Source: Variovorax sp. WDL1 | GTDB lineage: Bacteria; Pseudomonadota; Gammaproteobacteria; Burkholderiales; Burkholderiaceae_C | Assembly (NCBI RefSeq): GCF_001541225.1 | Contig: NZ_LMTS01000025.1 | Coordinates: 63,585-127,584, forward strand | DNA length: 64,000 bases | Direction of reading: 5' to 3' | In this document: piece after piece, positions 1-64,000 of the stretch | How the letters are laid out: every line of letters starts with the position of its first letter | How positions within the stretch are numbered: the stretch's first letter is position 1 | Translations under genes and position numbers: made by a program | The notes under the pieces: model-generated | Told to the model about the DNA's origin: nothing | The model's database searches: none | What the model saw: the letters and a program-made list of their open reading frames with translations, nothing else

Positions 1-54
1 GTCCGGCTTTACGAACGCAGTGAGGCGCTTGAGCAACTTGCCTGCTTGTTTCAA
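1..54 (-). CDS. Start of a conjugation gene, probably TraC ATPase (partial, runs off the left edge)
   Basis: An open frame of 18 codons begins at a TTG (54-52) with an AGGAG ribosome-binding site seven bases upstream and reads to the window edge without a stop. It lies directly downstream of TraV on the same strand, where F-type clusters carry TraC, the cytoplasmic secretion ATPase. The visible residues (KQAGKLLKRLTAFVKPD) are compatible with the amphipathic N-terminus of TraC but are too few to prove it. The identity rests on gene order and the ribosome-binding site. Confidence 0.45.
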   Translation of the reverse strand, partial: MKQAGKLLKRLTAFVKPD

Positions 55-93
55 AGATATCTCCTACGTGGGCTGTGGTGGCGCTGCCGACGT

Positions 94-732
94 TCAGTTG
101 AGTCGCTGGTACGGTTGCGTAATGCCGTTCGATGTCGAAGGTGCAGGTGCTGACGAAGTTGTCGTTCCGGTAGCCGCCTTTGACTCGGGCGGTTTTGACG
201 GACCGCTCGGCGTCGTGGCACGGTTGGTGGAGTTCACTTCCTTGGGGGTGAATCCCAGCTGATTGGGCTTGGTGGGCTCAAACATCCCGCCTGCGGCCGC
301 TGCGCCAGGCTTGGTCAGGCTGCCGTAGTTCCAGGCGCCAGGTGTGGCGAAGTACGTGTACTCGCCAGACCGCAGGTTTCCGTCGGCATCGACGTACGGC
401 GCAACCCAGACGCGCATTACTTTCGGTTGTTTGAACACCGGCAGCCCCTGCTGCGCCGCGTCGGGCATGTTCGACGCTTCCCCGCGGAAGAATGGCTGCG
501 CAGCCTCAGGCGACTGCTCGCCCGTCTTGGCGGTGCGAGGCTGGCTTTCAAAGACGGATTGTTTGTGATTGCCTGCGCCCTTCCCTTTAGTCGAAAGCTT
601 GTACGCATCCTCCATCGAGGCGCATTTCGCGGCGGGCACATCGGCGAGCGCGCATTCGTATTCGACGTGGCCCAAGCCAGCACAGGCCGACAGCAAGGCG
701 GTCACGGAGGCAGCAATAAGGAGGCGTTTCAT
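94..732 (-). CDS. traV: TraV, outer-membrane lipoprotein of the F-type T4SS
   Basis: The protein has 212 residues. It begins with a lipoprotein signal peptide (MKRLLIAASVTALLSAC, lipobox LSAC), then a short cysteine-containing region (CALADVPAAKC) and a long Pro/Ser/Thr-rich C-terminal half. TraV is the VirB7-like lipoprotein that anchors the TraB-TraK core complex in the outer membrane. The ATG at 732 is preferred over the in-frame one at 756 because GGAG lies just before it and the lipobox then sits at the right distance; the longer form would add eight residues before the signal. It follows the DsbC-N-like gene with a 16-base gap. Confidence 0.85.
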   Translation of the reverse strand: MKRLLIAASVTALLSACAGLGHVEYECALADVPAAKCASMEDAYKLSTKGKGAGNHKQSVFESQPRTAKTGEQSPEAAQPFFRGEASNMPDAAQQGLPVFKQPKVMRVWVAPYVDADGNLRSGEYTYFATPGAWNYGSLTKPGAAAAGGMFEPTKPNQLGFTPKEVNSTNRATTPSGPSKPPESKAATGTTTSSAPAPSTSNGITQPYQRLN

Positions 733-748
733 AGGAACTCCGGGTCTT

Positions 749-1048
749 TCATTCATTCGTGTCGGTGGGGTCCATCTGGCGGTCCAAGCCCTTGCCAGTA
801 GCGGTGTCGAACACCACCCCCATCAAGAAGTAGCGAGCGGACTTATCCGCATAGGCAACCTCTCCGTTTTCTAGTTGCAGCGTGACGAGCCCTGGCACTG
901 CGGCGGGCCACGCCTTCAGGAAGCGGGTGCCGCGCAGGGTGCCGCGCAAGCGCGAGAGAACCTCGTCCGCTTCAAGCTGAGTCAGACGCCCGCCAACTTC
1001 GGCGGCGGGCATCACGGCTGCAGCGGGTGGTGGCGCCGCCGTGGCCAT
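749..1048 (-). CDS. DsbC N-terminal-domain-like protein in the tra operon
   Basis: The protein has 99 residues. Residues about 45-90 (PGLVTLQLENGEVAYAD..., then YFLMGVVFDTATGKGL) match the pattern of the DsbC/DsbG N-terminal dimerisation domain, which has a VxGLYEV-type strand, then YVSxDGRY, then GDLYDLxTGKxL. The thioredoxin domain and its CxxC are absent. No hydrophobic signal peptide is visible, so its location is uncertain. The start codon overlaps the TraB stop by one base (TGATG), so the gene is translationally coupled inside the TraB-TraV operon. I infer an accessory folding or assembly role in conjugation; the function of stand-alone domains of this kind is not established by the sequence. 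Confidence 0.65.
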   Translation of the reverse strand: MATAAPPPAAAVMPAAEVGGRLTQLEADEVLSRLRGTLRGTRFLKAWPAAVPGLVTLQLENGEVAYADKSARYFLMGVVFDTATGKGLDRQMDPTDTNE

Positions 1049-2427
1049 CAGTTGTTCGGCTTGACTTCTTGAACGAACTGCGACTCACCCGTTCCCCAGT
1101 TCAGCGAGACGCTGTTGGTGAAGACGATGGTCCCGGTTCGTCCGGTGTCGATGGACACCACCGGGAAGATGGCTTGCGCCTCTTTCAGGTAGAACTCCGC
1201 GATTTGCTGCGCTGCCGTTTGAGCGCCAGAGAGGCCGGACGCCCGCAACGCCGCCGCACCGCCCAACGAGCTCATAGTGGAGCCTGTCGACAGGTTGGAC
1301 GTCACGGTGCCCTGGGCCTGACCCAGTGCACCGGAGAGACCCTGTGCAAAACCAGCGAGGAGCGCCTTGCCAAGGCGTGCGCCTTGACGGTCCATCACTT
1401 TGCCGCGAAGCCCTAGCTTCCCGTCACTGTCCACCACGTAGCCTGCGACTTCCTGCGACAGAATCAGGCGGTCGCCCTTATCCACGCACGAGAGGCGATT
1501 GAACCGCACGTACACCCGCTCGGCAGACAGGTCGCCGTAGCCGTTGCCCAGCACGAAGCAGTTCTTGAGGCGGTACTTGGCGGCACCAGGCAGCGTGGCC
1601 TGCTCCGTCACGTTCATCAGAACAGGCATCGGATTCGATTGCGTCGTCACCGACGTACCCGCGTCCAGGCCGTTGAGCAGCACGACGGGTGCGAAGCCGC
1701 CTGCCGGCAGGAGCCCGGCAGACTCGTTCTTCTTGTACGAAATCTTCGAGTTGACGGAGGGGCCTCCTGCGGGTGCGACTGCAGCGCTGGTGTCCTTCAC
1801 CTCGAAGACCATCGGTGCGACCGGGGCGGACTGCATCGTTGGCGTAATGGGAGGCAGCGAAGCGCCAGACGCACCGGGGCCTGCGGGAATGGGAATCCCC
1901 CCTGCCGGCCGCGCGGGCGCAGCCGGAGGCGGCGGGGGAGCCTCTGGTGCTGCGAGCGAGCCGATGCCGCCACTGTTGCCTTGGCTGGGTGGGGGCACGA
2001 CGCCGGCAGGCAGGGGCGTATTCGACCTTGCACCGGTGCCGCCGTTGGCAGCCGCATTCCGGGCAGCAAGGTCTTGCTGCGCGACGCGCTCCTTCAGCGA
2101 GAGGTTGTCGGACTTGAGCTGCTCCAGCATTTGCTTGAAGCCCTCCAAGTCCTTGCCGAACTTGGCCTCGAACGCCACCTTGTCCGCGTTGGGCGGGGTC
2201 ACGTTAATCATGGCCGCCTCTTTCTTCGGGCCATCGGGCAAGTTCGACTTCTTGTCGGAGAAGGCGGCCGTGCTGATGACGGCGACGCCCGCCAGGCCGA
2301 CGGCGACATAGAGCCAGCGACGTTGGACGTTCTTTTGCTTGCCGCCGACCTTGATGGCCGATGCGGACGCGGGTGCCGCCTTCGACTTGTTGTTGATGAA
2401 CAGTCCTGGCTTTTTGTCGTCACTCAT
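1048..2427 (-). CDS. traB: TraB, VirB10-like T4SS core protein
   Basis: The protein has 459 residues with the TraB layout: a short basic cytoplasmic N-terminus, one membrane segment at about 38-57, a coiled-coil stretch at about 80-122, a Pro/Ala/Gly-rich spacer that would span the periplasm, and a C-terminal beta-rich domain from about 240 (for example AKYRLKNCFVLGNGYGDLSAERVYVRFNRLSC split over strands). TraB links inner and outer membranes and, with TraK and TraV, forms the core channel. The start follows a strong GGAGGAG and overlaps the TraK stop by eight bases. Confidence 0.9.
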   Translation of the reverse strand: MSDDKKPGLFINNKSKAAPASASAIKVGGKQKNVQRRWLYVAVGLAGVAVISTAAFSDKKSNLPDGPKKEAAMINVTPPNADKVAFEAKFGKDLEGFKQMLEQLKSDNLSLKERVAQQDLAARNAAANGGTGARSNTPLPAGVVPPPSQGNSGGIGSLAAPEAPPPPPAAPARPAGGIPIPAGPGASGASLPPITPTMQSAPVAPMVFEVKDTSAAVAPAGGPSVNSKISYKKNESAGLLPAGGFAPVVLLNGLDAGTSVTTQSNPMPVLMNVTEQATLPGAAKYRLKNCFVLGNGYGDLSAERVYVRFNRLSCVDKGDRLILSQEVAGYVVDSDGKLGLRGKVMDRQGARLGKALLAGFAQGLSGALGQAQGTVTSNLSTGSTMSSLGGAAALRASGLSGAQTAAQQIAEFYLKEAQAIFPVVSIDTGRTGTIVFTNSVSLNWGTGESQFVQEVKPNN

Positions 2428-3217
2428 CGCCGAGCTCCTCCACTACGAACAGTTGCGGGCTGCTGTTTGCGTCCACGGTGTCGCCGTCCAGCAGCACAGC
2501 GTTGATGCCTTCACGGTAGAACTGATTCGGGCTGACCACGGCGGTCTGGTCCTGTGCAGCAACCAGCGAGAAAACCAAGATTCGCTTGGCGCCGTCGCTC
2601 CAGCCCGCCATTGGTACGACCGTGAACTTGTCGAAACGGGTCGGCCGGGGGAGGCTCACGGGCTCGAAGCCGCTCGGCGGTTCGCCGCCAGTCGTCAGCG
2701 TCTTCAGCAGCTCGATATCCGCGCCGCGCGGCGAGGACCCCTTTTGTCCGTCGCTCACGAGAGGGCCTTGGGTGCGCGCGGCAGACGGGGGCTTGAGTCG
2801 AGCACCATTCACTGGGTAAGTGATGCCTGGCACAGCCTTGGGCACCACGCGCAACTTCTCTACCTTGCCGCTTTGCAGCTCCACCACCATCTGTACCGGG
2901 CGGTCGGCACCACGCGTGAACTGCAGCAGTACCTGGGTACCGCCCGAGAGCGTGATTGGGTCGCCGGAGACAGGCGAGCCCGCCGGGAAGATGAAGCGCT
3001 TTGCAGGTTCGCTGAAGACGAAGGTATTGAATTCGTAGTCGGACACCGTCACGACGCCCGGCTCGGGCAGTTCGATGGTGGCACCCTTGACGGGCTCGAC
3101 TTGCTTCTTCGCGGGGGCAGCGAATGCCGTAGCCGAGAGCGCAAGCCCAGCGACGAGTGCCAGAGCCACGGCGAGTGGCTGCTTATTTGTCTTGTTGTTG
3201 ACGCAGGTCGGCGACAT
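2420..3217 (-). CDS. traK: TraK, VirB9-like periplasmic T4SS core protein
   Basis: The protein has 265 residues, with a Sec signal peptide (hydrophobic core at about 14-30, cleavage after TAFA). The mature part begins with a secretin-like segment (GATIELPEPGVVTVSDYEFNTF) typical of TraK, which joins TraB and TraV in the outer-membrane core. The ATG lies inside the TraE coding end, a 35-base overlap. No other in-frame ATG precedes the signal peptide, so this start is well determined. It sits between traE and traB as in F-like plasmids. Confidence 0.88.
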   Translation of the reverse strand: MSPTCVNNKTNKQPLAVALALVAGLALSATAFAAPAKKQVEPVKGATIELPEPGVVTVSDYEFNTFVFSEPAKRFIFPAGSPVSGDPITLSGGTQVLLQFTRGADRPVQMVVELQSGKVEKLRVVPKAVPGITYPVNGARLKPPSAARTQGPLVSDGQKGSSPRGADIELLKTLTTGGEPPSGFEPVSLPRPTRFDKFTVVPMAGWSDGAKRILVFSLVAAQDQTAVVSPNQFYREGINAVLLDGDTVDANSSPQLFVVEELGDE

Positions 3218-3773
3218 GCAAGTACCCCTTGTAAACCTTGTAGGTGATGACGTAAGTCAGCTTGGCGCGCAGCGTTTCCTTGCCGCCGACCCAGCGCAAC
3301 TGGGTGCCATCGATTTGGACGCGCTTGCCGTCCGGAGAGACCTTGACTTCGGACGGATAGAACGACTGGGTCACCCCCCGACGCTTGAAGTCCTCGGCCT
3401 GCGCGAGCAGTGGCTCGCGTTGTTCGCCATACAGGTCCTCCGTGAGCCGGTTCAGGAACCGGGTCGTTTGCGTAACGACGTTGTCCGGAATGAAATTCAG
3501 GATGAGTGAGGCATCGGACATGGCCGCGTTCGCCATGTACTCGGAGCTCGTGCCGCGAATCTCGCCGTTGGTGGTCACGGTGACACGGGTGCCGGAGGCG
3601 GCCAAGTCGTGCGGCACGAGAACCACAGGCGTGTTGCGCTGCTGATAGATGAGCGCGCTGACCAGGAAGATGACAGCCACACCAAGGGTGTAGGTGGCGC
3701 TCTTCCAGGCCTGCGCGGTTTTGAACGCGTTTGCGACGCTGTCCAGGTAGTTGTTTTGTTTCGGGTCTGACAT
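3183..3773 (-). CDS. traE: TraE, inner-membrane T4SS assembly protein
   Basis: The protein has 196 residues. The N-terminal cytoplasmic tail is followed by one membrane helix at about 25-45 and a periplasmic domain with the TraE-like stretch from SSEYMANAAMSDASLILNF to the tyrosine-rich end (YVITYKVYKGYLHV). TraE is the VirB8-like periplasmic component needed for pilus assembly. The neighbours TraL (upstream, 17-base gap) and TraK (downstream, overlapping) support the call. The length is close to that of F TraE (about 188 residues). Confidence 0.88.
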   Translation of the reverse strand: MSDPKQNNYLDSVANAFKTAQAWKSATYTLGVAVIFLVSALIYQQRNTPVVLVPHDLAASGTRVTVTTNGEIRGTSSEYMANAAMSDASLILNFIPDNVVTQTTRFLNRLTEDLYGEQREPLLAQAEDFKRRGVTQSFYPSEVKVSPDGKRVQIDGTQLRWVGGKETLRAKLTYVITYKVYKGYLHVADLRQQQDK

Positions 3774-3790
3774 GTGTTAGGCCTGGTGGC

Positions 3791-4084
3791 TTACTCGGTA
3801 AAGTCGTTAAGCCACGCGGGTTTAAACCTGGTCTTCAGCGGCGCGTCCAGCTGTAGCCCGTGCGCCCACAAAAAGTGCTGCATCGCTCCGCGCTTGGAGC
3901 CACGCTTGAGATACCGGGCGCCAATGAGTACGCCGCCGCCCATCAAGACACCGAGAATCCACATGTGCGCGATGATTCCGAAACCCATCAGAATCAGTGA
4001 AAGCGTGAACTCCAAGGGGTCCCAAAACATGATTGGGATGGGCGACTCGAGGTCGAAGGGAAAGACGTGCGACTCTTGGTCCAT
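3791..4084 (-). CDS. traL: TraL, small pilus assembly membrane protein
   Basis: The protein has 97 residues, opening with a short soluble segment (FPFDLESPIPIMFWDPLE) and two adjoining hydrophobic stretches at about 25-55, the signature layout of TraL (VirB3-like). The phrase pattern P.....F.W...E is shared by the family. It lies between traA and traE in the canonical order. The start is preceded by GGAAG. TraL is thought to work at the inner membrane in pilus tip assembly. Confidence 0.85.
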   Translation of the reverse strand: MDQESHVFPFDLESPIPIMFWDPLEFTLSLILMGFGIIAHMWILGVLMGGGVLIGARYLKRGSKRGAMQHFLWAHGLQLDAPLKTRFKPAWLNDFTE

Positions 4085-4157
4085 GCGCTACTTCCGGGGG
4101 AAGGAAAGAGAGAAGAGAGATAGGGGCGGTCTCCCGCCCCTACTCGTCAGGCCGCGC

Positions 4158-4466
4158 TTAGATGAGGCCGCCACCCACCATGATTTGCTGGATGATGCTG
4201 GGGCCCCAGTGCAGGAAAGCACCGCCAGCGATACCCGTCAGCGCGGGCATGGGGCTGTTCTTGGCAACGCCGATGGCGCCGCCCATGAGCAGCATGGTGG
4301 TGGCCAGGCCAACGCCCAGGGCGCCTGTGGTCCAACCGTCCACGGTCTTCCAGAAGCTGTAGAACGCGTCGTTCTGGTCCAACTGGCCAGCGAACACCGC
4401 CGGGGAGGCACCGGCCACAGCCAGCGCAGCGAGGGCCTTGCCCTTCAGGGTACGGAGAAAAGTCAT
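4158..4466 (-). CDS. traA: TraA-like conjugative pilin precursor
   Basis: The protein has 102 residues, with a cleavable signal (MTFLRTLKGKALAALAVAGASPAVFA). The mature peptide of about 75 residues starts GQLDQNDAFYSFW and has two hydrophobic helices (about 47-65 and 72-100) joined by a short basic loop containing AKN. This matches F-type pilins, which insert as hairpins in the inner membrane before polymerisation. A perfect AAGGAG precedes the ATG. The gene heads the TraA-L-E-K-B-V series; upstream, the region 4467-4600 holds a GCTATAC motif (4554-4560, read on the minus strand) that may be its promoter element. Confidence 0.85.
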   Translation of the reverse strand: MTFLRTLKGKALAALAVAGASPAVFAGQLDQNDAFYSFWKTVDGWTTGALGVGLATTMLLMGGAIGVAKNSPMPALTGIAGGAFLHWGPSIIQQIMVGGGLI

Positions 4467-4600
4467 TTAAAGCTCCTTGCTTCGTTGAGGTGATGTGTTT
4501 GCAAACACGCGCTCGAGAGCCGGAGCCGTTGGTTCAGGCAGCGAGTGCCTACCGTATAGCGATGGGTTTATACAACCCGGAAGTTTTTTCTGAGCTAGCG

Positions 4601-5185
4601 CTATTCGCTTCCCGTCTCGTCCGACGATAGGGAAAAGACGAGTTGTTTCGGCTTGGCCGGAGAGGCCTGCGCTTGACGAATAGGCGAAGTGGCGGCGGCG
4701 GTGGGGGTTCCATCCGCGGTGCGGCGAATACCGCGCTGCGCATCGACATAGTTCTGGAAGCCCCACCAGAAGCCGATGACGTCGCTGGCGTACTTGTGGC
4801 CGATGCGATAGCGGTTCGGCGTCCAGTTGTTGGGCCCAATGTTGTAGGCCACGATGGCGTTGAACCAGTCGCGCTTCTTGTTGAAGTTGTCGCGAATGAT
4901 GTAGGCGCTCGCGTTGATGTTCGTGCAGAAGTCGTCGCGCAGATGCTCCTTCCTCAGGCCGAACTTGGCGAAGTACTCGACCCACTTCGTGTTGACCTGT
5001 GCGGGGCCGAGGTCGAAGCTTCCGTCGCGATTCTTGCTGCTCGCGCCGACCCGCCCGTTCTCCTTTCGAAGAATCGCGTGCAGGAGTAGCTCCGGTACGT
5101 CGTAACGCAAAGAGGCCTGTGCAGCGCACTGCACGGCCTCTCGCGTGACATGGGCGTACGGAGGCAGCGACGGAATCCCGTCCAT
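4601..5185 (-). CDS. VirB1/TrbN-like lytic transglycosylase
   Basis: The protein has 194 residues of soluble lytic transglycosylase fold. The likely catalytic glutamate is E42 (ILRKENG), followed by the family motifs DLGPAQVN (usual form GxMQ/N), the NINASAYII helix and AYNIGPNNW (usual form AYNxGxG). Such enzymes cut peptidoglycan locally so that the secretion channel can pass. No clear signal peptide is seen, so export may need another route or a different start. The C-terminal 50 residues are Ala/Pro/Ser-rich. It lies 15 bases after the preceding minus-strand gene and upstream of traA. Confidence 0.85.
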   Translation of the reverse strand: MDGIPSLPPYAHVTREAVQCAAQASLRYDVPELLLHAILRKENGRVGASSKNRDGSFDLGPAQVNTKWVEYFAKFGLRKEHLRDDFCTNINASAYIIRDNFNKKRDWFNAIVAYNIGPNNWTPNRYRIGHKYASDVIGFWWGFQNYVDAQRGIRRTADGTPTAAATSPIRQAQASPAKPKQLVFSLSSDETGSE

Positions 5186-5200
5186 GGCCCAGGTCGGGGT

Positions 5201-5560
5201 TTACTCGGCGGCGGCTGCGGCGGCCTCCGCCGGCGTGCTCGGTTCGTCCAGGATGAACACGCGGTCGGCGACCAGCTCGTTCGAGAGGAACTGGTCGGCG
5301 TCCAGGGTCTTCACGACACCTTGGATGTGGCCGTTGATTTTGACGGTCTGGCCGACCTTGAGGCGGTCCTGCAGCTTCGGGAAGCGGTAGTTGGGGATGC
5401 GAACTTGGCCGGCGTTGATGAAGTCGACGACACCGCCGCTTTGTTCGCGCACCGGGCCCCACTGCACCATAAGCACAGCGCTGGCGCCCTTCTTGGGGTC
5501 CTTGGGGGTGGACACCGTAATCTTGCGGATTTCACCAACGATGAAAAGGTCGTGAATCAA
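5201..5560 (-). CDS. Conserved hypothetical, possibly OB-fold protein
   Basis: The protein has 119 residues and starts at a TTG placed six bases after a strong AGGAG (5566-5570 region, minus strand); no in-frame ATG precedes the first conserved strand. The sequence alternates hydrophobic and polar residues (MIHDLFIVGEIRKITVS, then VGQTVKINGHIQGVVK), resembling an OB-fold single-strand-binding protein such as SSB or PriB, and ends in an Ala/Glu tail. I do not recognise the family with certainty. It is tightly linked to the VirB1-like gene (15-base gap), so it is probably part of the transfer region. A CTATAG motif lies 70 bases upstream. Confidence 0.65.
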   Translation of the reverse strand: MIHDLFIVGEIRKITVSTPKDPKKGASAVLMVQWGPVREQSGGVVDFINAGQVRIPNYRFPKLQDRLKVGQTVKINGHIQGVVKTLDADQFLSNELVADRVFILDEPSTPAEAAAAAAE

Positions 5561-5670
5561 TTGAGTCTCCTGGGGGTACTGAGTCCGCTGCTTTCAGCGG
5601 GGGTTACTGGGGCTTTTTAAGGCACCCCTTCTATAGAAGATGCGTTTATATGAGCGCGTCTTCCTTGCAC

Positions 5671-6162
5671 TCAGCGCTCAAATACTTCCACCCGCTGGTT
5701 CAGCGAGGCGCCCTCGGACGTGTGGCTGCGGGGCACCTCACTCGAGAACGACCGCACCGCCTCGACCCTGTGGCCGCGACGCTTCAAGTTCGCGGCGACA
5801 GCCTGGGCACGCCGCTGCGCCAGCTTGGCGGGATTCTTTTCGCCCGCGCCCGCGTGGCCGGCGACCAGGACGGTTGATTTCTTGTGAAGGCCGCGCAGCT
5901 CCGCAGCAGTCTGTTTGCTGATGAGCACAGAGTTCTTGGCGAAGTCGACGATGACTGTGGCGCCCTCCACCGGCATGGCGTGTGCGGCCTGGTACCCATT
6001 GGTAGGCTCAAGGGGTGGGAGCGGCACCGGGTCCGGCAACGGCGTGATGGGCGTTTCGACCGCAGAACGGGACAAGTCCCAGTTGGTACCGCCGACGACG
6101 TCGATGTGGTTTTGCCGAACGTTCTCGTGCTGGACGTGGGCGGGGACTTCAATCATGGGCAT
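5671..6162 (-). CDS. OmpA-family C-terminal domain protein
   Basis: The protein has 163 residues. Residues about 75-163 follow the OmpA-like peptidoglycan-binding pattern: a V.VDFAKNSV strand, then VLVAGHAGAG (usual form VxGHTD), then KLAQRRAQAVAANLKRRG (usual form LSxxRAxxVxxxLxxxG), and the terminal NQRVEVF. No signal peptide or lipobox is seen, which is odd for a periplasmic wall-binding domain. The next gene upstream (DsbA-like) stops four bases before the start, so the two form one unit. It probably helps anchor the transfer machine to the wall, by inference from family and place. Confidence 0.7.
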   Translation of the reverse strand: MPMIEVPAHVQHENVRQNHIDVVGGTNWDLSRSAVETPITPLPDPVPLPPLEPTNGYQAAHAMPVEGATVIVDFAKNSVLISKQTAAELRGLHKKSTVLVAGHAGAGEKNPAKLAQRRAQAVAANLKRRGHRVEAVRSFSSEVPRSHTSEGASLNQRVEVFER

Positions 6163-6166
6163 GCTG

Positions 6167-6793
6167 TTACTTCGCGAGAGTTTTCACTTTGGAGATGACT
6201 TCATCCCGAAGGCGCGTCAGCGAGCCTCCAGGCACGGAGGTGGGGTCGACGCTGGAGACGGGCCTTCCGTCAACGACGATGACGTAGGCAGGAAGGCTCT
6301 CAACACCGACTGACACGGCAAGGGTTGCCGCACGAGAAAGTGCGCCCTTTCCGCGCGGGCCCCGTGAGGCCTCGAAGAGAGCGGTGAGGTCCTTCTCCGG
6401 CATGTCCCCCAGCTGCTGCTGGAGCCAAACCAGCACCTGGTTTTCCTCGCCCAACGGGATGCTGAGGTCCTGCGCGCCACGGTAAATCGCGTTTTTGATG
6501 GTGTCAGCCACCGCCGGCGAAACGCCTCGAGCGGCGTAGTAGACGCGCTCTTTGGCGCCGCTCTCGGCCGGGTCAACCGGAACCGGGCCGCGCACGAAGC
6601 TCCCGCCGACGGCCTTCACCGCACTTTCGATAGCAACGTCCTGGGCCTCTGCGGCGCGGCAGACCGGGCACGAGAACGACATGATTTTCACGACGTCGAC
6701 CGTAGGCGCGGCGCTGGCGAGTGAGGGCAGCATGAGTGCGCAAGCCCAGGCCAGCCCGACGGCTTGAAGGAAATGGCGGCGTTTCTTGGTCAT
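6167..6793 (-). CDS. DsbA-like periplasmic thiol:disulfide oxidoreductase
   Basis: The protein has 208 residues with a twin-arginine-like or Sec signal (KKRRHFLQAVGLAWACALML, cleavage near ASA). The mature protein is a thioredoxin-fold oxidoreductase with a CPVC active site at C42-C45 (SFSCPVCR) and a cis-Pro loop (VESLPAYVI) near residue 170. DsbA-type enzymes introduce disulfides into exported proteins; F-like plasmids often carry such a gene (trbB/dsbC) for pilus proteins. The start overlaps the upstream stop (ATGA). The matching oxidase DsbB is encoded at 30499-30999. Confidence 0.85.
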   Translation of the reverse strand: MTKKRRHFLQAVGLAWACALMLPSLASAAPTVDVVKIMSFSCPVCRAAEAQDVAIESAVKAVGGSFVRGPVPVDPAESGAKERVYYAARGVSPAVADTIKNAIYRGAQDLSIPLGEENQVLVWLQQQLGDMPEKDLTALFEASRGPRGKGALSRAATLAVSVGVESLPAYVIVVDGRPVSSVDPTSVPGGSLTRLRDEVISKVKTLAK

Positions 6794-7182
6794 TTTTTCT
6801 CCGGGGCGGCGGGCGCGGCCGGCGCTGCGGGGGTGGATGAAGCGGGCGCGGAGGCGGCCTTTTGCGCCGGGTTAGCAGCAGCGTCGTCGGCCGGCTTCTT
6901 CGCGTCAGGGCTGAGGCCCTGGGTAGCGAGCCACTCGTTGTAGGCGTCCTGGTAGATGAGGCGCCAGGTCACGTAGCGGCAGCCGTAGCCGAGGTTGTTG
7001 AACCACCCTTGAACCTTCGTCTGCTGTGAGGGGACCACCAGCGAAGACAACGACGTGGTTGCGTTCCCGACCCAGGCAATCGGAGCGCAGCCCCGTTCGA
7101 TGCGCTTCTCCGGCGATGCGGCCAAGAAAATCCAGGCGACGAACGCCAGGAAGATGAGGCCAAAGAATTCTTTGTGAAGCAT
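6790..7182 (-). CDS. Small membrane protein, unknown
   Basis: The protein has 130 residues, with one N-terminal hydrophobic helix (FFGLIFLAFVAWIFLAA, about 5-21), a soluble middle with several aromatic residues (GWFNNLGYGCRYVTWRLIYQDAYNEWL) and an Ala/Pro-rich tail. I do not recognise the family. The ATG at 7182 is chosen; a longer form from a TTG (7209) would place residues before the membrane segment without a visible ribosome-binding site. It overlaps the DsbA-like gene by four bases and is probably co-transcribed with it. A GCTCTATAC motif lies about 40 bases upstream. Confidence 0.7.
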   Translation of the reverse strand: MLHKEFFGLIFLAFVAWIFLAASPEKRIERGCAPIAWVGNATTSLSSLVVPSQQTKVQGWFNNLGYGCRYVTWRLIYQDAYNEWLATQGLSPDAKKPADDAAANPAQKAASAPASSTPAAPAAPAAPEKK

Positions 7183-7265
7183 GAGGGGCAGCCCTTGCGG
7201 GCAAGTCAAGACAGTGCCCCGTATAGAGCGCCCCTTTTATGCGGCGGCTCGCCGCGGCTCCTTTG

Positions 7266-9413
7266 CTACTTGACGGCGACAGGCCGCGGCAGCCGCAAAG
7301 CAGGCATCGACCGTTTGCGAAAGCCTGGCAGGGCCTCCAGCATCTTTCGGCCCCACTGGGTGTAGATGAGCCGCTTGTCGAAGACCACGATTCGGCCCCT
7401 GTCCGATTCACGGCGCATCAGGCGGCCCACCATCTGGATGAGCTTGGTCAGTGCGTCGGGCATCGCACGTTGGGCGAAGTACTCCTTGCCCAAGACCTCG
7501 GCGAGCTCCTGCTCGACAGGCGAGGTCGGGACTGCGAAAGGAATCGCGCAGATGATGACGTTCACACAGTAGGCGCCGGGAAGGTCGAGGCCCTCCGCCA
7601 TTGTTGCCAGGCCGCACAGGATGCTGCCCCGTCCCCGGTCGATGCGGTCCTTGTGCTCATGAATCAGTTCCTTGATGCCAAGGTCGCCCTGAGCAAGAAC
7701 CGCGTTTCCGAAGTGCTTGTTCAATGTCGGCAGCAGCGCGTTCATCAACGAGCGCGATGGAAACAGGATGAGAGTTCCCTCGGACGCATCGATATTTGCC
7801 GGCATGTTCAGCTGCAGCTCCTCGATGTACTTCTCCCGTTCATCTTGGCGCGGGCTGTACTTCATGTCGATGAGCTCGATGGTGTTGTTGCGGTAAGGGA
7901 AGATGGGGTCGAGCTTCATCGTGCGCAGCACGTCACCGACACCGACGCGTGCCCGGAAGCGGTCAAACCCGTCGAAATCCTGAAGCGTTGCCGACACCAT
8001 CGCGACGATGGCCCGCTCGCTGTCCCACAGCAGGCGACGCAGGACGTCTGCGCCTTCGAGCGGCGACACGTGAATGCTCGCCACCTCCGGCGTGCCGCCT
8101 TTGAACACCCAGCGAACTGCCCGGTCCGGCGCAGAGAACAGCTCGAGCCCCTTGACGATGGATGACAGCTGCGAGCCGAAGAAGGCGCACTGGTACAGGA
8201 GCTCGCCTATCGGCCCCTTCAATTCCGGGCTCTTCTCCGGAAGATTCGTTTTCTTGAGGGCCGCGCTGGCCTCCTTGATGCTCTCTTGCAAGAGCCGCGC
8301 ATGGTCCAGCGCATGGGTCGCGGCCTTCAGCACGGAGGTGTCGAGCTTTCCGGCCGGGAAGCGATACTGATTGGTCTCCGGCTCCACCGTGATGGTCGAC
8401 AGGGAGTCCTTCAAGCCAGCGAGCCCGTTCACCAGGCCACCGGTGTCGAAATCGTGCGCGCTGAGCTTGGCCTTCTCGAACAGGCGCACCAGCTCCCCCT
8501 TGCGCTGCCACCCCTTCGAGAAGCCGGCCATCCGACCGAGGTTGGCAACGCAGTCGTCGAGCACGAGGTTTGCCGAGCCTACGTCGATTGCCTTGTCAGG
8601 CAGATGATGGGCCTCGTCAAAAACGAGGAGATAGCGGCCGCCGGGGAACAGAGCATCGGTGGGGCTTTCCTTGGCCATGGCCAGGTCAGCCAAGACAAGG
8701 TCGTGGTTGGCCACGATGATTTTGGCTTCCGACAGGACCCGGCGCGACGCCAGGAAGGGGCACTCGCTGTGGAACTCGCACTTATGACCGAGACAGGTCT
8801 CGGACTTGGCTGCCACTTCCTTCCAACTGCCCGGTGTCTTGTCCGGGTAGCTGTCGACGTCCCCGTTCCAGGCGCCGCCGCGCCAGTGGTCGAGCATTGA
8901 CTTCACGTCGACGGACACATCGACGTTCTCGTTGGAGCCCTGGTCGAAGAAGTCGAATTGGTTTTCCGCGTCGCCCTGGTTGGAAATGCGCTCGGCCGAG
9001 TTGACGCAGAAATAGCGACCGCGGCCTTTGGCCACGACCGCGTCCCGCTCGCTTTGAACAATGCGCGCCTTGACCAGCGTTGGAAGGTCGCCCTGCATGA
9101 TTTGGGTTTGGAGGCCAACCGTCGCTGTCGCGATGACGACCGGGACCTCCTTTGTGGTCCGCAGCTTTTCCGAGGCAGCGATTGCGCCGACCAAGTAGGC
9201 GATGGTCTTTCCGGTGCCGGTGGGTGCCTCGGCAGCGATGGGCTCGTCGGCCACCATTGCACGGCAAACCTGCCGAGACAACTCAACCTGACCGTCGCGG
9301 ACGATGAAGCCGGGGAGCTGGCCAAGCCGCTCGTAGCACTCGTCGATGAAGGTAAAAGCCGCGTCGGATGATTCGAGGCGGCTTGCGTTTGCGATTGGAA
9401 TGACCTGTCCCAT
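7266..9413 (-). CDS. DinG/XPD-type Fe-S ATP-dependent DNA helicase
   Basis: The protein has 715 residues and the superfamily 2 DinG layout: Walker A EAPTGTGKT (about 63-70), the first Fe-S cysteine in GRYFCVNS and further ones in CLGHKCEFHSEC, DEAH box FDEAHHL, motif III region MVSATL, and motif VI QMVGRLMRRESDRG near the C-terminus. DinG-type helicases unwind 5'-overhang DNA, D-loops and R-loops. The start at ATG 9413 or TTG 9422 is not resolved; neither has a strong ribosome-binding site. The gene stands alone between the transfer genes and the maintenance region, so it may serve plasmid replication or transfer (inference). Confidence 0.85.
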   Translation of the reverse strand: MGQVIPIANASRLESSDAAFTFIDECYERLGQLPGFIVRDGQVELSRQVCRAMVADEPIAAEAPTGTGKTIAYLVGAIAASEKLRTTKEVPVVIATATVGLQTQIMQGDLPTLVKARIVQSERDAVVAKGRGRYFCVNSAERISNQGDAENQFDFFDQGSNENVDVSVDVKSMLDHWRGGAWNGDVDSYPDKTPGSWKEVAAKSETCLGHKCEFHSECPFLASRRVLSEAKIIVANHDLVLADLAMAKESPTDALFPGGRYLLVFDEAHHLPDKAIDVGSANLVLDDCVANLGRMAGFSKGWQRKGELVRLFEKAKLSAHDFDTGGLVNGLAGLKDSLSTITVEPETNQYRFPAGKLDTSVLKAATHALDHARLLQESIKEASAALKKTNLPEKSPELKGPIGELLYQCAFFGSQLSSIVKGLELFSAPDRAVRWVFKGGTPEVASIHVSPLEGADVLRRLLWDSERAIVAMVSATLQDFDGFDRFRARVGVGDVLRTMKLDPIFPYRNNTIELIDMKYSPRQDEREKYIEELQLNMPANIDASEGTLILFPSRSLMNALLPTLNKHFGNAVLAQGDLGIKELIHEHKDRIDRGRGSILCGLATMAEGLDLPGAYCVNVIICAIPFAVPTSPVEQELAEVLGKEYFAQRAMPDALTKLIQMVGRLMRRESDRGRIVVFDKRLIYTQWGRKMLEALPGFRKRSMPALRLPRPVAVK

Positions 9414-9810
9414 ACTGTCCAATAGTTACCAGGGCCCGAGAAGGCCCAACCTTGCGACAGAGTAGAAAGAGGCTTTAAACGGCTTCGCCGCACCGGTCCG
9501 AGAAAGCGGTTCAGGTGCTAGCCGCCCTACCCTCGGCTGCTTGCGCCTGGACCCAGGCGCAGCTATTTACACCCGTTACGCTTGCCACCTGTTACGCAGG
9601 CGATGGAAAATTCAATGTTTCACGGCATTTTCACAAGGTGGCTTGCAGTTGTGAAAAATCGATGTGTGGCAACGACTTAGCGGCTTGGGACCGGTCAAAC
9701 GGCGAGTTGACGTGTGTGGATGTTTCACGAAATGCACCAGTTTGCGGCTTAGCTGGGATAATCAGGCCGTAAATCTTTACGCCAAGTCTTAAGCCACCAC
9801 CACCACAACA
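9414..9810. promoter_or_regulatory. Divergent intergenic region between dinG-like and kfrA-like genes, with an inverted repeat
   Basis: This stretch of about 400 bases has no supported gene. It holds an inverted repeat TTTTCACAA (9628-9636) / TTGTGAAAA (9649-9657) with a 12-base spacer, two copies of GTTTCACG (around 9618 and 9722), and two GTTACGC repeats near 9577 and 9591. KfrA-type proteins bind operators ahead of their own gene, so the inverted repeat is a candidate operator. A GATAAT at 9757-9762 could be a -10 element for kfrA. Confidence 0.4.
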
Positions 9811-10524
9811 ATGGCAGCAACCCCCTCCGATACCCGCAAGCGCGTTCGGGAAATTGCCGACCAGCTCCTCGCCGCCGGTACAGCCCCGACCTCCACTCTG
9901 GTGCGGAAGCTGCTTGGTAAGGGCAGTTTCGAGACAATCGTCGGCGAGTTGAAGCTGTGGGAAGCTGACCGCCAGCGCCCCCTGCCGAACAAGCGAGACC
10001 CCACTGCTGAGGCCCTCGATAGGGTGGGAGCTCAGCAAGCCGCAGAGTTGATTGCTCAGGCTGCGGACGCCTCGAAGTCACTGACTGCTGCGGTTGCCAG
10101 CGTCCGCTTGGCAGCGTCAGAGATTGCAAGTTTCCCTGCCCTGGTTGCCACCCTTACAGAGCAGGTGAGAGCGCTCACGCAAGTCGTCGAGGACGACCGG
10201 AAGGCGATGCGGGACGAACTCGCAAAGGCGAATGCGCGCTACGAAGGCGTCCAGAAGTACGCCATGACCGCTATTGAGGCGGCCCGCGCCGAGAGTCGAA
10301 TGCTCCAGGAGCAACTCGCCCAAACGGGGGATAAGACTGGTGCCCGCGAATCGGCTTATCGTCAGCAGGCTGAAGACCTCCGGGTCCTCGTGCATCAGCT
10401 TCAGGGTCGCCTCGCCGAGCAAGGTAAGCGCAGTGACGACGTTGTTGTGCCTCCGCGACTCGACTTTGACCAAAAGCGTCCTGTACGTTTATCCAGTTAT
10501 GAGCCCACTGGGCGGACCACCTAA
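9811..10524 (+). CDS. KfrA-like plasmid DNA-binding coiled-coil protein
   Basis: The protein has 237 residues. The N-terminal domain (about 8-55: KRVREIADQLLAAG, then VRKLLGKGSFETI, then ELKLW) fits the KfrA N-terminal DNA-binding domain. It is followed by a long alpha-helical coiled coil rich in Ala/Glu/Arg (about 75-210) and a basic tail. KfrA proteins of broad-host-range plasmids are autoregulators that also support partition and nucleoid-like organisation. The position next to parAB and a palindrome array agrees with that. The start is the only reasonable ATG; its ribosome-binding site is weak. Confidence 0.78.
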   Translation: MAATPSDTRKRVREIADQLLAAGTAPTSTLVRKLLGKGSFETIVGELKLWEADRQRPLPNKRDPTAEALDRVGAQQAAELIAQAADASKSLTAAVASVRLAASEIASFPALVATLTEQVRALTQVVEDDRKAMRDELAKANARYEGVQKYAMTAIEAARAESRMLQEQLAQTGDKTGARESAYRQQAEDLRVLVHQLQGRLAEQGKRSDDVVVPPRLDFDQKRPVRLSSYEPTGRTT

Positions 10525-10563
10525 ACTGGCCGCCTGCGGCACCGCTGTCCCCAAGTATTTTGG

Positions 10564-10908
10564 TTGTCCCTAGTAGGGACAACACGACTTGCTGCCGAAC
10601 CCGCCCCGTCCAGGTAGGGACTCAATTCACCTGTCCTACTCGCCGGTCGCTCGACGCTTGCACGCTGCTCGCGGACGTCGAAGGCGTGGTGGCAATCTGT
10701 CCCGGGAGTTTGTCCCTACTAGGGACAAAAGGCCTTCACGCCGCTGCTGGAATTCGAAAATGCGTCGCTGCGGGGTGACTCTGTCCCAGGGAATTTAGTT
10801 TGTCCCTACTAGGGACAAGACGCCGTCACGCTGCTGCTGGAAGTCGAAAATGCGTCGCTGCGGGGTAACTCTGTCCCAGGGAATCTAGTTTGTCCCTACT
10901 AGGGACAA
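10564..10908. repeat. Array of four 19-bp palindromes, candidate centromere (parS) of ParAB1
   Basis: Four near-identical palindromes lie at 10564-10582 (TTGTCCCTAGTAGGGACAA), 10710-10728, 10800-10818 and 10890-10908 (TTGTCCCTACTAGGGACAA). The last three are spaced exactly 90 bases apart, and the DNA between them is itself a 90-base tandem repeat carrying CTGTCCCAGGG half-sites. There is no supported gene in 10525-10988. The array sits between kfrA and parB1, where plasmids place ParB-binding centromere sites or KfrA/KorB-like operators. ParB binding is inferred. Confidence 0.7.
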
Positions 10909-10988
10909 CGTGCGAAGCAGACCTTGTTAGCCTCGCCGGCGCATGCAGCTCATTGTTCTCGTGTGGGTCAGAGGGGCGCCAGAAAAGC

Positions 10989-11009
10989 AAAGGGCCCGAG
11001 GGCCCCTTT
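10989..11009 (-). terminator. Hairpin after parB1
   Basis: AAAGGGCCC and GGGCCCCTTT form a stem (one bulged C) just downstream of the minus-strand parB1 stop, followed on that strand by a T-rich stretch (TTTGCTTTTCT). It probably ends the parA1-parB1 transcript. Confidence 0.55.
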
Positions 11010-11012
11010 ACT

Positions 11013-11981
11013 TCAGCTGAGCGATTTTAGTTTTGCGATGCGGTCCTTGATGAGCTCAGTAATGATTCTCTCAAGTTCATCAGCTTCCTGCGCTGATGTG
11101 AAAGCCATCGACAACAAGCCGTCCCGGCGTCTAATTCGGACGTAGCGCGTACCGTCAACCGCTAGGTCCGTACTTGGCTGCCTCCGGCGTTCCGCGTTCT
11201 TCTCTTTTGGGGGCGCTGTCACCCACGCAGGCGCCTTGCTTGCCTTCAGCTTACCCTCCACGACCAACTCGACGGCCTGAACAACGCGGTCGCCATGGTC
11301 CTTTGCAAGCGCCGCGAGCAGTTCGACCACGTTTGCCCCTATGACAGACGGCTTAGAAGCAACCAGCTGGCGGGCTGCTGCAGGCAAGCGTTCGAACGAA
11401 AGCAACCTGGCGACCTGCGACTTGCTGAGCCCTGACTCTGTCTCGAGCTCCCGAACTGTAAAACTGCGACTAGCCTTCCGCTGCGCGAGGCCCAAGTATT
11501 TCGCGTAGTCCGTCAGTTGAGGCGCAAGAAGATTGTCATAAAACGTGACTCGTTCGGCCTCATCATCCGACGCTTCACGGATGGTGACAAGCCACTCTTC
11601 CCGACCCAGCTCAAGCAGAGCTGCCTTGCGATGACGCCCGGCCAGAATCTGGAACCGTCCGGCGGCGGCCGGGCGTAGCTGCGCCGGTGTCGTTTGCGGG
11701 TTCTCCTTTAGGTTCGCCTTCAGGTTCGCGACGCGAACGGGGTCGAGAGGGCTTGAATGAAATGGCCCGTCATCGCACAGGTCTAGCCTGATTACCAGAG
11801 CCTTGCCTTGTTCTTTCTTGAGCCGTTCAATCTCCGCCTTGCTCTCAAGGTGCCCGCCCGTCAGGTTCATCAGCTGAGTCGGCGCAGGCAATGGCCGTTG
11901 CCGCACCATAGCCGGCGACGTCGGACCTGACAGGACTGCATCGCTGATTGCGCTCAGTTGTTCTCTGCCTTTTGTTGCCAT
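11013..11981 (-). CDS. parB: ParB-family partition protein (system 1)
   Basis: The protein has 322 residues of the ParB/RepB type: the nuclease-like N-terminal domain with LKENPQTTPAQLRPAAAG then ILAGRHRKAALLELG (the conserved GxRRxxA box), a central helix-turn-helix region (FTVRELETESGLSKSQVARLL), and a C-terminal part with a basic region and helices for dimerisation. The family binds parS DNA and works with ParA to segregate plasmids. It lies four bases after the parA1 stop with AGGAG before the ATG, so the two are one operon. The palindromes at 10564-10908 are its likely target. Confidence 0.88.
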   Translation of the reverse strand: MATKGREQLSAISDAVLSGPTSPAMVRQRPLPAPTQLMNLTGGHLESKAEIERLKKEQGKALVIRLDLCDDGPFHSSPLDPVRVANLKANLKENPQTTPAQLRPAAAGRFQILAGRHRKAALLELGREEWLVTIREASDDEAERVTFYDNLLAPQLTDYAKYLGLAQRKASRSFTVRELETESGLSKSQVARLLSFERLPAAARQLVASKPSVIGANVVELLAALAKDHGDRVVQAVELVVEGKLKASKAPAWVTAPPKEKNAERRRQPSTDLAVDGTRYVRIRRRDGLLSMAFTSAQEADELERIITELIKDRIAKLKSLS

Positions 11982-11985
11982 CTTG

Positions 11986-13242
11986 TTACTCCTGTTCCGT
12001 CGCCGGAATCTGCCACACCTTCCGGCGAGTCATGAAATCAATCTCATCGACCAGCTTGTCGTAAGCGTCGCGTGCGCGCGAGAGCGTCTTAGCAGAACCC
12101 GCGTACCGTTCGACGTCGTAGACAGTGGAGTACTTGGCCCCTTCCATTCCCACGGCGGCCGTGTCGGGAATTTCCGTTTGCGTCAACATGTCTCCGTAGG
12201 AACCTTGCATCCACTTGAGAATCTCCTTCGTATACATGCGTTGGTGGTTCACCTTGCTCGGCACTGCAGCCACCCACGCGAAATCCTTCTGGCCCAACGC
12301 CAATCCAGTGCTTAGCTCCGACAGCATCGTCCAGAATTGCGCAGAGCTGACGAAGTCGATGCCTTCGGGCGGAAGCGGCAGGAGCAGCGCGTCGGCTGCC
12401 CAAATGGTTGTCATGTTCATGTACGACAGCGCCGGCGGGGTGTCGATGATGATGTAGTCGTACTGTTCACGAATCCCGGCATCAAGCGCCTTGTTTAGCA
12501 CGTCCCAGAACTTGAACTCCTCGCCCCGGTTGTTTGCTTCCAACTGCCGCAAGGGCAAATAGAACTCACCCTGAGCAATCGCATGTGAGGCCGGCACCAA
12601 GTCAATCCCGTCCCAGTACGTCGCTTGAATCGACTCCTGCAGTGTGTCCCGTGCAATCTCGGAGGTCGCGTGCATCATTAAGGGCAGCACTGTTTCGCTC
12701 TCGGGTATGAACCCCGGCGTCAGGCCGAAGAGGGCAGACATTGACCCTTGCGGGTCGTAGTCAATGCATAGGACGTCATAGCCCTTCAAGCTCAAGGCCT
12801 GAGCCGTGCTCATGGCGGTCACAGTTTTACTGACCCCGCCCTTGAAATTGGCCACCGTTATGGTGGCGCCCGGCAAGCCGGGGGGACGGCCTGGCTTGCG
12901 GGTCGCCTTGACCCAGGCGCGGGCCTCAGACAGGGTGAAGCGGCGATTGCGCTCACTGCCGCCGTCGGCTTTGCCCTTGATGCCATCGCTCAATCCAGGT
13001 TCGAGCCCGCGGTCGAGTAGACGCAACATCTGGTCGCGAGACCTTCCGCATAGTTCCGCCAGCTTCGTCGCATTGAACTCCGGCGCCTTCTTGGCGGTTC
13101 CGCTAAAGAGATATTCTTTGAGCCGAGCTGTCTGGATTTCCAAGCGCTCGCCCAGCGCCGTTATGTCCTCCATGGTCACTCGAGAACTGACCAGGCTCAC
13201 CGGCAACTTGTCGGCAAGCCCATCCTCAATCGCGCTATCCAT
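11986..13242 (-). CDS. parA: ParA-family ATPase with N-terminal DNA-binding region (system 1)
   Basis: The protein has 418 residues. The N-terminal 110 residues contain a helix-turn-helix-like segment (AELCGRSRDQMLRLLDRGLEPG and RRFTLSEARAW), as in type Ia ParA proteins such as P1 ParA/SopA that repress their own promoter. The deviant Walker A is FKGGVSKT (about 140), followed by VLCIDYDPQGS and YIIIDTPPA. The second ATG (13242) is chosen over the one at 13248 because AAGAGG ends six bases before it but would abut the first. Partition ATPase, working with ParB1. Confidence 0.9.
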   Translation of the reverse strand: MDSAIEDGLADKLPVSLVSSRVTMEDITALGERLEIQTARLKEYLFSGTAKKAPEFNATKLAELCGRSRDQMLRLLDRGLEPGLSDGIKGKADGGSERNRRFTLSEARAWVKATRKPGRPPGLPGATITVANFKGGVSKTVTAMSTAQALSLKGYDVLCIDYDPQGSMSALFGLTPGFIPESETVLPLMMHATSEIARDTLQESIQATYWDGIDLVPASHAIAQGEFYLPLRQLEANNRGEEFKFWDVLNKALDAGIREQYDYIIIDTPPALSYMNMTTIWAADALLLPLPPEGIDFVSSAQFWTMLSELSTGLALGQKDFAWVAAVPSKVNHQRMYTKEILKWMQGSYGDMLTQTEIPDTAAVGMEGAKYSTVYDVERYAGSAKTLSRARDAYDKLVDEIDFMTRRKVWQIPATEQE

Positions 13243-13918
13243 AAGCATCCTCTTAGATTGTTAGTGACCGCCACAAATGCGCAGTCGCGTTGACGAGCGG
13301 ATTCTGCCAGCACTTTTGTCGCTTGCGTGCGAAATACCAAAAAACTGACGAAGGACACGCGAAAACGGCACGTTTACGCCGTCTCCCAAAAATTAGCTCA
13401 CCTTTGCCGGCCTGCGTACGGTGGTCTGGTCGCCAACTCTCCCCCCTGACAACAACTTAGCTCTCAAAGCTCGGCTCCGTCGAGGTTGGCACCATCCGTA
13501 AGCTAGCGCATGTTGCTGATACCCGGGCCTTCATTCAGCATCTTTCGTATCGGTTTTTGGCTCCCGAGCGCGGTTTCGACGGCTCCTAAAGGTGAGTGGA
13601 TTTGTTATCCACAGGCGGCCGACAAACGCTCACCTGACCAACAAATCAACACACCACAAGGCGGACAAGGGCTCACCGAACCCCGACACCCTCGGCATAT
13701 CCACAGCCCTGAGCCCGAAAACGCCTCCCAATCAGCGTAAAAGCGCTCACCCGATTGACGCTAACACGTTGATTCCTCACAGTAATTTCAACAGTAAACA
13801 ATTCAACGGCTCAACAGGAGTCTTCAACAGAAGAAGTCAAACAGCAGTCATGTCTCGGTCCATCTGAAGACGCGAACGCAAAGCCTTAAAACTCACCGTT
13901 AAGGCATAATCGACGCCA
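13243..13918. other. Probable origin of replication (oriV) with DnaA box and GCTCACC iterons
   Basis: This 676-base region lies between parA1 and rep and has no supported gene. It contains a perfect DnaA box TTATCCACA (13605-13613), a near match ATATCCACA (13697-13705), and repeated GCTCACC motifs at 13396-13402, 13628-13634, 13671-13677 and 13745-13751, with ACTCACC variants at 13891-13897 and (inverted) 13591-13597. The right half (13770-13900) is locally AT-rich. This is the expected make-up of an iteron origin served by the adjacent Rep protein. It must also hold the divergent promoters of parA1 and rep. Confidence 0.75.
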
Positions 13919-15475
13919 ATGACCACCCTCCCATCCTCACCGCAAGCTGTATGGCCGCTGCAGGCTAGCCTGCTGGCAGGGGATGGCGAACCTCCGCGGC
14001 CCGCGAGACGACGTGCTAAGAAGGGTTCGAGCGATACAGCTGGAAAAGGGAGTGCAGCCGAAGGGAAGGAGCTCGACCGGTTCATCAAGACCGTCGCTCC
14101 CGACGGCGGATACCTACGTAAGCCAGTAGAAGCGATTCTTGTAACGCCCAAGGAAGGTAAGCTGACGCTGCAGGCTCGGCGATTCCACAACGTTCTCCTG
14201 AGGCATGCCCAGGCAAGCCCATTGCCCGCGCCCGGGGAACGCTTCCAGATGCCGCTGTCGCAGTTCGTGCAGAACACGAGGCTTGAGCAGGTCAATAACG
14301 CATACCTGGCGGAGGTCCTACGGATGCTCATGACCACCACCGTCGAGTGGGGGGACGCATCGGCAAAGCTTTCTGGCCCGGAATACAAGTGGTCGGCGGC
14401 CACCCTTATCTCGCACGCAACGATTCAAAAGCGGGTGGGAGAGGTACCGGTTCTGCTCTACGACTTCGACCCCGACCTCAGACAGAAGATGCTGCGGCCG
14501 GAGTTCTACGCAAAAGTGGCTCTAGACGTCGGGCCAAAGATGTCGACTCACGCAGCACACGTCCTGTACGAACTGGGGCAACGGTACTTCAACGACGGCA
14601 AGGGATTCCAGAGCCAAGCGCTCCCCTGGCGCCAGTGGGTCGTGCCGCTCACCGGAAACGCCGACAGGCAAGTGGAGGGGCTCGAGTACAAGACATTCAT
14701 GAGGGACGTTCTCAAGCCGGCGCTCCGGGACGTGAATGACCCGAACGTGCCGCAGATTCCGTTCACCATTGCCATCCATGAGCAACGCCTCGGCCGCCGA
14801 GTTGAATTCATCCGCTTCATCGTCCAGCCGAAGCGACAAGGAAGGTCAGCAAAGCTCGGGACTAAGGACGGACTCGAGATGCCGACGGAGGACCTCACCC
14901 TCATTGCACGAGCCATCCACCTGGGTATCTCGCAACACGAAGCTGAGGGAATCTACGAAAAGTACGGGCCACGCATGGGGGCCGGCCTTGAAGCCATGGA
15001 ACGCCGCAAACTGAGCGAACCCATCGCCAACCCGGCAAACTATTTGCGGAAAGTCATTGTGGCCCAGCCGCCCTCAAGGGAGGACGTCCTGGACGTCGAG
15101 GTCAAAGCCATCGGCAAGCCCTTGCAGACGGCCGACACGACGACTAAGAACAACCTGGCGGTGCTCCGCAAGAGGCACGAAGAGTCACTTTTGAACGACG
15201 CAGAGGCGTTGCTGAATGAGAGTACTGCTCAGATGCGTCGAGCAGAGTACGAGTGTTTCGAGCGTGACGTTCTTGAAGACCTTAAGACGCCCCTGCAACG
15301 GGCCTGGCGCGAATTCCGCCGCAAGGACGTCAGCTCGGAGGCGAAACTTCCAATGTTTTTGCGGGACACCTTCCTGCGCTGGTACATCCGGGACAAGGGC
15401 TGGAAGGCTCTGGACTCGGATGACCTGCTGCATTGGGGTGCCCAACGGGGCCTGGTCGAGTTCAGGACGGCCTGA
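13919..15475 (+). CDS. Plasmid replication initiator (Rep, winged-helix iteron-binding type)
   Basis: The protein has 518 residues. The N-terminal 45 residues are basic and low in complexity. The centre (about 85-310) contains two winged-helix-like segments with the Rep initiator pattern (RRFHNVLLRHAQ, then NAYLAEVLRMLMTTTVEW, then YELGQRYFNDG, then FKDVLKPALRDVN-like helix, then RRVEFIRFIVQPKR). The remaining 200 residues are an extra helical C-terminal part. It sits beside an origin with iterons and a DnaA box, with partition genes on both sides. It is larger than common Rep_3 proteins (250-400 residues). The stop codon overlaps a ParB2-type palindrome. Confidence 0.82.
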   Translation: MTTLPSSPQAVWPLQASLLAGDGEPPRPARRRAKKGSSDTAGKGSAAEGKELDRFIKTVAPDGGYLRKPVEAILVTPKEGKLTLQARRFHNVLLRHAQASPLPAPGERFQMPLSQFVQNTRLEQVNNAYLAEVLRMLMTTTVEWGDASAKLSGPEYKWSAATLISHATIQKRVGEVPVLLYDFDPDLRQKMLRPEFYAKVALDVGPKMSTHAAHVLYELGQRYFNDGKGFQSQALPWRQWVVPLTGNADRQVEGLEYKTFMRDVLKPALRDVNDPNVPQIPFTIAIHEQRLGRRVEFIRFIVQPKRQGRSAKLGTKDGLEMPTEDLTLIARAIHLGISQHEAEGIYEKYGPRMGAGLEAMERRKLSEPIANPANYLRKVIVAQPPSREDVLDVEVKAIGKPLQTADTTTKNNLAVLRKRHEESLLNDAEALLNESTAQMRRAEYECFERDVLEDLKTPLQRAWREFRRKDVSSEAKLPMFLRDTFLRWYIRDKGWKALDSDDLLHWGAQRGLVEFRTA

Positions 15476-15490
15476 TTTCGTCGACAAAAT
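15475..15490. promoter_or_regulatory. Candidate parS2 site A
   Basis: ATTTCGTCGACAAAAT, an imperfect 16-bp palindrome (ideal ATTTTGTCGACAAAAT), overlaps the rep stop codon. The same 16 bases recur at 17591-17606 on the other side of parB2-parA2, and a one-base-different version lies at 15584-15599. I infer ParB2 binding. Confidence 0.6.
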
Positions 15491-15536
15491 CGGCGTGGGC
15501 ACCTGACCGACCGAGGGCCGCACCGGATTGTGTAAA

Positions 15537-15558
15537 GGCCGTAAGCGGATTTACGGCC
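15537..15558. terminator. Possible bidirectional hairpin between rep and parB2
   Basis: GGCCGTAA (15537-15544) and TTACGGCC (15551-15558) form a perfect 8-bp stem with a 6-base loop between the convergent rep and parB2 genes. The flanking T-run is short, so the terminator role is uncertain. Confidence 0.4.
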
Positions 15559-15583
15559 CTGCAGCCTACCCCTGAATACCGCG

Positions 15584-15599
15584 ATTTTGGCGACAAAAT
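15584..15599. promoter_or_regulatory. Candidate parS2 site B
   Basis: ATTTTGGCGACAAAAT, a near palindrome matching site A at 14 of 16 positions, lies 26 bases downstream of the parB2 stop. It shares the outer arms ATTT/AAAAT and the CGAC core. Confidence 0.55.
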
Positions 15600-15625
15600 C
15601 CCGATGTCTGGAGCAGGGGAGGGCG

Positions 15626-16768
15626 CTACTTAGCGCTAGCTTTCCGGCGCGGAGCCTGCGGCGCCTTGCCGCCCCTCGTCCCTTGCGAGGCCTTTGGCCC
15701 GCGGGAGGTCGACTGTGAAGCCGGTGCGCGGGTGCCTGCGGCAGTTGGCTTGCTCCCGGCCCCGCCAAGCAGGCCTTCTGCCTTGAAGAGCTTTTCCAGT
15801 CGGTCAAAGAGTTGGTCGCGCATCGACGGCTCCACGTCTACCAGGCTGAATTCGAGGCGATTCGGAAACGCCTTCAGCACTCCGTTGCCCGCACCCTTGA
15901 GTTCGCAGCGTCGTTCCGGCGACTGCCGCTTGCTTTGCTCGGCCGGCATGTCACCAGCCTGAGAACCTTTTGCGATTTCCTGCAGCCGCCGGTTCGACAC
16001 CCTTCGCGCGCGGATTTGCGGGACCAGCTTTCGCACGAGGTCGAGGCCCTTATCCTCGTAGCGGTCGGCAATGACCGCCAACCAGTAGCACGCGTCCACA
16101 CCAAACGCCCCCACCGTCGATGCGAGCTCGTCGAGGATTTCCCGGGGGAGCGTCCCAATCTTGACCCGCTTGGACACCTCCGATTCGCTCAGCCCCATCG
16201 CCTTTGCGAACGACTTGCCGTCCATGCGGTGGGCCTTCATCTGCTCCGGGAACCTCACGGCATCGTCCAAGTGGTGCTGACCCTTGGCCTGGGCATTCAT
16301 GTCCCGGGCCTCCCTGAAGAACTGCAGCCCCGCTTTGTGCTCAACGACTTCAACCAGGATTGTCGGATGACCGAGGTTCGCGAGCCCGCGACAGCGGCGG
16401 TGGCCGGCCTTCAGGACGAACCGTTGCTGCTTCTCGTCGTAGAAGACTTTGGCCGCTTCCTGCTGGCCGATGGCGGACAGCGACGCCTCCAGTTCTGCCT
16501 GCTCCGCAGCGTCAAAGTAGACACGGGGGTTTTCGGGATGCTCCACCACCAGGGAGAGCGGCATCGCGACACGGGCGCCAACAGGGTACCGAACCCCTTC
16601 GATGAACTCGGCATACCCGCCAGAACCAGCCGCGACCGCGCCCAGGCCGCGGCGAAGCGCTTGGTCGAGTTGCGCCAGGCCGTTGGAATACTTCCGGCGC
16701 GGAGTAGATGCGGCCGCCGCGGCAAGCCCGAACGATTCCTTGGCCAGGTCGGGGAGAGCTTTAGCCAT
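15626..16768 (-). CDS. ParB-family partition protein (system 2)
   Basis: The protein has 380 residues. It contains VEHPENPRVYFDAAEQAELEASL-type N-domain text, the conserved box LKAGHRRCRGLANLG, and a helix-turn-helix SFAKAMGLSESEVSKRVKIG. The C-terminal 60 residues are basic and Ala/Gly/Pro-rich. It is a second ParB, different in sequence from ParB1. The start overlaps the parA2 stop by one base (TGATG), so the two are coupled. Three similar 16-bp palindromes flank the operon (15475, 15584, 17591) and are its likely binding sites. Confidence 0.85.
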   Translation of the reverse strand: MAKALPDLAKESFGLAAAAASTPRRKYSNGLAQLDQALRRGLGAVAAGSGGYAEFIEGVRYPVGARVAMPLSLVVEHPENPRVYFDAAEQAELEASLSAIGQQEAAKVFYDEKQQRFVLKAGHRRCRGLANLGHPTILVEVVEHKAGLQFFREARDMNAQAKGQHHLDDAVRFPEQMKAHRMDGKSFAKAMGLSESEVSKRVKIGTLPREILDELASTVGAFGVDACYWLAVIADRYEDKGLDLVRKLVPQIRARRVSNRRLQEIAKGSQAGDMPAEQSKRQSPERRCELKGAGNGVLKAFPNRLEFSLVDVEPSMRDQLFDRLEKLFKAEGLLGGAGSKPTAAGTRAPASQSTSRGPKASQGTRGGKAPQAPRRKASAK

Positions 16769-17487
16769 CAGAGGAGCTCCTCGAGGAGTTGGTCGACTTC
16801 TTCACGCGCGGCCCTGGAACCAGGGATGCGGTACAAGCTTGTCCGGTAATTTGGGGCGTTCTCAAACGCGCTCAACTGCTTGAGCTGCGTCGCTAGCACT
16901 TTAGCCCGCACTTGACGCAGCTTGCTCCACTTCGCCACGCTCTCCCGTAAAACCGTAACGAGGCTTACGTTGGTCCGCCGATGGGCCTGCATGAAGTTCA
17001 CCAGCAAGCGCACATCCAGTCTCGGACGACCGTGAGTGGCCCGCAGCTCGTTGATTTCTGCAAACAAAGGGAAGAGCTCCTCAAGCGCGTCGACGAACAT
17101 GCCATTCGGCTTTGCGGGAACAACGACCTGGTCTGCTACAAACAGGGCCGCCTCAAGGTCGCTACTTGCCAGGTTTGGTGGCGTGTCGATGACGATGAAG
17201 TCGAAATCTTCACCGGTCGCCCGCTTCTGCTCCTCGTTGAGCTGATTCAGGGCTTGCAGGAACTCCAGCGGGCTGAAGCCCGACCGCTTCTCTACGCGAA
17301 CAGGGAATCGAGGGAAGGACGAGGAGGGACGTGACTCCCACTTGAAGGCAGTCGCTTGCGGGTCTGCGTCAACCGTAACGACGTAAAGTCCTTTACGGCT
17401 GAGGGCGTCAGCCAGGCACATCGCGACCGTGGTCTTACCGGCGCCACCTTTCTGATTTGCGGTGACGATGATGCGGGTCTTCTTCAT
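16768..17487 (-). CDS. ParA-family ATPase, small type (system 2)
   Basis: The protein has 239 residues from the ATG at 17487; a longer form from 17556 would add 23 residues before the first beta strand and is not favoured. The deviant Walker A NQKGGAGKTTVA lies at about 12-23, followed by VVTVDADPQATAF, and then FIVIDTPPNL. It has no N-terminal DNA-binding domain, the type Ib form. Partition ATPase paired with ParB2. Possession of two ParAB sets beside a single rep suggests replicon fusion or division of labour. Confidence 0.87.
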   Translation of the reverse strand: MKKTRIIVTANQKGGAGKTTVAMCLADALSRKGLYVVTVDADPQATAFKWESRPSSSFPRFPVRVEKRSGFSPLEFLQALNQLNEEQKRATGEDFDFIVIDTPPNLASSDLEAALFVADQVVVPAKPNGMFVDALEELFPLFAEINELRATHGRPRLDVRLLVNFMQAHRRTNVSLVTVLRESVAKWSKLRQVRAKVLATQLKQLSAFENAPNYRTSLYRIPGSRAAREEVDQLLEELL

Positions 17488-17590
17488 GGATGCCTGAGCC
17501 TCGTGTCCTTCGTGCGCTTGGTGAAATTCGGTGGAGAGGATACCAGCTAAACGCATGATTGAGCCTATAGAGGTTCAGCGCGCATGTTGA

Positions 17591-17606
17591 ATTTCGTCGA
17601 CAAAAT
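17591..17606. promoter_or_regulatory. Candidate parS2 site C
   Basis: ATTTCGTCGACAAAAT, identical to site A at 15475-15490, lies about 100 bases upstream of the parA2 start and 20 bases beyond a CTATAG motif (17565-17570). It could act in partition and in autoregulation of the parA2-parB2 operon. Confidence 0.6.
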
Positions 17607-17648
17607 AGCGGCGGAAGTTGTGCCCAGCCAGGCTCCGGCGGCGTTCCT

Positions 17649-17684
17649 AAAAAAAGAGGCCCCGTCCCAGAAGGGAGGAGCCTC
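17649..17684 (-). terminator. Terminator of recJ
   Basis: On the minus strand GAGGC and GCCTC, with further GC pairing inside, form a stem that is followed by seven T residues (A-run at 17649-17655 on the plus strand). It lies 50 bases beyond the recJ stop. Confidence 0.7.
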
Positions 17685-17732
17685 GGTAGCCGCCGGCCCA
17701 AGATTGGGAACGTGGCAGAAGAAGAATGACGG

Positions 17733-19433
17733 TTAACCGAAGGTCTCAACCAGCAGCTGGACGTTGGTTTCGTCGTTGAAGCTGTTGGCATCGAGCTTGT
17801 ATGCCAGCTTGAGCTCCGAGCCCTTTTGCGGCGGCGCGTCAGTATGGCGAAATTTCACAGCGCGAAACTTTCGGCCGTCCTTTTGGAGCAACATGCTCAT
17901 GTGCTTGCCGCCACCGATGGAGCGAGCGTCGAGGACCTGGAACGCGTCGTAGAAGGTGGGTTCCGGGAATGCCTGGCCCCATACTTGCTCCTTGAGAATC
18001 GCGACCGTTTCGAGGCTCATCTCGTTCGCCTCGAGCGCACCATCCACCAGCAGGGTTTGCTGGAGGTCAGCGGCGGTCAACATTTCTCGCGCAACCTTTT
18101 CGAAGGCCTCTGCAAACTCAGCCAGGCCGCCGGCGCGTACTGTCACGCCAGCTGCCATCGCGTGCCCCCCGAACTTCGGGAGGAGGCCCGGATGCCGACG
18201 GTCGACCAGGTCGAGCGCGTCGCGCAGGTGGAAGCCGGGGATTGAACGGCCGGACCCCTTGAGCTCACCGTCCTTGCCTGAGGCGAGGATGAACGTGGGG
18301 CGCCAGATACGTTCCTTGAGTCGGCCAGCGACGATTCCGATGACGCCTTGATGCCAGTCCTCGGCGTGCAGGACGGCCGTATAGCGGTCCGCGCGGACGT
18401 CCGTGAGAAGGCGGCGAACGGCTTCGTCCGTCATGTCCCCTTCGATTGCCTTGCGGCGGTCGTTGATTCCGTGCAGCTCCTCCGCCAGCGCCTGGGCTCG
18501 TGCCACAGAATCTGTGGTCAAGCATTCGACGCCGGCGTCCATCGACTCCAGGCGCCCGGCCGCGTTGATACGCGGGCCGATGCCGAAAGCGATGTCACTG
18601 GTAGCCAGCATGCGCGGGTCCTTGCCGGAGACTTTTGCCAGGAAATCAACGCCGGGGAACGAGTGGCCGGCGCGAACGCGAAGCAGCCCTTCGTTCACCA
18701 GAATGCGATTGTTCGTGTCCAGCGCCACCACGTCCGCCACCGTTCCGATGGCGACGATGGGGAGCAGCGAGTCGACCGAGAATTCCGGGTCCGCCGAAAC
18801 GATACCGCGCTCGAGGAGTTCGTCCTGCAGCGCCCACATTACGTACCACATCACCCCGCAGCCCGCGAGGGCCTTGGAGGGGAAAGGGCAGCCGTGCTGG
18901 TTCGGATTCACGATGCACAGGGCATCCGGATGGGTCTCGCCCGGCAGATGGTGGTCGGTGACCAGCACTGGAACGCCGAGGCGATTGGCTTCCTCGATGC
19001 CCGCGTGGGATGCGATGCCATTGTCCACCGTCACCAGGTAGTCAGGCTTTGGTTCAGCCGAACAGGCAATCCGGGCGATGGCAGGCGTGAGGCCGTACCC
19101 GTGCTCGATTCGGTTCGGGATGATGAAGCCGACGTTTGCGCCGAACGCCCGCAGTGCGCGAACGCCCACCGAGCACGCGGTGGCCCCGTCCGCGTCATAG
19201 TCGGCGACGATGAGCAAACGCTTCTTCTCCACGATTGCGTCAGCAAGCACTTTGGCCAATGCTTCGGCACCCAGGAGTTGGGAGTAGGGGATGAGCGCGC
19301 TTAGGCCGGTCGACACCTCAGCGGTGTCGGTAATGCCCCGCGACGCTAGGACGCGGGCGAGCACTGGGCTCATGCCGGAGCGGATGAGCTTCAGCACGGT
19401 GGAAGGTGGAAACCTTCGTTCTTCGATGTCCAT
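17733..19433 (-). CDS. recJ: RecJ single-stranded-DNA exonuclease
   Basis: The protein has 566 residues, close to chromosomal RecJ (about 570). DHH-family motifs are present: VADYDADG (76-83), VTVDNGIASHAG, VTDHHLPG, then GTVADVVALD, and the DHHA1 part with ILASGKDGELKGSGRS and FGGHAMAAGV. RecJ degrades ssDNA 5' to 3' in recombination and mismatch repair. A plasmid copy is unusual. A GCTATAC motif lies about 35 bases upstream of the ATG (19465-19470, minus strand), and a T-rich hairpin terminator follows the gene, so it is probably its own transcription unit. Confidence 0.92.
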   Translation of the reverse strand: MDIEERRFPPSTVLKLIRSGMSPVLARVLASRGITDTAEVSTGLSALIPYSQLLGAEALAKVLADAIVEKKRLLIVADYDADGATACSVGVRALRAFGANVGFIIPNRIEHGYGLTPAIARIACSAEPKPDYLVTVDNGIASHAGIEEANRLGVPVLVTDHHLPGETHPDALCIVNPNQHGCPFPSKALAGCGVMWYVMWALQDELLERGIVSADPEFSVDSLLPIVAIGTVADVVALDTNNRILVNEGLLRVRAGHSFPGVDFLAKVSGKDPRMLATSDIAFGIGPRINAAGRLESMDAGVECLTTDSVARAQALAEELHGINDRRKAIEGDMTDEAVRRLLTDVRADRYTAVLHAEDWHQGVIGIVAGRLKERIWRPTFILASGKDGELKGSGRSIPGFHLRDALDLVDRRHPGLLPKFGGHAMAAGVTVRAGGLAEFAEAFEKVAREMLTAADLQQTLLVDGALEANEMSLETVAILKEQVWGQAFPEPTFYDAFQVLDARSIGGGKHMSMLLQKDGRKFRAVKFRHTDAPPQKGSELKLAYKLDANSFNDETNVQLLVETFG

Positions 19434-19535
19434 GGGTGTCCTTGAGTGGAAATTGGTCTACGCCGTATAGCGCAGCGCGAACCGGCAGACCTGTTTCAGC
19501 CAGCAACGGTATGGCTTCCGAGTTTTATCCATACG

Positions 19536-19544
19536 TGCTAAAAT
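19536..19544 (+). promoter_or_regulatory. Possible extended -10 promoter for the DUF2726 gene
   Basis: TGCTAAAAT forms an extended -10 element without a good -35. It lies about 155 bases before the ATG at 19700 in the otherwise gene-free stretch 19434-19699. Confidence 0.35.
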
Positions 19545-19699
19545 GCACGCCATTCTCGCGCAGAACTCCAAGAAAGCCAGCCTCTCCCGTGAGGGCCGTT
19601 GGTCCCGCGTAAGGCTCTATCAAATACTAAGTTCTTCTTTTCTTTGTATTTTGATGAAGTCTAACTCGAGAGAAAGACTTTAAGTAGAGAACACGTTTT

Positions 19700-20215
19700 A
19701 TGCACTTTGGCGTTTTTGTCGGAATCTTGCTCGCGTTGGCCCTCGGCGCGTTGGTCGCGGTCGGCTACCGCCGACACCTGGCCACTCGCGAACTTCGTGT
19801 GGGGCGCCATGGCTTTACCCGCCGGCCGCTTCTGACGGGGAACGAAGTCGATTTCTTCCGAAAACTGCAGCGTGCGCTTGGCTCGGAGTTCCAGGTTCTT
19901 CCCCAGGTGTCCATGGGCGCTGTGATGGCCACTACGCTCACCCCGGAGCACCCGGACTACTGGGCGGTGCGCGAAAGCTACGCCTCTAAAATCATCGACT
20001 TCGTGGTCTGCGACCCAAAACACTTTCAGCCTTTGCTGGTCGTGGAGCTAGACGACCGGATGCACGACTTCTCAAAAGACCGGACCCGTGACTCCCTCGT
20101 CGCTCGCTGCGGCCTCCGGACGGTTCGGTTCTGGTCGCGGAAGAAGCCGGACATCGCCACGCTGCGCGTGGAACTCCACCGTCATCTTGGTCACGCCGTC
20201 TCTAAAACGCATTGA
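19700..20215 (+). CDS. DUF2726 protein, membrane-anchored, nuclease-fold
   Basis: The protein has 171 residues. One N-terminal membrane helix (about 3-22) is followed by a basic linker and a domain starting LLTGNEVDFFRKLQRAL, with the strand pair IDFVVCD and PLLVVELDDRMHD, and then LRTVRFWSR. This is the DUF2726 pattern, distantly like restriction-endonuclease folds (D...E-x-D arrangement). Whether it is catalytic is unknown. It directly precedes, and its stop overlaps, the -35 box of the promoter of the Rad50/Mre11-like operon. Confidence 0.75.
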   Translation: MHFGVFVGILLALALGALVAVGYRRHLATRELRVGRHGFTRRPLLTGNEVDFFRKLQRALGSEFQVLPQVSMGAVMATTLTPEHPDYWAVRESYASKIIDFVVCDPKHFQPLLVVELDDRMHDFSKDRTRDSLVARCGLRTVRFWSRKKPDIATLRVELHRHLGHAVSKTH

Positions 20216-20240
20216 CGCCTAGTTACGATTTAGCTATAAT
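20212..20240 (+). promoter_or_regulatory. Strong sigma-70-type promoter of the Rad50/Mre11-like operon
   Basis: TTGACG (20212-20217) and TATAAT (20235-20240) are separated by exactly 17 bases. The expected transcription start, near 20247, is about 20 bases ahead of the ATG at 20266. It is the best consensus promoter in the window. Confidence 0.8.
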
Positions 20241-20265
20241 CACGTCTCTCCTTCAGAAACCTAAA

Positions 20266-20682
20266 ATGAACAACAGCCAGAACCAGGAACTGCACGCCGT
20301 CCTCAAGCGGTTCGACCCCGACACCCTCGTCGAGACGGTTCGAGAACTCGGCGAGGACTGGGCGAAGGCCAATTCCTCCGCTTCGTCGCTCGAAGAGACC
20401 AGAAAAACACTACTGGCCAAGCTGACCCGCGAGTACATGAACAACGGGTTGCGGAGCGGTGCCGCCGGCGAGCGAGCGAAGTCGGTGTCCGTTTCGTCAG
20501 CCGAGCAATCGGCGCTTGCCGATGAGCGCTACGAGCAGCACCTGGACCTGATGGTTCAAGCGCGCGAGTACTCCGATATCACCCGGGTCCGATACGACAT
20601 GGGAAAGATGCGGCTTGAGCTGATGCGCTCGCAAATGGCTACCGTCCGCCAAGAGATGAGCTTCTCTCGCTTCGCGACCTGA
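20266..20682 (+). CDS. Small helical protein, first gene of the Rad50/Mre11-like operon
   Basis: The protein has 138 residues, almost entirely predicted helix with heptad-like spacing (LEETRKTLLAKLTREY, YEQHLDLMVQAREYS, RYDMGKMRLELMRSQ). The pattern resembles small coiled-coil proteins seen in phage recombination modules, though I cannot name the family firmly. The ATG at 20266 is preferred to 20212 because the latter lies within the promoter -35 box. It is followed after 47 bases by a second coiled-coil gene. I infer a structural role alongside the Rad50-like ATPase. Confidence 0.7.
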   Translation: MNNSQNQELHAVLKRFDPDTLVETVRELGEDWAKANSSASSLEETRKTLLAKLTREYMNNGLRSGAAGERAKSVSVSSAEQSALADERYEQHLDLMVQAREYSDITRVRYDMGKMRLELMRSQMATVRQEMSFSRFAT

Positions 20683-20729
20683 CCAGCCGTTGCCTTCGCC
20701 TCCTGCAAAACAAAGACCACTTTTCACTG

Positions 20730-21023
20730 ATGACCGCACAAACCTCTCTCGAAATCTTTGAAGCCCAGAAGAAGCGCCACGCCGCCCTCCAGCAGCGCCG
20801 AGCGCGCGTCGAGGAACGTCGCGACGCCGAGGCGGCGAATCTGGAGCGCGCCCGCACGGAGGCGAAGCAGCTGCTCGGCACGGACGACGTCGGGAAGCTT
20901 CGCGAACTCTACGCAAACGGCGTGGAAGAGAACGACAAGAAAATCATTGCCACCGTCCAGGCTCTGGACGAAATCGACCAGCGACTTGCTGACATTGAAC
21001 GCCTGACTGCCACGACGCGCTGA
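20730..21023 (+). CDS. Small coiled-coil protein, second gene of the operon
   Basis: The protein has 97 residues, highly charged and helical throughout: an Arg/Glu-rich coiled coil (FEAQKKRHAALQQRRARVEE), a break at LLGTDDVGK, then a second helix (VQALDEIDQRLADIERL). No enzyme motif is seen. It ends 15 bases before the Rad50-like ATG. Because the ATPase that follows has a short N-terminal coil, this protein could supply a pairing strand in trans, which is speculation. Confidence 0.65.
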   Translation: MTAQTSLEIFEAQKKRHAALQQRRARVEERRDAEAANLERARTEAKQLLGTDDVGKLRELYANGVEENDKKIIATVQALDEIDQRLADIERLTATTR

Positions 21024-21038
21024 TTAAGGGTGCCCTCG

Positions 21039-23009
21039 ATGACATTGAACGCGCCAGAACTCCGCCAACGGGTCCAGGGTACCAGCCTGCGCGCCGCTCA
21101 ACTCAACGGCGTGCTGACCGCACAAGCTGCTCGCAAGGCTGAATTGCTTGAGTCGGTCGCCGCGGCGAAGGCCCGTCAAGGTCTGGGGGACGAGGTCAAG
21201 CGCGTCTTCGAGGCGCTTCAAACGAAGGCTCACGAGCGCAGCGTGGGAACGTTCGACCGGCTGCTCACCGCAATCCTTCAAGATGTCATGCCTGACGAGG
21301 GCAGCATCCGTCTGCTGCCGAAGTACCGGGACAACACGACCTGGCTCGACGTGGCCCTGGAGAAGAACGGCCATCTGGAAGACATCCTTGATGGGAATGG
21401 CGGCGCGGTCACCAATGTCGTCAGCGCCGGCCTCCGCTTTGCGGCGCTCACCCGCACCAAGAACCGCGGCCTGATGGTCTTGGATGAACCAGACTGCTGG
21501 ATTCAGCCGGAGCGCATTCCGGCGTTCATCCGAGTCCTAGCCCAGGTTGCTGAATCCGCAAAGGTGCAGACCTTTTTCGTCTCCCATTTCGACAAGCCGG
21601 AGTCGTATTCCGGCCTGGTGAACGTTGTCCGGCTCGTTCGCGGTGCCGATGGCAATCCGGCTGCCGATGTGAACAGCATCGTCAAGCACCAATGGGAGAA
21701 CGATGAGGTCCCGGGAATCCGGGCCATCGAGCTTTTCAACTTTCGCGCGCACGTGCACACGACCATCCCGTGCTTCCCGGGCGCTACCGCTCTGGTCGGC
21801 GGGAACAACCTCGGCAAGTCCACCGCCATCACAAGCTCGCTGAAGGCAGTGGCCTATGGCGAGTCGGACGATTCGATGGTGCGCCATGGCTGTGATGAGG
21901 CGCGTGTCATCCTGCACCTGGAAAAGGGGCAACGCATCGAGTGGGTGCGCTCTACCAAGCGCTCTCCCGCCGTCATGTACCGCCTGTACCAGGGCACCGA
22001 ACTTCTCCACGAGGGTCGCCCCAAGGCCCGGAACACTGCGCCTGAGTGGGTGACGGAAGTTCTTCGGGTTACGAAGCCGGACGACCTGGACATTCAAATC
22101 GGTAGCCAGAAGAACCCGGTCTTCCTCCTCAACGAGACGGCTTCCCGGCGCGCTCAAATCCTTTCGCTCGGTCGTGAATCCGGCCACCACAAGGCGCTGA
22201 TGCGCCTCTATGAGGGCATCCGGACCTCGGACGGCGAGACCGTCAAGCGTGGCGAGCTCGAGCTCACCCGGCTCACGTTCAACCTGGACCGGATGACGCC
22301 GGTGCCCGGCCTGGTCGAGAAGCTGGATGCGCTGTCTGCGACGGCCAACGAGCTGGCCGACTACCTTGCGAAGCGCGAGCGCATTTCCTCCCTTCTTGGC
22401 CGCATCGAAGAGGCCGCCTCGAAGCTGTCTATCGCTCAGCAGGAATTGTCGGCTCTTGACGGTCTCCCCGAGCTCCCGACGCTTGTTGACACGGCCAAGC
22501 GCAAGGCCCTGGCCGACGCCATCGAGCGTAGCCAATTCCTGGTGAACACCCTCAAGGTGCCGGAAATGGCAGACCTGCCCGACCTTGCTGACATGTCGAG
22601 GGCAAAGACGCTTTTGGACACCATCGAACGTGGCCAATACCTGCTCGAGAAGATTCAGGTTCCTACGCTCCCGGAGCTACCCGTTTTGACGGACACCGCC
22701 TCTATCGCGGCACTGGGCGTGCGGCTCACAGGCAGCATCGCGAAGCTTGCCGCCATGGAGTCGCTGCCCGAGCTGCCTGCGCTGCCGACGCTCAAGGACT
22801 TCAGCGGCATGCACCGCGCCATCGAGACCATCTCGGAGACCGAAAGCCGGTTGGCTGCTGCTGTGGCCGAAGTTGCTAAGGCGACCGCCGAAGAAACCAC
22901 CGCTCGCGACGAGTTCGAAAGCCTAAAACAAGCCCTGGGTGTCTGCCCGCTGTGCGATTCGCACCTGGCCACCCACACAGGAACAGACCATGCACATCAC
23001 GCCCACTGA
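21039..23009 (+). CDS. Rad50/SbcC-like ATPase with circularly permuted domain order
   Basis: The protein has 656 residues. Domain order: N-terminal helices (about 1-80); a lobe with a signature-like stretch (GNGGAVTNVVSAGLRFA, about 119-135), Walker B LMVLDEPD (145-152), and switch histidine FVSHF (H183); then, from about 228, the lobe that is normally N-terminal (IRAIELFNFRAH..., Walker A GGNNLGKST at 254-262, Q-loop-like QIGSQKNPVFLLN at about 353-365); then about 230 residues of helix with four LPxL-type breaks; and a CPLC hook (636-639) 17 residues from the end. Classical Rad50 runs Walker A, coil, CxxC, coil, Walker B. The ATG at 21039 is favoured over GTG 21030 by AAGGG spacing. The gene overlaps the Mre11-like gene by 20 bases. 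Confidence 0.85.
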   Translation: MTLNAPELRQRVQGTSLRAAQLNGVLTAQAARKAELLESVAAAKARQGLGDEVKRVFEALQTKAHERSVGTFDRLLTAILQDVMPDEGSIRLLPKYRDNTTWLDVALEKNGHLEDILDGNGGAVTNVVSAGLRFAALTRTKNRGLMVLDEPDCWIQPERIPAFIRVLAQVAESAKVQTFFVSHFDKPESYSGLVNVVRLVRGADGNPAADVNSIVKHQWENDEVPGIRAIELFNFRAHVHTTIPCFPGATALVGGNNLGKSTAITSSLKAVAYGESDDSMVRHGCDEARVILHLEKGQRIEWVRSTKRSPAVMYRLYQGTELLHEGRPKARNTAPEWVTEVLRVTKPDDLDIQIGSQKNPVFLLNETASRRAQILSLGRESGHHKALMRLYEGIRTSDGETVKRGELELTRLTFNLDRMTPVPGLVEKLDALSATANELADYLAKRERISSLLGRIEEAASKLSIAQQELSALDGLPELPTLVDTAKRKALADAIERSQFLVNTLKVPEMADLPDLADMSRAKTLLDTIERGQYLLEKIQVPTLPELPVLTDTASIAALGVRLTGSIAKLAAMESLPELPALPTLKDFSGMHRAIETISETESRLAAAVAEVAKATAEETTARDEFESLKQALGVCPLCDSHLATHTGTDHAHHAH

Positions 23010-23994
23010 GCAACGCAGCTTCAACGGCATCCTGTTCATAGGTGACCCTCATGTTACCTCCAAGCGACCTGGGCGCCGCAAGGATGACTATCTGGCATCC
23101 GTCCTCGCGAAACTCGAGGAATGCGCCGAAATCTGTGACGACTATGGCCTGCTGCCGGTCATCCTGGGCGACCTGCTGCATCGCAGCGATGACAACAACC
23201 TGCGCATGCTCAACCGCCTGATGACCGTCTTGAAGCGCTTCCCGGTGCCGCCGCTCACGCTGGAAGGCAACCACGACAAGGAAGAAACCTCGTTGACCGA
23301 GAGCGATGCGCTGTACTTGCTGGCGCAGGCCGGCGCCGTGCACGTGCTGGAAACGGCCGGACTTGTCGGCACATTCGATGTCGCGGGCCAACCTGTGCGG
23401 CTCTTTGCGGCACCTTACGGCTCGGCCATTCCACGGAGTGTTCCGGAAGGGGAGGGCACCGCTGTGCTCATCACGCACCACGACTTGGCCTTCGATGGCG
23501 CCTACCCAGGCTCGCTGCCAATCGACCCTGTTGACGGCGTCATGATGGTCGTGAACGGCCATATGCACGACACGAAGCCCAGCGTGATTGCTGGCGCCAC
23601 CACTTGGCACAACCCGGGGAACATCGAACCCCTCTCCGTCGACCTGGCACATCACGTGCCGAAGGTGTGGCTGTGGTCGCCGGGCACGGGAAATGGCGCC
23701 GAACTCACCGGCATCGAACTCAAGCACGGGACTGACCTCTTTGACCTCACCGGTCTGCAGGTTGCCCCTTCTGACGCCAACGCGGCAGTTGCGGCCCTGC
23801 CGAGCACCAGTAAGTTCGCGGCGCTCATCACGGAAGAGGCGAAGGCAGATGTTGATGCGGAGCGCACTGACGACGCCTCCATCCTGCATGGTGACCTGAC
23901 GCAGATTTTCGGCGCCGGCGCCATCTCGGACGCGACGCAGCAACTGCTTCTGGGCCTTTTGGGCCAAGTTCGGCAGGACGCCATGTCCTTGTGA
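22990..23994 (+). CDS. Mre11/SbcD-like metallophosphoesterase nuclease
   Basis: The protein has 334 residues with the calcineurin-like phosphoesterase motifs in order: GDPH (18-21), ILGDLLHR, GNHD, THHD and NGHMHD. Mre11/SbcD nucleases process DNA ends as a complex with Rad50/SbcC. The ATG at 22990 is chosen; an upstream frame from 22939 would lie entirely within the ATPase gene. It overlaps the end of the Rad50-like gene and is the last gene of the operon, ahead of a strong hairpin terminator. The C-terminal 90 residues would be where an Rad50-binding segment is expected; I do not recognise motifs there. Confidence 0.87.
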   Translation: MHITPTEQRSFNGILFIGDPHVTSKRPGRRKDDYLASVLAKLEECAEICDDYGLLPVILGDLLHRSDDNNLRMLNRLMTVLKRFPVPPLTLEGNHDKEETSLTESDALYLLAQAGAVHVLETAGLVGTFDVAGQPVRLFAAPYGSAIPRSVPEGEGTAVLITHHDLAFDGAYPGSLPIDPVDGVMMVVNGHMHDTKPSVIAGATTWHNPGNIEPLSVDLAHHVPKVWLWSPGTGNGAELTGIELKHGTDLFDLTGLQVAPSDANAAVAALPSTSKFAALITEEAKADVDAERTDDASILHGDLTQIFGAGAISDATQQLLLGLLGQVRQDAMSL

Positions 23995-24048
23995 GCTAGG
24001 GCACGGTGGCCGAGCAGATGGGCTTACCTTTGGACGGCCCGGAAAGAA

Positions 24049-24073
24049 AAAAGCCCCTCGTGGAGGGGCTTTT
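24049..24073. terminator. Bidirectional terminator between the Mre11-like gene and thyA
   Basis: AAAAGCCCCTC (24049-24059), GTG loop, GAGGGGCTTTT (24063-24073): a perfect 11-bp stem with A-run and T-run on the two sides. It serves the convergent transcripts. Confidence 0.9.
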
Positions 24074-24099
24074 GCGTGAATGACGGCAGGGATGGTGGC

Positions 24100-25092
24100 T
24101 TACGCGGCCATATCGAGCTTGATTGCAGGATGGCACTGATAGCCGACCAACTTGACATCCTCGGGGTCCAAGCGCGCAAACACGCCAGGAATTTCATCGA
24201 CTGAGTTCAGCCTCGGGATATTGCCCAAGTCCAAGGTTGGCTGGGGAAAGTGTTCGCGGGACAGCAGCTCCTTGACGCCCGGAATATGCGGCACATAAAT
24301 GTGGGCGTCACCGATAAATTGGGTCATGGTCCCCGCTTTACGTCCAGAGAGCCGCGCCATGATTTCCAGAAGCAGTGCGCCAATTACTAAATTAAAGGCC
24401 AATGCGGTGTCAAAACTTCGCTGAAAAAAGCACATGTGCAGCGTGTTGCTTTCCGTGTCGACCAAGAATTGATAAAGAACGTGGCAGACGGGAATTGATG
24501 TCTGGTCATGCTCGTCCGGTCGCCAGCCATTTATTATTATGCGGCGGTCCGTCGGATTGGTCATGATGGCTTTGAGCGCCACCTCCAACTGGTTGATTCC
24601 CCGACGCATCACCCAGACGTTGCGAGCGGCGTCATGGGCACGAACCTCGTAGCCAAGCGCTATCAGCTCGTCGCATTCCTTTTGCGAATTGACCTCCCGC
24701 CAATCCCGGCAATCGGTCCATTGTTTTGGGTATGAACGCCCAATATCGTCTTCGCCAGTTCTGTGCTTGTTTGCTAGCCACGATGGCGTGATATTGGCAT
24801 TGCCGTCCCACACTTTGCATCCGAGCTCCCTGAATTGAGCAGCGCTCGTAAAACCTCGGAAGAAACCAAACAGTTCGCCCTTCGCAGTTTTCCACGCGAG
24901 CTTCTTGGTGGTAATTGCGGGGAAGCCATCCGCCATGTCGAATTTCAATGTGACGCTGGGCACGAACAGCGTGTCGATGCCCGTGCGGTTTGGCCGCAGG
25001 ACGCCTTCGTCGAGAATGCGCGACAGCATGTCGTGAAACTGCTGCATTGGGTGGGGCTTCGCAGCCACTGCGGGTGAAGTCGTTTCAGTCAT
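24100..25092 (-). CDS. thyA: Thymidylate synthase (ThyA family), divergent
   Basis: The protein has 330 residues from the ATG at 25092; a longer frame to 25173 adds 27 unconserved residues. Motifs: NRTGIDTLFVPSVTLKFD (R36 region, phosphate binding), GELFGFFRG, GRSYPKQW, DRRIIINGWRP, catalytic C203 in IPVCHVLYQF, QRSFD, FN (N234) and GDAHIYVPH. The enzyme would convert dUMP to dTMP with methylene-tetrahydrofolate. The conserved QRSxDxxLGxPFN loop is two residues shorter here (QRSFDTALAFN), and about 25 residues are inserted near DWREVNSQKE. The DNA is locally more AT-rich than its neighbours, suggesting separate acquisition. Confidence 0.9.
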   Translation of the reverse strand: MTETTSPAVAAKPHPMQQFHDMLSRILDEGVLRPNRTGIDTLFVPSVTLKFDMADGFPAITTKKLAWKTAKGELFGFFRGFTSAAQFRELGCKVWDGNANITPSWLANKHRTGEDDIGRSYPKQWTDCRDWREVNSQKECDELIALGYEVRAHDAARNVWVMRRGINQLEVALKAIMTNPTDRRIIINGWRPDEHDQTSIPVCHVLYQFLVDTESNTLHMCFFQRSFDTALAFNLVIGALLLEIMARLSGRKAGTMTQFIGDAHIYVPHIPGVKELLSREHFPQPTLDLGNIPRLNSVDEIPGVFARLDPEDVKLVGYQCHPAIKLDMAA

Positions 25093-25170
25093 ATATTCGT
25101 TGATTTGATGTGGCCTGTTGAGACACAGTGTAGGGAACTGCCATCCGGCAACCTGCTTTAGCGCCGACCA

Positions 25171-25207
25171 CAAAAAGAAGCTCGGCCGGACGTGAGTCGG
25201 GCCGAGC
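25171..25207 (-). terminator. Terminator of the lytic transglycosylase gene
   Basis: On the minus strand GCTCGGCC (25200-25207 arm) pairs with GGCCGAGC (25180-25187 arm), followed by TTCTTTTT. It lies about 20 bases beyond the stop at 25225. Confidence 0.8.
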
Positions 25208-25224
25208 GGATGAATGAGCGCGGG

Positions 25225-25839
25225 CTAGGCGTCGAGCAGAGGCTTGCGGTTCTTCACGGTCTCCAGCTCCTTGCGGAAGTGGAAAACACGTTCTGCATAG
25301 CCGCGGGCCTTGCCTGAGTACTTTGCCAGGGTCGACGTGAGCGACCCGCGTTGCTGCGCGTGGTATTCCGCCAGGATGGTGGTTCCGACGCGGATATTGA
25401 CCTCCGGCGAGCGCAAGAGGACCTCAGGGTCTTGCTTGGAGCGCATCTTTTCCATGTGGAAGCGAGGCACGACTTGCATCAGGCCCACGGCGCCGTATCC
25501 GCTTCTTGCCGCCGGGTCGAGGCTCGACTCCTTCATGGCGATGGCCAGAATCAGCAGCGGGGACATGCCGACTTTGACCGCCTCGGAGTAGGCACTGGAG
25601 ACGATGCGCTTTACGAGCCCTTCAGGCTTCTTGTACTTCGACGCCAGGTGGTCTACGAGCACTTGCTGCTCCGCAGCCACCGCGGCCACGCGCTTAGCCT
25701 CCTGAGCCCTTACTTCGACCAGGGCGGTCGGGAACACCTCAGTTGCGACAAATGTGCTGTGCACTGGCGCGTTGGCGAGACATAGAACGAGCGCGAGAGC
25801 GAGCATTCCGACGTGAAACGTCAGTTTGATTGACTTCAT
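25225..25839 (-). CDS. Exported lytic transglycosylase (SLT domain)
   Basis: The protein has 204 residues, with a signal peptide of about 24 residues (cleavage near ANA). After a helical linker (about 40-80) comes an SLT-type domain with the catalytic E104 in AMKESSLDP, then GYGAVGLMQVVP, then NIRVGTTIL and LAKYSG. It would cleave peptidoglycan glycan strands, as for transfer-associated hydrolases. It stands apart from the tra cluster, between thyA and topoisomerase IV, and has its own terminator. Confidence 0.88.
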   Translation of the reverse strand: MKSIKLTFHVGMLALALVLCLANAPVHSTFVATEVFPTALVEVRAQEAKRVAAVAAEQQVLVDHLASKYKKPEGLVKRIVSSAYSEAVKVGMSPLLILAIAMKESSLDPAARSGYGAVGLMQVVPRFHMEKMRSKQDPEVLLRSPEVNIRVGTTILAEYHAQQRGSLTSTLAKYSGKARGYAERVFHFRKELETVKNRKPLLDA

Positions 25840-26119
25840 GATTGCCTTCTAAAACAGATGTAACTCCTGCGTTTAGGCAACGCGGGACGGCAGGGCAGGG
25901 CGCCAGCAAAGTGGCGGCCCGATGGCCCGAAGGGCCATTCGCCTCGTAGGTCGAACAGAGGCGCTCGATAGACGAGGGGAATCGCCGGCCTGGAGTAAGG
26001 TGGCCGAACGTGCCGTGCGAAGCAACCTATAGGGATTTCGGTTTATACGCGGCAGCGCCTCATAACGATTTTAGGGCCGCATGCTATAATGTAAATCCAA
26101 TCTCGCGCCCACATCGCCT
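25840..26119 (+). promoter_or_regulatory. Divergent intergenic region with extended -10 promoter for parE
   Basis: This 280-base stretch holds no gene. TGCTATAAT (26082-26090) is an extended -10 element about 30 bases ahead of the parE ATG; no good -35 is seen. A CTATAG motif lies at 26028-26033. The parE start has no visible Shine-Dalgarno sequence. Confidence 0.6.
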
Positions 26120-28078
26120 ATGACGCAACGTCAGTACAACGAATCCGCAATAAAAATTTTAGAGGGCCTCGAGCCGGTCAAGCTTCGTCCAAGCCAGTTC
26201 ACCCGCACCGAAGACCCCTTGCACATCGTGCAGGAGTGCATCGACAACGCAATCGACGAGGCCATCGCTGGCTACGCGAAGACGGTGAGTGTTGAACTGC
26301 TGCCGGAGGGCTTCGTGCGCGTGGCGGACAACGGTCGCGGCATCCCTGTCGGTCTGCACCCGGAGAAGAAGATTCCGGTCGTCCAGGCCATCTTCACCGT
26401 CCTGTACTCTGGCGGCAAGTTCGACAAGACCTCCGGGGGCGCATACAGCTACGCCGGCGGTCTCCACGGCGTGGGCGTCTCGGTCACCAACGCACTTTGT
26501 GAGTCCCTGACCGCCTCAGTGGTTCGTGACGGAAAGCGCCACGAGATTTCTTTTGCCGACGGCGACGTGGTGAAGCCACTCTATATGGTCGGGAAGGAAG
26601 AGGGGACGGGCACGACAATCACGCTGAAGCCCAATCCGAAGTACTTCACATCGGCCGAGCTGCCAGTCAAGGTTCTGCGCGAACTGCTCAAGACTAAGGC
26701 GGTCTTGCTTCCAGGGCTCGAGGTGCGCTTCACGGACGCTCGCCAGGGCCCTGATTCTTCCAAAGAAGAAGTTTTCCGCTACGAGGACGGTCTCCCGGCA
26801 TACCTCACGGAGTTGGCGGGCGACGAGCCGCTGACGCCCTTGTTGGTCGGCAAGGTCTACGCCGGCGCAGACGACGAAAACTTTGCGGAGGGCGAGGGCG
26901 CTGAGTGGGCCTTCTCCTGGTACGAGGGCGGCGATGGGAGAGGGCGCTCCTACGTCAACCTGATTCCGACCCCCCTTGACGGCACCCACGTGACTGGTCT
27001 GCGCTCGGCGGTCTTCAACTCCATCAAGAGCTTTGCCGAGCATCATTCGATGCTGCCTAAGGGCTTGAAGCTCACGGCTGATGATGCATTCCGGTCCGTC
27101 AAGTTCGTGCTGTCTGCTCGCATGTTGGACCCCGCGTTCGACAACCAGACCAAGGACCGGCTGAATTCCCGGGATGGCGTCAAGCTCCTCGAGCGCATGG
27201 CCCAACCGAGCATCGAGGCCTGGCTGAACCTGAACCCTGTACACGCGAAGGCAGTGGCAGAGCTGGTCATTCGCCATGCTCAAACCCGCACGCGCGCTGC
27301 CAACAAAGTGGAGCGAAAGCGCGGCAGCTCCGTGGTCATGCTGCCCGGGAAGCTGGCGGACTGCGAGAGCCAGGACTCGAGCATCACCGAGCTTTTCCTG
27401 GTCGAGGGCGACTCAGCCGGGGGGTCGGCAAAACAGGCCCGGGAGCGGCACTTTCAGGCAATCCTGCCCCTGCGCGGCAAAGGGCTCAACACCTGGGAGG
27501 CCGACCAGGCGACCGCGCTGGCGAACACGGAAATCCACGATATCTCCATCGCCCTCGGCGTGATGCCCCACAAGCGCTCCGACGTCGTTGACTTGACCAA
27601 GCTCAGGTACGGCAAGGTTTGCATCCTCTCCGACGCCGACGTCGACGGCAATCACATTCAAGTGCTGCTGCTGACGCTGTTCTTCAAGCACTTCCCCCAG
27701 CTGGTCGACAAGGGCCACATCTATGTGGGGCGCCCGCCGCTTTACCGCATCGACGCGGACGCCGCGGGCAAGAAGCGCGGCGCGAAGAAGTTGTATGCCA
27801 TGGACGAGGCCGAGCTCAACATGTTCGAGGAGCGGCTGCGCAAGGAGGGGTACACGAAGACCCAGGTGAGCCGCTTCAAGGGCCTGGGCGAAATGGACGC
27901 GCCGGAGCTGTACGAAACGACGCTCCGTATCGATACCCGCCGCCTGCTCAAGGTGCAGCTGCCGGCGGAACAGTTGGGCGACGCAAACCAGATGTTCGAA
28001 CAGCTCATGGGGAAGAAGAACCCCGCTTGGCGCCGAGAGTGGATGGAACGACGCGGCGACGAGGTCGACAGCTACTGA
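26120..28078 (+). CDS. parE: Topoisomerase IV subunit B (ParE)
   Basis: The protein has 652 residues, close to E. coli ParE (630). GHKL ATPase motifs: [19 protein letters not shown], and [16 protein letters not shown]. The TOPRIM region has [22 protein letters not shown] and [11 protein letters not shown]. ParE supplies ATP hydrolysis and the TOPRIM metal site for decatenation of DNA circles. It is followed by parC after a 55-base gap, giving a complete enzyme on the plasmid. The short ParE-type length and absence of the long GyrB insert favour ParE over GyrB. Confidence 0.93.
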
Positions 28079-28133
28079 CGACTGGCGGCCGCCCACCCAA
28101 CCTCGAGCCGCCGGCACGGCCGGCGCGACCTGC

Positions 28134-30419
28134 ATGAAAGCATCAATGGAATCGAACGACGAACTCATCATTCACGACTGGGCTGAGAACGCATACCTCG
28201 AGTACGCGCTTCAGACCGTCAAGGGCCGCGCCCTCCCAGAGGTACGTGACGGCCAAAAGCCAGTGCAGCGCCGCATCCTCTTCGGGATGCTGGAACTGGG
28301 TCTTTCCGGCCCGGCGAAGCCGGTCAAGAGCGCTCGCGTCGTGGGCGAGGTGCTCGGTAAGCTGCACCCCCATGGTGACAGCGCGGCCTATGACGCCATG
28401 GTGCGGATGGCACAGGACTTCACCCTCCGATATCCGCTCGTCCAAGGGCAGGGCAACTTCGGTTCCCGTGACGGCGACTCCGCTGCCGCGATGCGGTACA
28501 CCGAGTCCAAGCTGACGGCGATTTCGGAGCTCCTGCTGTCCGAACTGCGGCTCGGGACCGTCGATTTCGTCGACAACTACGACGGCACGCTCAAAGAGCC
28601 GCGTTACCTCCCTGCCCGCCTCCCATTCACTTTGCTGAACGGGTCCAAGGGCGTTGCGGTTGGCCTGGCCAACGACATCCTCCCGCACAATCTGCGAGAG
28701 GTCGCCAACGCAGCAGTGGCGGTCATCGAGAATCCGGACGTCACAGTCTCGGAGATTCTGAAGCTCATCCCGGGCCCGGACTTTCCGGACGGGGCGCAAG
28801 TCATCAGTTCCGCCGCAGACATCGAGGCCGCATACACCTCCGGTCGCGGAAGCCTGCGTTGCCGTGCCGTGTGGAGTCGAGAGGACCTGGCACGTGGGCA
28901 GTGGCAGGTCATCGTCTCGCAGCTCCCCTACCAGGTCTCGGTGAAGACAATCATGGAGGAAATCGAGACCCTTACCAACCCGCAACCCAAGGCCGGCAAA
29001 AAGACCATCGACCAGCGCCAGGCCAACCTGAAACAGGTCGCGCTTGACTTCCTGGACACGGTTCGCGACGAGTCGGGCAAGCTGGCACCCGTACGCCTGG
29101 TGATTGAGCCGAAGAACTCGAAGGTCGACCAGGAACAGATGATGGCCTTCCTCCTGGCCAACACCAGCCTCGAGGCGTCGGTGACCGTGAACATGACCGT
29201 CATCGGCATCGACAACCGGCCTCAGACGAAGGGTATCGATGCACTCCTGAAGGAGTGGGCCGAGTTCCGGATGACCACCGTGCGCCGGCGCACGCAGTTC
29301 CAACTGGACGGAGCGAACAAGCGTATTCACATCCTCGAGGGCCGCATGGTGGTCTTCGTGAGTCTGGACCGTGTCATCAAAATCATCCGAGAAGCGGACG
29401 ACCCGGCGGCTCAACTGAAGGCGGAGCTTGGCCTGAGTGACATCCAGACCACGGACATCCTGGAGATGCGCTTGCGGCAGCTCAACAAGCTGGAAGGTTT
29501 CAAGCTGGAGAGCGAGCTGGACGAGCTCCGCAAGGAACGCACGCGGCTCGAGGCGCTGTTGGCGTCCGACCCGGCAATGCGCCGCATGGTCATCTCTGAA
29601 ATCAAGGCCGACGCTGCGAAGTACGGCGACGACCGCCGGACCCTGCTGCAGCCCGCTGCACGCGCAGAGGCAGGCGTTTCCTCGACGGTGAACCTGCCGG
29701 ATGAGGAAATCACGGTCGTTCTGTCCCGCAACCTCTGGCTCAAGGCCTACAAGGGGCACGACGTGCCGCCGGAGGCCTATGTGCTCAAGCAGGGCGATTC
29801 GGTTCTCGCGATGGTCAAGACCCGCACGGTTTCGACGCTTTACTTGCTCGACTCGAACGGCCGCGCCTACAGCCTGCCGGCAGGAGGCGTTCCGAACGGC
29901 CGCGGCGAGGGTGCCCCTCTCTCGGCCTCCATTGACCTGCAGGCCGGCGCACGGGTTGTCACGATGCTGGCTGGTGCCGACGACGACCGCTTCATCTTCG
30001 CTGGTGCGCTTGGCAATGGCTACGTTGCACCGCTCAAGAGCCTCGCCTCGCGCCAGAAGGCCGGCAAGGTGTTCCTGAAACTCGCCGACGGGGAGGCGCC
30101 GATGCCACCAGTCGCAATTCCGCAAGACGACACAGGGTTCGTGGTCTGCGGTTCAACGGACGGGCGGATGCTCGCCTTCCCGCTGGCCGAAGTCAAGACG
30201 CTGCCCGCCGGTGGAATGGGTGTCATCCTCATGGTGCTGGGCAACGACAAGCTCTCCGCGCTCCTGCATACGGCTGACGCTCCTTTCGAGGGCAAGGGCC
30301 TGGCGAACGGAAAAATGGTTGATATCAAGCTGAAGGGGGACGATTGGACCCGCCACGTTCTGCACCGGGCTCGCAAGGGGGCCCAGCTGCCGAAAAAGGC
30401 GGTTCTCCAGCCCATCTGA
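28134..30419 (+). CDS. parC: Topoisomerase IV subunit A (ParC)
   Basis: The protein has 761 residues (E. coli ParC 752). The catalytic tyrosine is Y122 in MRYTESKLT. The quinolone-determining region reads [12 protein letters not shown], with S83 at the usual Ser80 position and D87 in place of Glu84. The C-terminal domain from about 510 has beta-pinwheel blades ([44 protein letters not shown]), fewer than GyrA and without a clear GyrA box. The start could be 28134 or the ATG at 28146. With ParE it would decatenate the plasmid or chromosome. Confidence 0.93.
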
Positions 30420-30435
30420 CCCGCAACCTCCCATA

Positions 30436-30457
30436 AAGCCCGGCTCGAGCCGGGCTT
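30436..30457 (+). terminator. Hairpin after parC
   Basis: AAGCCCGGCTC and GAGCCGGGCTT form a perfect 22-base palindrome 16 bases beyond the parC stop. The T-run after it is only two bases, so termination may be partial. Confidence 0.6.
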
Positions 30458-30498
30458 AGTGGCGCTGCGGTGTTTAAGCGTCGCGAGCTATTCAAACC

Positions 30499-30999
30499 AT
30501 GCGATTCCTCCGAACCAATCGATTCCCGCTCGGCGTCCTTGCCGTCTCCCTCGGTGCCTTGGCGCTCGCCCTCGTGCTGCAATATGGGTTTAGCATGGCT
30601 CCCTGCCCCTTGTGCGTACTCCAGCGCCTGGCGCTCGTTGCGACTGCCTTGGTCGGCGCTGCCCAAATGGCCTTGCAGAAGCGATTCACGACGCCACTCA
30701 CCTGGCTTGGATTCGCAGCTTCACTAGGCGGGTTCACCCTCGCCACGTGGCACATCTTCAAGATGGTTGCCGCCCCCACGGAGGACGCGGCGTGCGGCCC
30801 AGGCCTAGCCACCTGGGTCGACAGCCTTTGGACCGCCGAGCTGCTGCCGAGCGTTTTTGCACCCATGGGAGATTGCTTTCAGGACGCGGCCAACCTCCTC
30901 GGCCTGCCTCTTCCGGTCTATGCCTGCGGCCTTTTTCTGACCGTCGCAGCTCTTTTTCGTCTAAATGCAATTAACGCAACTAGCACACTAAATTCTTAG
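30499..30999 (+). CDS. dsbB: DsbB quinone-linked disulfide oxidase
   Basis: The protein has 166 residues with four membrane helices (about 10-30, 45-63, 70-90, 140-160). The first redox pair is C36-C39 in APCPLC; the second pair is C99 and C126 in the second periplasmic loop. DsbB reoxidises DsbA and passes electrons to quinone. The plasmid also encodes a DsbA-like protein (6167-6793), so this may serve that partner. The last codons overlap the left arm of a 17-bp inverted repeat (30963-30979). Confidence 0.92.
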   Translation: MRFLRTNRFPLGVLAVSLGALALALVLQYGFSMAPCPLCVLQRLALVATALVGAAQMALQKRFTTPLTWLGFAASLGGFTLATWHIFKMVAAPTEDAACGPGLATWVDSLWTAELLPSVFAPMGDCFQDAANLLGLPLPVYACGLFLTVAALFRLNAINATSTLNS

Positions 31000-31044
31000 T
31001 GGCTGTAAACTAGTGGTCCCGCTGGAATTGCGTTAATTGCATTT
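30963..31044. repeat. Perfect 17-bp inverted repeat upstream of the recombinase-like gene
   Basis: AAATGCAATTAACGCAA (30963-30979) is the exact reverse complement of TTGCGTTAATTGCATTT (31028-31044). Between them (48 bases) lies a smaller inverted repeat CACTAA-ATTC-TTAGTG. The right arm ends one base before the ATG at 31046. It could be an operator or a recombinase binding site pair. Confidence 0.65.
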
Positions 31045-31045
31045 T

Positions 31046-31927
31046 ATGGACCTCTTTGAATGGGCATTGAAAGTCTCTCGAAAACGGCTCCGCCAGAGCA
31101 GCCTGGCCGTATATCGGTCAATGTGGAACGGCTACACGACACGCCTTGCCTCGCCCGCCGCGCCGGCGGGGCCCGCAATCCCCGGCGCTGAGTCGGCCGC
31201 GCAACTCGTCGGCGCCCTCGAAGGGGCAGGGGACTACTCCGTCCGCAAGCGTGTTTACGGCCTGGTCCGGTGGACCTACGACACGCTTCAGAAGAGCGGA
31301 CTTCCGCTGCGCAACGAATGCAAGGAAGTGGAAAAGCTGTTCATGCCGGACTTCAGGCCCGAGCACGAGATGCTGGGCAGGTCCTGGGCCGACAGGATGA
31401 CCGAGGAGGCGCGCGCGAGCTGCTCGGGATGGAAGAGCGTGCGGTTGGCCGCCATAGTGATGCTCCTCTGTGAAACTGCCCTCAAGAACAGCGAACTCGT
31501 CGAGCTCAGGCTCGAGAATCTCAGGGGCACGCCACCGCGGTGGCTCAACGCCGGCCACAAGGCCAAAGAGCGTGAGTTTGTCCTCAGTGCGAAGGCATCG
31601 GCGCTGATGACGGAGTGGCTCGCCGTCCGGCCCGCCGTACCGACTGACTTCCTGTTCGTTGCCGATGCGACTGGACGGTGCATGGACCATGCGACGCTTT
31701 GGCGTCAACTGAAGCGCGTGACGCTGGCCGCGCAGGGCAGCGAGGGCGTTCGCCACTTTGGCACTGGGCTCATCCGAGCGACGAAGGCACGGGAGTTGAA
31801 GGACATGGGGACGGACGTCGCGGAGATTGCGGATTTTCTCGGCCATATGCAGGAAGCCTCGACAGGCGAGTTGCTCGACCGAGTCCGCACCCGACGCGCG
31901 GGCAGGGAAGCCGCACCCAGCCGCTGA
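31046..31927 (+). CDS. Tyrosine-recombinase-like protein with degenerate active site
   Basis: The protein has 293 residues. The N-terminal part (about 1-100) is a helical core-binding-like domain; the rest follows the tyrosine recombinase fold: LLCETALKNSELVEL (usual TGLRxSEL, so the first catalytic Arg is K147), GLIRATKARELKDMG (R244 kept, the usual His before it is Gly) and IADFLGHMQEAS (H267 kept). No tyrosine follows residue 267, so the nucleophile is missing. It cannot be a normal recombinase and may be a DNA-binding regulator. ATG 31046 is chosen; it abuts the right arm of a 17-bp inverted repeat. Confidence 0.72.
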   Translation: MDLFEWALKVSRKRLRQSSLAVYRSMWNGYTTRLASPAAPAGPAIPGAESAAQLVGALEGAGDYSVRKRVYGLVRWTYDTLQKSGLPLRNECKEVEKLFMPDFRPEHEMLGRSWADRMTEEARASCSGWKSVRLAAIVMLLCETALKNSELVELRLENLRGTPPRWLNAGHKAKEREFVLSAKASALMTEWLAVRPAVPTDFLFVADATGRCMDHATLWRQLKRVTLAAQGSEGVRHFGTGLIRATKARELKDMGTDVAEIADFLGHMQEASTGELLDRVRTRRAGREAAPSR

Positions 31928-31999
31928 TTTCGCTCCGTTTTAGGCAGTTTGTCCGACTCGCTATAGGAGCTAGGACAACCTGCCTCATAGGAGCAAATC

Positions 32000-32206
32000 A
32001 TGGCAAAACGCATCCCCAAGAAAGAGAACCAGCTTTTCGCAGACCGCGCAAAGGCCGAGAACGAACGGGAGTTCTCCCTCGATGGTGACGACGAAGGCGC
32101 TGAGACCGAGAAGCTAGACCTCGCCGTTCTCCACGGACAGGGAACCTCTTCGCGTGCAGGTCGCGGTATGGACTCGGACGAATACCGAGGCTTCGCCGGC
32201 TTCTGA
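32000..32206 (+). CDS. Small acidic/basic protein, unknown
   Basis: The protein has 68 residues, very charged, with a Lys-rich start (MAKRIPKKENQLFADRAK) and an acidic middle (FSLDGDDEGAETEK). It is probably disordered. A good AGGAG precedes the ATG, a GCTATAG motif lies about 35 bases upstream (31960-31966), and a strong terminator follows, so it is expressed as a single-gene unit. Function unknown. Confidence 0.65.
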   Translation: MAKRIPKKENQLFADRAKAENEREFSLDGDDEGAETEKLDLAVLHGQGTSSRAGRGMDSDEYRGFAGF

Positions 32207-32217
32207 CCCATTCTTCC

Positions 32218-32245
32218 AAACGCCTGCATCACAGCAGGCGTTTTT
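32218..32245 (+). terminator. Rho-independent terminator
   Basis: AAACGCCTGC, loop ATCACA, GCAGGCGTTTTT: a 10-bp stem with T5, just after the small gene at 32000-32206. Confidence 0.9.
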
Positions 32246-32311
32246 CATTGTCCGACGGCGCCCAGACGGCGAAAAAGCCTGGGGTGCCAGGCTCCTGTGC
32301 GGTGAGTTGGC

Positions 32312-32626
32312 TCAGGCCGCCAATCTGGCCAGGTCCATCACGCGGCTCTGGACGGCTGCGCCGCCGATGAACGCCACGGAAGGCAACTTACTCGTGGCCT
32401 GCACCAGGTTCCACGCAGAGCGGCCCGCCTGGGCGATGCGATAGCCGAAGTTCCCGCTTTCGCCCTGTCGCTCAACCAGGCCTTGCTCGACCAGCTTACG
32501 CAGGGTCATGGCGTGGTGACTTGAGCGGAACGCCCCCAGGTCCCGGGGCCGCCAGTAGCGCCCATCTCGCAATTGCTGCTCCAGTTCATAGAGCGTCTTC
32601 AGAAGCTCCGCTTGAGGCGTGGTCAT
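32312..32626 (-). CDS. Winged helix-turn-helix protein (MarR-like)
   Basis: The protein has 104 residues. Helices AELLKTLYELEQQL and WRPRDLGAF are followed by a recognition-helix-like segment (SHHAMTLRKLVEQGLVERQ) and a wing (GNFGYRIAQAGR), the layout of a winged-helix transcription regulator; it is small for MarR (about 140). The ATG at 32626 is used; an in-frame ATG at 32656 would add ten residues, and neither has a strong ribosome-binding site. It is transcribed away from the promoter at 32668-32696 and may control it (inference). Confidence 0.68.
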   Translation of the reverse strand: MTTPQAELLKTLYELEQQLRDGRYWRPRDLGAFRSSHHAMTLRKLVEQGLVERQGESGNFGYRIAQAGRSAWNLVQATSKLPSVAFIGGAAVQSRVMDLARLAA

Positions 32627-32667
32627 CAAACCCAGCACCTTGCAACTCTGTCTCATCTGTTTAGGCG

Positions 32668-32696
32668 TTGAAAATGTACGTCGGCAGTGTTATAAT
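32668..32696 (+). promoter_or_regulatory. Sigma-70-type promoter
   Basis: TTGAAA (32668-32673) and TATAAT (32691-32696) with a 17-base spacer point to the small membrane protein gene at 32856. The roughly 160-base leader includes a CTATAG motif (32725-32730). Confidence 0.7.
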
Positions 32697-32855
32697 CGAG
32701 GCCGCCCGTAGCAGCACTTCACCCCTATAGCACTCCGTATTTAGGTCTGCCCATAGCGGCAGCACCCTCCGTCGCAAGTGCCATATAACGACCGACACCC
32801 TGGGAAGGGGTGGTCGCTACATCCGGTATAGGTCAACAACATTTTTGGAGCTCAC

Positions 32856-33197
32856 ATGGATTGGAAGATACTCGCGCTCATCGCCACCCCCATCCTCTTC
32901 GCCATCTTCGCCCAGGGGATTCTCGACGCGCTTCATCCCAACGAAGTCGAAGAGAAAGAATGCGAACGACGCCAGAAGAGGTCGAAATCGGTCGAGCAGA
33001 TGGCTGACGCACACCCCGCAACTCCCAGCGGAGTGGTGGCGGCAACAGGAGTGCCCGTGAACCACGCCGCCCAACTGGCTCAGAGCAATGTAGAACGTCA
33101 GAGGCGCCGCAAGCTCGAAGAGGCGCATGACTACGACGCACCAGCGGACTTCGCGATGCCAGACGACTTCGACTTGGCAGCTGCGAGGCAACTCTAA
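32856..33197 (+). CDS. Small single-span membrane protein, unknown
   Basis: The protein has 113 residues: one N-terminal hydrophobic helix (about 4-24), then a charged helical segment (EVEEKECERRQKRSKSVEQ), an Ala/Val-rich linker and an acidic tail (DAPADFAMPDDFDL). GGAG precedes the ATG. It has a consensus promoter and a very strong terminator of its own. No family recognised. Confidence 0.65.
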   Translation: MDWKILALIATPILFAIFAQGILDALHPNEVEEKECERRQKRSKSVEQMADAHPATPSGVVAATGVPVNHAAQLAQSNVERQRRRKLEEAHDYDAPADFAMPDDFDLAAARQL

Positions 33198-33217
33198 CCC
33201 GGTTCCCCCTCCTTCGA

Positions 33218-33251
33218 GGCCTTCCAATGCAACTGCATTGGAAGGCCTTTT
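33218..33251 (+). terminator. Strong rho-independent terminator
   Basis: GGCCTTCCAATGCA, loop AC, TGCATTGGAAGGCC followed by TTTT: a perfect 14-bp stem. Confidence 0.9.
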
Positions 33252-33449
33252 CTTTGGCGATGGCGTCTCAGTCCTATTCGGGTCGACGGCTGCCCAACGG
33301 CAAAAAGCCCTCCGGGCAAGAGCCAGAAGGGCTTTAAGAGACGACAGAAGAGGACTAGTGCAGCCTTGCGCGCGTTGAACTCAGCGCTGCGACCAACGGA
33401 ACAGGGCCAGGCGAAACCGGAGCCTGAACGGGGCTCTCTTGCCCAACGT

Positions 33450-33749
33450 TCATGGCCACACCGCGTAAACAATGCCAACCGCGAGGGCTGCGGAGAGCGC
33501 ACTGATAGACGCCAAGTGGTTGTAGTACGACCCCATCGCCTTGCGTTTGGAATAGTCTTCACGCCGCGGGGCAAGCGTGAAATGGGTGACCACCGTTTCC
33601 AGGCTCGAAGCAGCCGCCGCCATCACGATGCACATCCAGCTCGTCGGCTCTATGCCAATGGCGAATGCCGCCGCAACGATGATGGCAAGGGGTACGGCCG
33701 TCTTGATGGCTGCGTCTGCCCCACTGGGGGCTTTAAGAGTGGTTGTCAT
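33450..33749 (-). CDS. Small membrane protein with about three spans, unknown
   Basis: The protein has 99 residues with hydrophobic stretches at about 14-33, 38-52 and 80-97, separated by a basic loop (APRREDYSKRKAMGSYYNH). Its size and pattern recall small holin-like or conjugation-associated membrane proteins, but no motif decides. It is alone on the minus strand between two plus-strand genes. Downstream (33303-33340) lies a weak hairpin of AAAGCCCT/AGGGCTTT. Confidence 0.6.
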   Translation of the reverse strand: MTTTLKAPSGADAAIKTAVPLAIIVAAAFAIGIEPTSWMCIVMAAAASSLETVVTHFTLAPRREDYSKRKAMGSYYNHLASISALSAALAVGIVYAVWP

Positions 33750-33943
33750 TCTCGGGTCCTCGTCTTACCGAAACTCCTTTCGAACTGCGTCCTGGGCAGG
33801 GCAGTATGCTCGGCCATTATAGGCCCTTTTAGGGAGCCGGGTCAATACCTAAATCGACAGAAGCGTTATAGCTCGACGCGGCTGGGGCGAGGACTAAAAG
33901 GCCTGGCTAGATTTGCCATTAACCTGAACCTCTCAGCCATCAA

Positions 33944-34297
33944 ATGCCCATGACCCCAGTCAAATTCCCGCCCGTCTACCTGCTCGAAATCCTCAGCAGC
34001 CCCGGTGGCGGTACCGACGAGTGCGACAACTTCGGGAAACTGGAACTGGCCGTGCAGCGAGCGGTCGACGCTCTCAGCGAGGCTTCCGGGCCGATTGAGG
34101 TCGATGTCTCGTTGGATGTGAGCGATGAAATCGAGGGCATCAGCTTTCTGAACGAGGAGCAAGAAGTTCTTGCTCTCATCTCGGTCTACCACCTCGACCG
34201 CGACACAGGCGAAGCAACGGACCCCGCCATTGCGATGGCCTGCCGTGGCGACAAGAACGCTCTGCAGTCCGCCATGAATCGCATCGTCCGAGCCTGA
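33944..34297 (+). CDS. Hypothetical protein upstream of secA
   Basis: The protein has 117 residues of mixed alpha/beta character and acidic composition (IEVDVSLDVSDEIEGISFLNEE is split by no gaps in frame). Two ATGs (33944, 33950) are possible. It ends two bases before the secA ATG, so the two are co-transcribed and probably coupled. No family recognised. A GTTATAGC motif lies 72 bases upstream. Confidence 0.62.
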   Translation: MPMTPVKFPPVYLLEILSSPGGGTDECDNFGKLELAVQRAVDALSEASGPIEVDVSLDVSDEIEGISFLNEEQEVLALISVYHLDRDTGEATDPAIAMACRGDKNALQSAMNRIVRA

Positions 34298-34299
34298 AC

Positions 34300-36864
34300 A
34301 TGGACTTCTCGAGTCTGTATACGCGAGTGCGCTCGCAGTCCGCGCTCAACCGCTTCACGGCAGACGCCAAGCGCATTTCCGAGGGGGAGTCATCTCTCAC
34401 TTCCCTGCCCGCAGAGGAGCTCAAGGCGCGGTTCCTGGCCCTGCGCGACCTTCCCGAGCCCAAGCGCACTGTGCCCGGGTTCGCGCTCGCGCGAGAAGCC
34501 GCACGCCGCGCGCTGGGTTTGCGGCCGTTCGACGTCCAACTGATTGGGGGCTTGGCCCTTTTGCAAGGCAAGCTTGCTGAAATGCGCACGGGTGAGGGGA
34601 AGACCCTCACACTCGTGGCGCCCGCGGCACTGCTTGCCCTGCAGGGCAAAGGCGTCCATGTCGTGACTGCGAACAGCTATCTGGCCCGCCGGGATGCGGA
34701 ACTGATGCGTCCAGTCTTCGAAGCCCTGGGCCTTTCTGTAGCGTTCATCGAGACCTCGCAGACGTCGGCTGCGAAGCGGGAAGCCTATGCAGCGGACGTC
34801 ACGTACGGGGTGGGCTTTGAGTTCGGCTTCGACTACCTTCGCGACAACATGGTGAGCGACGCCGGTGACAAGGTACAACGCCCGCTGTCGTTTGCTATCG
34901 TGGACGAAGTCGACTCGGTTCTCATCGACGAGGCACGAACGCCGCTCATCATTTCCGGCTCGGGAGACTCGCAGGATGCCATCGTTCGCGCGCTCAACCT
35001 GACCGCTCGCCAGCTCAAGAGCGGCGTCGACTACGTGGTGGACCCCAAGGAGCGCAACGCCACGCTCACCGAGCGCGGCTACGACGAGGCCGAAGCGAGC
35101 CTTGCGAAGCAAGGCATCATCGCGGGCCAAGGCGAGCTCTACGCTGCCCACAACCTGCACATTGCGCGTCGCCTGCATTCCGCTGTGCGCGCCCATGGCG
35201 TGTACCGCCTTGACCGAGACTACGTCGTCTCTGCCGGTGAGGTGGTCCTGGTCGACCAGGGGACCGGTCGAAAGATGCCGGGCCGTCGCTTGGAGGATGG
35301 GCTGCACGAAGCAATTGAGGCGAAGGAAGGGCTGGAAATCCACGCTGGTTCCGTCACGCGTGCGACTATCACGTATCAGAGCTTTTTCGGCCTCTACGAG
35401 CGCCTGGCCGGCTTGACCGGCACCGCGCTCACGGAAGCTGAGGAGTTCACCGAGTTTTACGGCCTCGAGACCGTGGTCGTTCCTACCAACCGACCTGTGG
35501 CCCGCATTCTCAAGGAGGACCTGGTCTACCTTGGGAAGTCTGCCAAGTTCGTCGCTGTGGCGGACGAAATTGTTCGCAGGCAAGCGTCAGGCCAGCCCGT
35601 GCTTGCGGGGTGCGCGTCCGTTCGCGACGCGGAAGTGCTCAGCCGCCTGCTTGAGAGCAAAGGCGTGGTGCACGAAGTGCTCACGGCGAAGCACCTCGAG
35701 CGAGAGGCCCACATCATCGCCCAAGCCGGGCGTCCTGGCGCCGTTACGGTAGCGACGAACATGGCCGGGCGGGGAACCGACATCATCCTGGGTGGCGAAA
35801 AGCCATCAGAGGGCGACTTCACTGACCCTGCGGCCTACGCACACGGTAAGGCGCAGTGGGAGTCCGCCCGTGCTGCCGTTCTTGCAGCGGGCGGCCTGTT
35901 CGTCCTCGGTACCGAGCGCTCAGGCATCCGCCGGGTGGACAACCAACTGGCCGGCCGCTCCGGGCGCCAGGGCGACCCTGGCGAGGTTCAGTTCTTCCTG
36001 AGCTTGGAAGACGAGCTCCTGCGGGTGTTCGGGCAGTCCAGGCAGCTGAAAGTCGTCGCCAAGCTCATCGACGGCGCCGGCGGCGTCCTTAGCGGCAAAA
36101 CCATCGCGAAGCTTGTGACTACCGCGCAGCGAAGCCTTGAAGGGCAGGGCTTCGAGGCTCGCCGGAATGTCATGAAGTACGACAGCTCGATGTCGGAACA
36201 ACGCAAGGCCGTTTACGCCCTCCGTGACAGCCTGCTCGCTGACGGCGTCATGGAGTACTGCGAGGCAGCGGTTGACGCGGCTGTCGCCAATTGGGCAAAC
36301 GTTCGGCTTGGCGTGCACGACATGCCTGAGCAGTGGGACCTGCCCGCGCTAAAGCGCGAACTGGAAGCTGATTTCAACATCCAGCCCGGCCTGGTCGGCT
36401 GGGTTCACAGCGAGGACCTGGGTCGCGACGAGGTGGTCGAGCGCATCCGCGCCGCTGTCCAGGCACGGCTCGCAGCCAACCCGCTCGACACCGCCGCGCG
36501 CCGCCGGCTGGTACTCAGGGTGCTGACAGACCTCTGGACCGAGCACCTGACTGCACTTGACGAGCTGCGCCAAGCTGTTTCTCTTAAGGGCGCGACCGGA
36601 CAGAACCCGCTCTTCCAGTTTCACAACGACGCGTTCGCGCTTTTCAAGTCGTTCGAGGAAGCGCTCTGCGCAGAAATCTCGCGGCAACTTCTTTCCTCGG
36701 CCCTGCAAGAGGAGCGCGAGGCGAAATCTGCGGACGCCGACGAGCAGGCTCGCAAGGCCGCCCGGGTAGCCGTGGAGCTCGAGCAACGGTGGGTCAAGCG
36801 CAATGAACCCTGCCCCTGCGGCTCGGGAAAGCGCTTTAAGCACTGCCACGGAAAACTGCGGTAA
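34300..36864 (+). CDS. secA: SecA preprotein translocase ATPase (plasmid copy)
   Basis: The protein has 854 residues (E. coli SecA 901). Motifs: MRTGEGKT (95-102), DVTYGVGFEFGFDYLRDN, AIVDEVDSVLIDEARTPLIISG (DEVD 202-205), ATNMAGRGTDI, GTERSGIRRVDNQLAGRSGRQGDPG (usual ERHESRRIDNQLRGRxGRQGDxG), and a C-terminal zinc-binding CPCGSGKRFKHCHG (about 838-851). It drives protein export through SecYEG. Changes at normally invariant spots (YGVGFEFG for YGTNNEFG; no HES in the RIDNQL box) suggest a specialised paralogue. It is co-transcribed with the small gene upstream. Confidence 0.92.
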   Translation: MDFSSLYTRVRSQSALNRFTADAKRISEGESSLTSLPAEELKARFLALRDLPEPKRTVPGFALAREAARRALGLRPFDVQLIGGLALLQGKLAEMRTGEGKTLTLVAPAALLALQGKGVHVVTANSYLARRDAELMRPVFEALGLSVAFIETSQTSAAKREAYAADVTYGVGFEFGFDYLRDNMVSDAGDKVQRPLSFAIVDEVDSVLIDEARTPLIISGSGDSQDAIVRALNLTARQLKSGVDYVVDPKERNATLTERGYDEAEASLAKQGIIAGQGELYAAHNLHIARRLHSAVRAHGVYRLDRDYVVSAGEVVLVDQGTGRKMPGRRLEDGLHEAIEAKEGLEIHAGSVTRATITYQSFFGLYERLAGLTGTALTEAEEFTEFYGLETVVVPTNRPVARILKEDLVYLGKSAKFVAVADEIVRRQASGQPVLAGCASVRDAEVLSRLLESKGVVHEVLTAKHLEREAHIIAQAGRPGAVTVATNMAGRGTDIILGGEKPSEGDFTDPAAYAHGKAQWESARAAVLAAGGLFVLGTERSGIRRVDNQLAGRSGRQGDPGEVQFFLSLEDELLRVFGQSRQLKVVAKLIDGAGGVLSGKTIAKLVTTAQRSLEGQGFEARRNVMKYDSSMSEQRKAVYALRDSLLADGVMEYCEAAVDAAVANWANVRLGVHDMPEQWDLPALKRELEADFNIQPGLVGWVHSEDLGRDEVVERIRAAVQARLAANPLDTAARRRLVLRVLTDLWTEHLTALDELRQAVSLKGATGQNPLFQFHNDAFALFKSFEEALCAEISRQLLSSALQEEREAKSADADEQARKAARVAVELEQRWVKRNEPCPCGSGKRFKHCHGKLR

Positions 36865-37088
36865 GCGGCCCGCCTTGCCCGACGAGCCACGACAGCCTCT
36901 CCGATGACACCTGCGGGCCGCTAAAGGCGCGCAGCGTGCTTTAGGGCCGTCGCGCGCCCCTCGAATTTCCTCTAAGTTATTGTCGCGCAACGGAAATTTG
37001 CTTGAACGAACGTTGGAGAAATTTCTGGGGAGCGTTGGGAGGTCCGGTCGCTAGACAGGTCAGAACTACTTTTCTGAGGTCAAACCAC

Positions 37089-38057
37089 ATGCTAACAATC
37101 GCAGTTTCCAGTCGCGCCCTCTTTCACATCGAAGATGGCGATGAAATCTTCCAGACCCAGGGCCAAAAGGCCTTCGACGAGTACATGCGCTCCAAGGCTG
37201 ACGTCCCACTTCGTCGGGGAACGGCCTTCCCGCTCATTCGCAAGCTGCTCACTCTGAATCGGCCCGGTGCCAAGCGCTTGGTCGATGTGGTCATGCTGTC
37301 GCGCAACAGCCCGGTCGCCGGGGTGCGCATAGCGAACAGCATCGTTCACCACGGCCTTGACATCAAGGGCGCGGTGTTCACCAAGGGTTCGGACCGCTTC
37401 CGCTTCGCTGCCGGCATGGGCGTCCAGCTTTTTCTGTCTGCAAATTCAGCGGACGTGCAGAACGCCATCGCCAATGGCATCGCCGCGGCAACCATGCTTC
37501 CAAGCGAACGAGACGACGACGCCAGCGACGACGACATCCGCATCGCTTTCGACGGCGACAGCGTGTTGTTCAGTTCCGAAGGGGATGAGTGCTACCGCGA
37601 GCACGGTCTGGAGGTCTTCCATCAGACCGAGCACCAGAAGGCCGCTATTCCGCTGGGCGCTGGCCCCTTCAAGCTTGTCCTGGAGGAACTGCATCGGATT
37701 CAACACGAGTTCCCCGTGAACGAGTGCCCTCTGAAACTTGCCCTTGTGACCGCGCGCGCAATTCCAAGTCACGGTCGCGTCATGACAACGCTCGACTCCT
37801 GGGGCGTTGTGCTCGACGTGGCCACCTTCGCGAACGGTGCCCCGAAAGGCCCCATTCTGAAGGCGTTCGGTGCCGACATGTTCTTTGACGACGCTTCGAA
37901 GAATATCGACAGCGCACGAAGCAGCGATGTGACCTCCGGCCATGTTCCTTACGGTACCGGGCACGGAATCACAGAGCCGCTCCTCACGCGCGGGGACGTC
38001 CCCAGTGCCTCCCGCAGGTCCGCTGCGGCGGGCGTTCAAGAGGCTTGTGCCGCCTAG
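37089..38057 (+). CDS. 5'-nucleotidase, cytosolic cN-I (NT5C1-like) family
   Basis: The protein has 322 residues. Family text is visible along the chain: IAVSSRALFHIEDGD, GTAFPLIRKLLTLN, VVMLSRNSP, NSIVHHGLDI, VQLFLSAN, IRIAFDGDSVLF (HAD aspartates), LALVTARAIPSHGRVMTTL and ADMFFDDA. Such enzymes dephosphorylate (deoxy)nucleoside monophosphates. The ATG at 37089 is chosen; an upstream frame to 37002 adds 29 residues outside the family pattern. With ThyA, the deaminase-like protein and the kinase-like protein it suggests control of nucleotide pools. A hairpin terminator follows. Confidence 0.85.
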   Translation: MLTIAVSSRALFHIEDGDEIFQTQGQKAFDEYMRSKADVPLRRGTAFPLIRKLLTLNRPGAKRLVDVVMLSRNSPVAGVRIANSIVHHGLDIKGAVFTKGSDRFRFAAGMGVQLFLSANSADVQNAIANGIAAATMLPSERDDDASDDDIRIAFDGDSVLFSSEGDECYREHGLEVFHQTEHQKAAIPLGAGPFKLVLEELHRIQHEFPVNECPLKLALVTARAIPSHGRVMTTLDSWGVVLDVATFANGAPKGPILKAFGADMFFDDASKNIDSARSSDVTSGHVPYGTGHGITEPLLTRGDVPSASRRSAAAGVQEACAA

Positions 38058-38068
38058 TCTGCTCATTC

Positions 38069-38107
38069 GAGACGCCGCCACTTCATGTGTCGGCGTCTCT
38101 TTCTTTC
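38069..38107 (+). terminator. Rho-independent terminator
   Basis: GAGACGCCG (38069-38077) and CGGCGTCTC (38091-38099) form a 9-bp stem followed by a T-rich tail (TTTCTTTCT). Confidence 0.85.
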
Positions 38108-38137
38108 TCTGCGCTAAAGGGCAGGGCTATAAGGCTC

Positions 38138-38707
38138 ATGAGCAACCCGACCGCCTGGCTGTGCCCCCTTGAGCTCGAACTCCGCCCTACGGCGGATGCC
38201 GAGTCCTTCCGAAGCATGCCCCCTGGCGTCACCGGGCTCCCGATTGGCAGCCACCCGGGCGCCTTCGGCGTGGTGCGGCGTAACCATATCCACGAGGGCG
38301 TCGACCTCTATACCGAGGAGGGCTGCCCTGTGCTAGCCGTTGAGGAAGGTCTCGTGGTCGGCGTGATGCCGTTCACGGGCCCGGGCGCGGGCCTGCCTTG
38401 GTGGCGAGACACCAAGGCCGTACTGGTCGAAGGCCGGTCAGGCGTCGTCGCCTACGGGGAGGTTTCTCCTCTGGTCTCTTGCGGAGACCGTGTCCAACCT
38501 GGGGAGGTTGTGGCGCGGGTCGTGCGAGTTCTTCGCCAAGACAAGGGGCGGCCGACGTCCATGCTTCACATTGAACTCCACGAGCCTGGCGCGCGGCAGT
38601 GCCCAGCCTGGCTCAGCTCGGATACGCGTCCGCACACCCTGCGCGACCCGACGCCTTACCTGCTCGAGGCGTCTCACCGCCTCTACCGGCTCCCGCGGAA
38701 AAGCTAA
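38138..38707 (+). CDS. M23-family metallopeptidase domain protein
   Basis: The protein has 189 residues. HIHEGVDLY (HxxxD) and the late MLHIELHEPG (HxH) are the zinc ligands of LytM/M23 peptidases, with VLAVEEGLVVGV and VAYGEVSPLVSCGDRVQPGEVVARV typical of that fold. It would cut peptide cross-links in peptidoglycan, but no signal peptide is visible. The ATG at 38138 follows AAGG; a longer frame to 38045 would read through the terminator. It is followed by an exported protein gene 20 bases downstream. Confidence 0.78.
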   Translation: MSNPTAWLCPLELELRPTADAESFRSMPPGVTGLPIGSHPGAFGVVRRNHIHEGVDLYTEEGCPVLAVEEGLVVGVMPFTGPGAGLPWWRDTKAVLVEGRSGVVAYGEVSPLVSCGDRVQPGEVVARVVRVLRQDKGRPTSMLHIELHEPGARQCPAWLSSDTRPHTLRDPTPYLLEASHRLYRLPRKS

Positions 38708-38729
38708 ATCCGGCGGCTACACGCCGGAT
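38708..38729 (+). promoter_or_regulatory. Hairpin covering the start codon of the next gene
   Basis: ATCCGGCG (38708-38715) and CGCCGGAT (38722-38729) form a perfect 8-bp stem with a 6-base loop. The right arm includes the A and T of the ATG at 38728, so it may limit initiation or act as a weak terminator for the M23 gene. Confidence 0.5.
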
Positions 38730-39411
38730 GACCCTTTTGCCGAGATACCTCGCCGCCACGCTGGTAGCCCTGGCCTGCACAGGTGGTGCACTTGCCGCCG
38801 AGGTTGAGCGGAATCCGTTCAACCCCTCGCCATCCGCGAATACACCGCAGTCCGAGTCGCAGGCTCCAGCCGGTAAAGGCACGCTACCTCAGGGCCTTCC
38901 AGCTTTGCGCCTGCCGCCCCCAATCCCCACGGTCGAGGGGCGAGCGGTACTGCCTCCCGTTTTGCCTCCCTCGCTTCCTCCTCCGCCGCTACCAACTGCC
39001 AATGCGGCCCCGGCTGGTGCCGACCAACCGTCGCCAGGCAGTGGCTCGCGCCGCGTGTTCCTGAATCAACAGGAACTTCAGGCCCAGCGCAGCCAGTGCG
39101 ACATCTCGCGCAAGGCGAGCGGCACGGAGGCTGTTTCCCCTGCCGGCGGCACGGTGACGCTGCGCTATGTCGTGAGCAATGGCCGGGTATGCCTTTCAGG
39201 CGCAGCTTCCGACTCGACCTGGGCCAACGTGAGCCGCGCTGACGAGAGCCAGGCGTCCGTGGTCATCGAACCCAACGACAGCGCTACGCCTCGCGAAACC
39301 ACGGTCACCGTCGTCTCCCGCAATGGTCGTAGTGCCGCTTTTCGGATTTCTCAACCCGCCGGCAACGGCTTCCGCGCAATCGAGCCGCAACGCACGGCTA
39401 CCTCGCCATGA
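38728..39411 (+). CDS. Exported Pro-rich protein with BACON-like domain
   Basis: The protein has 227 residues. A signal peptide (LLPRYLAATLVALACTGGALAA) is followed by NPFNPSPSA, a Pro-rich linker (about 45-105), and a C-terminal domain (about 125-215) of alternating strands with AVSPAGGTVTLRYVVSNG and W..VS....... VVIEPNDSATPRETTVTVVS, as in BACON/Ig-like binding domains. It is probably periplasmic and envelope-associated. The longer frame to 38599 lies inside the M23 gene and is rejected. It overlaps the following kinase-like gene by four bases (ATGA). Confidence 0.75.
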   Translation: MTLLPRYLAATLVALACTGGALAAEVERNPFNPSPSANTPQSESQAPAGKGTLPQGLPALRLPPPIPTVEGRAVLPPVLPPSLPPPPLPTANAAPAGADQPSPGSGSRRVFLNQQELQAQRSQCDISRKASGTEAVSPAGGTVTLRYVVSNGRVCLSGAASDSTWANVSRADESQASVVIEPNDSATPRETTVTVVSRNGRSAAFRISQPAGNGFRAIEPQRTATSP

Positions 39412-39956
39412 AGGTTATCAACCTGTTCGCAGCACCCGGGATTGGCAAGTCCACCTCCGCACAGATTCTCACTGGCCTCCTGTCCATCGGTGGCTACCGA
39501 GTCGAGTACGTTCCGGAGTTCGCCAAATTCCAGACCTTCTCGGGGAACCAGGCCGCCTTGAGCGACCAGGTGTACATGTTCGCCAAGCAGGAGAACCGGC
39601 TCCACGTGTTCAAGGACCAAGAGTTCGATTTTGTGGTCATGGACGGTCCGCTGCCTATCGCGCTGCTGTACACGCCCGAGACCTACTTCAAGTACTACGA
39701 GCCGCTCGTCATGGAGGTCTTCAGCTCCTTCGACAACGTCAATTTCTTCCTGGACCGAAACCCCTCATACGAGCACAAGAAGCACGGCCGCATCCAGGAC
39801 CGTGCGCAGTCCGACGCTCTCTCTCTCCGGCTCGAGGCCATCCTGTCACGCCACAAGGTTCCGCTCACCCGCGAGATGGTGCGCCCCCAACTACCGCTTG
39901 TGCTCTACGAAGCCTTGACAGGGGCAAAGCCGCCCTCACTTGAAGACCTGGCCTGA
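39408..39956 (+). CDS. P-loop nucleotide kinase-like protein (AAA_28/NadR-like)
   Basis: The protein has 182 residues. Walker A is FAAPGIGKST (about 7-16). A Walker B-like FVVMDGPLPIAL follows, with a lid-like segment FFLDRNPSYEHKKHGRIQDRAQS containing several Arg/Lys. The pattern resembles phage nucleotide kinases and the NadR kinase domain; the substrate cannot be read from sequence. It overlaps the exported-protein gene by four bases, so expression is coupled, and a hairpin terminator follows. Confidence 0.72.
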   Translation: MKVINLFAAPGIGKSTSAQILTGLLSIGGYRVEYVPEFAKFQTFSGNQAALSDQVYMFAKQENRLHVFKDQEFDFVVMDGPLPIALLYTPETYFKYYEPLVMEVFSSFDNVNFFLDRNPSYEHKKHGRIQDRAQSDALSLRLEAILSRHKVPLTREMVRPQLPLVLYEALTGAKPPSLEDLA

Positions 39957-39975
39957 GGACAGGTCCAGTCATCCG

Positions 39976-40008
39976 AAGGCCCTCCGGACCATCAGGTTGG
40001 AGGGCTTT
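39976..40008 (+). terminator. Rho-independent terminator
   Basis: GCCCTCC (39979-39985) and GGAGGGC (39999-40005) stem, then TTTG, 20 bases after the kinase-like gene. Confidence 0.65.
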
Positions 40009-40248
40009 GTTCTGGCCGCGCGTTCGCGAAGCGACGAGCTGGGGGCCTCAGCTGACGAAGTTCAGATGCCCTTCCTTCGCCTTCCAGCTAATGTGGACCC
40101 AGCCACCGAGGGCGTAGTGGCTCACGCCCTCCGCGTCGAGCAGCCGATGGCCACTGCTTTCGCTGGCCGACAGGAGGGTGGCCGAACCCGAAGACGGATA
40201 ACAACGGCCGCAGGCCTGGCGCGCATTCGGGTTCGGCTGCGCCAAGAG
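40009..40248. other. Stretch without a well-supported gene
   Basis: The convergent interval 39957-40274 holds two terminators and overlapping weak frames on both strands. A minus-strand frame (40048-40260) with a protein-like end (HYALGGWVHISWKAKEGHLNFVS in two parts) has only a TTG start lying inside the terminator stem, so I do not call it a gene. Confidence 0.4.
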
Positions 40249-40271
40249 AAACGCCGGCAAGGCCGGCGTTT
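40249..40271 (-). terminator. Terminator of the 42.8-40.3 kb operon
   Basis: AAACGCCGGC (40249-40258) and GCCGGCGTTT (40262-40271) form a perfect 10-bp stem directly beyond the stop at 40275 on the minus strand, followed by CTCTT. Confidence 0.8.
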
Positions 40272-40274
40272 GTT

Positions 40275-41198
40275 CTAGTTCACCGCGCGTAGGTTGCGCT
40301 TCTCGCCGCCCACCAGGGCCGGCCGAACGAAGAGTTTGAGCTCTTCGGGCTGCAGCGGCTCCGAGGGCACTGCAACCGGGGACGGCGCCGGGGGAGGAGG
40401 CACCACCGCGGCAGGTGCCTGAATGGGCGGGGCGGCAGCGGCGACGGGCGCCGGTGCGACGTGGGCGGCTGGCACGGCGGCGGTCGACTGGCGTGCACTC
40501 GTCGCTTCAGTGAGCGCAGGCAGGGGTACGCCGCTCGTGACGACGAGTGCGTTCGCGACTTGCTCAGCCAGGATGCCGCGAGCATTGGCAACTTCGCGCA
40601 GGCGCTCCCATTGGGCCATCTCGGACGTGTACGTGATGTACTGAGTCAGATTGCGGACCTTCATCGCACCAGGTTGCAGCCGGTCGTACTGGGCATCCGG
40701 CAGTAGCACGCCCATCGTGTCGGGAACCCACTCCACGTCGGTCATCGAGTCGGGGTCGAACGAGACGCTGCGCAGCGGATGCACCGAGACCTCGAGAATC
40801 GCCTGGAAGTTGGCGAACTTCAAGGCGAAGCACGACTTTGCTTGGAACGTCAGGGCGGGGTCCGATTCGCGGGCGAGGTAGGCCACTTGAGCCTTGCCGA
40901 AGGCACGGAGCATCACGCCGAGCGGCTGGTACGTTTTCTCTGCACGCGAGAAGAACGGCTCTTCGATGCGCCAGTAGTGCACGACGTCGGCGCGCGGGCT
41001 CTCGCCGTGGATGCCGAGGAATCGCAGAATCTCGAGCTGGGTCTCGAACTCCACCTGCTCGCCGCTCTCATCGCCCTGGTCGTAGAGCCAGTTGTGCATG
41101 TCCTCGCTGGACACATGAGCAAGGGTGCAGAGCGTTTCAGTGGAGATGCCGCGCAGGCTCATCAGGGCGCGGACGACGGCGGTATTGACGTGAGACAT
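40275..41198 (-). CDS. Hypothetical protein with helix-turn-helix-like N-terminus and Pro/Ala-rich tail
   Basis: The protein has 307 residues. The first 60 residues resemble a Cro/HTH fold (VVRALMSLRGISTETLCTLAHVSSEDMHNWL). Residues 70-215 form a mixed domain without recognised motifs. The last 80 residues are a Pro/Ala/Val linker ending in LFVRPALVGGEKRNLRAVN. It is the last gene of a three-gene minus-strand operon with two membrane proteins (gap 12 bases). Function unknown. Confidence 0.68.
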   Translation of the reverse strand: MSHVNTAVVRALMSLRGISTETLCTLAHVSSEDMHNWLYDQGDESGEQVEFETQLEILRFLGIHGESPRADVVHYWRIEEPFFSRAEKTYQPLGVMLRAFGKAQVAYLARESDPALTFQAKSCFALKFANFQAILEVSVHPLRSVSFDPDSMTDVEWVPDTMGVLLPDAQYDRLQPGAMKVRNLTQYITYTSEMAQWERLREVANARGILAEQVANALVVTSGVPLPALTEATSARQSTAAVPAAHVAPAPVAAAAPPIQAPAAVVPPPPAPSPVAVPSEPLQPEELKLFVRPALVGGEKRNLRAVN

Positions 41199-41210
41199 TG
41201 AACTGGTTCC

Positions 41211-41522
41211 TTAGCGAGCGATGACGACCGCAGCGAGCGTGGCCAGGAAGAACACGCAGTACGGCAGGGCGACTTGGGACTGAGGCACTTTCCAGGGCGT
41301 CTTGGCGCGCTGGAGGTGGCGCTGCATGGCGAATGCGCCAAACAGTGCGCCGGCCATGAACAGCCCTGCACAGACCTGGCGCCTGTGCGGGATGTCCACA
41401 AACTGGGAGAAGGGCGGCATCGGCACGTTGCTGATAACCAGCGACACGAGCAGGATGAAGCCGATGCCGGCTGCGTACAGCATGTTCGGGCGGCTCATAT
41501 CAACAATGGACTTCGTCATCAT
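41211..41522 (-). CDS. Small membrane protein with three spans
   Basis: The protein has 103 residues with hydrophobic stretches at about 14-31, 50-66 and 84-102. A conserved-looking loop PPFSQFVDIPHRRQVC lies between the first two. No family recognised. It is the middle gene of the operon, 15 bases after the Pro/Ala-rich protein gene. The start is ATG 41522 or 41519. Confidence 0.62.
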   Translation of the reverse strand: MMTKSIVDMSRPNMLYAAGIGFILLVSLVISNVPMPPFSQFVDIPHRRQVCAGLFMAGALFGAFAMQRHLQRAKTPWKVPQSQVALPYCVFFLATLAAVVIAR

Positions 41523-41537
41523 GGGAACTTTCCTTTT

Positions 41538-42773
41538 TTACGGGTTGATGGGCAGGTAGCCCGAATCGAACTTGGCTCCCTTGCCTTCAGCGCCATGGAA
41601 GACGCCCAGACCGGGAACTGACTGACCTTTACTCACAATCACGGTGCGCTGGTCACCAATGCGCACCCAGGCCTTGTCGCCAGTCGGACTGGCGGCGACG
41701 ACCGTTGCCGGGTTGCCGCGGACCTGTGCGTCGGCGAGTACCGGCTTCTGGATACGCACAGGCTCCTTGGCCGCAGGGCGTTCTGCTTGCACTGCCTGGC
41801 GCTCCGCCGGCCCAGCGATTTGCTCAGCCGGGGCGGGCGCTGCGGGGGCGGGGGAGGCTGCTACCACCTTGATGGTCGGCTTCTCGGACGCCGGCGAGAC
41901 GGCCACGGGCTTGTCCGCCACAGGCGCCGAAGCCGGCACAGGGTGAACAGGAGGCGGCGGTGGAAGCGCTGTCGGCCCAGCAAGGTTGTCGCGCTTTGCC
42001 AGGACGGCAGCGGCAGCTCGTGCAGCGTCTGGAAGCAGCTCTGAACGCTCTGGAGCGACGGGCGCCGCGAGGGTCGCAGTCGTTTTCAGCCCTACCTGCG
42101 GGGCCCTCGCTTCCTGCACGGGTTTGCGCACCACAGGCTGTCGGGCGACGGGGGCCTGCACGACCTTCTTTGCGACCGGACGGCGCGCAGGCTCTACGGG
42201 CTTCGCAGGCGCGGCAACCGACGCGTCGGCGGGGACAGCCGCCGACACCGGGGCGGGCGCGGAAGCGATGGAAACTTGAGCGGAAGGCGCGGGGGACGCT
42301 GCAGACGCGACCGCCAGCGGCGGCGTATCTGCCTTCCTCGCGTCCGCGGCAGGCGCGGCTTGCACATGGACCGTAGTCGCCGCAGTTGGGGCTTCGCTCG
42401 AAACAACGGGCTGAGCCGCAGCGGTGTGGTCAAGTGCCTTTACCGGAGCTTGAACGGCCGCCACCGGCGCGGCGTGTGCGGCGACGAGGGGCAGCGCTTC
42501 GAGGGGCGTTGACTCACCATCCCCCGCGGACGCGTGTTCTGCGACCACGGGTGCCTGCTCAAGCTTGATTGCCGGGGCAGCAACAGGAGTTACAGAGGCG
42601 GCGAGCGGCACGGCGGCCGTGGGCGGCGTGGCGCGCGACTCAACCGCAACGGGGTGTTCCGCACCTCCGAACATGACAACAGACGCCGACCCCGCACCGA
42701 ACAACAGAATGACGCCTGTCAGGAGCATCGACACGGTGGAGGATGAGCCGTTAGGTTTGGGTTTCTGCTTCAT
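41538..42773 (-). CDS. Inner-membrane-anchored Pro/Ala-rich protein with small C-terminal periplasmic domain
   Basis: The protein has 411 residues: a short cytoplasmic start (MKQKPKPNGSSST), one membrane helix (about 14-35), a 300-residue Ala/Pro/Val-rich spacer, and a compact C-terminal domain (AWVRIGDQRTVIVSKGQSVPGLGVFHG...GYLPIN) reminiscent of PilP/GspC-type periplasmic domains. The ATG at 42773 is used; the open frame to 43286 lies antisense to the helicase gene. The layout suggests an envelope-spanning connector, perhaps linked to a secretion or pilus machine (inference). Confidence 0.7.
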   Translation of the reverse strand: MKQKPKPNGSSSTVSMLLTGVILLFGAGSASVVMFGGAEHPVAVESRATPPTAAVPLAASVTPVAAPAIKLEQAPVVAEHASAGDGESTPLEALPLVAAHAAPVAAVQAPVKALDHTAAAQPVVSSEAPTAATTVHVQAAPAADARKADTPPLAVASAASPAPSAQVSIASAPAPVSAAVPADASVAAPAKPVEPARRPVAKKVVQAPVARQPVVRKPVQEARAPQVGLKTTATLAAPVAPERSELLPDAARAAAAVLAKRDNLAGPTALPPPPPVHPVPASAPVADKPVAVSPASEKPTIKVVAASPAPAAPAPAEQIAGPAERQAVQAERPAAKEPVRIQKPVLADAQVRGNPATVVAASPTGDKAWVRIGDQRTVIVSKGQSVPGLGVFHGAEGKGAKFDSGYLPINP

Positions 42774-42868
42774 GAGGTTAAGAAGTTGGAGCACATCAGG
42801 AGACGGACGGTCCCCAGGCTTATCGCATCGGGCTCGAAAACCAGATGCCTGACCTGTAGAAAGCTGAT

Positions 42869-44176
42869 TTAGCCTTCCAACGCGTGCGCTTCGAACAGAA
42901 AGCCCGATGGATGCCGACCGCCATTGGGGTTGCGCTTCTGAGCCCGCGAGGCGCTGTACGACATGCGCAGGAAATCGCGCGCGCGAGTCATCGCTACGTA
43001 GAAGAGGCGGCGCTCCTCCTCCTTCACGCCCAGGGGATGCGGAAACAGCGATGCCTCGCAGCCCATCACCCACACTTCCGGCCACTCGAGGCCCTTCGAC
43101 TCGTGCACGGTGTAGGCTTGCAGGTTCAGTTCGCGCAGCGGTGAAATCACGGCTTGGGTGCGAGCCAGAACTGCCCGGCTCTTGGGAGAAGCCTCCAGCC
43201 AGTCCTTCGCTGCCTGCAACTCCCCGGCAGCGTCGTCGTAGTGGTTGATGACGACCTCTCCGATGTCCGTGCGGTGCGCCTTCCACTGGATGGGGAAGCG
43301 GTCGGGGTTGACCGAGATGACGTTGTTGGCATGTTCGACGATGCTCAACGCGCTGCGGTAGTTCACAGAAAGGACGTGCGTGTCATCGCACTCCTTCTGG
43401 AGCTGATGCATCACGCCGCCATGGGCCCCGCGGAACGCATAGATGGCCTGGTCGGCATCTCCGATGTACCAATACTTGGCGTTCGGCCGCCCGAGCTTGC
43501 GCAGGAAGGTCTTTTGGAGCGAACTCAGGTCCTGTGACTCGTCGACCAGGATGTGGTCGAAACAGGGGTTCAGCTTTTCGGCCCCAAGTTTTAGAAGGCC
43601 CGTGAAGTCAACGACCTCTTCCTCCTGGAGCATCTCCTCGAACCGATAGGCGATGATGCCCATGGTCGTGGTGTGCTTCTCCTCCTCGCGGGACCGGTTC
43701 AGCGCGAGCAACAGCTCGGAGTCGGAAAAGTCCTCGTAGTCCTCCGGCAGCTCAGTGCGCAGATTGTCCAGAAAATAGACGAGCTCATCGTCGTTCGCGA
43801 TGACGACCTGCAGTTTCTGGCTGGAAAGCTTGGACAGGGCCAGGGAGTGGACGGTGCCGCACACCGGAATCTTGGAACGGTCGCCGAAGCGAGCCAGCAT
43901 ACGAGACTGGATTTCCTTGGCGGCCTTGCGCGTAAAGGTGACCACCGCGACCCGGGCAGGGTCCGCGCCAGCCTGGATGAGGGCCACGGCTCGCTCGACG
44001 AGCAACCGGGTCTTTCCAGCGCCAGCACCGGCGCAGATGACAGCATTTCGATTGAACGACGATTCGAGTGCGCTTCGCTGCTCGGGCGAGAGCGTCCCGC
44101 CTTCCGCGCGCAGGGCGGAGGAACGAGGCGCATCGGACGTCTCGCGGACGTCGGCAAAAAGGTCAGCGTAATTCAA
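42869..44176 (-). CDS. Short UvrD/Rep-family superfamily 1 helicase
   Basis: The protein has 435 residues. Motifs in order: Q motif LSPEQRSAL, Walker A CAGAGAGKTRLL, Ia VVTFTRKAAKEI, II ILVDESQDLS, III YIGDADQAIYAFRGA, IV SVNYRS, V YTVHESKGLEWPEVWV and VI RRLFYVAMTRAR. All seven motifs are present, but the protein is about 250 residues shorter than UvrD/Rep, so the 1B and 2B insert domains are reduced. It would translocate 3' to 5' on ssDNA. It is divergent from the gene at 44246. Confidence 0.9.
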   Translation of the reverse strand: MNYADLFADVRETSDAPRSSALRAEGGTLSPEQRSALESSFNRNAVICAGAGAGKTRLLVERAVALIQAGADPARVAVVTFTRKAAKEIQSRMLARFGDRSKIPVCGTVHSLALSKLSSQKLQVVIANDDELVYFLDNLRTELPEDYEDFSDSELLLALNRSREEEKHTTTMGIIAYRFEEMLQEEEVVDFTGLLKLGAEKLNPCFDHILVDESQDLSSLQKTFLRKLGRPNAKYWYIGDADQAIYAFRGAHGGVMHQLQKECDDTHVLSVNYRSALSIVEHANNVISVNPDRFPIQWKAHRTDIGEVVINHYDDAAGELQAAKDWLEASPKSRAVLARTQAVISPLRELNLQAYTVHESKGLEWPEVWVMGCEASLFPHPLGVKEEERRLFYVAMTRARDFLRMSYSASRAQKRNPNGGRHPSGFLFEAHALEG

Positions 44177-44245
44177 GGTAAAACCCTTTAGGAAGATAAC
44201 ATTTTAAGCTATACAAGCACTAAAATCAAACCCAATCTAAAACGT

Positions 44246-45040
44246 ATGAAGCCACTTGCTCGTCTGGGTCTAAATACTCTTTTGGTTGCCGCCTGTACCG
44301 CGCTGGGCGGCTACGCGTTCTTCCACGTGGGCACCTCTACAGGCGTCCTGAAGCGCACCCCAGAGCATGCGAGGCTGGCACCCACGGCAGTGACGGCCGC
44401 GGTGTCCTACCTGGAATCGCTGGGGCAGGGTGAGGTGGCGGTCACCGTGCAGCCGGGCCCAAAAATTCAGGAAGCTGCGCCTGTCGAATTCCTTTTCGTG
44501 AGTGCCAGCTCGGCGGTCAGTGCGGCAGACGGGGCAACCGTGAAGTTGGAGGTTGTCGGACGAGGCCCGACCTGCGAGGGCACGTACGAGGCCGGCACGC
44601 GACGTTTTCAGACGTGGGCAGAGGGCGTGACGGCCGCCGCAGGCGCCCAGGTAATTGCCGATTGGTGCCTCGTCGCTGCGCCGGGGACCGAGGTCGCCTA
44701 CCGCACGATGGACCAGCCTTGGAAGACCGAAGCAGGTGAACTCGAAGCTGATTTCGCAACCCGCTACATTCGCTTCCTTGCCCCCGGCGGAGCGCCTGCC
44801 GCCATCAAGGCCACAGCCCTTGCGGTCTGCGACGACGACAAGGGCTGTGGCTATCTGGCAAGCATCACTGTTGGCGATGACGACCGTCAAATCTCTGAGC
44901 TGGTCACCCAAGGTGACGCCGAGCTCGTGCAGGCCAGAACTATCGCCGACGACGATGAGATTCAGGCCGTGACTGTCCCTGCCCACCCTCCTGCCGGACT
45001 GCACGGGTTTCACCCAGTTCTCGTTCACTCGATTCGGTGA
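44246..45040 (+). CDS. Membrane-anchored or exported protein, unknown
   Basis: The protein has 264 residues with one N-terminal hydrophobic segment (LGLNTLLVAACTALGGYAFF, about 8-27) and a mostly beta-rich remainder with several cysteines. No motif recognised. A GCTATAC motif lies at 44209-44215, 31 bases upstream of the ATG. Its last 100 bases overlap the 3' end of the convergent gene at 44940-45455. Confidence 0.6.
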   Translation: MKPLARLGLNTLLVAACTALGGYAFFHVGTSTGVLKRTPEHARLAPTAVTAAVSYLESLGQGEVAVTVQPGPKIQEAAPVEFLFVSASSAVSAADGATVKLEVVGRGPTCEGTYEAGTRRFQTWAEGVTAAAGAQVIADWCLVAAPGTEVAYRTMDQPWKTEAGELEADFATRYIRFLAPGGAPAAIKATALAVCDDDKGCGYLASITVGDDDRQISELVTQGDAELVQARTIADDDEIQAVTVPAHPPAGLHGFHPVLVHSIR

Positions 45041-45455
45041 CCGGCTGCAAGGCGGCGCCATCGTCCGAGCCTTCAACGGCGACGGAGGCCCCGACGTTGC
45101 GCTTCGCGCTTTCTTCAAATTTCTTTTCGAGCTGGGCCAGCATGTCACTTGAGGCCGCCCGCCGCTCGATTTCGATGAAGCGGTCCAAGAAGGCGATGGC
45201 CGGCTTGAACTCGTCTTGCACCTCCAGCTGTCCTCCTTGCAGCGAAGCGATGACCTCACCGTCAATGAGCTTGAGCATGAAGGGCTTCGCGGCCAGGATG
45301 TGATACCAGACGTGGTAGGTCGCGCCGATGAATTCAAGTTGCAGGGGAGCGCCTGTTGGTCCGTGAAAGACAAACTGCGTCCGCATCCATGCCGTCGGCG
45401 ACTCGGAGGGCTCATTGGCGCGGGATAGTCCGCCATTCCAGGATTTTGTTTTCAT
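44940..45455 (-). CDS. Hypothetical protein, convergent overlap with its neighbour
   Basis: The protein has 171 residues. Residues 25-120 look protein-like (MRTQFVFHGPTGAPLQLEF, then YHILAAKPFMLKLIDGEVIASL, then FLDRFIEIERRAA). The last 50 are low-complexity and Arg-rich, and lie where it overlaps the plus-strand gene by 101 bases. Its start overlaps the stop of the exported protein gene (ATGA at 45452-45455), which supports translation. Function unknown. Confidence 0.5.
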   Translation of the reverse strand: MKTKSWNGGLSRANEPSESPTAWMRTQFVFHGPTGAPLQLEFIGATYHVWYHILAAKPFMLKLIDGEVIASLQGGQLEVQDEFKPAIAFLDRFIEIERRAASSDMLAQLEKKFEESAKRNVGASVAVEGSDDGAALQPVTESSERELGETRAVRQEGGQGQSRPESHRRRR

Positions 45456-45841
45456 TTCTTGGTCGCGGTGCTGGGTTTTGCTTTGCTCGGCTGGCTCTTC
45501 TGTGGTGCGAACACCTGCTGCGACCCGTCGTTGTAGGTCAGGGTCAGCTTCCCCTTTGACAGCACGTAGGTGTTGTCGACCGAGCCGTGGGGCGGCATCT
45601 CAAAAGTTAGCGTACCGGCGCTTGACTCCGCCGTGCTGCCCGTCGTCCAGGTACCAATGAGCGGCGCAAAGCCGTTGGGGCCGAGCTTCGCCGAGCCATC
45701 CGCCCCCAACTCCATCACGCCCGTCAAGGCGCGGTCACTGCCGGACACGGTCTCCCACTTGCCCACGAGCTTGGGGTTGGCCATCGCCATGGCCGGCACT
45801 GCAAACGCGAGCAGCAGCGCGGATTTGAGAAGAGATTTCAT
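45452..45841 (-). CDS. Exported small beta-rich protein
   Basis: The protein has 129 residues with a clear signal peptide (KSLLKSALLLAFAVPAMAMA). The mature domain has alternating strands (LVGKWETVSG, MELGADGSAKLG, GTLTFEMPP, KLTLTYNDGSQQV) as in small calycin/lipocalin-like DUFs, and a Lys/Ser/Pro tail. Periplasmic location is expected. It is coupled to the next gene by an ATGA overlap. Confidence 0.68.
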   Translation of the reverse strand: MKSLLKSALLLAFAVPAMAMANPKLVGKWETVSGSDRALTGVMELGADGSAKLGPNGFAPLIGTWTTGSTAESSAGTLTFEMPPHGSVDNTYVLSKGKLTLTYNDGSQQVFAPQKSQPSKAKPSTATKK

Positions 45842-45978
45842 GCGCCGTTTAGCCAGGCTCCTTTATCCGCCTGGCGGCTAAACACGTTGGATAGACAGCG
45901 GGCAACCCCCTCCGGGGAGCCTGCCAACGCCTCCTGCGTCTCGTCGGCTCTCCGGAACTCGTTTTTCGGAGACCCTTC

Positions 45979-47256
45979 TTGAGTTCAACCGCCGTCGAGA
46001 CTGTCATGCTGGTGTGCACGGACGCACTAAATAACAACAACAAATTCTGGGAGGGCACGCTTCAGGCAAACGGTGACGTCCATTGCAGGTGGGGCCGCGT
46101 CGGCGCGACGGGGCAAACCAAGGTGTTCGCCAGCGCAGGCAAGTCGTTCCTCACGAGCAAGGCCAACGAGAAGCGACGTGGCGGCTACACCGAAGTGGCC
46201 GTGCTAGGCAGCCCGAAATCACAGGTTGTCGCGACGACAACCGAGGCCGTGAAGAGACAGATATCGAGCGCAGGAAACCCAGTCATCGAGGCGCTGCTCG
46301 AGCGCCTGGTCAAGGAGAACCGCCACGAAATCTTCGTGATGTCCGGCGGGCAAATCAATGTGTCCGCTGACGGCGTCGTGACGACCGCCGTCGGGGTCAT
46401 CGATGGCGAGTCGGTCCGCTCCGCCAGGCAGGTGCTGGCCACTATCGCGTTATCCCACGCGACCAAGGACTTCAACTCCACGGTGTTCATCGACTACCTG
46501 CAGCAGTACCTCACGCTGGTTCCCCAAAAGGTATCGGCGAAGCGCGGCTGGCACACCACCTTCCTCGCCGCGGACGATGCCATCATCAAGCAGAGCGCGT
46601 TCCTCGACCAGCTCGAGGGCTCCATCGAACTGGCTCTTGCCAACGCAAAGAGCTCAGGCCCAGAGCCGGCCAAGGTGTTCGACGTCGAACTGGAGCTCAT
46701 CGAAGACGGAGCGGAGTGGACCAGCATCGAGCGCTTCTTCAAGCAGTCCATCAACCTTCGGCACGCGTCCTCAGGCCTCAAGCCCGTTCGGGCCTTCCGC
46801 GTGACCATCGGCTCGATGGCGCGGGCGTTCGAGAACGATGGGATGAAGGTAGGTAATGTTCAGCGGCTCTGGCACGGCACCCGGGCCTACAACGTGCTGT
46901 CCATCCTCAAGCAGGGCCTCATTGTTCCCAAGAGCGGCGGTTCGTACAACATCACCGGGCGCATGTTCGGCGACGGACTCTACTTCAGCGACCAGTCGAC
47001 GAAGTCCCTGGCGTACTCGCGGGGCGACTGGAGCCGCTCGCAGGGCATCGACAACCGTTGTTTCATGTTTCTCGCGGACGTCGCCATGGGCCGCGCCATG
47101 ACGCCGAGCGGACCCAACGCACGCGCGCAGTATCCGGCCAAAGGCTACGACTCCACGTTCGCAAAGGGAGGGGAGAGCGGTGTCCTGAACAACGAGATGA
47201 TTGTCTACCGTACGAGCCAGGCGAACCTGACAACGCTCGTTGAATTCAGCGGCTGA
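45979..47256 (+). CDS. WGR-domain poly(ADP-ribose) polymerase-like protein (PARP)
   Basis: The protein has 425 residues. The N-terminal WGR domain (about 10-80) has KFWEGTLQANGDVHCRWGRVG. A helical regulatory-like region (about 95-230) precedes the PARP catalytic domain, where LWHGTR (H299), GDGLYFSD (Y335) and VLNNEMIVY (E406) give the complete H-Y-E triad of poly-ADP-ribosylating enzymes. It would use NAD+ to modify protein or DNA ends, probably after DNA damage. The start is TTG (45979) with GGAG seven bases upstream; ATG 46006 is the alternative but cuts into the WGR domain. Bacterial PARPs are uncommon. Confidence 0.9.
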   Translation: MSSTAVETVMLVCTDALNNNNKFWEGTLQANGDVHCRWGRVGATGQTKVFASAGKSFLTSKANEKRRGGYTEVAVLGSPKSQVVATTTEAVKRQISSAGNPVIEALLERLVKENRHEIFVMSGGQINVSADGVVTTAVGVIDGESVRSARQVLATIALSHATKDFNSTVFIDYLQQYLTLVPQKVSAKRGWHTTFLAADDAIIKQSAFLDQLEGSIELALANAKSSGPEPAKVFDVELELIEDGAEWTSIERFFKQSINLRHASSGLKPVRAFRVTIGSMARAFENDGMKVGNVQRLWHGTRAYNVLSILKQGLIVPKSGGSYNITGRMFGDGLYFSDQSTKSLAYSRGDWSRSQGIDNRCFMFLADVAMGRAMTPSGPNARAQYPAKGYDSTFAKGGESGVLNNEMIVYRTSQANLTTLVEFSG

Positions 47257-47515
47257 CCCCTGGGTATCAATGACGACGCTCTAGCGTTCAGCGGAAAGGT
47301 CCATCCTGGACCGCCGTCAGACGGGGTACGAACTCGGTAAGCCTGCGGACCTCGGGTCTGAAATTCGGGGTCGTACGAGGCGGCCGCCGGGGCACGTCCT
47401 TTCGAGCACGGAGCGGCTGCCGGCCGACCGTACGACCAGAAAGACAAGACACGGAACCGCAACCACCTTGCTGCCGACACGGCTAGGCCAGCGCCAACTG
47501 AGCGGGCAAAAAGAA
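47257..47515. other. Gene-free stretch between the PARP gene and the ssb terminator
   Basis: I see no supported gene, promoter or repeat here. Weak frames on the minus strand (47205-47529) have no ribosome-binding site and no protein-like pattern. Confidence 0.5.
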
Positions 47516-47542
47516 ATCCCCGGAACCAATGGCTCCGGGGAT
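47516..47542 (-). terminator. Terminator after ssb
   Basis: On the minus strand ATCCCCGGAGCC, loop, GGTTCCGGGGAT (one mismatch) is followed by TTCTTTTT. It lies 68 bases beyond the ssb stop. Confidence 0.75.
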
Positions 47543-47609
47543 GTTAATCACGGTATCTGGAGTGGCGCGATGTAGCTCGCGCGCGGGCAAGGGAGCTTCC
47601 AGCCTTCGG

Positions 47610-47930
47610 TCACTTGTGGCCGAGTAGCTCGGGCATGGAGATGGCGACAATGGCGTTGTCCAGACCTGGTGTTCCGTCCTTCTTGAGGTACGCCTCCACC
47701 TGGGGGCGACCTTCGACGAGAACTTGTCGGCCTTTGGTGTAGTTCGCCAAAGCCTCGGGCTTCTGCGCCATCGCGCCGAATAGCAAGACCTTGTACCAAA
47801 CGGTCTGCTTGGCGCCACCAATGCCTCTGTCGGTTGCCACACTCATCTCGAAGTACGGGTTCCCTGCACCTGACTTTCGGGTTTCTGAAGACCCGATATT
47901 TCCTACTACCTGAATTCGCTCGTAAGCCAT
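47610..47930 (-). CDS. ssb: Single-stranded DNA-binding protein (short, no acidic tail)
   Basis: The protein has 106 residues. It is a minimal SSB OB fold: RIQVVGNIGSS, FEMSVATDRG, TVWYKVLLFGAMA and KGRQVLVEGRPQVEAYL. It ends at ISMPELLGHK, so the flexible linker and the acidic DDDIPF-type tail that recruit host replication proteins are absent. The ATG at 47930 is used; the open frame beyond it is not SSB-like. A GTATAGC motif (48043-48049) lies about 110 bases upstream. Confidence 0.87.
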   Translation of the reverse strand: MAYERIQVVGNIGSSETRKSGAGNPYFEMSVATDRGIGGAKQTVWYKVLLFGAMAQKPEALANYTKGRQVLVEGRPQVEAYLKKDGTPGLDNAIVAISMPELLGHK

Positions 47931-48099
47931 GAGAAAACTACCTGAAACGCGGATGACCTCGATTGCCAGCCCCAAGACGTTGAGCGCATAGGGCCCCTTT
48001 CCGGCGAGCGGCGAAAAGGTTAGGCAAGAACATATACGAGTCGTATAGCTCACGGCCCAAACTTGGGCCCTGGCTGGCGTTAGTCTGAGAAGGAAAGCG

Positions 48100-48348
48100 T
48101 CAACTTGACGGCAAACGCCTATAGAGTCGGCCCGTCTCCGTGCGAAGAAGGCCGCTTTCCTCCAGCTCGCTGACCGTGGCGCACGATTGATGTGCATCCA
48201 GGTGAGGCTCGACCGTCTCCACCTCGAAGGGCGTGAACCGGAGCCCTCCGTGATAGAGGCTGTAGCCGTCGTAGTCGTAGCCAAGGCGCATGGCCTCGAG
48301 GGCCTCGACATATCCGCCCTTGCCGTTCTTGACGAGGAACGACGTCAT
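48100..48348 (-). CDS. Small protein, unknown
   Basis: The protein has 82 residues: MTSFLVKNGKGGYVEALEAMRLGYDYDGYSLYHGG, then a segment FTPFEVETVEPHLDAHQSC and an end RTETGRLYRRLPSS (quoted in parts). It looks globular but no family is recognised. CCTCC precedes the ATG weakly. It lies between ssb and dsbG on the same strand. Confidence 0.5.
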   Translation of the reverse strand: MTSFLVKNGKGGYVEALEAMRLGYDYDGYSLYHGGLRFTPFEVETVEPHLDAHQSCATVSELEESGLLRTETGRLYRRLPSS

Positions 48349-48433
48349 GGAGGTATTCCTTCCTATTGTGCTAGTTAGTGCCTTTGCGGTGTAGGGACTT
48401 CGGAGCCTGAGGGGATGATGCCCGTGCCAACGA

Positions 48434-48461
48434 AAAGGCCTGCCTCGAGAGGCAGGCCTTT
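48434..48461. terminator. Strong bidirectional hairpin before the dsbG stop side
   Basis: AAAGGCCTGCCTC, loop GA, GAGGCAGGCCTTT: a perfect 13-bp stem. On the minus strand it lies 60 bases beyond dsbG and is followed by TCG rather than a long T-run. Confidence 0.75.
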
Positions 48462-48520
48462 GCAGGAAGGGCGGTCTGTGCTGGGTCCGGTTGAGCCCCA
48501 TGCTCCGCGCGTGCGCCTGC

Positions 48521-49360
48521 TCAGCGACGGAAGCGCTGCAGCTCCGGGTCGGTGATGGCCTGTTCGGGAAGGCCAGTGATGCCTGGCAGGTCCCTCAGGC
48601 CTGGCATACCGTCGACCTTTTGCACCTTGCCCTTGGCATCCTTGTAGAAGATGCCAGGCGTACCGCTCACGCCGAGCTCGACCATGAGGCTGCTGTTTGC
48701 GTCGAGGGTTTTCTTAGCAGACATGGGGATGCTCGCCAGCGGCGTGATGCCAACCTGGTTCTTCTTCGGGTCCCAGGTGCGTTGGTGCTCTGCAAAGGCC
48801 GCGACCGGGTCCTTCGACGTGAGGAGCGCCGCGGCCTGGCCGGGCGAGTTGCCGCCAAGGATGGCCACCGGCACCCAGCGGACTTGCAGCCCAACCTTTT
48901 CGTAAGGCTGCAGGGCCTTCCAAGCAAAGTGGCAGTAGATGCAATTCGGGTCCATGAAGGCATAGATGACCGACTTCGCAGCGCTGCCTTGCGCGCCCTC
49001 GTTGATGGTTTGCGTGCTCTCCAGGCGGGACCAGAACTTGTCGTAGTCCGGCTTCGGGGCGTACTTGTCGAGGTATTGCTTCGTCAGGTCTTCGCCCTTG
49101 GCGTTGCGCAGCATGCCCGCGAGCACGACTTCACCACCCGGCGGGGTGTAAGCCACCAGGTACTTGCCGACACCTTGCGACAGAATCCAACCGGTGAGGC
49201 CACCTGCGGCGTCGAACTTGTTCTCGACCTTCATGCCGCCCTGGATGGCCAGCTGCAAGGGAGCGGGGATTGCCGCCGGCGAGGTGGGCGTCGCATCTTG
49301 TGCGTGACCGGCCGCAACGAAACCGAAGGCGAGGGCGAGGGCGATGAGGGACTTCTTCAT
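48521..49360 (-). CDS. dsbG: DsbG/DsbC-type periplasmic disulfide isomerase
   Basis: The protein has 279 residues with a signal peptide (cleavage near GHA). An N-terminal DsbC-like dimerisation region (GLTGWILSQGVGKYLVAYTPPGGEVVLAG, quoted in parts) is followed by a thioredoxin domain with a CIYC active site (C140-C143 in MDPNCIYC) and a cis-Pro segment GVSGTPGIFY. DsbG normally has CPYC; the Ile is atypical and may change the redox potential. It would repair or reduce sulfenylated or mis-paired cysteines. It completes a plasmid set with the DsbA-like protein and DsbB. Confidence 0.9.
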   Translation of the reverse strand: MKKSLIALALAFGFVAAGHAQDATPTSPAAIPAPLQLAIQGGMKVENKFDAAGGLTGWILSQGVGKYLVAYTPPGGEVVLAGMLRNAKGEDLTKQYLDKYAPKPDYDKFWSRLESTQTINEGAQGSAAKSVIYAFMDPNCIYCHFAWKALQPYEKVGLQVRWVPVAILGGNSPGQAAALLTSKDPVAAFAEHQRTWDPKKNQVGITPLASIPMSAKKTLDANSSLMVELGVSGTPGIFYKDAKGKVQKVDGMPGLRDLPGITGLPEQAITDPELQRFRR

Positions 49361-49426
49361 TTGCTTGTTCAGGAAATTTCAGGGAAGTGAAAGCCCGCAC
49401 CGGTTAAGGTGCGGGCCGAATGAGGG

Positions 49427-50479
49427 TTAAGCGGCCTTCTTGCGGGCGTTCTCTTCGTCAAGGCACTTCAGCAGCCACTTCATGGCGGTCTCGTTGACCT
49501 TCTGCTTTGCCTTGTCGCCGTCGAGGTACTTCTTCAGCACTTCATACGGGAACTTCGGCACCTTCACGAGGATGTCCTTCACGAAGCCTTCTTCAGCGTC
49601 GCTCAGGGTCAGGTGCCCGTAGTCGAAGCCTGCAACGACCTTCGCGCCGGCCGGTGCCGTGCTGGCCGTGCCGCTGTCGTTCGCAGCGCCGTTGCCAGCC
49701 GCGCTGTCGTTCGCGGCAGCGGCCTTCGAGCCGGTGTCCTGGCCTGCAGCGCTGTCAGCAAGTGCATCTGCGCGTGCGCGGCGCTCGTCGTCAGCGCTGG
49801 TGTCCGGCACCGGGGCGGAGGTCTTTTGGACCTTCGTTTCCTTGGGCTTCGTCTCGGCAACCTTGACGGATTCCGTTACGGGCGGCATTGCCTTCACCTC
49901 GGCGACCGGAGTCACCTTGGCCTCAGCAACGGGGTTGGCTTGGGCGGGGACCTCGGCTGCGGTGTCCGTCGTCTTGCTCGACGTCGCACCGGCTTGGGCC
50001 TGTGCAATGGCAGCTTCGCGGTCGGCTTCCGGCAGGAACTGCGGCGGCAAGGTCGGTGTCGACACCAGTTCGCCGTTTTCGTCCAGGTCGACCACCGGCG
50101 CCTCGAAGGCGTAGAGGTAGCGACCGATGCCCCACATCACGGCGGCGCGCTTGAAACCGTCGCTGAACGCACCCTTGATGGCGAGTTCCTTGGCGTCGTT
50201 GTCCTTGAAGCTGTCGAACTGGGCGCCGTCTTCCTTCAGGACCCAGTGGCCGTCCAGGAGAATCTTGATGCCGGCGATGACGCCAACCGAGGACGGCTTC
50301 ATCGTGACTTCCCAGCCCTGGGCGCCAACGACGGCATCCAGGCGGGCCTGAACGTCGCGCGCATCGATGTAGGGGAGGGCGAGGCCGCGGCGCTCGCTTT
50401 CCTTCTTGCCGGCGCGCCACTTGATGGCCGATGCAGGGAAGAATGCCTGGAGGTTTGCGATGATTTGCTTGGTATCCAT
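49427..50479 (-). CDS. Rad52/Rad22-family single-strand annealing protein
   Basis: The protein has 350 residues. The N-terminal 130 residues match the Rad52_Rad22 fold: LPYIDARDVQARLDAVVGAQGWEV, GIKILLDGHWVLKEDGA, FKDNDAKELAIKGAFSDGFKRAAVMWGIGRYLY (quoted in parts). The middle is an Ala/Val/Asp-rich linker (about 165-280), and the last 60 residues form a helical domain (LSDAEEGFVKDILVKVPKF). These proteins anneal complementary ssDNA and are common in phages. A CTATAG motif is 50 bases upstream, sharing TATAGCTAGCGG with the MoxR gene promoter region. Confidence 0.88.
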   Translation of the reverse strand: MDTKQIIANLQAFFPASAIKWRAGKKESERRGLALPYIDARDVQARLDAVVGAQGWEVTMKPSSVGVIAGIKILLDGHWVLKEDGAQFDSFKDNDAKELAIKGAFSDGFKRAAVMWGIGRYLYAFEAPVVDLDENGELVSTPTLPPQFLPEADREAAIAQAQAGATSSKTTDTAAEVPAQANPVAEAKVTPVAEVKAMPPVTESVKVAETKPKETKVQKTSAPVPDTSADDERRARADALADSAAGQDTGSKAAAANDSAAGNGAANDSGTASTAPAGAKVVAGFDYGHLTLSDAEEGFVKDILVKVPKFPYEVLKKYLDGDKAKQKVNETAMKWLLKCLDEENARKKAA

Positions 50480-50692
50480 ATTGCCTTTGTGTGTGTTGAA
50501 CCTGTTGGGAGAAGAGAAGCTCTACCAGCCACCTATAGCTAGCGGAAGAGGACCGTCTGTCTAGAAGACGCCCTTTAAATTCGGAAAGGCTAAAAATTTG
50601 GTGGGTTGGTTGCTAGACGGTTTATCGAAACAGAGAATCTGTCGAGGAACCACCTCCGGCAACTGGGTTCGGCGCCCCTTCGCGTCCGCCCG
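50480..50692. other. Intergenic stretch upstream of the Rad52-like gene
   Basis: It contains CTATAGCTAGCGG (50533-50545) and an AT-rich segment (50573-50600). No gene is supported; the region probably carries the promoter of the Rad52-like gene on the minus strand and of the small plus-strand genes. Confidence 0.4.
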
Positions 50693-50857
50693 ATGCCCTT
50701 CCAGGCGCGCCTGCTGCACTGCGGACGCAACATTTCAAGCCCGGCCGGCCTGCGTGAGTTCCTCCTTCGTGGCGGAGTGGTGGGCGGTCGACCCCTAAAC
50801 CTCCTAGAACGCGTCTCGGACGGTTACGAGCCGCCGCTGCTGAGTTGCGCGCCATGA
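50693..50857 (+). CDS. Possible small protein translationally coupled to the M50-like gene
   Basis: The frame has 54 residues (MPFQARLLHCGRNISSPAGL and onward). Its stop codon overlaps the ATG of the following gene (ATGA at 50854-50857), the usual arrangement of coupled genes. The ribosome-binding site is weak and no family is recognised. The frame extends upstream to a TTG at 50606. Confidence 0.35.
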   Translation: MPFQARLLHCGRNISSPAGLREFLLRGGVVGGRPLNLLERVSDGYEPPLLSCAP

Positions 50858-51315
50858 ACCTCAGCCATATCGTCGCCGGGCTCATCTGCCTGCATTTCCT
50901 GACCACCAGGCGCATTGCGATGCTTGCGGTGCAGTCGCTGCCCTCCACGGTCGCGCACGAGCTTTCGCATTTCGTCGTTGCGTTGCTCCTTGGCTGCCGG
51001 CCAGCGGGCTTTTCGCTCATCCCGAAGCGGGTTCGCGACAACTACTGGGAACTCGGCTCTGTCACATTCACCCCAGGAAAACTTTCGACTGGATTCGTGG
51101 CACTGGCCCCCTTGTGGGTGCTTGGCGCCGCGAGCTATTGGATTCTCTGGCTCCGCCCATCGTCCGCCGCAATAGGAGAGGAACTCCTTTGGGGGATGGT
51201 GGGTGGAATCACCGCCTGGGCGGCCATTCCTTCCTCGACGGACGTGGCGGTTGCCCTGCGGTACCCCGCTGGTACAGCGCTCCTTGCTTGCATTTGTGCG
51301 CTGTTACTGGTTTAG
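50854..51315 (+). CDS. Membrane metalloprotease-like protein (M50-type HELSH motif)
   Basis: The protein has 153 residues with four hydrophobic segments (about 5-22, 30-48, 80-100, 112-150). HELSH (in VAHELSHFVVALLLG) gives a membrane-embedded HExxH zinc motif as in M50 site-2 proteases. The second M50 motif (NxxPxxxLDG) is not seen, so catalysis is uncertain. The ATG at 50854 overlaps the preceding small frame. Function unknown. Confidence 0.6.
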   Translation: MNLSHIVAGLICLHFLTTRRIAMLAVQSLPSTVAHELSHFVVALLLGCRPAGFSLIPKRVRDNYWELGSVTFTPGKLSTGFVALAPLWVLGAASYWILWLRPSSAAIGEELLWGMVGGITAWAAIPSSTDVAVALRYPAGTALLACICALLLV

Positions 51316-51371
51316 CCCGGGCTCCGCCCGCCAGATGAACCTCCACGGCTAACGCCTATGGAAAGACCGCA

Positions 51372-51755
51372 ATGACCGCAACCATCGTTCGAGCAACTGA
51401 GAAGCTCACTGAAACCGACCGCCGCCGCCTTGAGAGCTTCGCACCCCTCTTTGACATCAACATCGACCGCACCGCAGCCCCGGATACGTTCGTGGACGTT
51501 CGCGTTCTTGACCGTGGCGGCTGGCGGACTTCCCGCATCCCGGCCGCGCGCCTGCATACGCGTCTCCTGGCCGAAATCTGCGCCAAGACGCTGCGCTGGG
51601 TCTACTACCCGGTGGGACAGCCCTGCCAGGAAGCGCTGCTCAAGCTCACGGATGAGCGGGTCACCCGCATCTCGGTCTTGTACCAGCAGCAAAAAACGGT
51701 TCTTCTGGACCTCAGCGCCGACACGGACGACAGCCCGGCCCTTCTGGCCGCCTAG
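51372..51755 (+). CDS. Hypothetical soluble protein
   Basis: The protein has 127 residues of alpha/beta character: a helical start (TEKLTETDRRRLESF), strands FVDVRVLDRGGW and WVYYPVG, and an acidic end (LDLSADTDDSPALLAA). No family recognised. It has its own terminator, shared with the convergent exonuclease gene. Confidence 0.58.
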   Translation: MTATIVRATEKLTETDRRRLESFAPLFDINIDRTAAPDTFVDVRVLDRGGWRTSRIPAARLHTRLLAEICAKTLRWVYYPVGQPCQEALLKLTDERVTRISVLYQQQKTVLLDLSADTDDSPALLAA

Positions 51756-51763
51756 TGAAAGAA

Positions 51764-51786
51764 AAACGCCGGCATTGCCGGCGTTT
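51764..51786. terminator. Bidirectional terminator
   Basis: AAACGCCGGC (51764-51773), loop ATT, GCCGGCGTTT (51777-51786) between convergent genes. The stem is the same 10 bases as that at 40249-40271. Confidence 0.85.
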
Positions 51787-51798
51787 CGAATTGTCGCT

Positions 51799-52770
51799 TC
51801 AGGTGGGCTTTCGAGAGCTCCAGTCCATGCCCATGCTACTGAGGGCCACGCGCAGCTGCACGTAGTCCAGCAGCACGCCTTCAGGCTTGCCGGACGCCAA
51901 GGCCTCGTACAGAGGCTTCAGCTTGCCGCCAGTGACGAGCTCACCGTTGACTTCAACAAGTGCTTCAGCAAGCCAATGCTGCGTGTCCGCGGCCGCGAAG
52001 ATGGTCGGGTCGACCAGGCGCTCGTCGATGGCCCGGCCGAGCTCGAAGCTCACCTTTTTTTCGTCCGTGACAAAGGCCTTGGCGAGTTGCGGGAGCGAGA
52101 CCTGGGTCTTGTTCTTGACGAACTTCGCGATGGCTTGAGCTGTCAGCTTGTCGTAGGCCCCATCGGCCTTCGGGAGAATTCGGTCGAGGACCGCCTGCAT
52201 CCCGTAGAGGTCGATGATTTTGTCCAGGGTCTCCACCGTCAGGATAACGTCGGCCTTGGCCCTGTGCGCTGCGCCTTTGGGGGTCACGCCGTACATCGCG
52301 GCCACCTCGACGAGCGTTCCCTTTTTGTTTTCAGCGCACGACAGGTTCAGGTGAAGGTCCCGGACGTCGAAGACGAACTTGAACTCGTCGATGGGGAATC
52401 CGTACCGCTCGTTCATGTCTTTGACGGCATGAAGGTCGAAGGTCTTGATGTTGTACCCGGTGAGCCAGGTGTCGCCGGCCATTCGACGGTAGTCGGCGGC
52501 GTAGCGCGCACCCCAAAGCTCTTTGTCGGCGACCATGCTCTGTGTGATGCCGGTCAGCTTTTGAGCTTCACGCGAGATTTCTCGCTCGGGGTTGATGAGG
52601 TGGCTGTAGATGGCGCCGGAGTCCTTGTCAGGCCAGACCCGGAAGCCGGCAACCTCGGTGATGCCAAAGTTCGCCATGCCGCGAAAGGTGGTGCACTCCA
52701 GGTCGAAGATGTGGATGCTGCGCCCCAAGCGGGCTGCCAGCTTGATGACGTGGTTGAATGAGATTTCCAT
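51799..52770 (-). CDS. DnaQ-like DEDD 3'-5' exonuclease
   Basis: The protein has 323 residues. Exo I FDLECTTFRG (D-x-E), Exo II TGYNIKTFDL and Exo III AHRAKADVILT place it in the DnaQ/RNase T exonuclease superfamily, with H-x(4)-D in Exo III (DEDDh type). The C-terminal 130 residues are helical and unrecognised. The ATG at 52770 is chosen although it lacks a clear ribosome-binding site; the open frame extends to 52839. It lies between recombination and envelope genes and could provide proofreading or end-trimming. Confidence 0.82.
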   Translation of the reverse strand: MEISFNHVIKLAARLGRSIHIFDLECTTFRGMANFGITEVAGFRVWPDKDSGAIYSHLINPEREISREAQKLTGITQSMVADKELWGARYAADYRRMAGDTWLTGYNIKTFDLHAVKDMNERYGFPIDEFKFVFDVRDLHLNLSCAENKKGTLVEVAAMYGVTPKGAAHRAKADVILTVETLDKIIDLYGMQAVLDRILPKADGAYDKLTAQAIAKFVKNKTQVSLPQLAKAFVTDEKKVSFELGRAIDERLVDPTIFAAADTQHWLAEALVEVNGELVTGGKLKPLYEALASGKPEGVLLDYVQLRVALSSMGMDWSSRKPT

Positions 52771-52917
52771 GAACAGGGGGGGTTGGTTGTCCTGTTCACG
52801 TCTAGCGATTGCCCCCGCAAGGGGCGCTGGGCGTCTCAAATGAAACGGCGCTTGCCCATAGAAACTGTCATGGCCGTCCAGCCGAAGTAGGCCTATTGGG
52901 CCCGGCCATCCGTACCC

Positions 52918-53721
52918 CTAGCCTTTCCAGCTGCGCAGGCGCCCTGTATCGAGGTGCACGAAGCCTCTTTGCGGGTAGAAGCCCACACCCCCGCGCTGGA
53001 AGTGCATGCCAAGTTGGCCGAGGTGGGCGACCGGGATGCGTTGCATGTAGAGGTCGACCGCGCGCCCGTAAAGGTGCATCGAGTTCTTCGCTGCTCCTTC
53101 GGACTTCAGGCCATTGTTGGTCCCAACCGTCCGGTAGCCGGAGGTGATGATGATGGGGTAGTTCCAGTTCCAGGCCTCGTAGTAGCCAAGGATGCCGCGC
53201 AGAATGTCCAGGACCGCTGGGTCCATGTAGGTCATCATCTTGGCTTTGACGTCCCGTAGCAGGTTGCAGGCGGCCCAGTAGCCCTCAGGGACCAGCTTCC
53301 CGTCGCGCCAGTAGACGATTCGCATCCGCTCGGACGTGCCTTGACGTTGGAGGTGCAGCTCGCGGGAGCGCTCCCAGAAGTCTCCTGGGATTTCGCCAAT
53401 CGCAAGGCGACGCATCGCCTGTTGCCGGGGAGCCTGAGGCAGCACCAGCTCCGCCTTGCCCTCTTCGACCGCCTGCGGGGCAGGGGCGTCTTCTTTCGCG
53501 GGCTCCGAGCCCACATCCGTATTGAACACCATCGCGCTGTTTGCCGGAGGGAGGAAGCCGGCAGCGGCCGCGCCGGCGGCCGCGCGCAGGAAACTTCGAC
53601 GACCTTGGTCAAGGCCTAGTTCGTCGGGGTCGGGGTGGGCGAGGCTCGCATGCGGAGCATTCGCAAGGTTGAATGCACTCGGGTCAAGCCGCGCGAGCAG
53701 GTCGGGCGGGGGAATTCGCAT
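52918..53721 (-). CDS. YcbK-like (DUF882) periplasmic peptidase
   Basis: The protein has 267 residues. A Tat-type signal (RRSFLRAAAGAAAAGF, about 41-57) follows a 40-residue leader. The C-terminal domain has SGYRT, NSMHLYGRAVDLYM and GGVGFY...FVHLDTG, the zinc-binding pattern of peptidase M15-like DUF882 proteins that act on peptidoglycan. The leader before the Tat motif is unusually long; no later ATG lies before it. The upstream region holds GCTAAAC and GCTAAAG elements. Confidence 0.8.
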   Translation of the reverse strand: MRIPPPDLLARLDPSAFNLANAPHASLAHPDPDELGLDQGRRSFLRAAAGAAAAGFLPPANSAMVFNTDVGSEPAKEDAPAPQAVEEGKAELVLPQAPRQQAMRRLAIGEIPGDFWERSRELHLQRQGTSERMRIVYWRDGKLVPEGYWAACNLLRDVKAKMMTYMDPAVLDILRGILGYYEAWNWNYPIIITSGYRTVGTNNGLKSEGAAKNSMHLYGRAVDLYMQRIPVAHLGQLGMHFQRGGVGFYPQRGFVHLDTGRLRSWKG

Positions 53722-53752
53722 GCGCCGTTTAGCGCACCCGCTTTAGCCACAG

Positions 53753-53788
53753 AAAAGCTCCTGCAGGCAAATGCCGGCAGGAGCTTTT
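53753..53788 (-). terminator. Terminator of the tandem deaminase gene
   Basis: AAAAGCTCCTGC (53753-53764) and GCAGGAGCTTTT (53777-53788) form a perfect 12-bp stem, 22 bases beyond the stop. Confidence 0.85.
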
Positions 53789-53809
53789 GAAATCAGCGGG
53801 AGCGCGGGC

Positions 53810-54742
53810 CTACAGCGCGAACTCCAGCTTTGCGGGGGCGAGCTCATCGCGGGGTACGAAAGTCAGCGAGATGCCAAGCTCGTCCGCCATTGCGCGCGTA
53901 CGCTCGAGCTGTTCGGCCCAACGGGCCTGGAACTCGGCCGAAGGAGGCGTCGTGACGACCTCCGAGGCGCCGACTGCAGCGATGGCGCGCAAGCATTCCG
54001 AGCAGGGCATTTCAGTGACGACAGCGACGCTGCCGGTCAGCAAGGGCCGTGCCTTGTTGTAGATGGCATTGCGCACCGAGTCCTCGACCCAGAACTGTCG
54101 TTCCTCGCCGTCGTAGCGGTGGCTCGCGCCATCATTGGAGCCGCGTGGCATACCACTGTAGCCTTCGGCGAGCTGGGTGTAGGTGCCCGGTTCGAGGAAG
54201 AGCGTAGCGCCGGCGCGAGGGTCCTTGGCCAGGTTTGCTGCCAAGGAGCGTGCATGCGCCAGGTATGCGGTCAGCTTGCGGGTGTGCCGTTCTGGGTCGC
54301 CGGCGACGACGCCTCCGCGGTACGACTGCACCTTGACCCCCGTTTCTGCGAACAGGGCGAGGGCTCGCTTGAGCCCATCTGTCGGCAGTTGGGTGTACGG
54401 GAACCAGAGCTCGCTGGCGCCCACCGCAATGACGGCGCGCGCGGTGCTCATCCCCGGCACTTCGGTTGTCAGGCAAATCGAGCCTCGAAGGAGCGGGCGG
54501 ACGGCATTGAAGACACCGTTTCGCTCGCCGTGCTCGAAATACTCGTATTTCAGAGGCCGCTCGTGGCGCTCGGGAGCATCGTCGTCAGCCCCACGGGGCA
54601 TGCCGTTGTAGCCGGCGGTCAGGATGGTGAAATCCGTTGGGTGCAGGAACAGGGCGCCGACCTTAGTCGAACGGTCCTTGGAGAACTCTCGGGCAAAGCT
54701 TGCGGCGTGCCGCAAGTACTTGATGGCTTTGTCTTGACGCAT
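53810..54742 (-). CDS. Tandem dCMP-deaminase-like protein with complementary active-site losses
   Basis: The protein has 310 residues and two homologous deaminase domains (about 10-125 and 155-275); both have a GY(N/S)GMPRG box and a ...ARPLL/VRPLL.G...T.E.P motif. Domain 1 keeps the zinc histidine and catalytic glutamate (H71, E73 in EHGERNG) but has PGMST where PCxxC is expected. Domain 2 keeps C247 and C250 (MPCSEC) but has D221 and V223 in place of His and Glu. So neither domain alone has a full site. The family converts dCMP to dUMP. ATG 54742 is chosen over a frame to 54832. Confidence 0.85.
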   Translation of the reverse strand: MRQDKAIKYLRHAASFAREFSKDRSTKVGALFLHPTDFTILTAGYNGMPRGADDDAPERHERPLKYEYFEHGERNGVFNAVRPLLRGSICLTTEVPGMSTARAVIAVGASELWFPYTQLPTDGLKRALALFAETGVKVQSYRGGVVAGDPERHTRKLTAYLAHARSLAANLAKDPRAGATLFLEPGTYTQLAEGYSGMPRGSNDGASHRYDGEERQFWVEDSVRNAIYNKARPLLTGSVAVVTEMPCSECLRAIAAVGASEVVTTPPSAEFQARWAEQLERTRAMADELGISLTFVPRDELAPAKLEFAL

Positions 54743-54837
54743 GGTCTTTCTGGTTTGGTTTCCTTGACCGCGTATAGGGAGTTGCGCCGGCGCGGGCCCA
54801 CGCCCTAAACCGGCCGCCAAGCCAGCCAGCAATCTAG

Positions 54838-54869
54838 AAAAAAGCCTTGCCGCGGAGCGACAAGGCTTT
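54838..54869 (-). terminator. Terminator of the MoxR/VWA operon
   Basis: AAAGCCTTG (54841-54849) and CAAGGCTTT (54861-54869) stem; on the minus strand TTTTTTCT follows. It is 14 bases beyond the VWA gene stop. Confidence 0.85.
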
Positions 54870-54882
54870 GAAGAAAGGCTAG

Positions 54883-56574
54883 CTACTTTGTCTGCGCTAG
54901 CATGGCGTCGACCAAGTCCTCTGCGCAGGTGCGCAGCACGGCCTTATCGAAGTACGCCAGGAGGCCCGCCAGGAGCGACTGGTCGAAACCCGCATAGAGG
55001 CCCCAGGTGTAAACACCCTGCGCGTGCAGTTCCGACTTCTTGATGCGGTGGTCCGTGATGTGTCCGTCCGTGTAGACGAACACGTAGTCCGCCTCCTTGC
55101 ACAGCTTCATGTTTGCGCGAATGGCCGCTTCCAGCCCCTCGGCCCCAAACTCGGCACCGATTCTGGACGTGGTCTCGACCTGCATCGGAAGCTCATAGGT
55201 CTCGTGGATTGGCCCTTTTTCGACACCCGTGAGGACGACGTGTCCGGAAAGGAGCCCCTTGCGTGCCAGCTCCGAGAGCGCGGCGACCAGGATGCGTGCC
55301 TCATTGATGTGGAGGCCGTCATTCATGCCCATAGAGCCGGAGCAATCCACCACAATCACGATTTTCTTCTTGGCGCGGCCCTGCAACTCCACCTTTCGGT
55401 AGGGCGCGCGGCCGACCGCGAAGTGCCTCGCCGAAACCCGCCGCTGTGGCGTCAAGGTCGAAACATGGCGGCTCTTCGATTCGAAGAACTTCCTCAGCTT
55501 CTGGAACACCGCGTCCACCCTTGACGGGTCCACGTAGTGCTCCGCGTCACCGAGAACGGTGCCTTTTTGCGACACCGGGACGTCCTTAGACGCGTCGTCT
55601 TCTGCCTCGGTGCCCTTCCCCCCGCTTCCGCGAGGTGTTTCGCCGCCCATCATGGGCTTGGCATCCTTGTCGAACTCCGCGAGTGCTTCAGGGCTCGCTT
55701 GCAGCCCCTGACCCAGCTGGAGGTCCGAGGAGATTCCCGGAAACTGGCCACTGCCAGGCGGACGCTCAGGCGGCAGGCCAAACTCGGCAATCCACGCCTT
55801 GATGATGGGCATAAGGTCCATCGAGCCGCTTACGGCGACAGCTCGCGCGTAGAACAATGCAACCTTCGGCAGCCAGACCTTGAGCGCCGACTTGACGTCA
55901 GGCTCCAGGCGCAGACCCGTTGCGTCGATGGCAATGGGCCCGTCGGGCCTTCCTGCCTTCTTTGCGTTGTAGGTCCAGGCATCGAGGTCAGCAGTCACGT
56001 CGTCCAGTGCGCCTTCGCGCTGAATCAACGCGAACAGGACGCTTTCCGGTCGGCTGTTGAAGTCGCCGTCCTCCATGAGGCGCCATTCGAACTGGTAGCT
56101 TGCCTCGCGGCGATACCGGTCCTCGATATACGCATCTTCGAACAGATTCCAGAGCGAGAACGGTGCCTTCATCTTCGCCAGAGTCTTCTTTGGGACCGTG
56201 AGGTCTCGAATCGTGTACAGGGCGTGAGCCCGCTCGTGGTGATAGTGGTTGGCGATGTACTTTTCTTGCAGCTCGCTCGAGAGCTTCGGCTTGACCATGT
56301 CCTTCTCGAACAGGTCCGTCCCGATGTAGATTCGATGCGGCGGCAGGTGGACCCAGCAAGCCGTGTCGAACGAAGGCTTCATCTTCACAACCTGCTTCTC
56401 GCCCAGCGTTACCGGGCCGAAGATTGCCGCCTGGATTGCGCGGTCGATGCATCCTTTGAAGAACTGGTCGGACAGCGTGTACCGCCGAGGTGGCGGGGGT
56501 GGCGGCGGAGGCGAAGGCGCTACCGGCGCGCCACGTGGTCGCAGAGAGTGCCCTGCGAAGGAAAGCGCGTGCAT
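54883..56574 (-). CDS. VWA-domain protein with HExxH metallopeptidase-like N-terminal domain
   Basis: The protein has 563 residues. After a Pro-rich start (PSPPPPPPPP) comes a domain with HERAH (H113-H117) and a downstream LFEDAYIEDRYRR, as in putative metallopeptidase-VWA proteins. A Gly/Ser/Asp-rich linker (about 265-340) leads to a C-terminal von Willebrand A domain with the MIDAS motif DCSGSMG (D410, S412, S414) and VFVYTDGHITD. AAAGGAG precedes the ATG. It lies 15 bases after the MoxR-type ATPase, its expected partner. It resembles CobT in layout, but no cobalamin genes are nearby. Confidence 0.85.
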   Translation of the reverse strand: MHALSFAGHSLRPRGAPVAPSPPPPPPPPRRYTLSDQFFKGCIDRAIQAAIFGPVTLGEKQVVKMKPSFDTACWVHLPPHRIYIGTDLFEKDMVKPKLSSELQEKYIANHYHHERAHALYTIRDLTVPKKTLAKMKAPFSLWNLFEDAYIEDRYRREASYQFEWRLMEDGDFNSRPESVLFALIQREGALDDVTADLDAWTYNAKKAGRPDGPIAIDATGLRLEPDVKSALKVWLPKVALFYARAVAVSGSMDLMPIIKAWIAEFGLPPERPPGSGQFPGISSDLQLGQGLQASPEALAEFDKDAKPMMGGETPRGSGGKGTEAEDDASKDVPVSQKGTVLGDAEHYVDPSRVDAVFQKLRKFFESKSRHVSTLTPQRRVSARHFAVGRAPYRKVELQGRAKKKIVIVVDCSGSMGMNDGLHINEARILVAALSELARKGLLSGHVVLTGVEKGPIHETYELPMQVETTSRIGAEFGAEGLEAAIRANMKLCKEADYVFVYTDGHITDHRIKKSELHAQGVYTWGLYAGFDQSLLAGLLAYFDKAVLRTCAEDLVDAMLAQTK

Positions 56575-56589
56575 TGTTAGCTCCTTTAT

Positions 56590-57951
56590 TTAAGGGAAGT
56601 CTTTGTCCAAAGTCGTCGTCACGAACGTCACCTGCTCCGCGACAGGTTTGCCTTCGCTGGTGCGCGCAACCCACAGAAGAATCTGCGAGCGCAGCCCCTT
56701 GACAACGTCCTCATCGACCACCGCCAGCTCGAACGCGCGAGCCATGGTTCGGGTCGTCGGGATGTTTTTCACCAGCCCGTTGTTCATCGCCTCACCCATG
56801 TGCTTGAAGAACTTGAGAGCCTTCGTCACCTCGGTAGCGGAGAGCCTGTTCTTGACCGCAATCCCCGTGAGGATGCGCTTCAGTTCAGCCTCGTTCGTGT
56901 CCTTGCGCAGCACAATGAATCGCTCGGCCAACGCCGGGTCACAGTCATCCACCGCGTATTCGGAGCCCACGTTGGTGGTCGCCACGACACAGAGGTTTTC
57001 GACCGGGCATTCGAGCGTTTCTTCGCTCGCGATGCCGTCTTCCACAGATACGATTCGACCGGTGCGCAGCCGGTACACCCCGTTGTCCGGCGAGAACGCC
57101 GTCAGCAGGATGGAGAGCTCGCGATTTGGGATGCGCAGAATTTCGTCCAGCACCAGCACCGTCTTGCCCTTCTGAGCTTTGCGGAACGCTTCGGAAAGCG
57201 GTCCGTCCTTCCACACCATCTGGCCAGGGCCGTATGGCACAAGAAAGCCGAGCAGGTCGGGCGCCTCGATACCTTCGTGCCCCGGGCATTCCACGTACGG
57301 CAGCTTTCGGCTGCGCGCGAACGCGCGAGCTTCGAAGGTCTTGCCTGCGCCGCGGTCACCCTCGTAGAGCACCGGCACTCGGAAGGCCAGGTCTACGAGG
57401 GTGTAGTGCTTCGAGGACACGGCGGCCGTGGCCGGCACGCCGCTTGCAACGGCCTTGTAGTCCGTTGCCAGCTCGTTCGCGAAGTCCGGGTTGTTCGTCT
57501 TCAGGTGAAACAGGAACGTTTCGACGTGCTTGCAAATCTTGTTGCTTCGCATCAGCCGCCAGAAGTTGCAGCCCGTCGACTCCGCCATTTTGGCGAAGCC
57601 TTCGGACATCATCTGGGCAATCAGCGTCCTCGGGTCGGAAGTTCCTTCCGCCGCCTTTTTGCAGCGCTCCTTCGCTTGCGCGTCGGTGAGGTCCTTGCCT
57701 TCGGAGAACTTGTCGCCACACCACAGGTTGTAGGTCGGCGCTCCGGCCAGTTCCCGGTAGGACACGAAGACCGTGTGGTCGCCTGTCGGGGTCGTCACGC
57801 GCGCGCGGTAGGCCGCAGCCAGCGAGACGGACTTGTCGGTGATGTCTTCAAAGGGGTAAAACAGCTTCTCTAGCTGGGTCACCGTGCCGTCCACGTGGGT
57901 GGAGCTGTTCACGAAGAGGTCGAGCTCGAGAGCCGTCTTGTTGTATTGCAT
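56590..57951 (-). CDS. MoxR-type AAA+ ATPase
   Basis: The protein has 453 residues. The N-terminal 185 residues are unrecognised; then Walker A GDRGAGKT (198-205), Walker B VLVLDEILRIP, the sensor 1 region CVVATTN and the arginine-finger/sensor 2 region ERFIVLRKDTNE, typical of the MoxR/CobS group. MoxR ATPases act with VWA proteins as chaperones or remodelling factors, for example for metal insertion. It heads the operon; GTATAGCTAGCGG (57978-57990) lies about 25 bases upstream of its start. Confidence 0.87.
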   Translation of the reverse strand: MQYNKTALELDLFVNSSTHVDGTVTQLEKLFYPFEDITDKSVSLAAAYRARVTTPTGDHTVFVSYRELAGAPTYNLWCGDKFSEGKDLTDAQAKERCKKAAEGTSDPRTLIAQMMSEGFAKMAESTGCNFWRLMRSNKICKHVETFLFHLKTNNPDFANELATDYKAVASGVPATAAVSSKHYTLVDLAFRVPVLYEGDRGAGKTFEARAFARSRKLPYVECPGHEGIEAPDLLGFLVPYGPGQMVWKDGPLSEAFRKAQKGKTVLVLDEILRIPNRELSILLTAFSPDNGVYRLRTGRIVSVEDGIASEETLECPVENLCVVATTNVGSEYAVDDCDPALAERFIVLRKDTNEAELKRILTGIAVKNRLSATEVTKALKFFKHMGEAMNNGLVKNIPTTRTMARAFELAVVDEDVVKGLRSQILLWVARTSEGKPVAEQVTFVTTTLDKDFP

Positions 57952-58154
57952 GGTTTTCCTTGGTTATGTCCTGCGCCGTATAGCTAGCGGGGCAGGGCAG
58001 CCGAGGAAGGGTTTAGGAGCGCCCGCCGGCGGGGTCCACCAGACTGCAGGCCGGCGGCCTAAGACCGGTCCAGAGCGCCCCTTTCGGGCGCCGATGTTTA
58101 CTGGCGAGGGCAGGGCGCTATACCTCTCAGGCCAACCAGACCAAAGGACAAGTC

Positions 58155-58406
58155 ATGCCGAACCAAGAAAATCAGCACTCCGATTGGCACCGCAAGGGGC
58201 ATTTCGCCGTCGTGACCCCGCGGCCCCACAATGCCGTCCTCTACGACACCTTCAGCGACTCGGCCTACGGCGCCCGCGCGGCCTTCGTCTGCGAGCACGC
58301 CCTCATCTGGTCGAGCGCCGTGAAGAAGGGCTACACCATGGCCGAGTTCACCAAGGCCGGTGTGGTCGTCGACACGCGCCAGGCTCAGGCCGTCGAAGAG
58401 GGCTGA
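58155..58406 (+). CDS. Small hypothetical protein
   Basis: The protein has 83 residues. The text (FAVVTPRPHNAVLYDTFSDS, then AFVCEHALIWSSAVKKGYT, then VVVDTRQAQAVEEG) looks globular. A GCTATAC motif lies 32 bases upstream (58117-58123). No family recognised. It is followed by another small gene, likely one unit. Confidence 0.6.
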   Translation: MPNQENQHSDWHRKGHFAVVTPRPHNAVLYDTFSDSAYGARAAFVCEHALIWSSAVKKGYTMAEFTKAGVVVDTRQAQAVEEG

Positions 58407-58472
58407 GGGGCGGCGTCCCCTCCCAAGACCCAGCGGACATTGCCACAGGGAAGACCTCAAGGTCACCAACCG

Positions 58473-58724
58473 ATGCATCAAATCAACAAGCAGATATTCA
58501 AGACGCCCAGCGGAACAGTCCGCGGGATGGCCCAGCTCGAGGTCGAGCTCAAGGGCAAGACCCAGACGGCCATCAAGGCTACGTTGCTGACGGACAAGAC
58601 GCCCGACATCAGCATCAAGCTGCCGTCGCGGCTCACACCCAGCGAGTTGCGCGCTCTCGGCGCCGGCCTCCTGGCTTTTGCTGACAAGCTCGACGAGCTC
58701 GACGCGCCCCGGACCGCGGTCTAA
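58473..58724 (+). CDS. Small hypothetical protein
   Basis: The protein has 83 residues: beta strands (MAQLEVELKGKTQTAIKATL in part) followed by a helix (SELRALGAGLLAFADKLDEL). No family recognised. The ATG at 58473 is used; the frame extends to a TTG at 58440. A strong terminator follows. Confidence 0.58.
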   Translation: MHQINKQIFKTPSGTVRGMAQLEVELKGKTQTAIKATLLTDKTPDISIKLPSRLTPSELRALGAGLLAFADKLDELDAPRTAV

Positions 58725-58742
58725 ATTCGTTTCGCTCATTCC

Positions 58743-58773
58743 AAAGCCCTGTGACCTGTTCACAGGGCTTTTT
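58743..58773 (+). terminator. Rho-independent terminator
   Basis: AGCCCTGTGA (58745-58754), loop CCTGT, TCACAGGGCT (58760-58769), then TTTT. Confidence 0.9.
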
Positions 58774-58858
58774 CACGCTGGCCCGCACGCGGTGGCGGCC
58801 GCGGGCTTGCCGCGCCGGCAGAACGGTGGGACCATCCGCGTCCCAGGAGGTACGCCTG

Positions 58859-59431
58859 ATGCCTAACCCGACGCCATTCGTTGCCGCGAAGAAGAAGGTC
58901 CACAACCGAGGGGTCGCACCGGATGCCTTCCTGGACGAAATCGTCGCATGGGCCAAAACCGCCCCCGACGACGTCTTCGCCCCTCGACCGCAGCACGAAA
59001 TCTATTCCGACGTTGCCCCGGTGCTCGGCCCCTTCACGCCTGGGGATATGCGCCAGAGGAGGGCGGTGATGCTTGAGGTGTTACGGGTGCTCGCCGGCTA
59101 CGAGAGTTCTTGGAGGTGGACGGCAGGCGTCGATACGACCAACCCGGACTCCAACACGCCGTGCACCATCGAGGCCGGAATCTTCCAGGTTTCGGGTAAC
59201 TCCATGAATTTCGACCAGTCCCTCAAGGACCTGGTGCGAGCCGCCGCCGGCACCCTCGATTGCGAGACGTTCCAGGCAGTCACCAAGGCCAACCATGCGT
59301 TCGCCATCGAGTACTGTGCTCGGCTGCTTCGGTTCACCCTGAAGCACCACGGCCCCATCCGAGACAAGCACATCCACCAGTGGCTGAGCAAGGAAGCCGT
59401 CGCCGAGTTCGAAAAGGCCCTCGCGGCCTGA
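58859..59431 (+). CDS. Lysozyme-like domain protein
   Basis: The protein has 190 residues. The centre has LRVLAGYESSWRWTAGVD (candidate catalytic Glu in YESSW) and PCTIEAGIFQVSGNSMNF, the pattern of lysozyme-like muramidases where GIFQxS follows the catalytic helix. No signal peptide is visible, as in phage endolysins. A perfect AGGAGG lies eight bases before the ATG at 58859. It would degrade peptidoglycan, but its route to the periplasm is unclear. Confidence 0.72.
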   Translation: MPNPTPFVAAKKKVHNRGVAPDAFLDEIVAWAKTAPDDVFAPRPQHEIYSDVAPVLGPFTPGDMRQRRAVMLEVLRVLAGYESSWRWTAGVDTTNPDSNTPCTIEAGIFQVSGNSMNFDQSLKDLVRAAAGTLDCETFQAVTKANHAFAIEYCARLLRFTLKHHGPIRDKHIHQWLSKEAVAEFEKALAA

Positions 59432-59452
59432 AGCTTGCCCCCCCAGGGCGGT

Positions 59453-60286
59453 CTACCGCCCGCGCTGCTGCTCGGCAAACGCGCGGATGGCAACCAGCAC
59501 CTCTTCGGCGCTCGTCGCGGCCCGAAAACGGCCCGCTTCGTGCGGCGTCAAGACTTCAGGCACCTGGCCTGGCAGCAGAAATTGGATGCACAGCAGCCCT
59601 GCGTCCAAGGCTGCCCGAACACCAGGAGGGCTGTCTTCCACCGCAACGATGGCGAGCGGGCCGGATTTTGCCGACAAAATCTTTTCGGTCAGCAGCGCGG
59701 CGCCTCGCAAATAGCCCTCAGGGTGCGGCTTTGACCGCGCCACATCGTCTGCCGTCAAGACGAAGGCAAAGTGCTCGCAGGCCGGGCCCACGGTTTTGAG
59801 GTTGGCGGTCACCTGGGCAGGGATGCCGCTCGTAACCACGCCCTGGCGCGCCCCCGCCAATGCGAGTTGGCTGACCACGTCAGGTATCGAGCCACGGGCT
59901 TGGATGCGGTGTGCTTGCGCAATGTAGTGGTCCAGGAGCAGAGCAAGCCACTGGTCCAGCGAGAGTACCTGCTTGATTTCAGGGCGGATGCTCACCAGCC
60001 AGTGGTAGACGTTCTTGTCGCCGGCGCCGTATAGCGGCATTTGGGCCTCCACCGGCGCGCCGTCCGCTCCAGGCACGGTGAAGCGCTGTACCGTCGAGAA
60101 AGCAGCTGCGGGAATCTCGACGCCGTAGCGGCGCGCCACCGCCACTAGCTTCTCCACGTGGAGTGGCTCGCTGTGCACAAGGACGCCGTCAACGTCCCAA
60201 AGGACGCCAACGCCGTTCAGGGAGCAGAGGCCGGGAAGGGCGCTCCTGGCGGGAGCGGCCTGACGCAGGGCAGACGGTTGGGGCAT
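59453..60286 (-). CDS. HAD-superfamily hydrolase (beta-phosphoglucomutase-like)
   Basis: The protein has 277 residues. HAD motifs: I WDVDGVLVHSE (DxDG), II GVVTSGI, III RSKPHPEGY and IV VAVEDSPPGVRAAL. A helical cap lies between I and II, as in phosphatases and phosphomutases acting on sugar or nucleotide monophosphates. The ATG at 60286 is used; the open frame to 60445 is not HAD-like. It contains a chance match to the parS2-like palindrome at 59665-59680. Confidence 0.85.
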   Translation of the reverse strand: MPQPSALRQAAPARSALPGLCSLNGVGVLWDVDGVLVHSEPLHVEKLVAVARRYGVEIPAAAFSTVQRFTVPGADGAPVEAQMPLYGAGDKNVYHWLVSIRPEIKQVLSLDQWLALLLDHYIAQAHRIQARGSIPDVVSQLALAGARQGVVTSGIPAQVTANLKTVGPACEHFAFVLTADDVARSKPHPEGYLRGAALLTEKILSAKSGPLAIVAVEDSPPGVRAALDAGLLCIQFLLPGQVPEVLTPHEAGRFRAATSAEEVLVAIRAFAEQQRGR

Positions 60287-60477
60287 GCCCGGTCTAGCAA
60301 GTGGCCCCTGAAAGCCGCACCTCGCGATACACTTTGGACCAGTGGGTAGCAGCCCCGCCGTTCGCGCCTCCTCCAGGCTTGGTGAATCTGCTCTTCGAAC
60401 TCTTGTCGCCACCTTGGTTTTCCCAGGCCGGCGTAATGCGAACAACGCCTGTTGATGTGCCTGGATATGGAGAAACC

Positions 60478-61167
60478 ATGGAATTCAAATCGACGCATAC
60501 GCATGACTCGCTTTACGGCCTCAAGGCTCAGGCGGAGGCATTGCAGGTGCAAGCCAAGGCCTCAGGGCACCCGCTCAAGCGAGCCGACGCATTGGAGGCC
60601 GTCGCAAAGCAGAACGGCTTCAGGGACTGGAATGCGGCCGCGGCGGCCGGCAAGGCCGGAAGGCTCGTCGCAGGCTCGGATGCCGCGCCCTGGACAACCA
60701 TCGACGCACCGTTGCCCCAGCTTCGGTTGCGCGTGCAACGACCAGGGGACCAGAGCCATGCAGCGGTGGTTGAGCTCATGCGTTGGGCCAAGCAATTGGA
60801 TTACATCGGCGACCACGTATCGGACGACCCAGGCGTGGGCGACCTGATGGCCCACATCGGAGGTGACATCCCGTACGTGTTCGTCCGTGACCCTGGGCGA
60901 TTCGAGGACGACCTGTTCCACCTTTGCGACCGGGGTTACGACGACATTGAAGGCGTGGTGTTCACGCGGGAGCAACTCGAGGAGTCGGGGGTCGTCGCAT
61001 GGCAGAAGCTTCGTGGCTCCCACGACGGCGACAGGATGTTCTCAGTCGTGGACGACAACTTGCGAATGCACTCCGACCGCGTGGAGCTCAAACAAGCCGC
61101 GCGTGTTGTCGCGAGCATCGCAATGATGGCGGACCAACTGAGCGACGCGTCAAGGGCTCGCCCTTAG
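60478..61167 (+). CDS. Protein with N-terminal glyoxalase-superfamily-related helix domain
   Basis: The protein has 229 residues. The start (LKAQAEALQVQAKASGHPLKRADALEAVAKQNGFRDWNAA, quoted in parts: ALQVQAKASGHPLKRADALE and AVAKQNGFRDWN) matches a small domain often annotated with the glyoxalase superfamily or beside toxin-antitoxin genes. The C-terminal 140 residues are unrecognised. The ATG at 60478 follows GGAGA; longer frames to 60301 are rejected. Confidence 0.65.
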   Translation: MEFKSTHTHDSLYGLKAQAEALQVQAKASGHPLKRADALEAVAKQNGFRDWNAAAAAGKAGRLVAGSDAAPWTTIDAPLPQLRLRVQRPGDQSHAAVVELMRWAKQLDYIGDHVSDDPGVGDLMAHIGGDIPYVFVRDPGRFEDDLFHLCDRGYDDIEGVVFTREQLEESGVVAWQKLRGSHDGDRMFSVVDDNLRMHSDRVELKQAARVVASIAMMADQLSDASRARP

Positions 61168-61194
61168 AGGGCCGAGCCGAACTGGACCAAAGAT

Positions 61195-61551
61195 ATGGAC
61201 GATGAGAACCTAGCACTGGCCGCAGTAGCTCGCGCGGTGCACTCGCTTTCTGTTCCGGAGAAGAGGCTCCTAAGGCTTGCCCTCGAAGGGGCCCCTGGGC
61301 GGCGTATCACGCCATCGGAGTACGGTGCAAGGTTCGGGCTCAGCCAAGGCCCCGCCGCCGCGGACCTGAGAACCGCGGCTGATGGGCTGTTTGACGCAAC
61401 CGTGAAGTTCCCGGGAAGCCGACCCGGCTCTTACGAGATGCGGCGCCTGCTCACTGCCTGCGACCAGAAGGGTCCGGGGTCGGTACGGCTATCCATTGCC
61501 TCTGTCGTCCGGGAGCTCCTGGTGCGAATCCCTGAGTACCTCGAGGAATAG
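61195..61551 (+). CDS. Fragment-like protein resembling the first winged helix of a plasmid Rep
   Basis: The protein has 118 residues. VARAVHSLSVPEKRLLRLAL, then ITPSEYGARFGLS and LRTAADGLFDATVKFPG follow the Rep_3 initiator N-terminal domain (LTxxEKRLLxLAL...). The second winged helix is missing, so this is either a decayed second replicon or a small derived regulator. It lies 27 bases after the preceding gene. Base use is similar to neighbours. Confidence 0.55.
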   Translation: MDDENLALAAVARAVHSLSVPEKRLLRLALEGAPGRRITPSEYGARFGLSQGPAAADLRTAADGLFDATVKFPGSRPGSYEMRRLLTACDQKGPGSVRLSIASVVRELLVRIPEYLEE

Positions 61552-61614
61552 GGGTCCGCGCGCTAGCGCGCGGAACAGGGAAGGTCGGCGTCGAATCAGC
61601 CGCCGGAGACTTCG

Positions 61615-62298
61615 GATAACCGGTATTTCGATGGCCAAGAGGAGTTCCGTAAGGCACTTCAGGCACTTGCGTCACTTCAGGCTCGCGAGGATTGACCCTG
61701 CGCGAAAGGGCCAGGGACCAGGCCCCCCGCTTATCGGCTATGGCCTCGGGCTACGAGCATGGCAGCTTCCTCAGCCAACCCACAGGATGCGGCAGCTGCT
61801 GCAAATTCCCTTTGGCCCGCGGTCGTGTTCGGCCACCAGCGAAACGCTGGAGGGGAGTGGTCGGGTCCTTCCAAAGACCTCAGGGCCGCCTTCCAGACAT
61901 CGTCTTCCCGTAGCGAATCTGGAGCCGGAAGGGGGTCGAGGCACTCGAGCACGTCCCCCAGCGACCCGCCACATGCAGTTGCGAGCTGCATCTCCGCTAG
62001 CTGAACCACTTCGTCCCTAGTCGCCGAATTTACCCGGTACGAGGCCCAAGGCTTGTCTTTAACGATGCACAACACTTCACGGTCCTGCATCTGCTGCATG
62101 AGCTTCCGAGCGGCGGGTTCCAGCGCCTGGCTACACCGACGGCGCTCGTCGTAGTGGTCGAGGGATTGCTTGCTAGCTCGTTGCATGCTGGAGGAATCTC
62201 GGGGTTCGGACAGGCGGGGTAGGCGGGGTAGGCGGGCCCAAAATAGTAGCCGACGAAACCACTCGAAGTCCCACCTCCTGCTTCTGATAACCGGTATT
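61615..62298. repeat. Pair of 13-bp direct repeats with 9-bp tandem arrays, near the recombinase
   Basis: GATAACCGGTATT occurs at 61615-61627 and 62286-62298. Inside the interval, each is accompanied by a short 9-bp-period array: GGCACTTCA-type units at 61653-61688, and AGGCGGGGT units at 62212-62236. The right copy is part of a larger palindrome (62281-62306). The tyrosine recombinase starts at 62334, so these may be core and arm sites. Confidence 0.5.
61731..62186 (-). CDS. Hypothetical helical protein
   Basis: The protein has 151 residues, mostly helical, with a cysteine/tryptophan-containing middle (DREVLCIVKDKPWASYRVNS) and an Ala-rich end (GQREFAAAAASCGLAEEAAM). The ATG at 62186 has GGAGG 8 bases upstream. 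The longer frame to 62450 would run into the recombinase gene and is rejected. It lies between the two GATAACCGGTATT repeats. No family recognised. Confidence 0.55.
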   Translation of the reverse strand: MQRASKQSLDHYDERRRCSQALEPAARKLMQQMQDREVLCIVKDKPWASYRVNSATRDEVVQLAEMQLATACGGSLGDVLECLDPLPAPDSLREDDVWKAALRSLEGPDHSPPAFRWWPNTTAGQREFAAAAASCGLAEEAAMLVARGHSR

Positions 62299-62306
62299 AT
62301 CAGAAG
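62281..62306. promoter_or_regulatory. Palindrome upstream of the tyrosine recombinase
   Basis: CTTCTGATAA (62281-62290), spacer CCGGTA, TTATCAGAAG (62297-62306): perfect 10-bp arms, 27 bases before the recombinase start. It fits an operator or a recombinase core site. Confidence 0.6.
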
Positions 62307-62333
62307 TGTTGGAAAACACGTTCTGGAGACCCC

Positions 62334-63551
62334 TTGACCGCCGAAACCGCCAAAAGCGCCCTCTCGATACGTCCGCTCGCCGAACTGCAACCTCCCGAGC
62401 ATCTCCAGGGTCACGACGGGCTGAACCGTGCGCCCATCGACAACCTTCAAATCACAGCGCTCACGGACCGCGACGCGGTGATGTCGTTCCTAGCCGAGTA
62501 CGACAAGTCGCCGGCGACGTACAGAACCTACCTGAAGGAATGCGAGCGGCTGATGCTGTGGAGCTGGCTCGAGTGCGAGAAGCCACTGTCGGCACTCACG
62601 CGCCAGGACTTCGAGGGTTACCTGAACTTCTTGGCGGACCCGCAACCGACCGCGACTTGGTGCGGGCCCAAAGCGCCTAGAGCGTCTGAGCGCTGGCGGC
62701 CATTCGTCGGTCCGTTGAGCGAGTCCGCAGTGATGACCGCGGTGGCGGCCATCAATTCGCTGATGCGCTACCTGGTCGACGCCGGCTACCTGACCGGCAA
62801 CCCCTTGGGGTTGATTCGCCAGCGCCGGCACAAGCTCCGGAGCGAGCCAACAGCTTCGGAAGTGACGAAGCCCTGGCAGCCCGACGAAGGAGCCACGGTT
62901 GAGCGGTTCCTGGACGACGAGATGTGGCAATGCGTGACCAAGGCAATCGAGCAGATGCCAGACGAATCCGAGCGCCAGGCGGACGAGAAAGAACGGTTGC
63001 GCTTCGTTTGCGCGTTCCTGTACATGCTCGCGCCACGCATCAGCGAGCTCGAAACCATGCGGATGAACAGCTTCAGGGAGGTTCGTGGCCAATGGTGGTG
63101 GTTCGTCGTCGGCAAGGGACACAAGAAGGCAAAGCTGCCGGTTCCTGACGACATGATGGAAGCCCTTGTCCGCTACCGGAAGCACCGGAAGCTCTCGGCC
63201 GCGCCCTCCCCCAAGGACGATTCGCCCCTCCTAGTCTCAGTCAAGGACGGCAGTCCTATCACTGGGCGGCGTCTCAACCAGATTCTGAAAGAGCTCTTTT
63301 CCGATGCCGCCGAGCTCCTCCCGGCCGCATCCGAACACAAGCGAGAAAAGCTCCGGAAGGCTTCAGCGCACTGGGGCCGGCACACCGGCATCACGGCCAA
63401 GGTGAATGCCGGAATGGAAACACGGTACGTTCAGAAGGACGCACGCCACGCAGACGCCAGGACCACCTCCTTGTATGTCCACGAAGAGGAGGACCGCTGG
63501 CATGAGGAAGCGCAAAAGCAGCGACTGCCTTGGTCGGCCGCCTCCGGCTGA
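62334..63551 (+). CDS. Tyrosine recombinase (phage-type integrase), complete catalytic set
   Basis: The protein has 405 residues. The N-terminal SAM-like core-binding domain (about 45-165) precedes the catalytic domain with R235 (APRISELE), K261 (VGKGHKKAK), H346-R349 (HWGRHT), H372 (DARHADARTTS) and the nucleophile Y381 (LYVHEEE). The start is TTG at 62334 with GGAG close upstream; no ATG precedes the first domain. It would catalyse site-specific recombination such as dimer resolution or integration. Direct repeats and a palindrome lie immediately upstream. Confidence 0.9.
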   Translation: MTAETAKSALSIRPLAELQPPEHLQGHDGLNRAPIDNLQITALTDRDAVMSFLAEYDKSPATYRTYLKECERLMLWSWLECEKPLSALTRQDFEGYLNFLADPQPTATWCGPKAPRASERWRPFVGPLSESAVMTAVAAINSLMRYLVDAGYLTGNPLGLIRQRRHKLRSEPTASEVTKPWQPDEGATVERFLDDEMWQCVTKAIEQMPDESERQADEKERLRFVCAFLYMLAPRISELETMRMNSFREVRGQWWWFVVGKGHKKAKLPVPDDMMEALVRYRKHRKLSAAPSPKDDSPLLVSVKDGSPITGRRLNQILKELFSDAAELLPAASEHKREKLRKASAHWGRHTGITAKVNAGMETRYVQKDARHADARTTSLYVHEEEDRWHEEAQKQRLPWSAASG

Positions 63552-63620
63552 GGTCCACGACACCGCTACCTGGGCCCTGCAACGCTGTGCCTTCGCGCGC
63601 TGTGCTCCGACTACCCGCAA

Positions 63621-63839
63621 CTAACAACCCGGCTCAGCTGGAGGGCTGCCAGCCGGCACGGGAAGCCGGCGATAGTCCGGTATGCGGGTCGTCTTGACCC
63701 AAGTCTCAAGCATCAAGCCACACGCAGCGCAGCTATAGCTGTCTGAGTCTTTCAACGGTAGCTTGACGGTACTGCGCTCGTACATCGCACCACACTCGCA
63801 AGTCACGATAGATTGGAAAATCCTGTCGAAGATGGCCAC
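63621..63839 (-). CDS. Small zinc-ribbon-like protein
   Basis: The protein has 72 residues with two cysteine pairs, CECG (about 14-17) and CAAC (about 37-40), giving a zinc ribbon. The rest is unremarkable (LETWVKTTRIPDYRRLPVP). It begins one base after the stop of the gene that runs off the right edge, so the two are one operon. Confidence 0.65.
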   Translation of the reverse strand: MAIFDRIFQSIVTCECGAMYERSTVKLPLKDSDSYSCAACGLMLETWVKTTRIPDYRRLPVPAGSPPAEPGC

Positions 63840-63840
63840 G

Positions 63841-64000
63841 TTAATCCCCTCTCACTAGCTCGATGGCCTCCGCGCGAGTAAGCGTCGTATCCCATCCGCC
63901 AACCGTGTCGCTCACCTTCGAATTGCCCGCGTACGAGAGGCTTCCTTCCTCGTAATTTTTGAACGCGAAGACAGCTGAATTGAGGTTGCCGCTGTGGAAT
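63841..64000 (-). CDS. 3' end of a gene running off the right edge
   Basis: An open minus-strand frame of 52 codons reads into the window and stops at TAA (63843-63841). The visible end includes AVFAFKNYEEGSLSYAGNS and TVGGWDTTLTRAEAIELVRG. The family is not recognised. It is immediately followed by the zinc-ribbon gene. Confidence 0.55.
   Translation of the reverse strand, partial: FHSGNLNSAVFAFKNYEEGSLSYAGNSKVSDTVGGWDTTLTRAEAIELVRGD

Follow-up and report, generated by a model that had tools for sequence, protein, structure and literature searches.

The window, meaning the whole 64,000 nt stretch of DNA analysed, comes from Variovorax sp. WDL1 (assembly GCF_001541225.1, contig NZ_LMTS01000025.1, positions 63,585–127,584, forward strand). 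It contains a conserved unit that comprises, from 5′ to 3′, genes for a small helical protein, a permuted ATPase of the Rad50 type and an Mre11-like protein. The features of this unit and its flanks are as follows.

20212..20240, forward strand: sigma-70-type promoter-like site, TTGACG-17-TATAAT (11/12); weak, with one site found and 0.8 expected in shuffles
20266..20682, forward strand: hypothetical protein, encoded upstream and in the operon's orientation; start taken from RefSeq WP_068673601.1
20730..21023, forward strand: helical 97 aa protein 's', small and hairpin-like, with the loop LGTDD
21039..23009, forward strand: circularly permuted Rad50-type ATPase, 656 aa from ATG
21039..21683, forward strand: arm helices and Rad50 C-lobe (residues 1–215)
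21711..22166, forward strand: Rad50 N-lobe (residues 225–376), with Walker A at 254–261 and Gln357
22173..22457, forward strand: outgoing arm, helices 379–418 and 422–473 of the structure model
22458..22802, forward strand: short helices with Leu-Pro-rich loops (residues 474–588), of low confidence (10-residue blocks of pLDDT 38–75)
22944..22955, forward strand: CPLC (residues 636–639), a zinc-hook homologue by profile matches, followed by a His-rich tail
22990..23994, forward strand: Mre11/SbcD-like metallophosphoesterase with five motifs, overlapping the ATPase gene; RefSeq start equivalent to 22990
24049..24073, no assigned strand (listed for the reverse strand): GC-rich inverted repeat with A and T flanks, a possible bidirectional terminator; four such sites found and 5.0 expected in shuffles

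An alternative GTG start at 21030 would give a 659 aa ATPase; the RefSeq start of the near-identical Variovorax WDL1 gene is equivalent to 21039. The promoter-like site is aptly placed ahead of the operon. Neighbouring genes encode RecJ, ParA/ParB, a DUF2726 protein, thymidylate synthase, topoisomerase IV B and A subunits and a helicase-like protein. The genes for RecJ (17733–19433) and thymidylate synthase (24100–25173) lie near those for topoisomerase IV (26120–30419, forward strand), and the DUF2726 gene (19700–20215, forward strand; E 3.1e-22) lies upstream of the operon. Similar-looking genes to the latter and to the hypothetical gene at 20266..20682 occupy the same places in an Agitococcus locus (L028).

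A conserved circular permutant of Rad50

Rad50 is regarded as one chain in which a long coil, folded as a hairpin and bearing the hook at the tip, connects two lobes. The sequence and predicted structure of the window ATPase place the C-lobe first, followed by a linker, the N-lobe, an arm and a CxxC motif. Within the C-lobe are a signature-like GG (residues 121–122), Asn126, Walker B (145–152, with D149/E150) and a switch His183. The preliminary description had proposed this order, with the signature-like GG, Walker B and His ahead of Walker A, a helical arm and CPLC, and the analysis confirmed it with the motifs at the same positions.

Both lobes match halves of Rad50, the N-lobe with Walker A and the C-lobe with Walker B and a switch His of the Rad50 type, and the N-terminal part is thus a Rad50 C-lobe, as first proposed, and not an unrelated ATPase domain. 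The N-lobe alignment pairs residues 227–424 of the ATPase with 3–217 of SbcC. The strong Rad50 matches were obtained from profiles built with relatives, including relatives in which the lobes are split; the window ATPase alone gave weak matches to solved structures (SMC6, E 0.003; Rad50, E 0.22 over residues 231–274). In hhalign comparisons, the C-lobe was not aligned to five SbcC sequences and the hook alignment had a probability of 17. Curated cut-offs were not reached for NF003034 (25.2 bits vs 700) or PF13476 (22.1 vs 27).

A plasmid search gave 23 matches, of which 15 were examined (H2–H4, H14–H16, H20 and H21 were not taken). The resulting alignment (A1) has 13 rows, consisting of the window protein and 12 plasmid proteins, and excludes one near-identical locus (L009) and two split loci (L020 and L021). 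GTDB genomes were scanned from a single Walker B pattern, derived from this alignment of the permuted family; the scan returned 62 loci and, owing to its seed, is uninformative on the frequency of split forms. Homologues with the same order were found in all 13 alignment rows and in 60 of the 62 GTDB loci, where Walker B lies ahead of Walker A in a single ORF. The two remaining loci (L087 and L088) have the C-lobe alone, and L088 is cut by the contig end. A frame or sequencing error joining two genes is ruled out because the fused order is conserved across these sets, and so, by the match of the lobes to Rad50 halves, is a pairing of two unrelated ATPase domains. The window therefore carries a real, conserved circular permutant of Rad50.

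The Ser of the ABC signature SGG was absent, being found before GG in one of 32 rows of a second alignment (A4) and in none of the 13 rows of A1. Its position is taken by Asn in 25 of the 32 rows and by Lys, Gln, Arg or Asn in the 13-row alignment, while the GG itself is kept in the alignment rows (one row, L011, is doubtful). Five residues beyond the first Gly, Asn is invariant (32/32 and 13/13); this site is Asp in two split rows and Ala in one. Replacement of the signature Ser by Arg disables Pyrococcus Rad50. Given the absence of this Ser, ATP coupling may differ in the permuted family.

Hook and chain ends

The CPLC motif lies 17 residues before the C-terminus of the ATPase. The hook part of the profile matched the Rad50 hook structures 6zff (E 4.3e-7) and 1l8d (E 4.9e-5), and the stretch that best matched the Rad50 model NF003034 was 594–649 of the 659 aa form. 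Both C636 and C639 are invariant in the 32-row alignment. Three of the 60 permuted GTDB ORFs run past the contig end; all 57 complete ones end in CxxC, with the first Cys 12–32 residues from the C-terminus. An HxH motif follows CxxC in 57 of 70 cases and at least two His are present in 65 of 70, the His content being 13% in the tail vs 2.4% overall. These residues make it possible that a zinc site forms inside a single chain, at the CxxC and the HxH tail.

The preliminary description had also held that the termini of each chain meet at the zinc hook, which was not supported. In the predicted structure, the N-terminus is separated from the head by two helices (residues 5–48 and 50–83), a span of about 80 residues. 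The CPLC end is about 260 residues past the N-lobe (helices 379–473, the low-confidence short helices and a helix at 589–633), so the N-terminus is unlikely to reach the hook. Most of the returning coil is absent from the ATPase chain. Helices 5–83 could pair with 379–473 in the model to form the arm.

The small protein and the Mre11-like partner

A small ORF, missing from the preliminary description, lies directly upstream of the ATPase gene in all 14 plasmid-type loci, that of the window among them, and in all 60 permuted GTDB loci; these putative counterparts were identified by position and loop motif (the motif is missing in L013). The adjoining gene that overlaps the ATPase gene was found to be, as had been described, Mre11-like with all phosphoesterase motifs (GDPH, GDLLH, GNHD, THHD and NGHMH; 5/5). 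It matched the SbcD-like family phrog_100 (E 2.4e-8) and had no Pfam match at E 1. Among the 60 permuted GTDB loci, 57 contigs reach the partner gene and three end earlier. All five motifs are present in 50 of these 57 partners, the other seven having one changed motif (five partners), a masked stretch (one) or a cut end (one). As their genes adjoin, the ATPase and the Mre11-like protein may form a working Mre11–Rad50 complex, as had been proposed.

Distribution of the permuted ATPase

The permuted ATPase occurs on large plasmids of bacteria from soil and water. It is present at 99.8% identity, with the same RefSeq gene layout, in four plasmid records from Variovorax, each about 0.8 Mb long, and the window very probably belongs to a megaplasmid. 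The ATPase was present in three of 101 Variovorax genomes, the window's own included, and is accessory in this genus; in a sample of 369 genomes of the class, it was present in the window's own genome only. As read from record titles, hosts of the 60 permuted GTDB loci were Proteobacteria, with many Microvirga and Methylobacterium. A copy in Microvirga sp. VF16 (L048, 5001–6398) lies in a 5.4 Mb record titled chromosome, which shows that the permuted ATPase is not always plasmid-borne; given its recurrence in many species, it may be a settled chromosomal gene in Microvirga.

Elsewhere in the window, a gene at 34300–36864 (forward strand) encodes an 854 aa SecA-like protein with SecA domains throughout (best E 1.2e-101), located in what is probably a megaplasmid. 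Another at 45979–47256 (forward strand) encodes a 425 aa protein with WGR and PARP catalytic domains, an ADP-ribosyltransferase architecture like that of eukaryotes. The ORFs at 39323–39943 (forward strand) and 4467–5462 (reverse strand) have third-position GC of 0.39 and 0.45, the lowest two among the listed ORFs, and are possibly recent arrivals or non-genes.

Split relatives

Separate genes for the two lobes were found in all 27 viral contigs retrieved, in one cyanophage, in two megaplasmids of Firmicutes and in a metagenome-assembled genome (MAG). Cutting Rad50 at the hook, the operation from which the permuted order had been derived in the preliminary description, gives exactly the arrangement of these relatives, with N-lobe plus hook and C-lobe as separate genes. 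Bacillus phage vB_BboS-125 encodes the N-lobe with hook (471 aa), a helical protein of 78 aa, a C-lobe of 211 aa and Mre11 on separate genes, among which lie two others, one of them for an AP2-domain protein. The viral contigs were retrieved from IMG/VR with the C-lobe of this phage and are 27 close relatives that are not independent, one being the query phage itself. All 27 have the order N-lobe plus hook, C-lobe and an ORF with GNH[DE], the nuclease of L129 being doubtful (one of three motifs). A small gene lies up to 800 bp upstream of the C-lobe gene in 23 of the 27; one was also seen in L134, L135 and L136 and none was seen in L130.

In Aneurinibacillus, Mre11 is fused to the N-lobe with hook, and a small gene, a short annotated CDS and the C-lobe gene follow. 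Jeotgalibacillus has an Mre11+N-lobe fusion and a small gene, and its C-lobe gene (216 aa) is about 74 kb away on the same plasmid, so that the C-lobe is encoded in trans. Cyanophage Mvi-JY20 (L026) and the MAG (L087) share the order N-lobe, Mre11, small gene, C-lobe, with each gene overlapping the next. Microbacterium phage Magritte (L025, 284–934) has a C-lobe-like gene on its own, annotated 'exonuclease'; no N-lobe gene was seen among the first four genes translated.

The order N-lobe, small gene, C-lobe of the Bacillus phages is the linear order of ordinary Rad50. For this reason the small protein can be read as a detached piece of the returning Rad50 coil, which is possible, its role being guesswork.

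Origin of the permuted order

The permuted operon (small gene, C-lobe+N-lobe, Mre11) is a cyclic rotation of the order N-lobe, Mre11, small gene, C-lobe in which the junction of C-lobe and N-lobe has been fused. Split ancestry with later fusion is the best reading of its origin. The starting state would have been a Rad50 split at the hook and encoded together with Mre11 by separate genes, in the order N-lobe plus hook, Mre11, small coil, C-lobe. Rotation of this operon, for which a tandem duplication followed by loss of the outermost copies is one route, would have brought the C-lobe gene ahead of the N-lobe gene, and the two would then have fused into the permuted chain. No leftover of a duplicated lobe was found in 72 loci.

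Phylogenetic trees were reconstructed with 29 of 74 permuted rows, which were hand-chosen, as were the rows of alignments A6 and A7. The joint tree combined concatenated N- and C-lobes (44 rows, SbcC outgroup) and grouped the permuted rows with L087 at 98/98, the permuted rows alone being at 77/28. The N-lobe tree leaves L087 and permuted rows at an open fork (93/94 for the whole group). In the C-lobe tree, permuted rows are scattered, the long branch that carries ten split rows is next to Pseudomonas rows and the starred branches require at least two changes. A kinship of L087 with the permuted group is supported by the joint tree, which points weakly to L087 as its sister. The opposite direction of change, in which the permuted single chain is older and split forms derive from it or independently from ordinary Rad50, would suit the weak sister placement, the open fork and the position of the other split rows beside permuted rows on a long branch. 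However, split rows lie on both sides of the deepest fork of the outgroup-rooted joint tree, a single permuted clade was not rejected by AU tests (P=0.15 for the C-lobe and P=0.29 for the N-lobe), the Bacillus-phage order retains that of ordinary Rad50 and permuted forms were found only in hosts whose titles read as Proteobacteria. An older permuted chain is thus unlikely.

Proposed mechanism and role

In Rad50, the heads pair in an ATP-dependent manner and Mre11 is located at the arm roots. In the permuted family, the two lobes of one chain would fold in cis into a single Rad50 head. As is usual for SMC and Rad50 proteins, ATP would bring two heads together, and these would gate a dimer of Mre11 attached near the roots of the arms. 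The ATPase chain contains too little of the returning side of the arm, and the small protein would supply the rest. The system probably serves DNA end and hairpin processing or recombination in the replication and upkeep of very large plasmids; in the window, the most likely function is recombination linked to replication, or end processing, of the megaplasmid. Scans of the genome to which the window belongs returned no match for SbcD, and none for SbcC among the 10 of 82 candidates scored; within these limits, the operon may therefore encode the only Mre11–Rad50 pair there.

Seven of the 14 plasmid-type partners (four from Pseudomonas and one each from Vibrio, Alteromonas and Aeromonas) have none or one of the five catalytic motifs, yet the gene, its position and a conserved C-terminal Phe are all retained. 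The ATPase motifs are intact in these seven loci, which cluster in the joint tree (92/91, branch not starred), so the partner active site seems to have decayed in one lineage. As these partners are without the Mre11 active site, nuclease action is not a function common to the family, and a structural role fits this lineage. The same observations would favour an ATPase that acts as a structural SMC-like clamp or tether for megaplasmid DNA, with the nuclease-like partner mainly a binding subunit. For the family as a whole this is conceivable but doubtful, because the five motifs are complete in the other seven plasmid-type loci (window included) and in most GTDB partners, and their loss looks secondary and limited to one group. 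Much less probable is an anti-phage defence system of an ABC ATPase and a nuclease, like Lamassu, Septu/PtuA, Gabija or OLD. The window ATPase has weak partial PADLOC matches (NsnB, 3.7e-7; AriA, 2.7e-6; GajA, 5.2e-5), split N-lobes match LmuB more strongly (L024, 1.4e-14; L087, 2.9e-10) and Lamassu and PtuA structures are among the structure matches. However, the matches of the window ATPase mostly cover the common P-loop or Walker B stretch, and the Mre11-like and small proteins had no match at E 0.01 in the 2023 PADLOC library, in which no known anti-phage ABC-ATPase system was matched by both ATPase and partner. The neighbours are replication, partition and recombination genes, split forms are located in phage genomes and the accessory distribution in Variovorax fits a plasmid equally.

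Taken as a whole, it is likely that the operon encodes an Mre11–Rad50-type machine with a permuted Rad50 ATPase, that it has a role in DNA processing or plasmid upkeep and that it arose by splitting, rotation and fusion.

Comparison with known systems and significance

The window ATPase shares with Rad50/SbcC both ATPase lobes, Walker A, Walker B, the switch His, a CxxC end homologous to the hook and an adjoining Mre11-like gene. It differs in order, with C-lobe, N-lobe, coil and hook in place of the N-lobe, coil, hook, coil and C-lobe of Rad50, so that the hook is at the C-terminus rather than mid-chain and most of the returning coil is missing. In addition, the signature Ser is replaced, the Asn five residues after the first Gly is invariant and the operon has a small extra gene.

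Fusion proteins of Mre11 and Rad50, sporadic and found on plasmids and viruses, have been described (Yoshida et al. 2011, PMC3175470). According to the part of that paper available, the fusions of Anaerostipes and Bacillus phage 0305phi8-36 lack one SbcC P-loop segment; they resemble the Mre11+N-lobe fusions in L020 and L021, and a separate C-lobe gene would explain the missing segment. The same part reports no separate C-lobe gene or permuted protein for these fusions, and 'permuted' there concerns the Mimivirus genome. The portions available of PMC7824862 and PMC3710099 contain nothing on permuted or split Rad50, and a search of the open literature returned no description of either form. Two phage families, PHROG 16465 ('exonuclease') and PHROG 15167 ('ATPase'), match the window N-lobe (E 3.5e-17) and C-lobe (E 1.3e-4), respectively, and are listed as two families, not as halves of one Rad50.

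There is about an even chance that the following holds in full: phages and plasmids run Mre11–Rad50 as a multi-subunit machine, with N-lobe plus hook, small coil and C-lobe as separate chains, and in one lineage the operon was rotated and the lobes re-fused in reverse; the natural circular permutant formed in this way carries the hook (CxxC and HxH tail) at the end of its chain, and zinc might bind there within one chain rather than between two. If true, the natural permutant and the split forms show that connection of the lobes via the coil is not required in Rad50. The permutant joins the lobes in cis with no coil between them and leaves the end of the coil free; permutant and split forms are thus ready constructs for testing the function of coil and hook. 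The family also supplies natural variants of the signature Ser and, with the ATPase retained, partners that have naturally lost the Mre11 active site. Confirmation of the rotated operon would provide a clear example in which gene order, and not an event within one gene, gave rise to a circular permutation.
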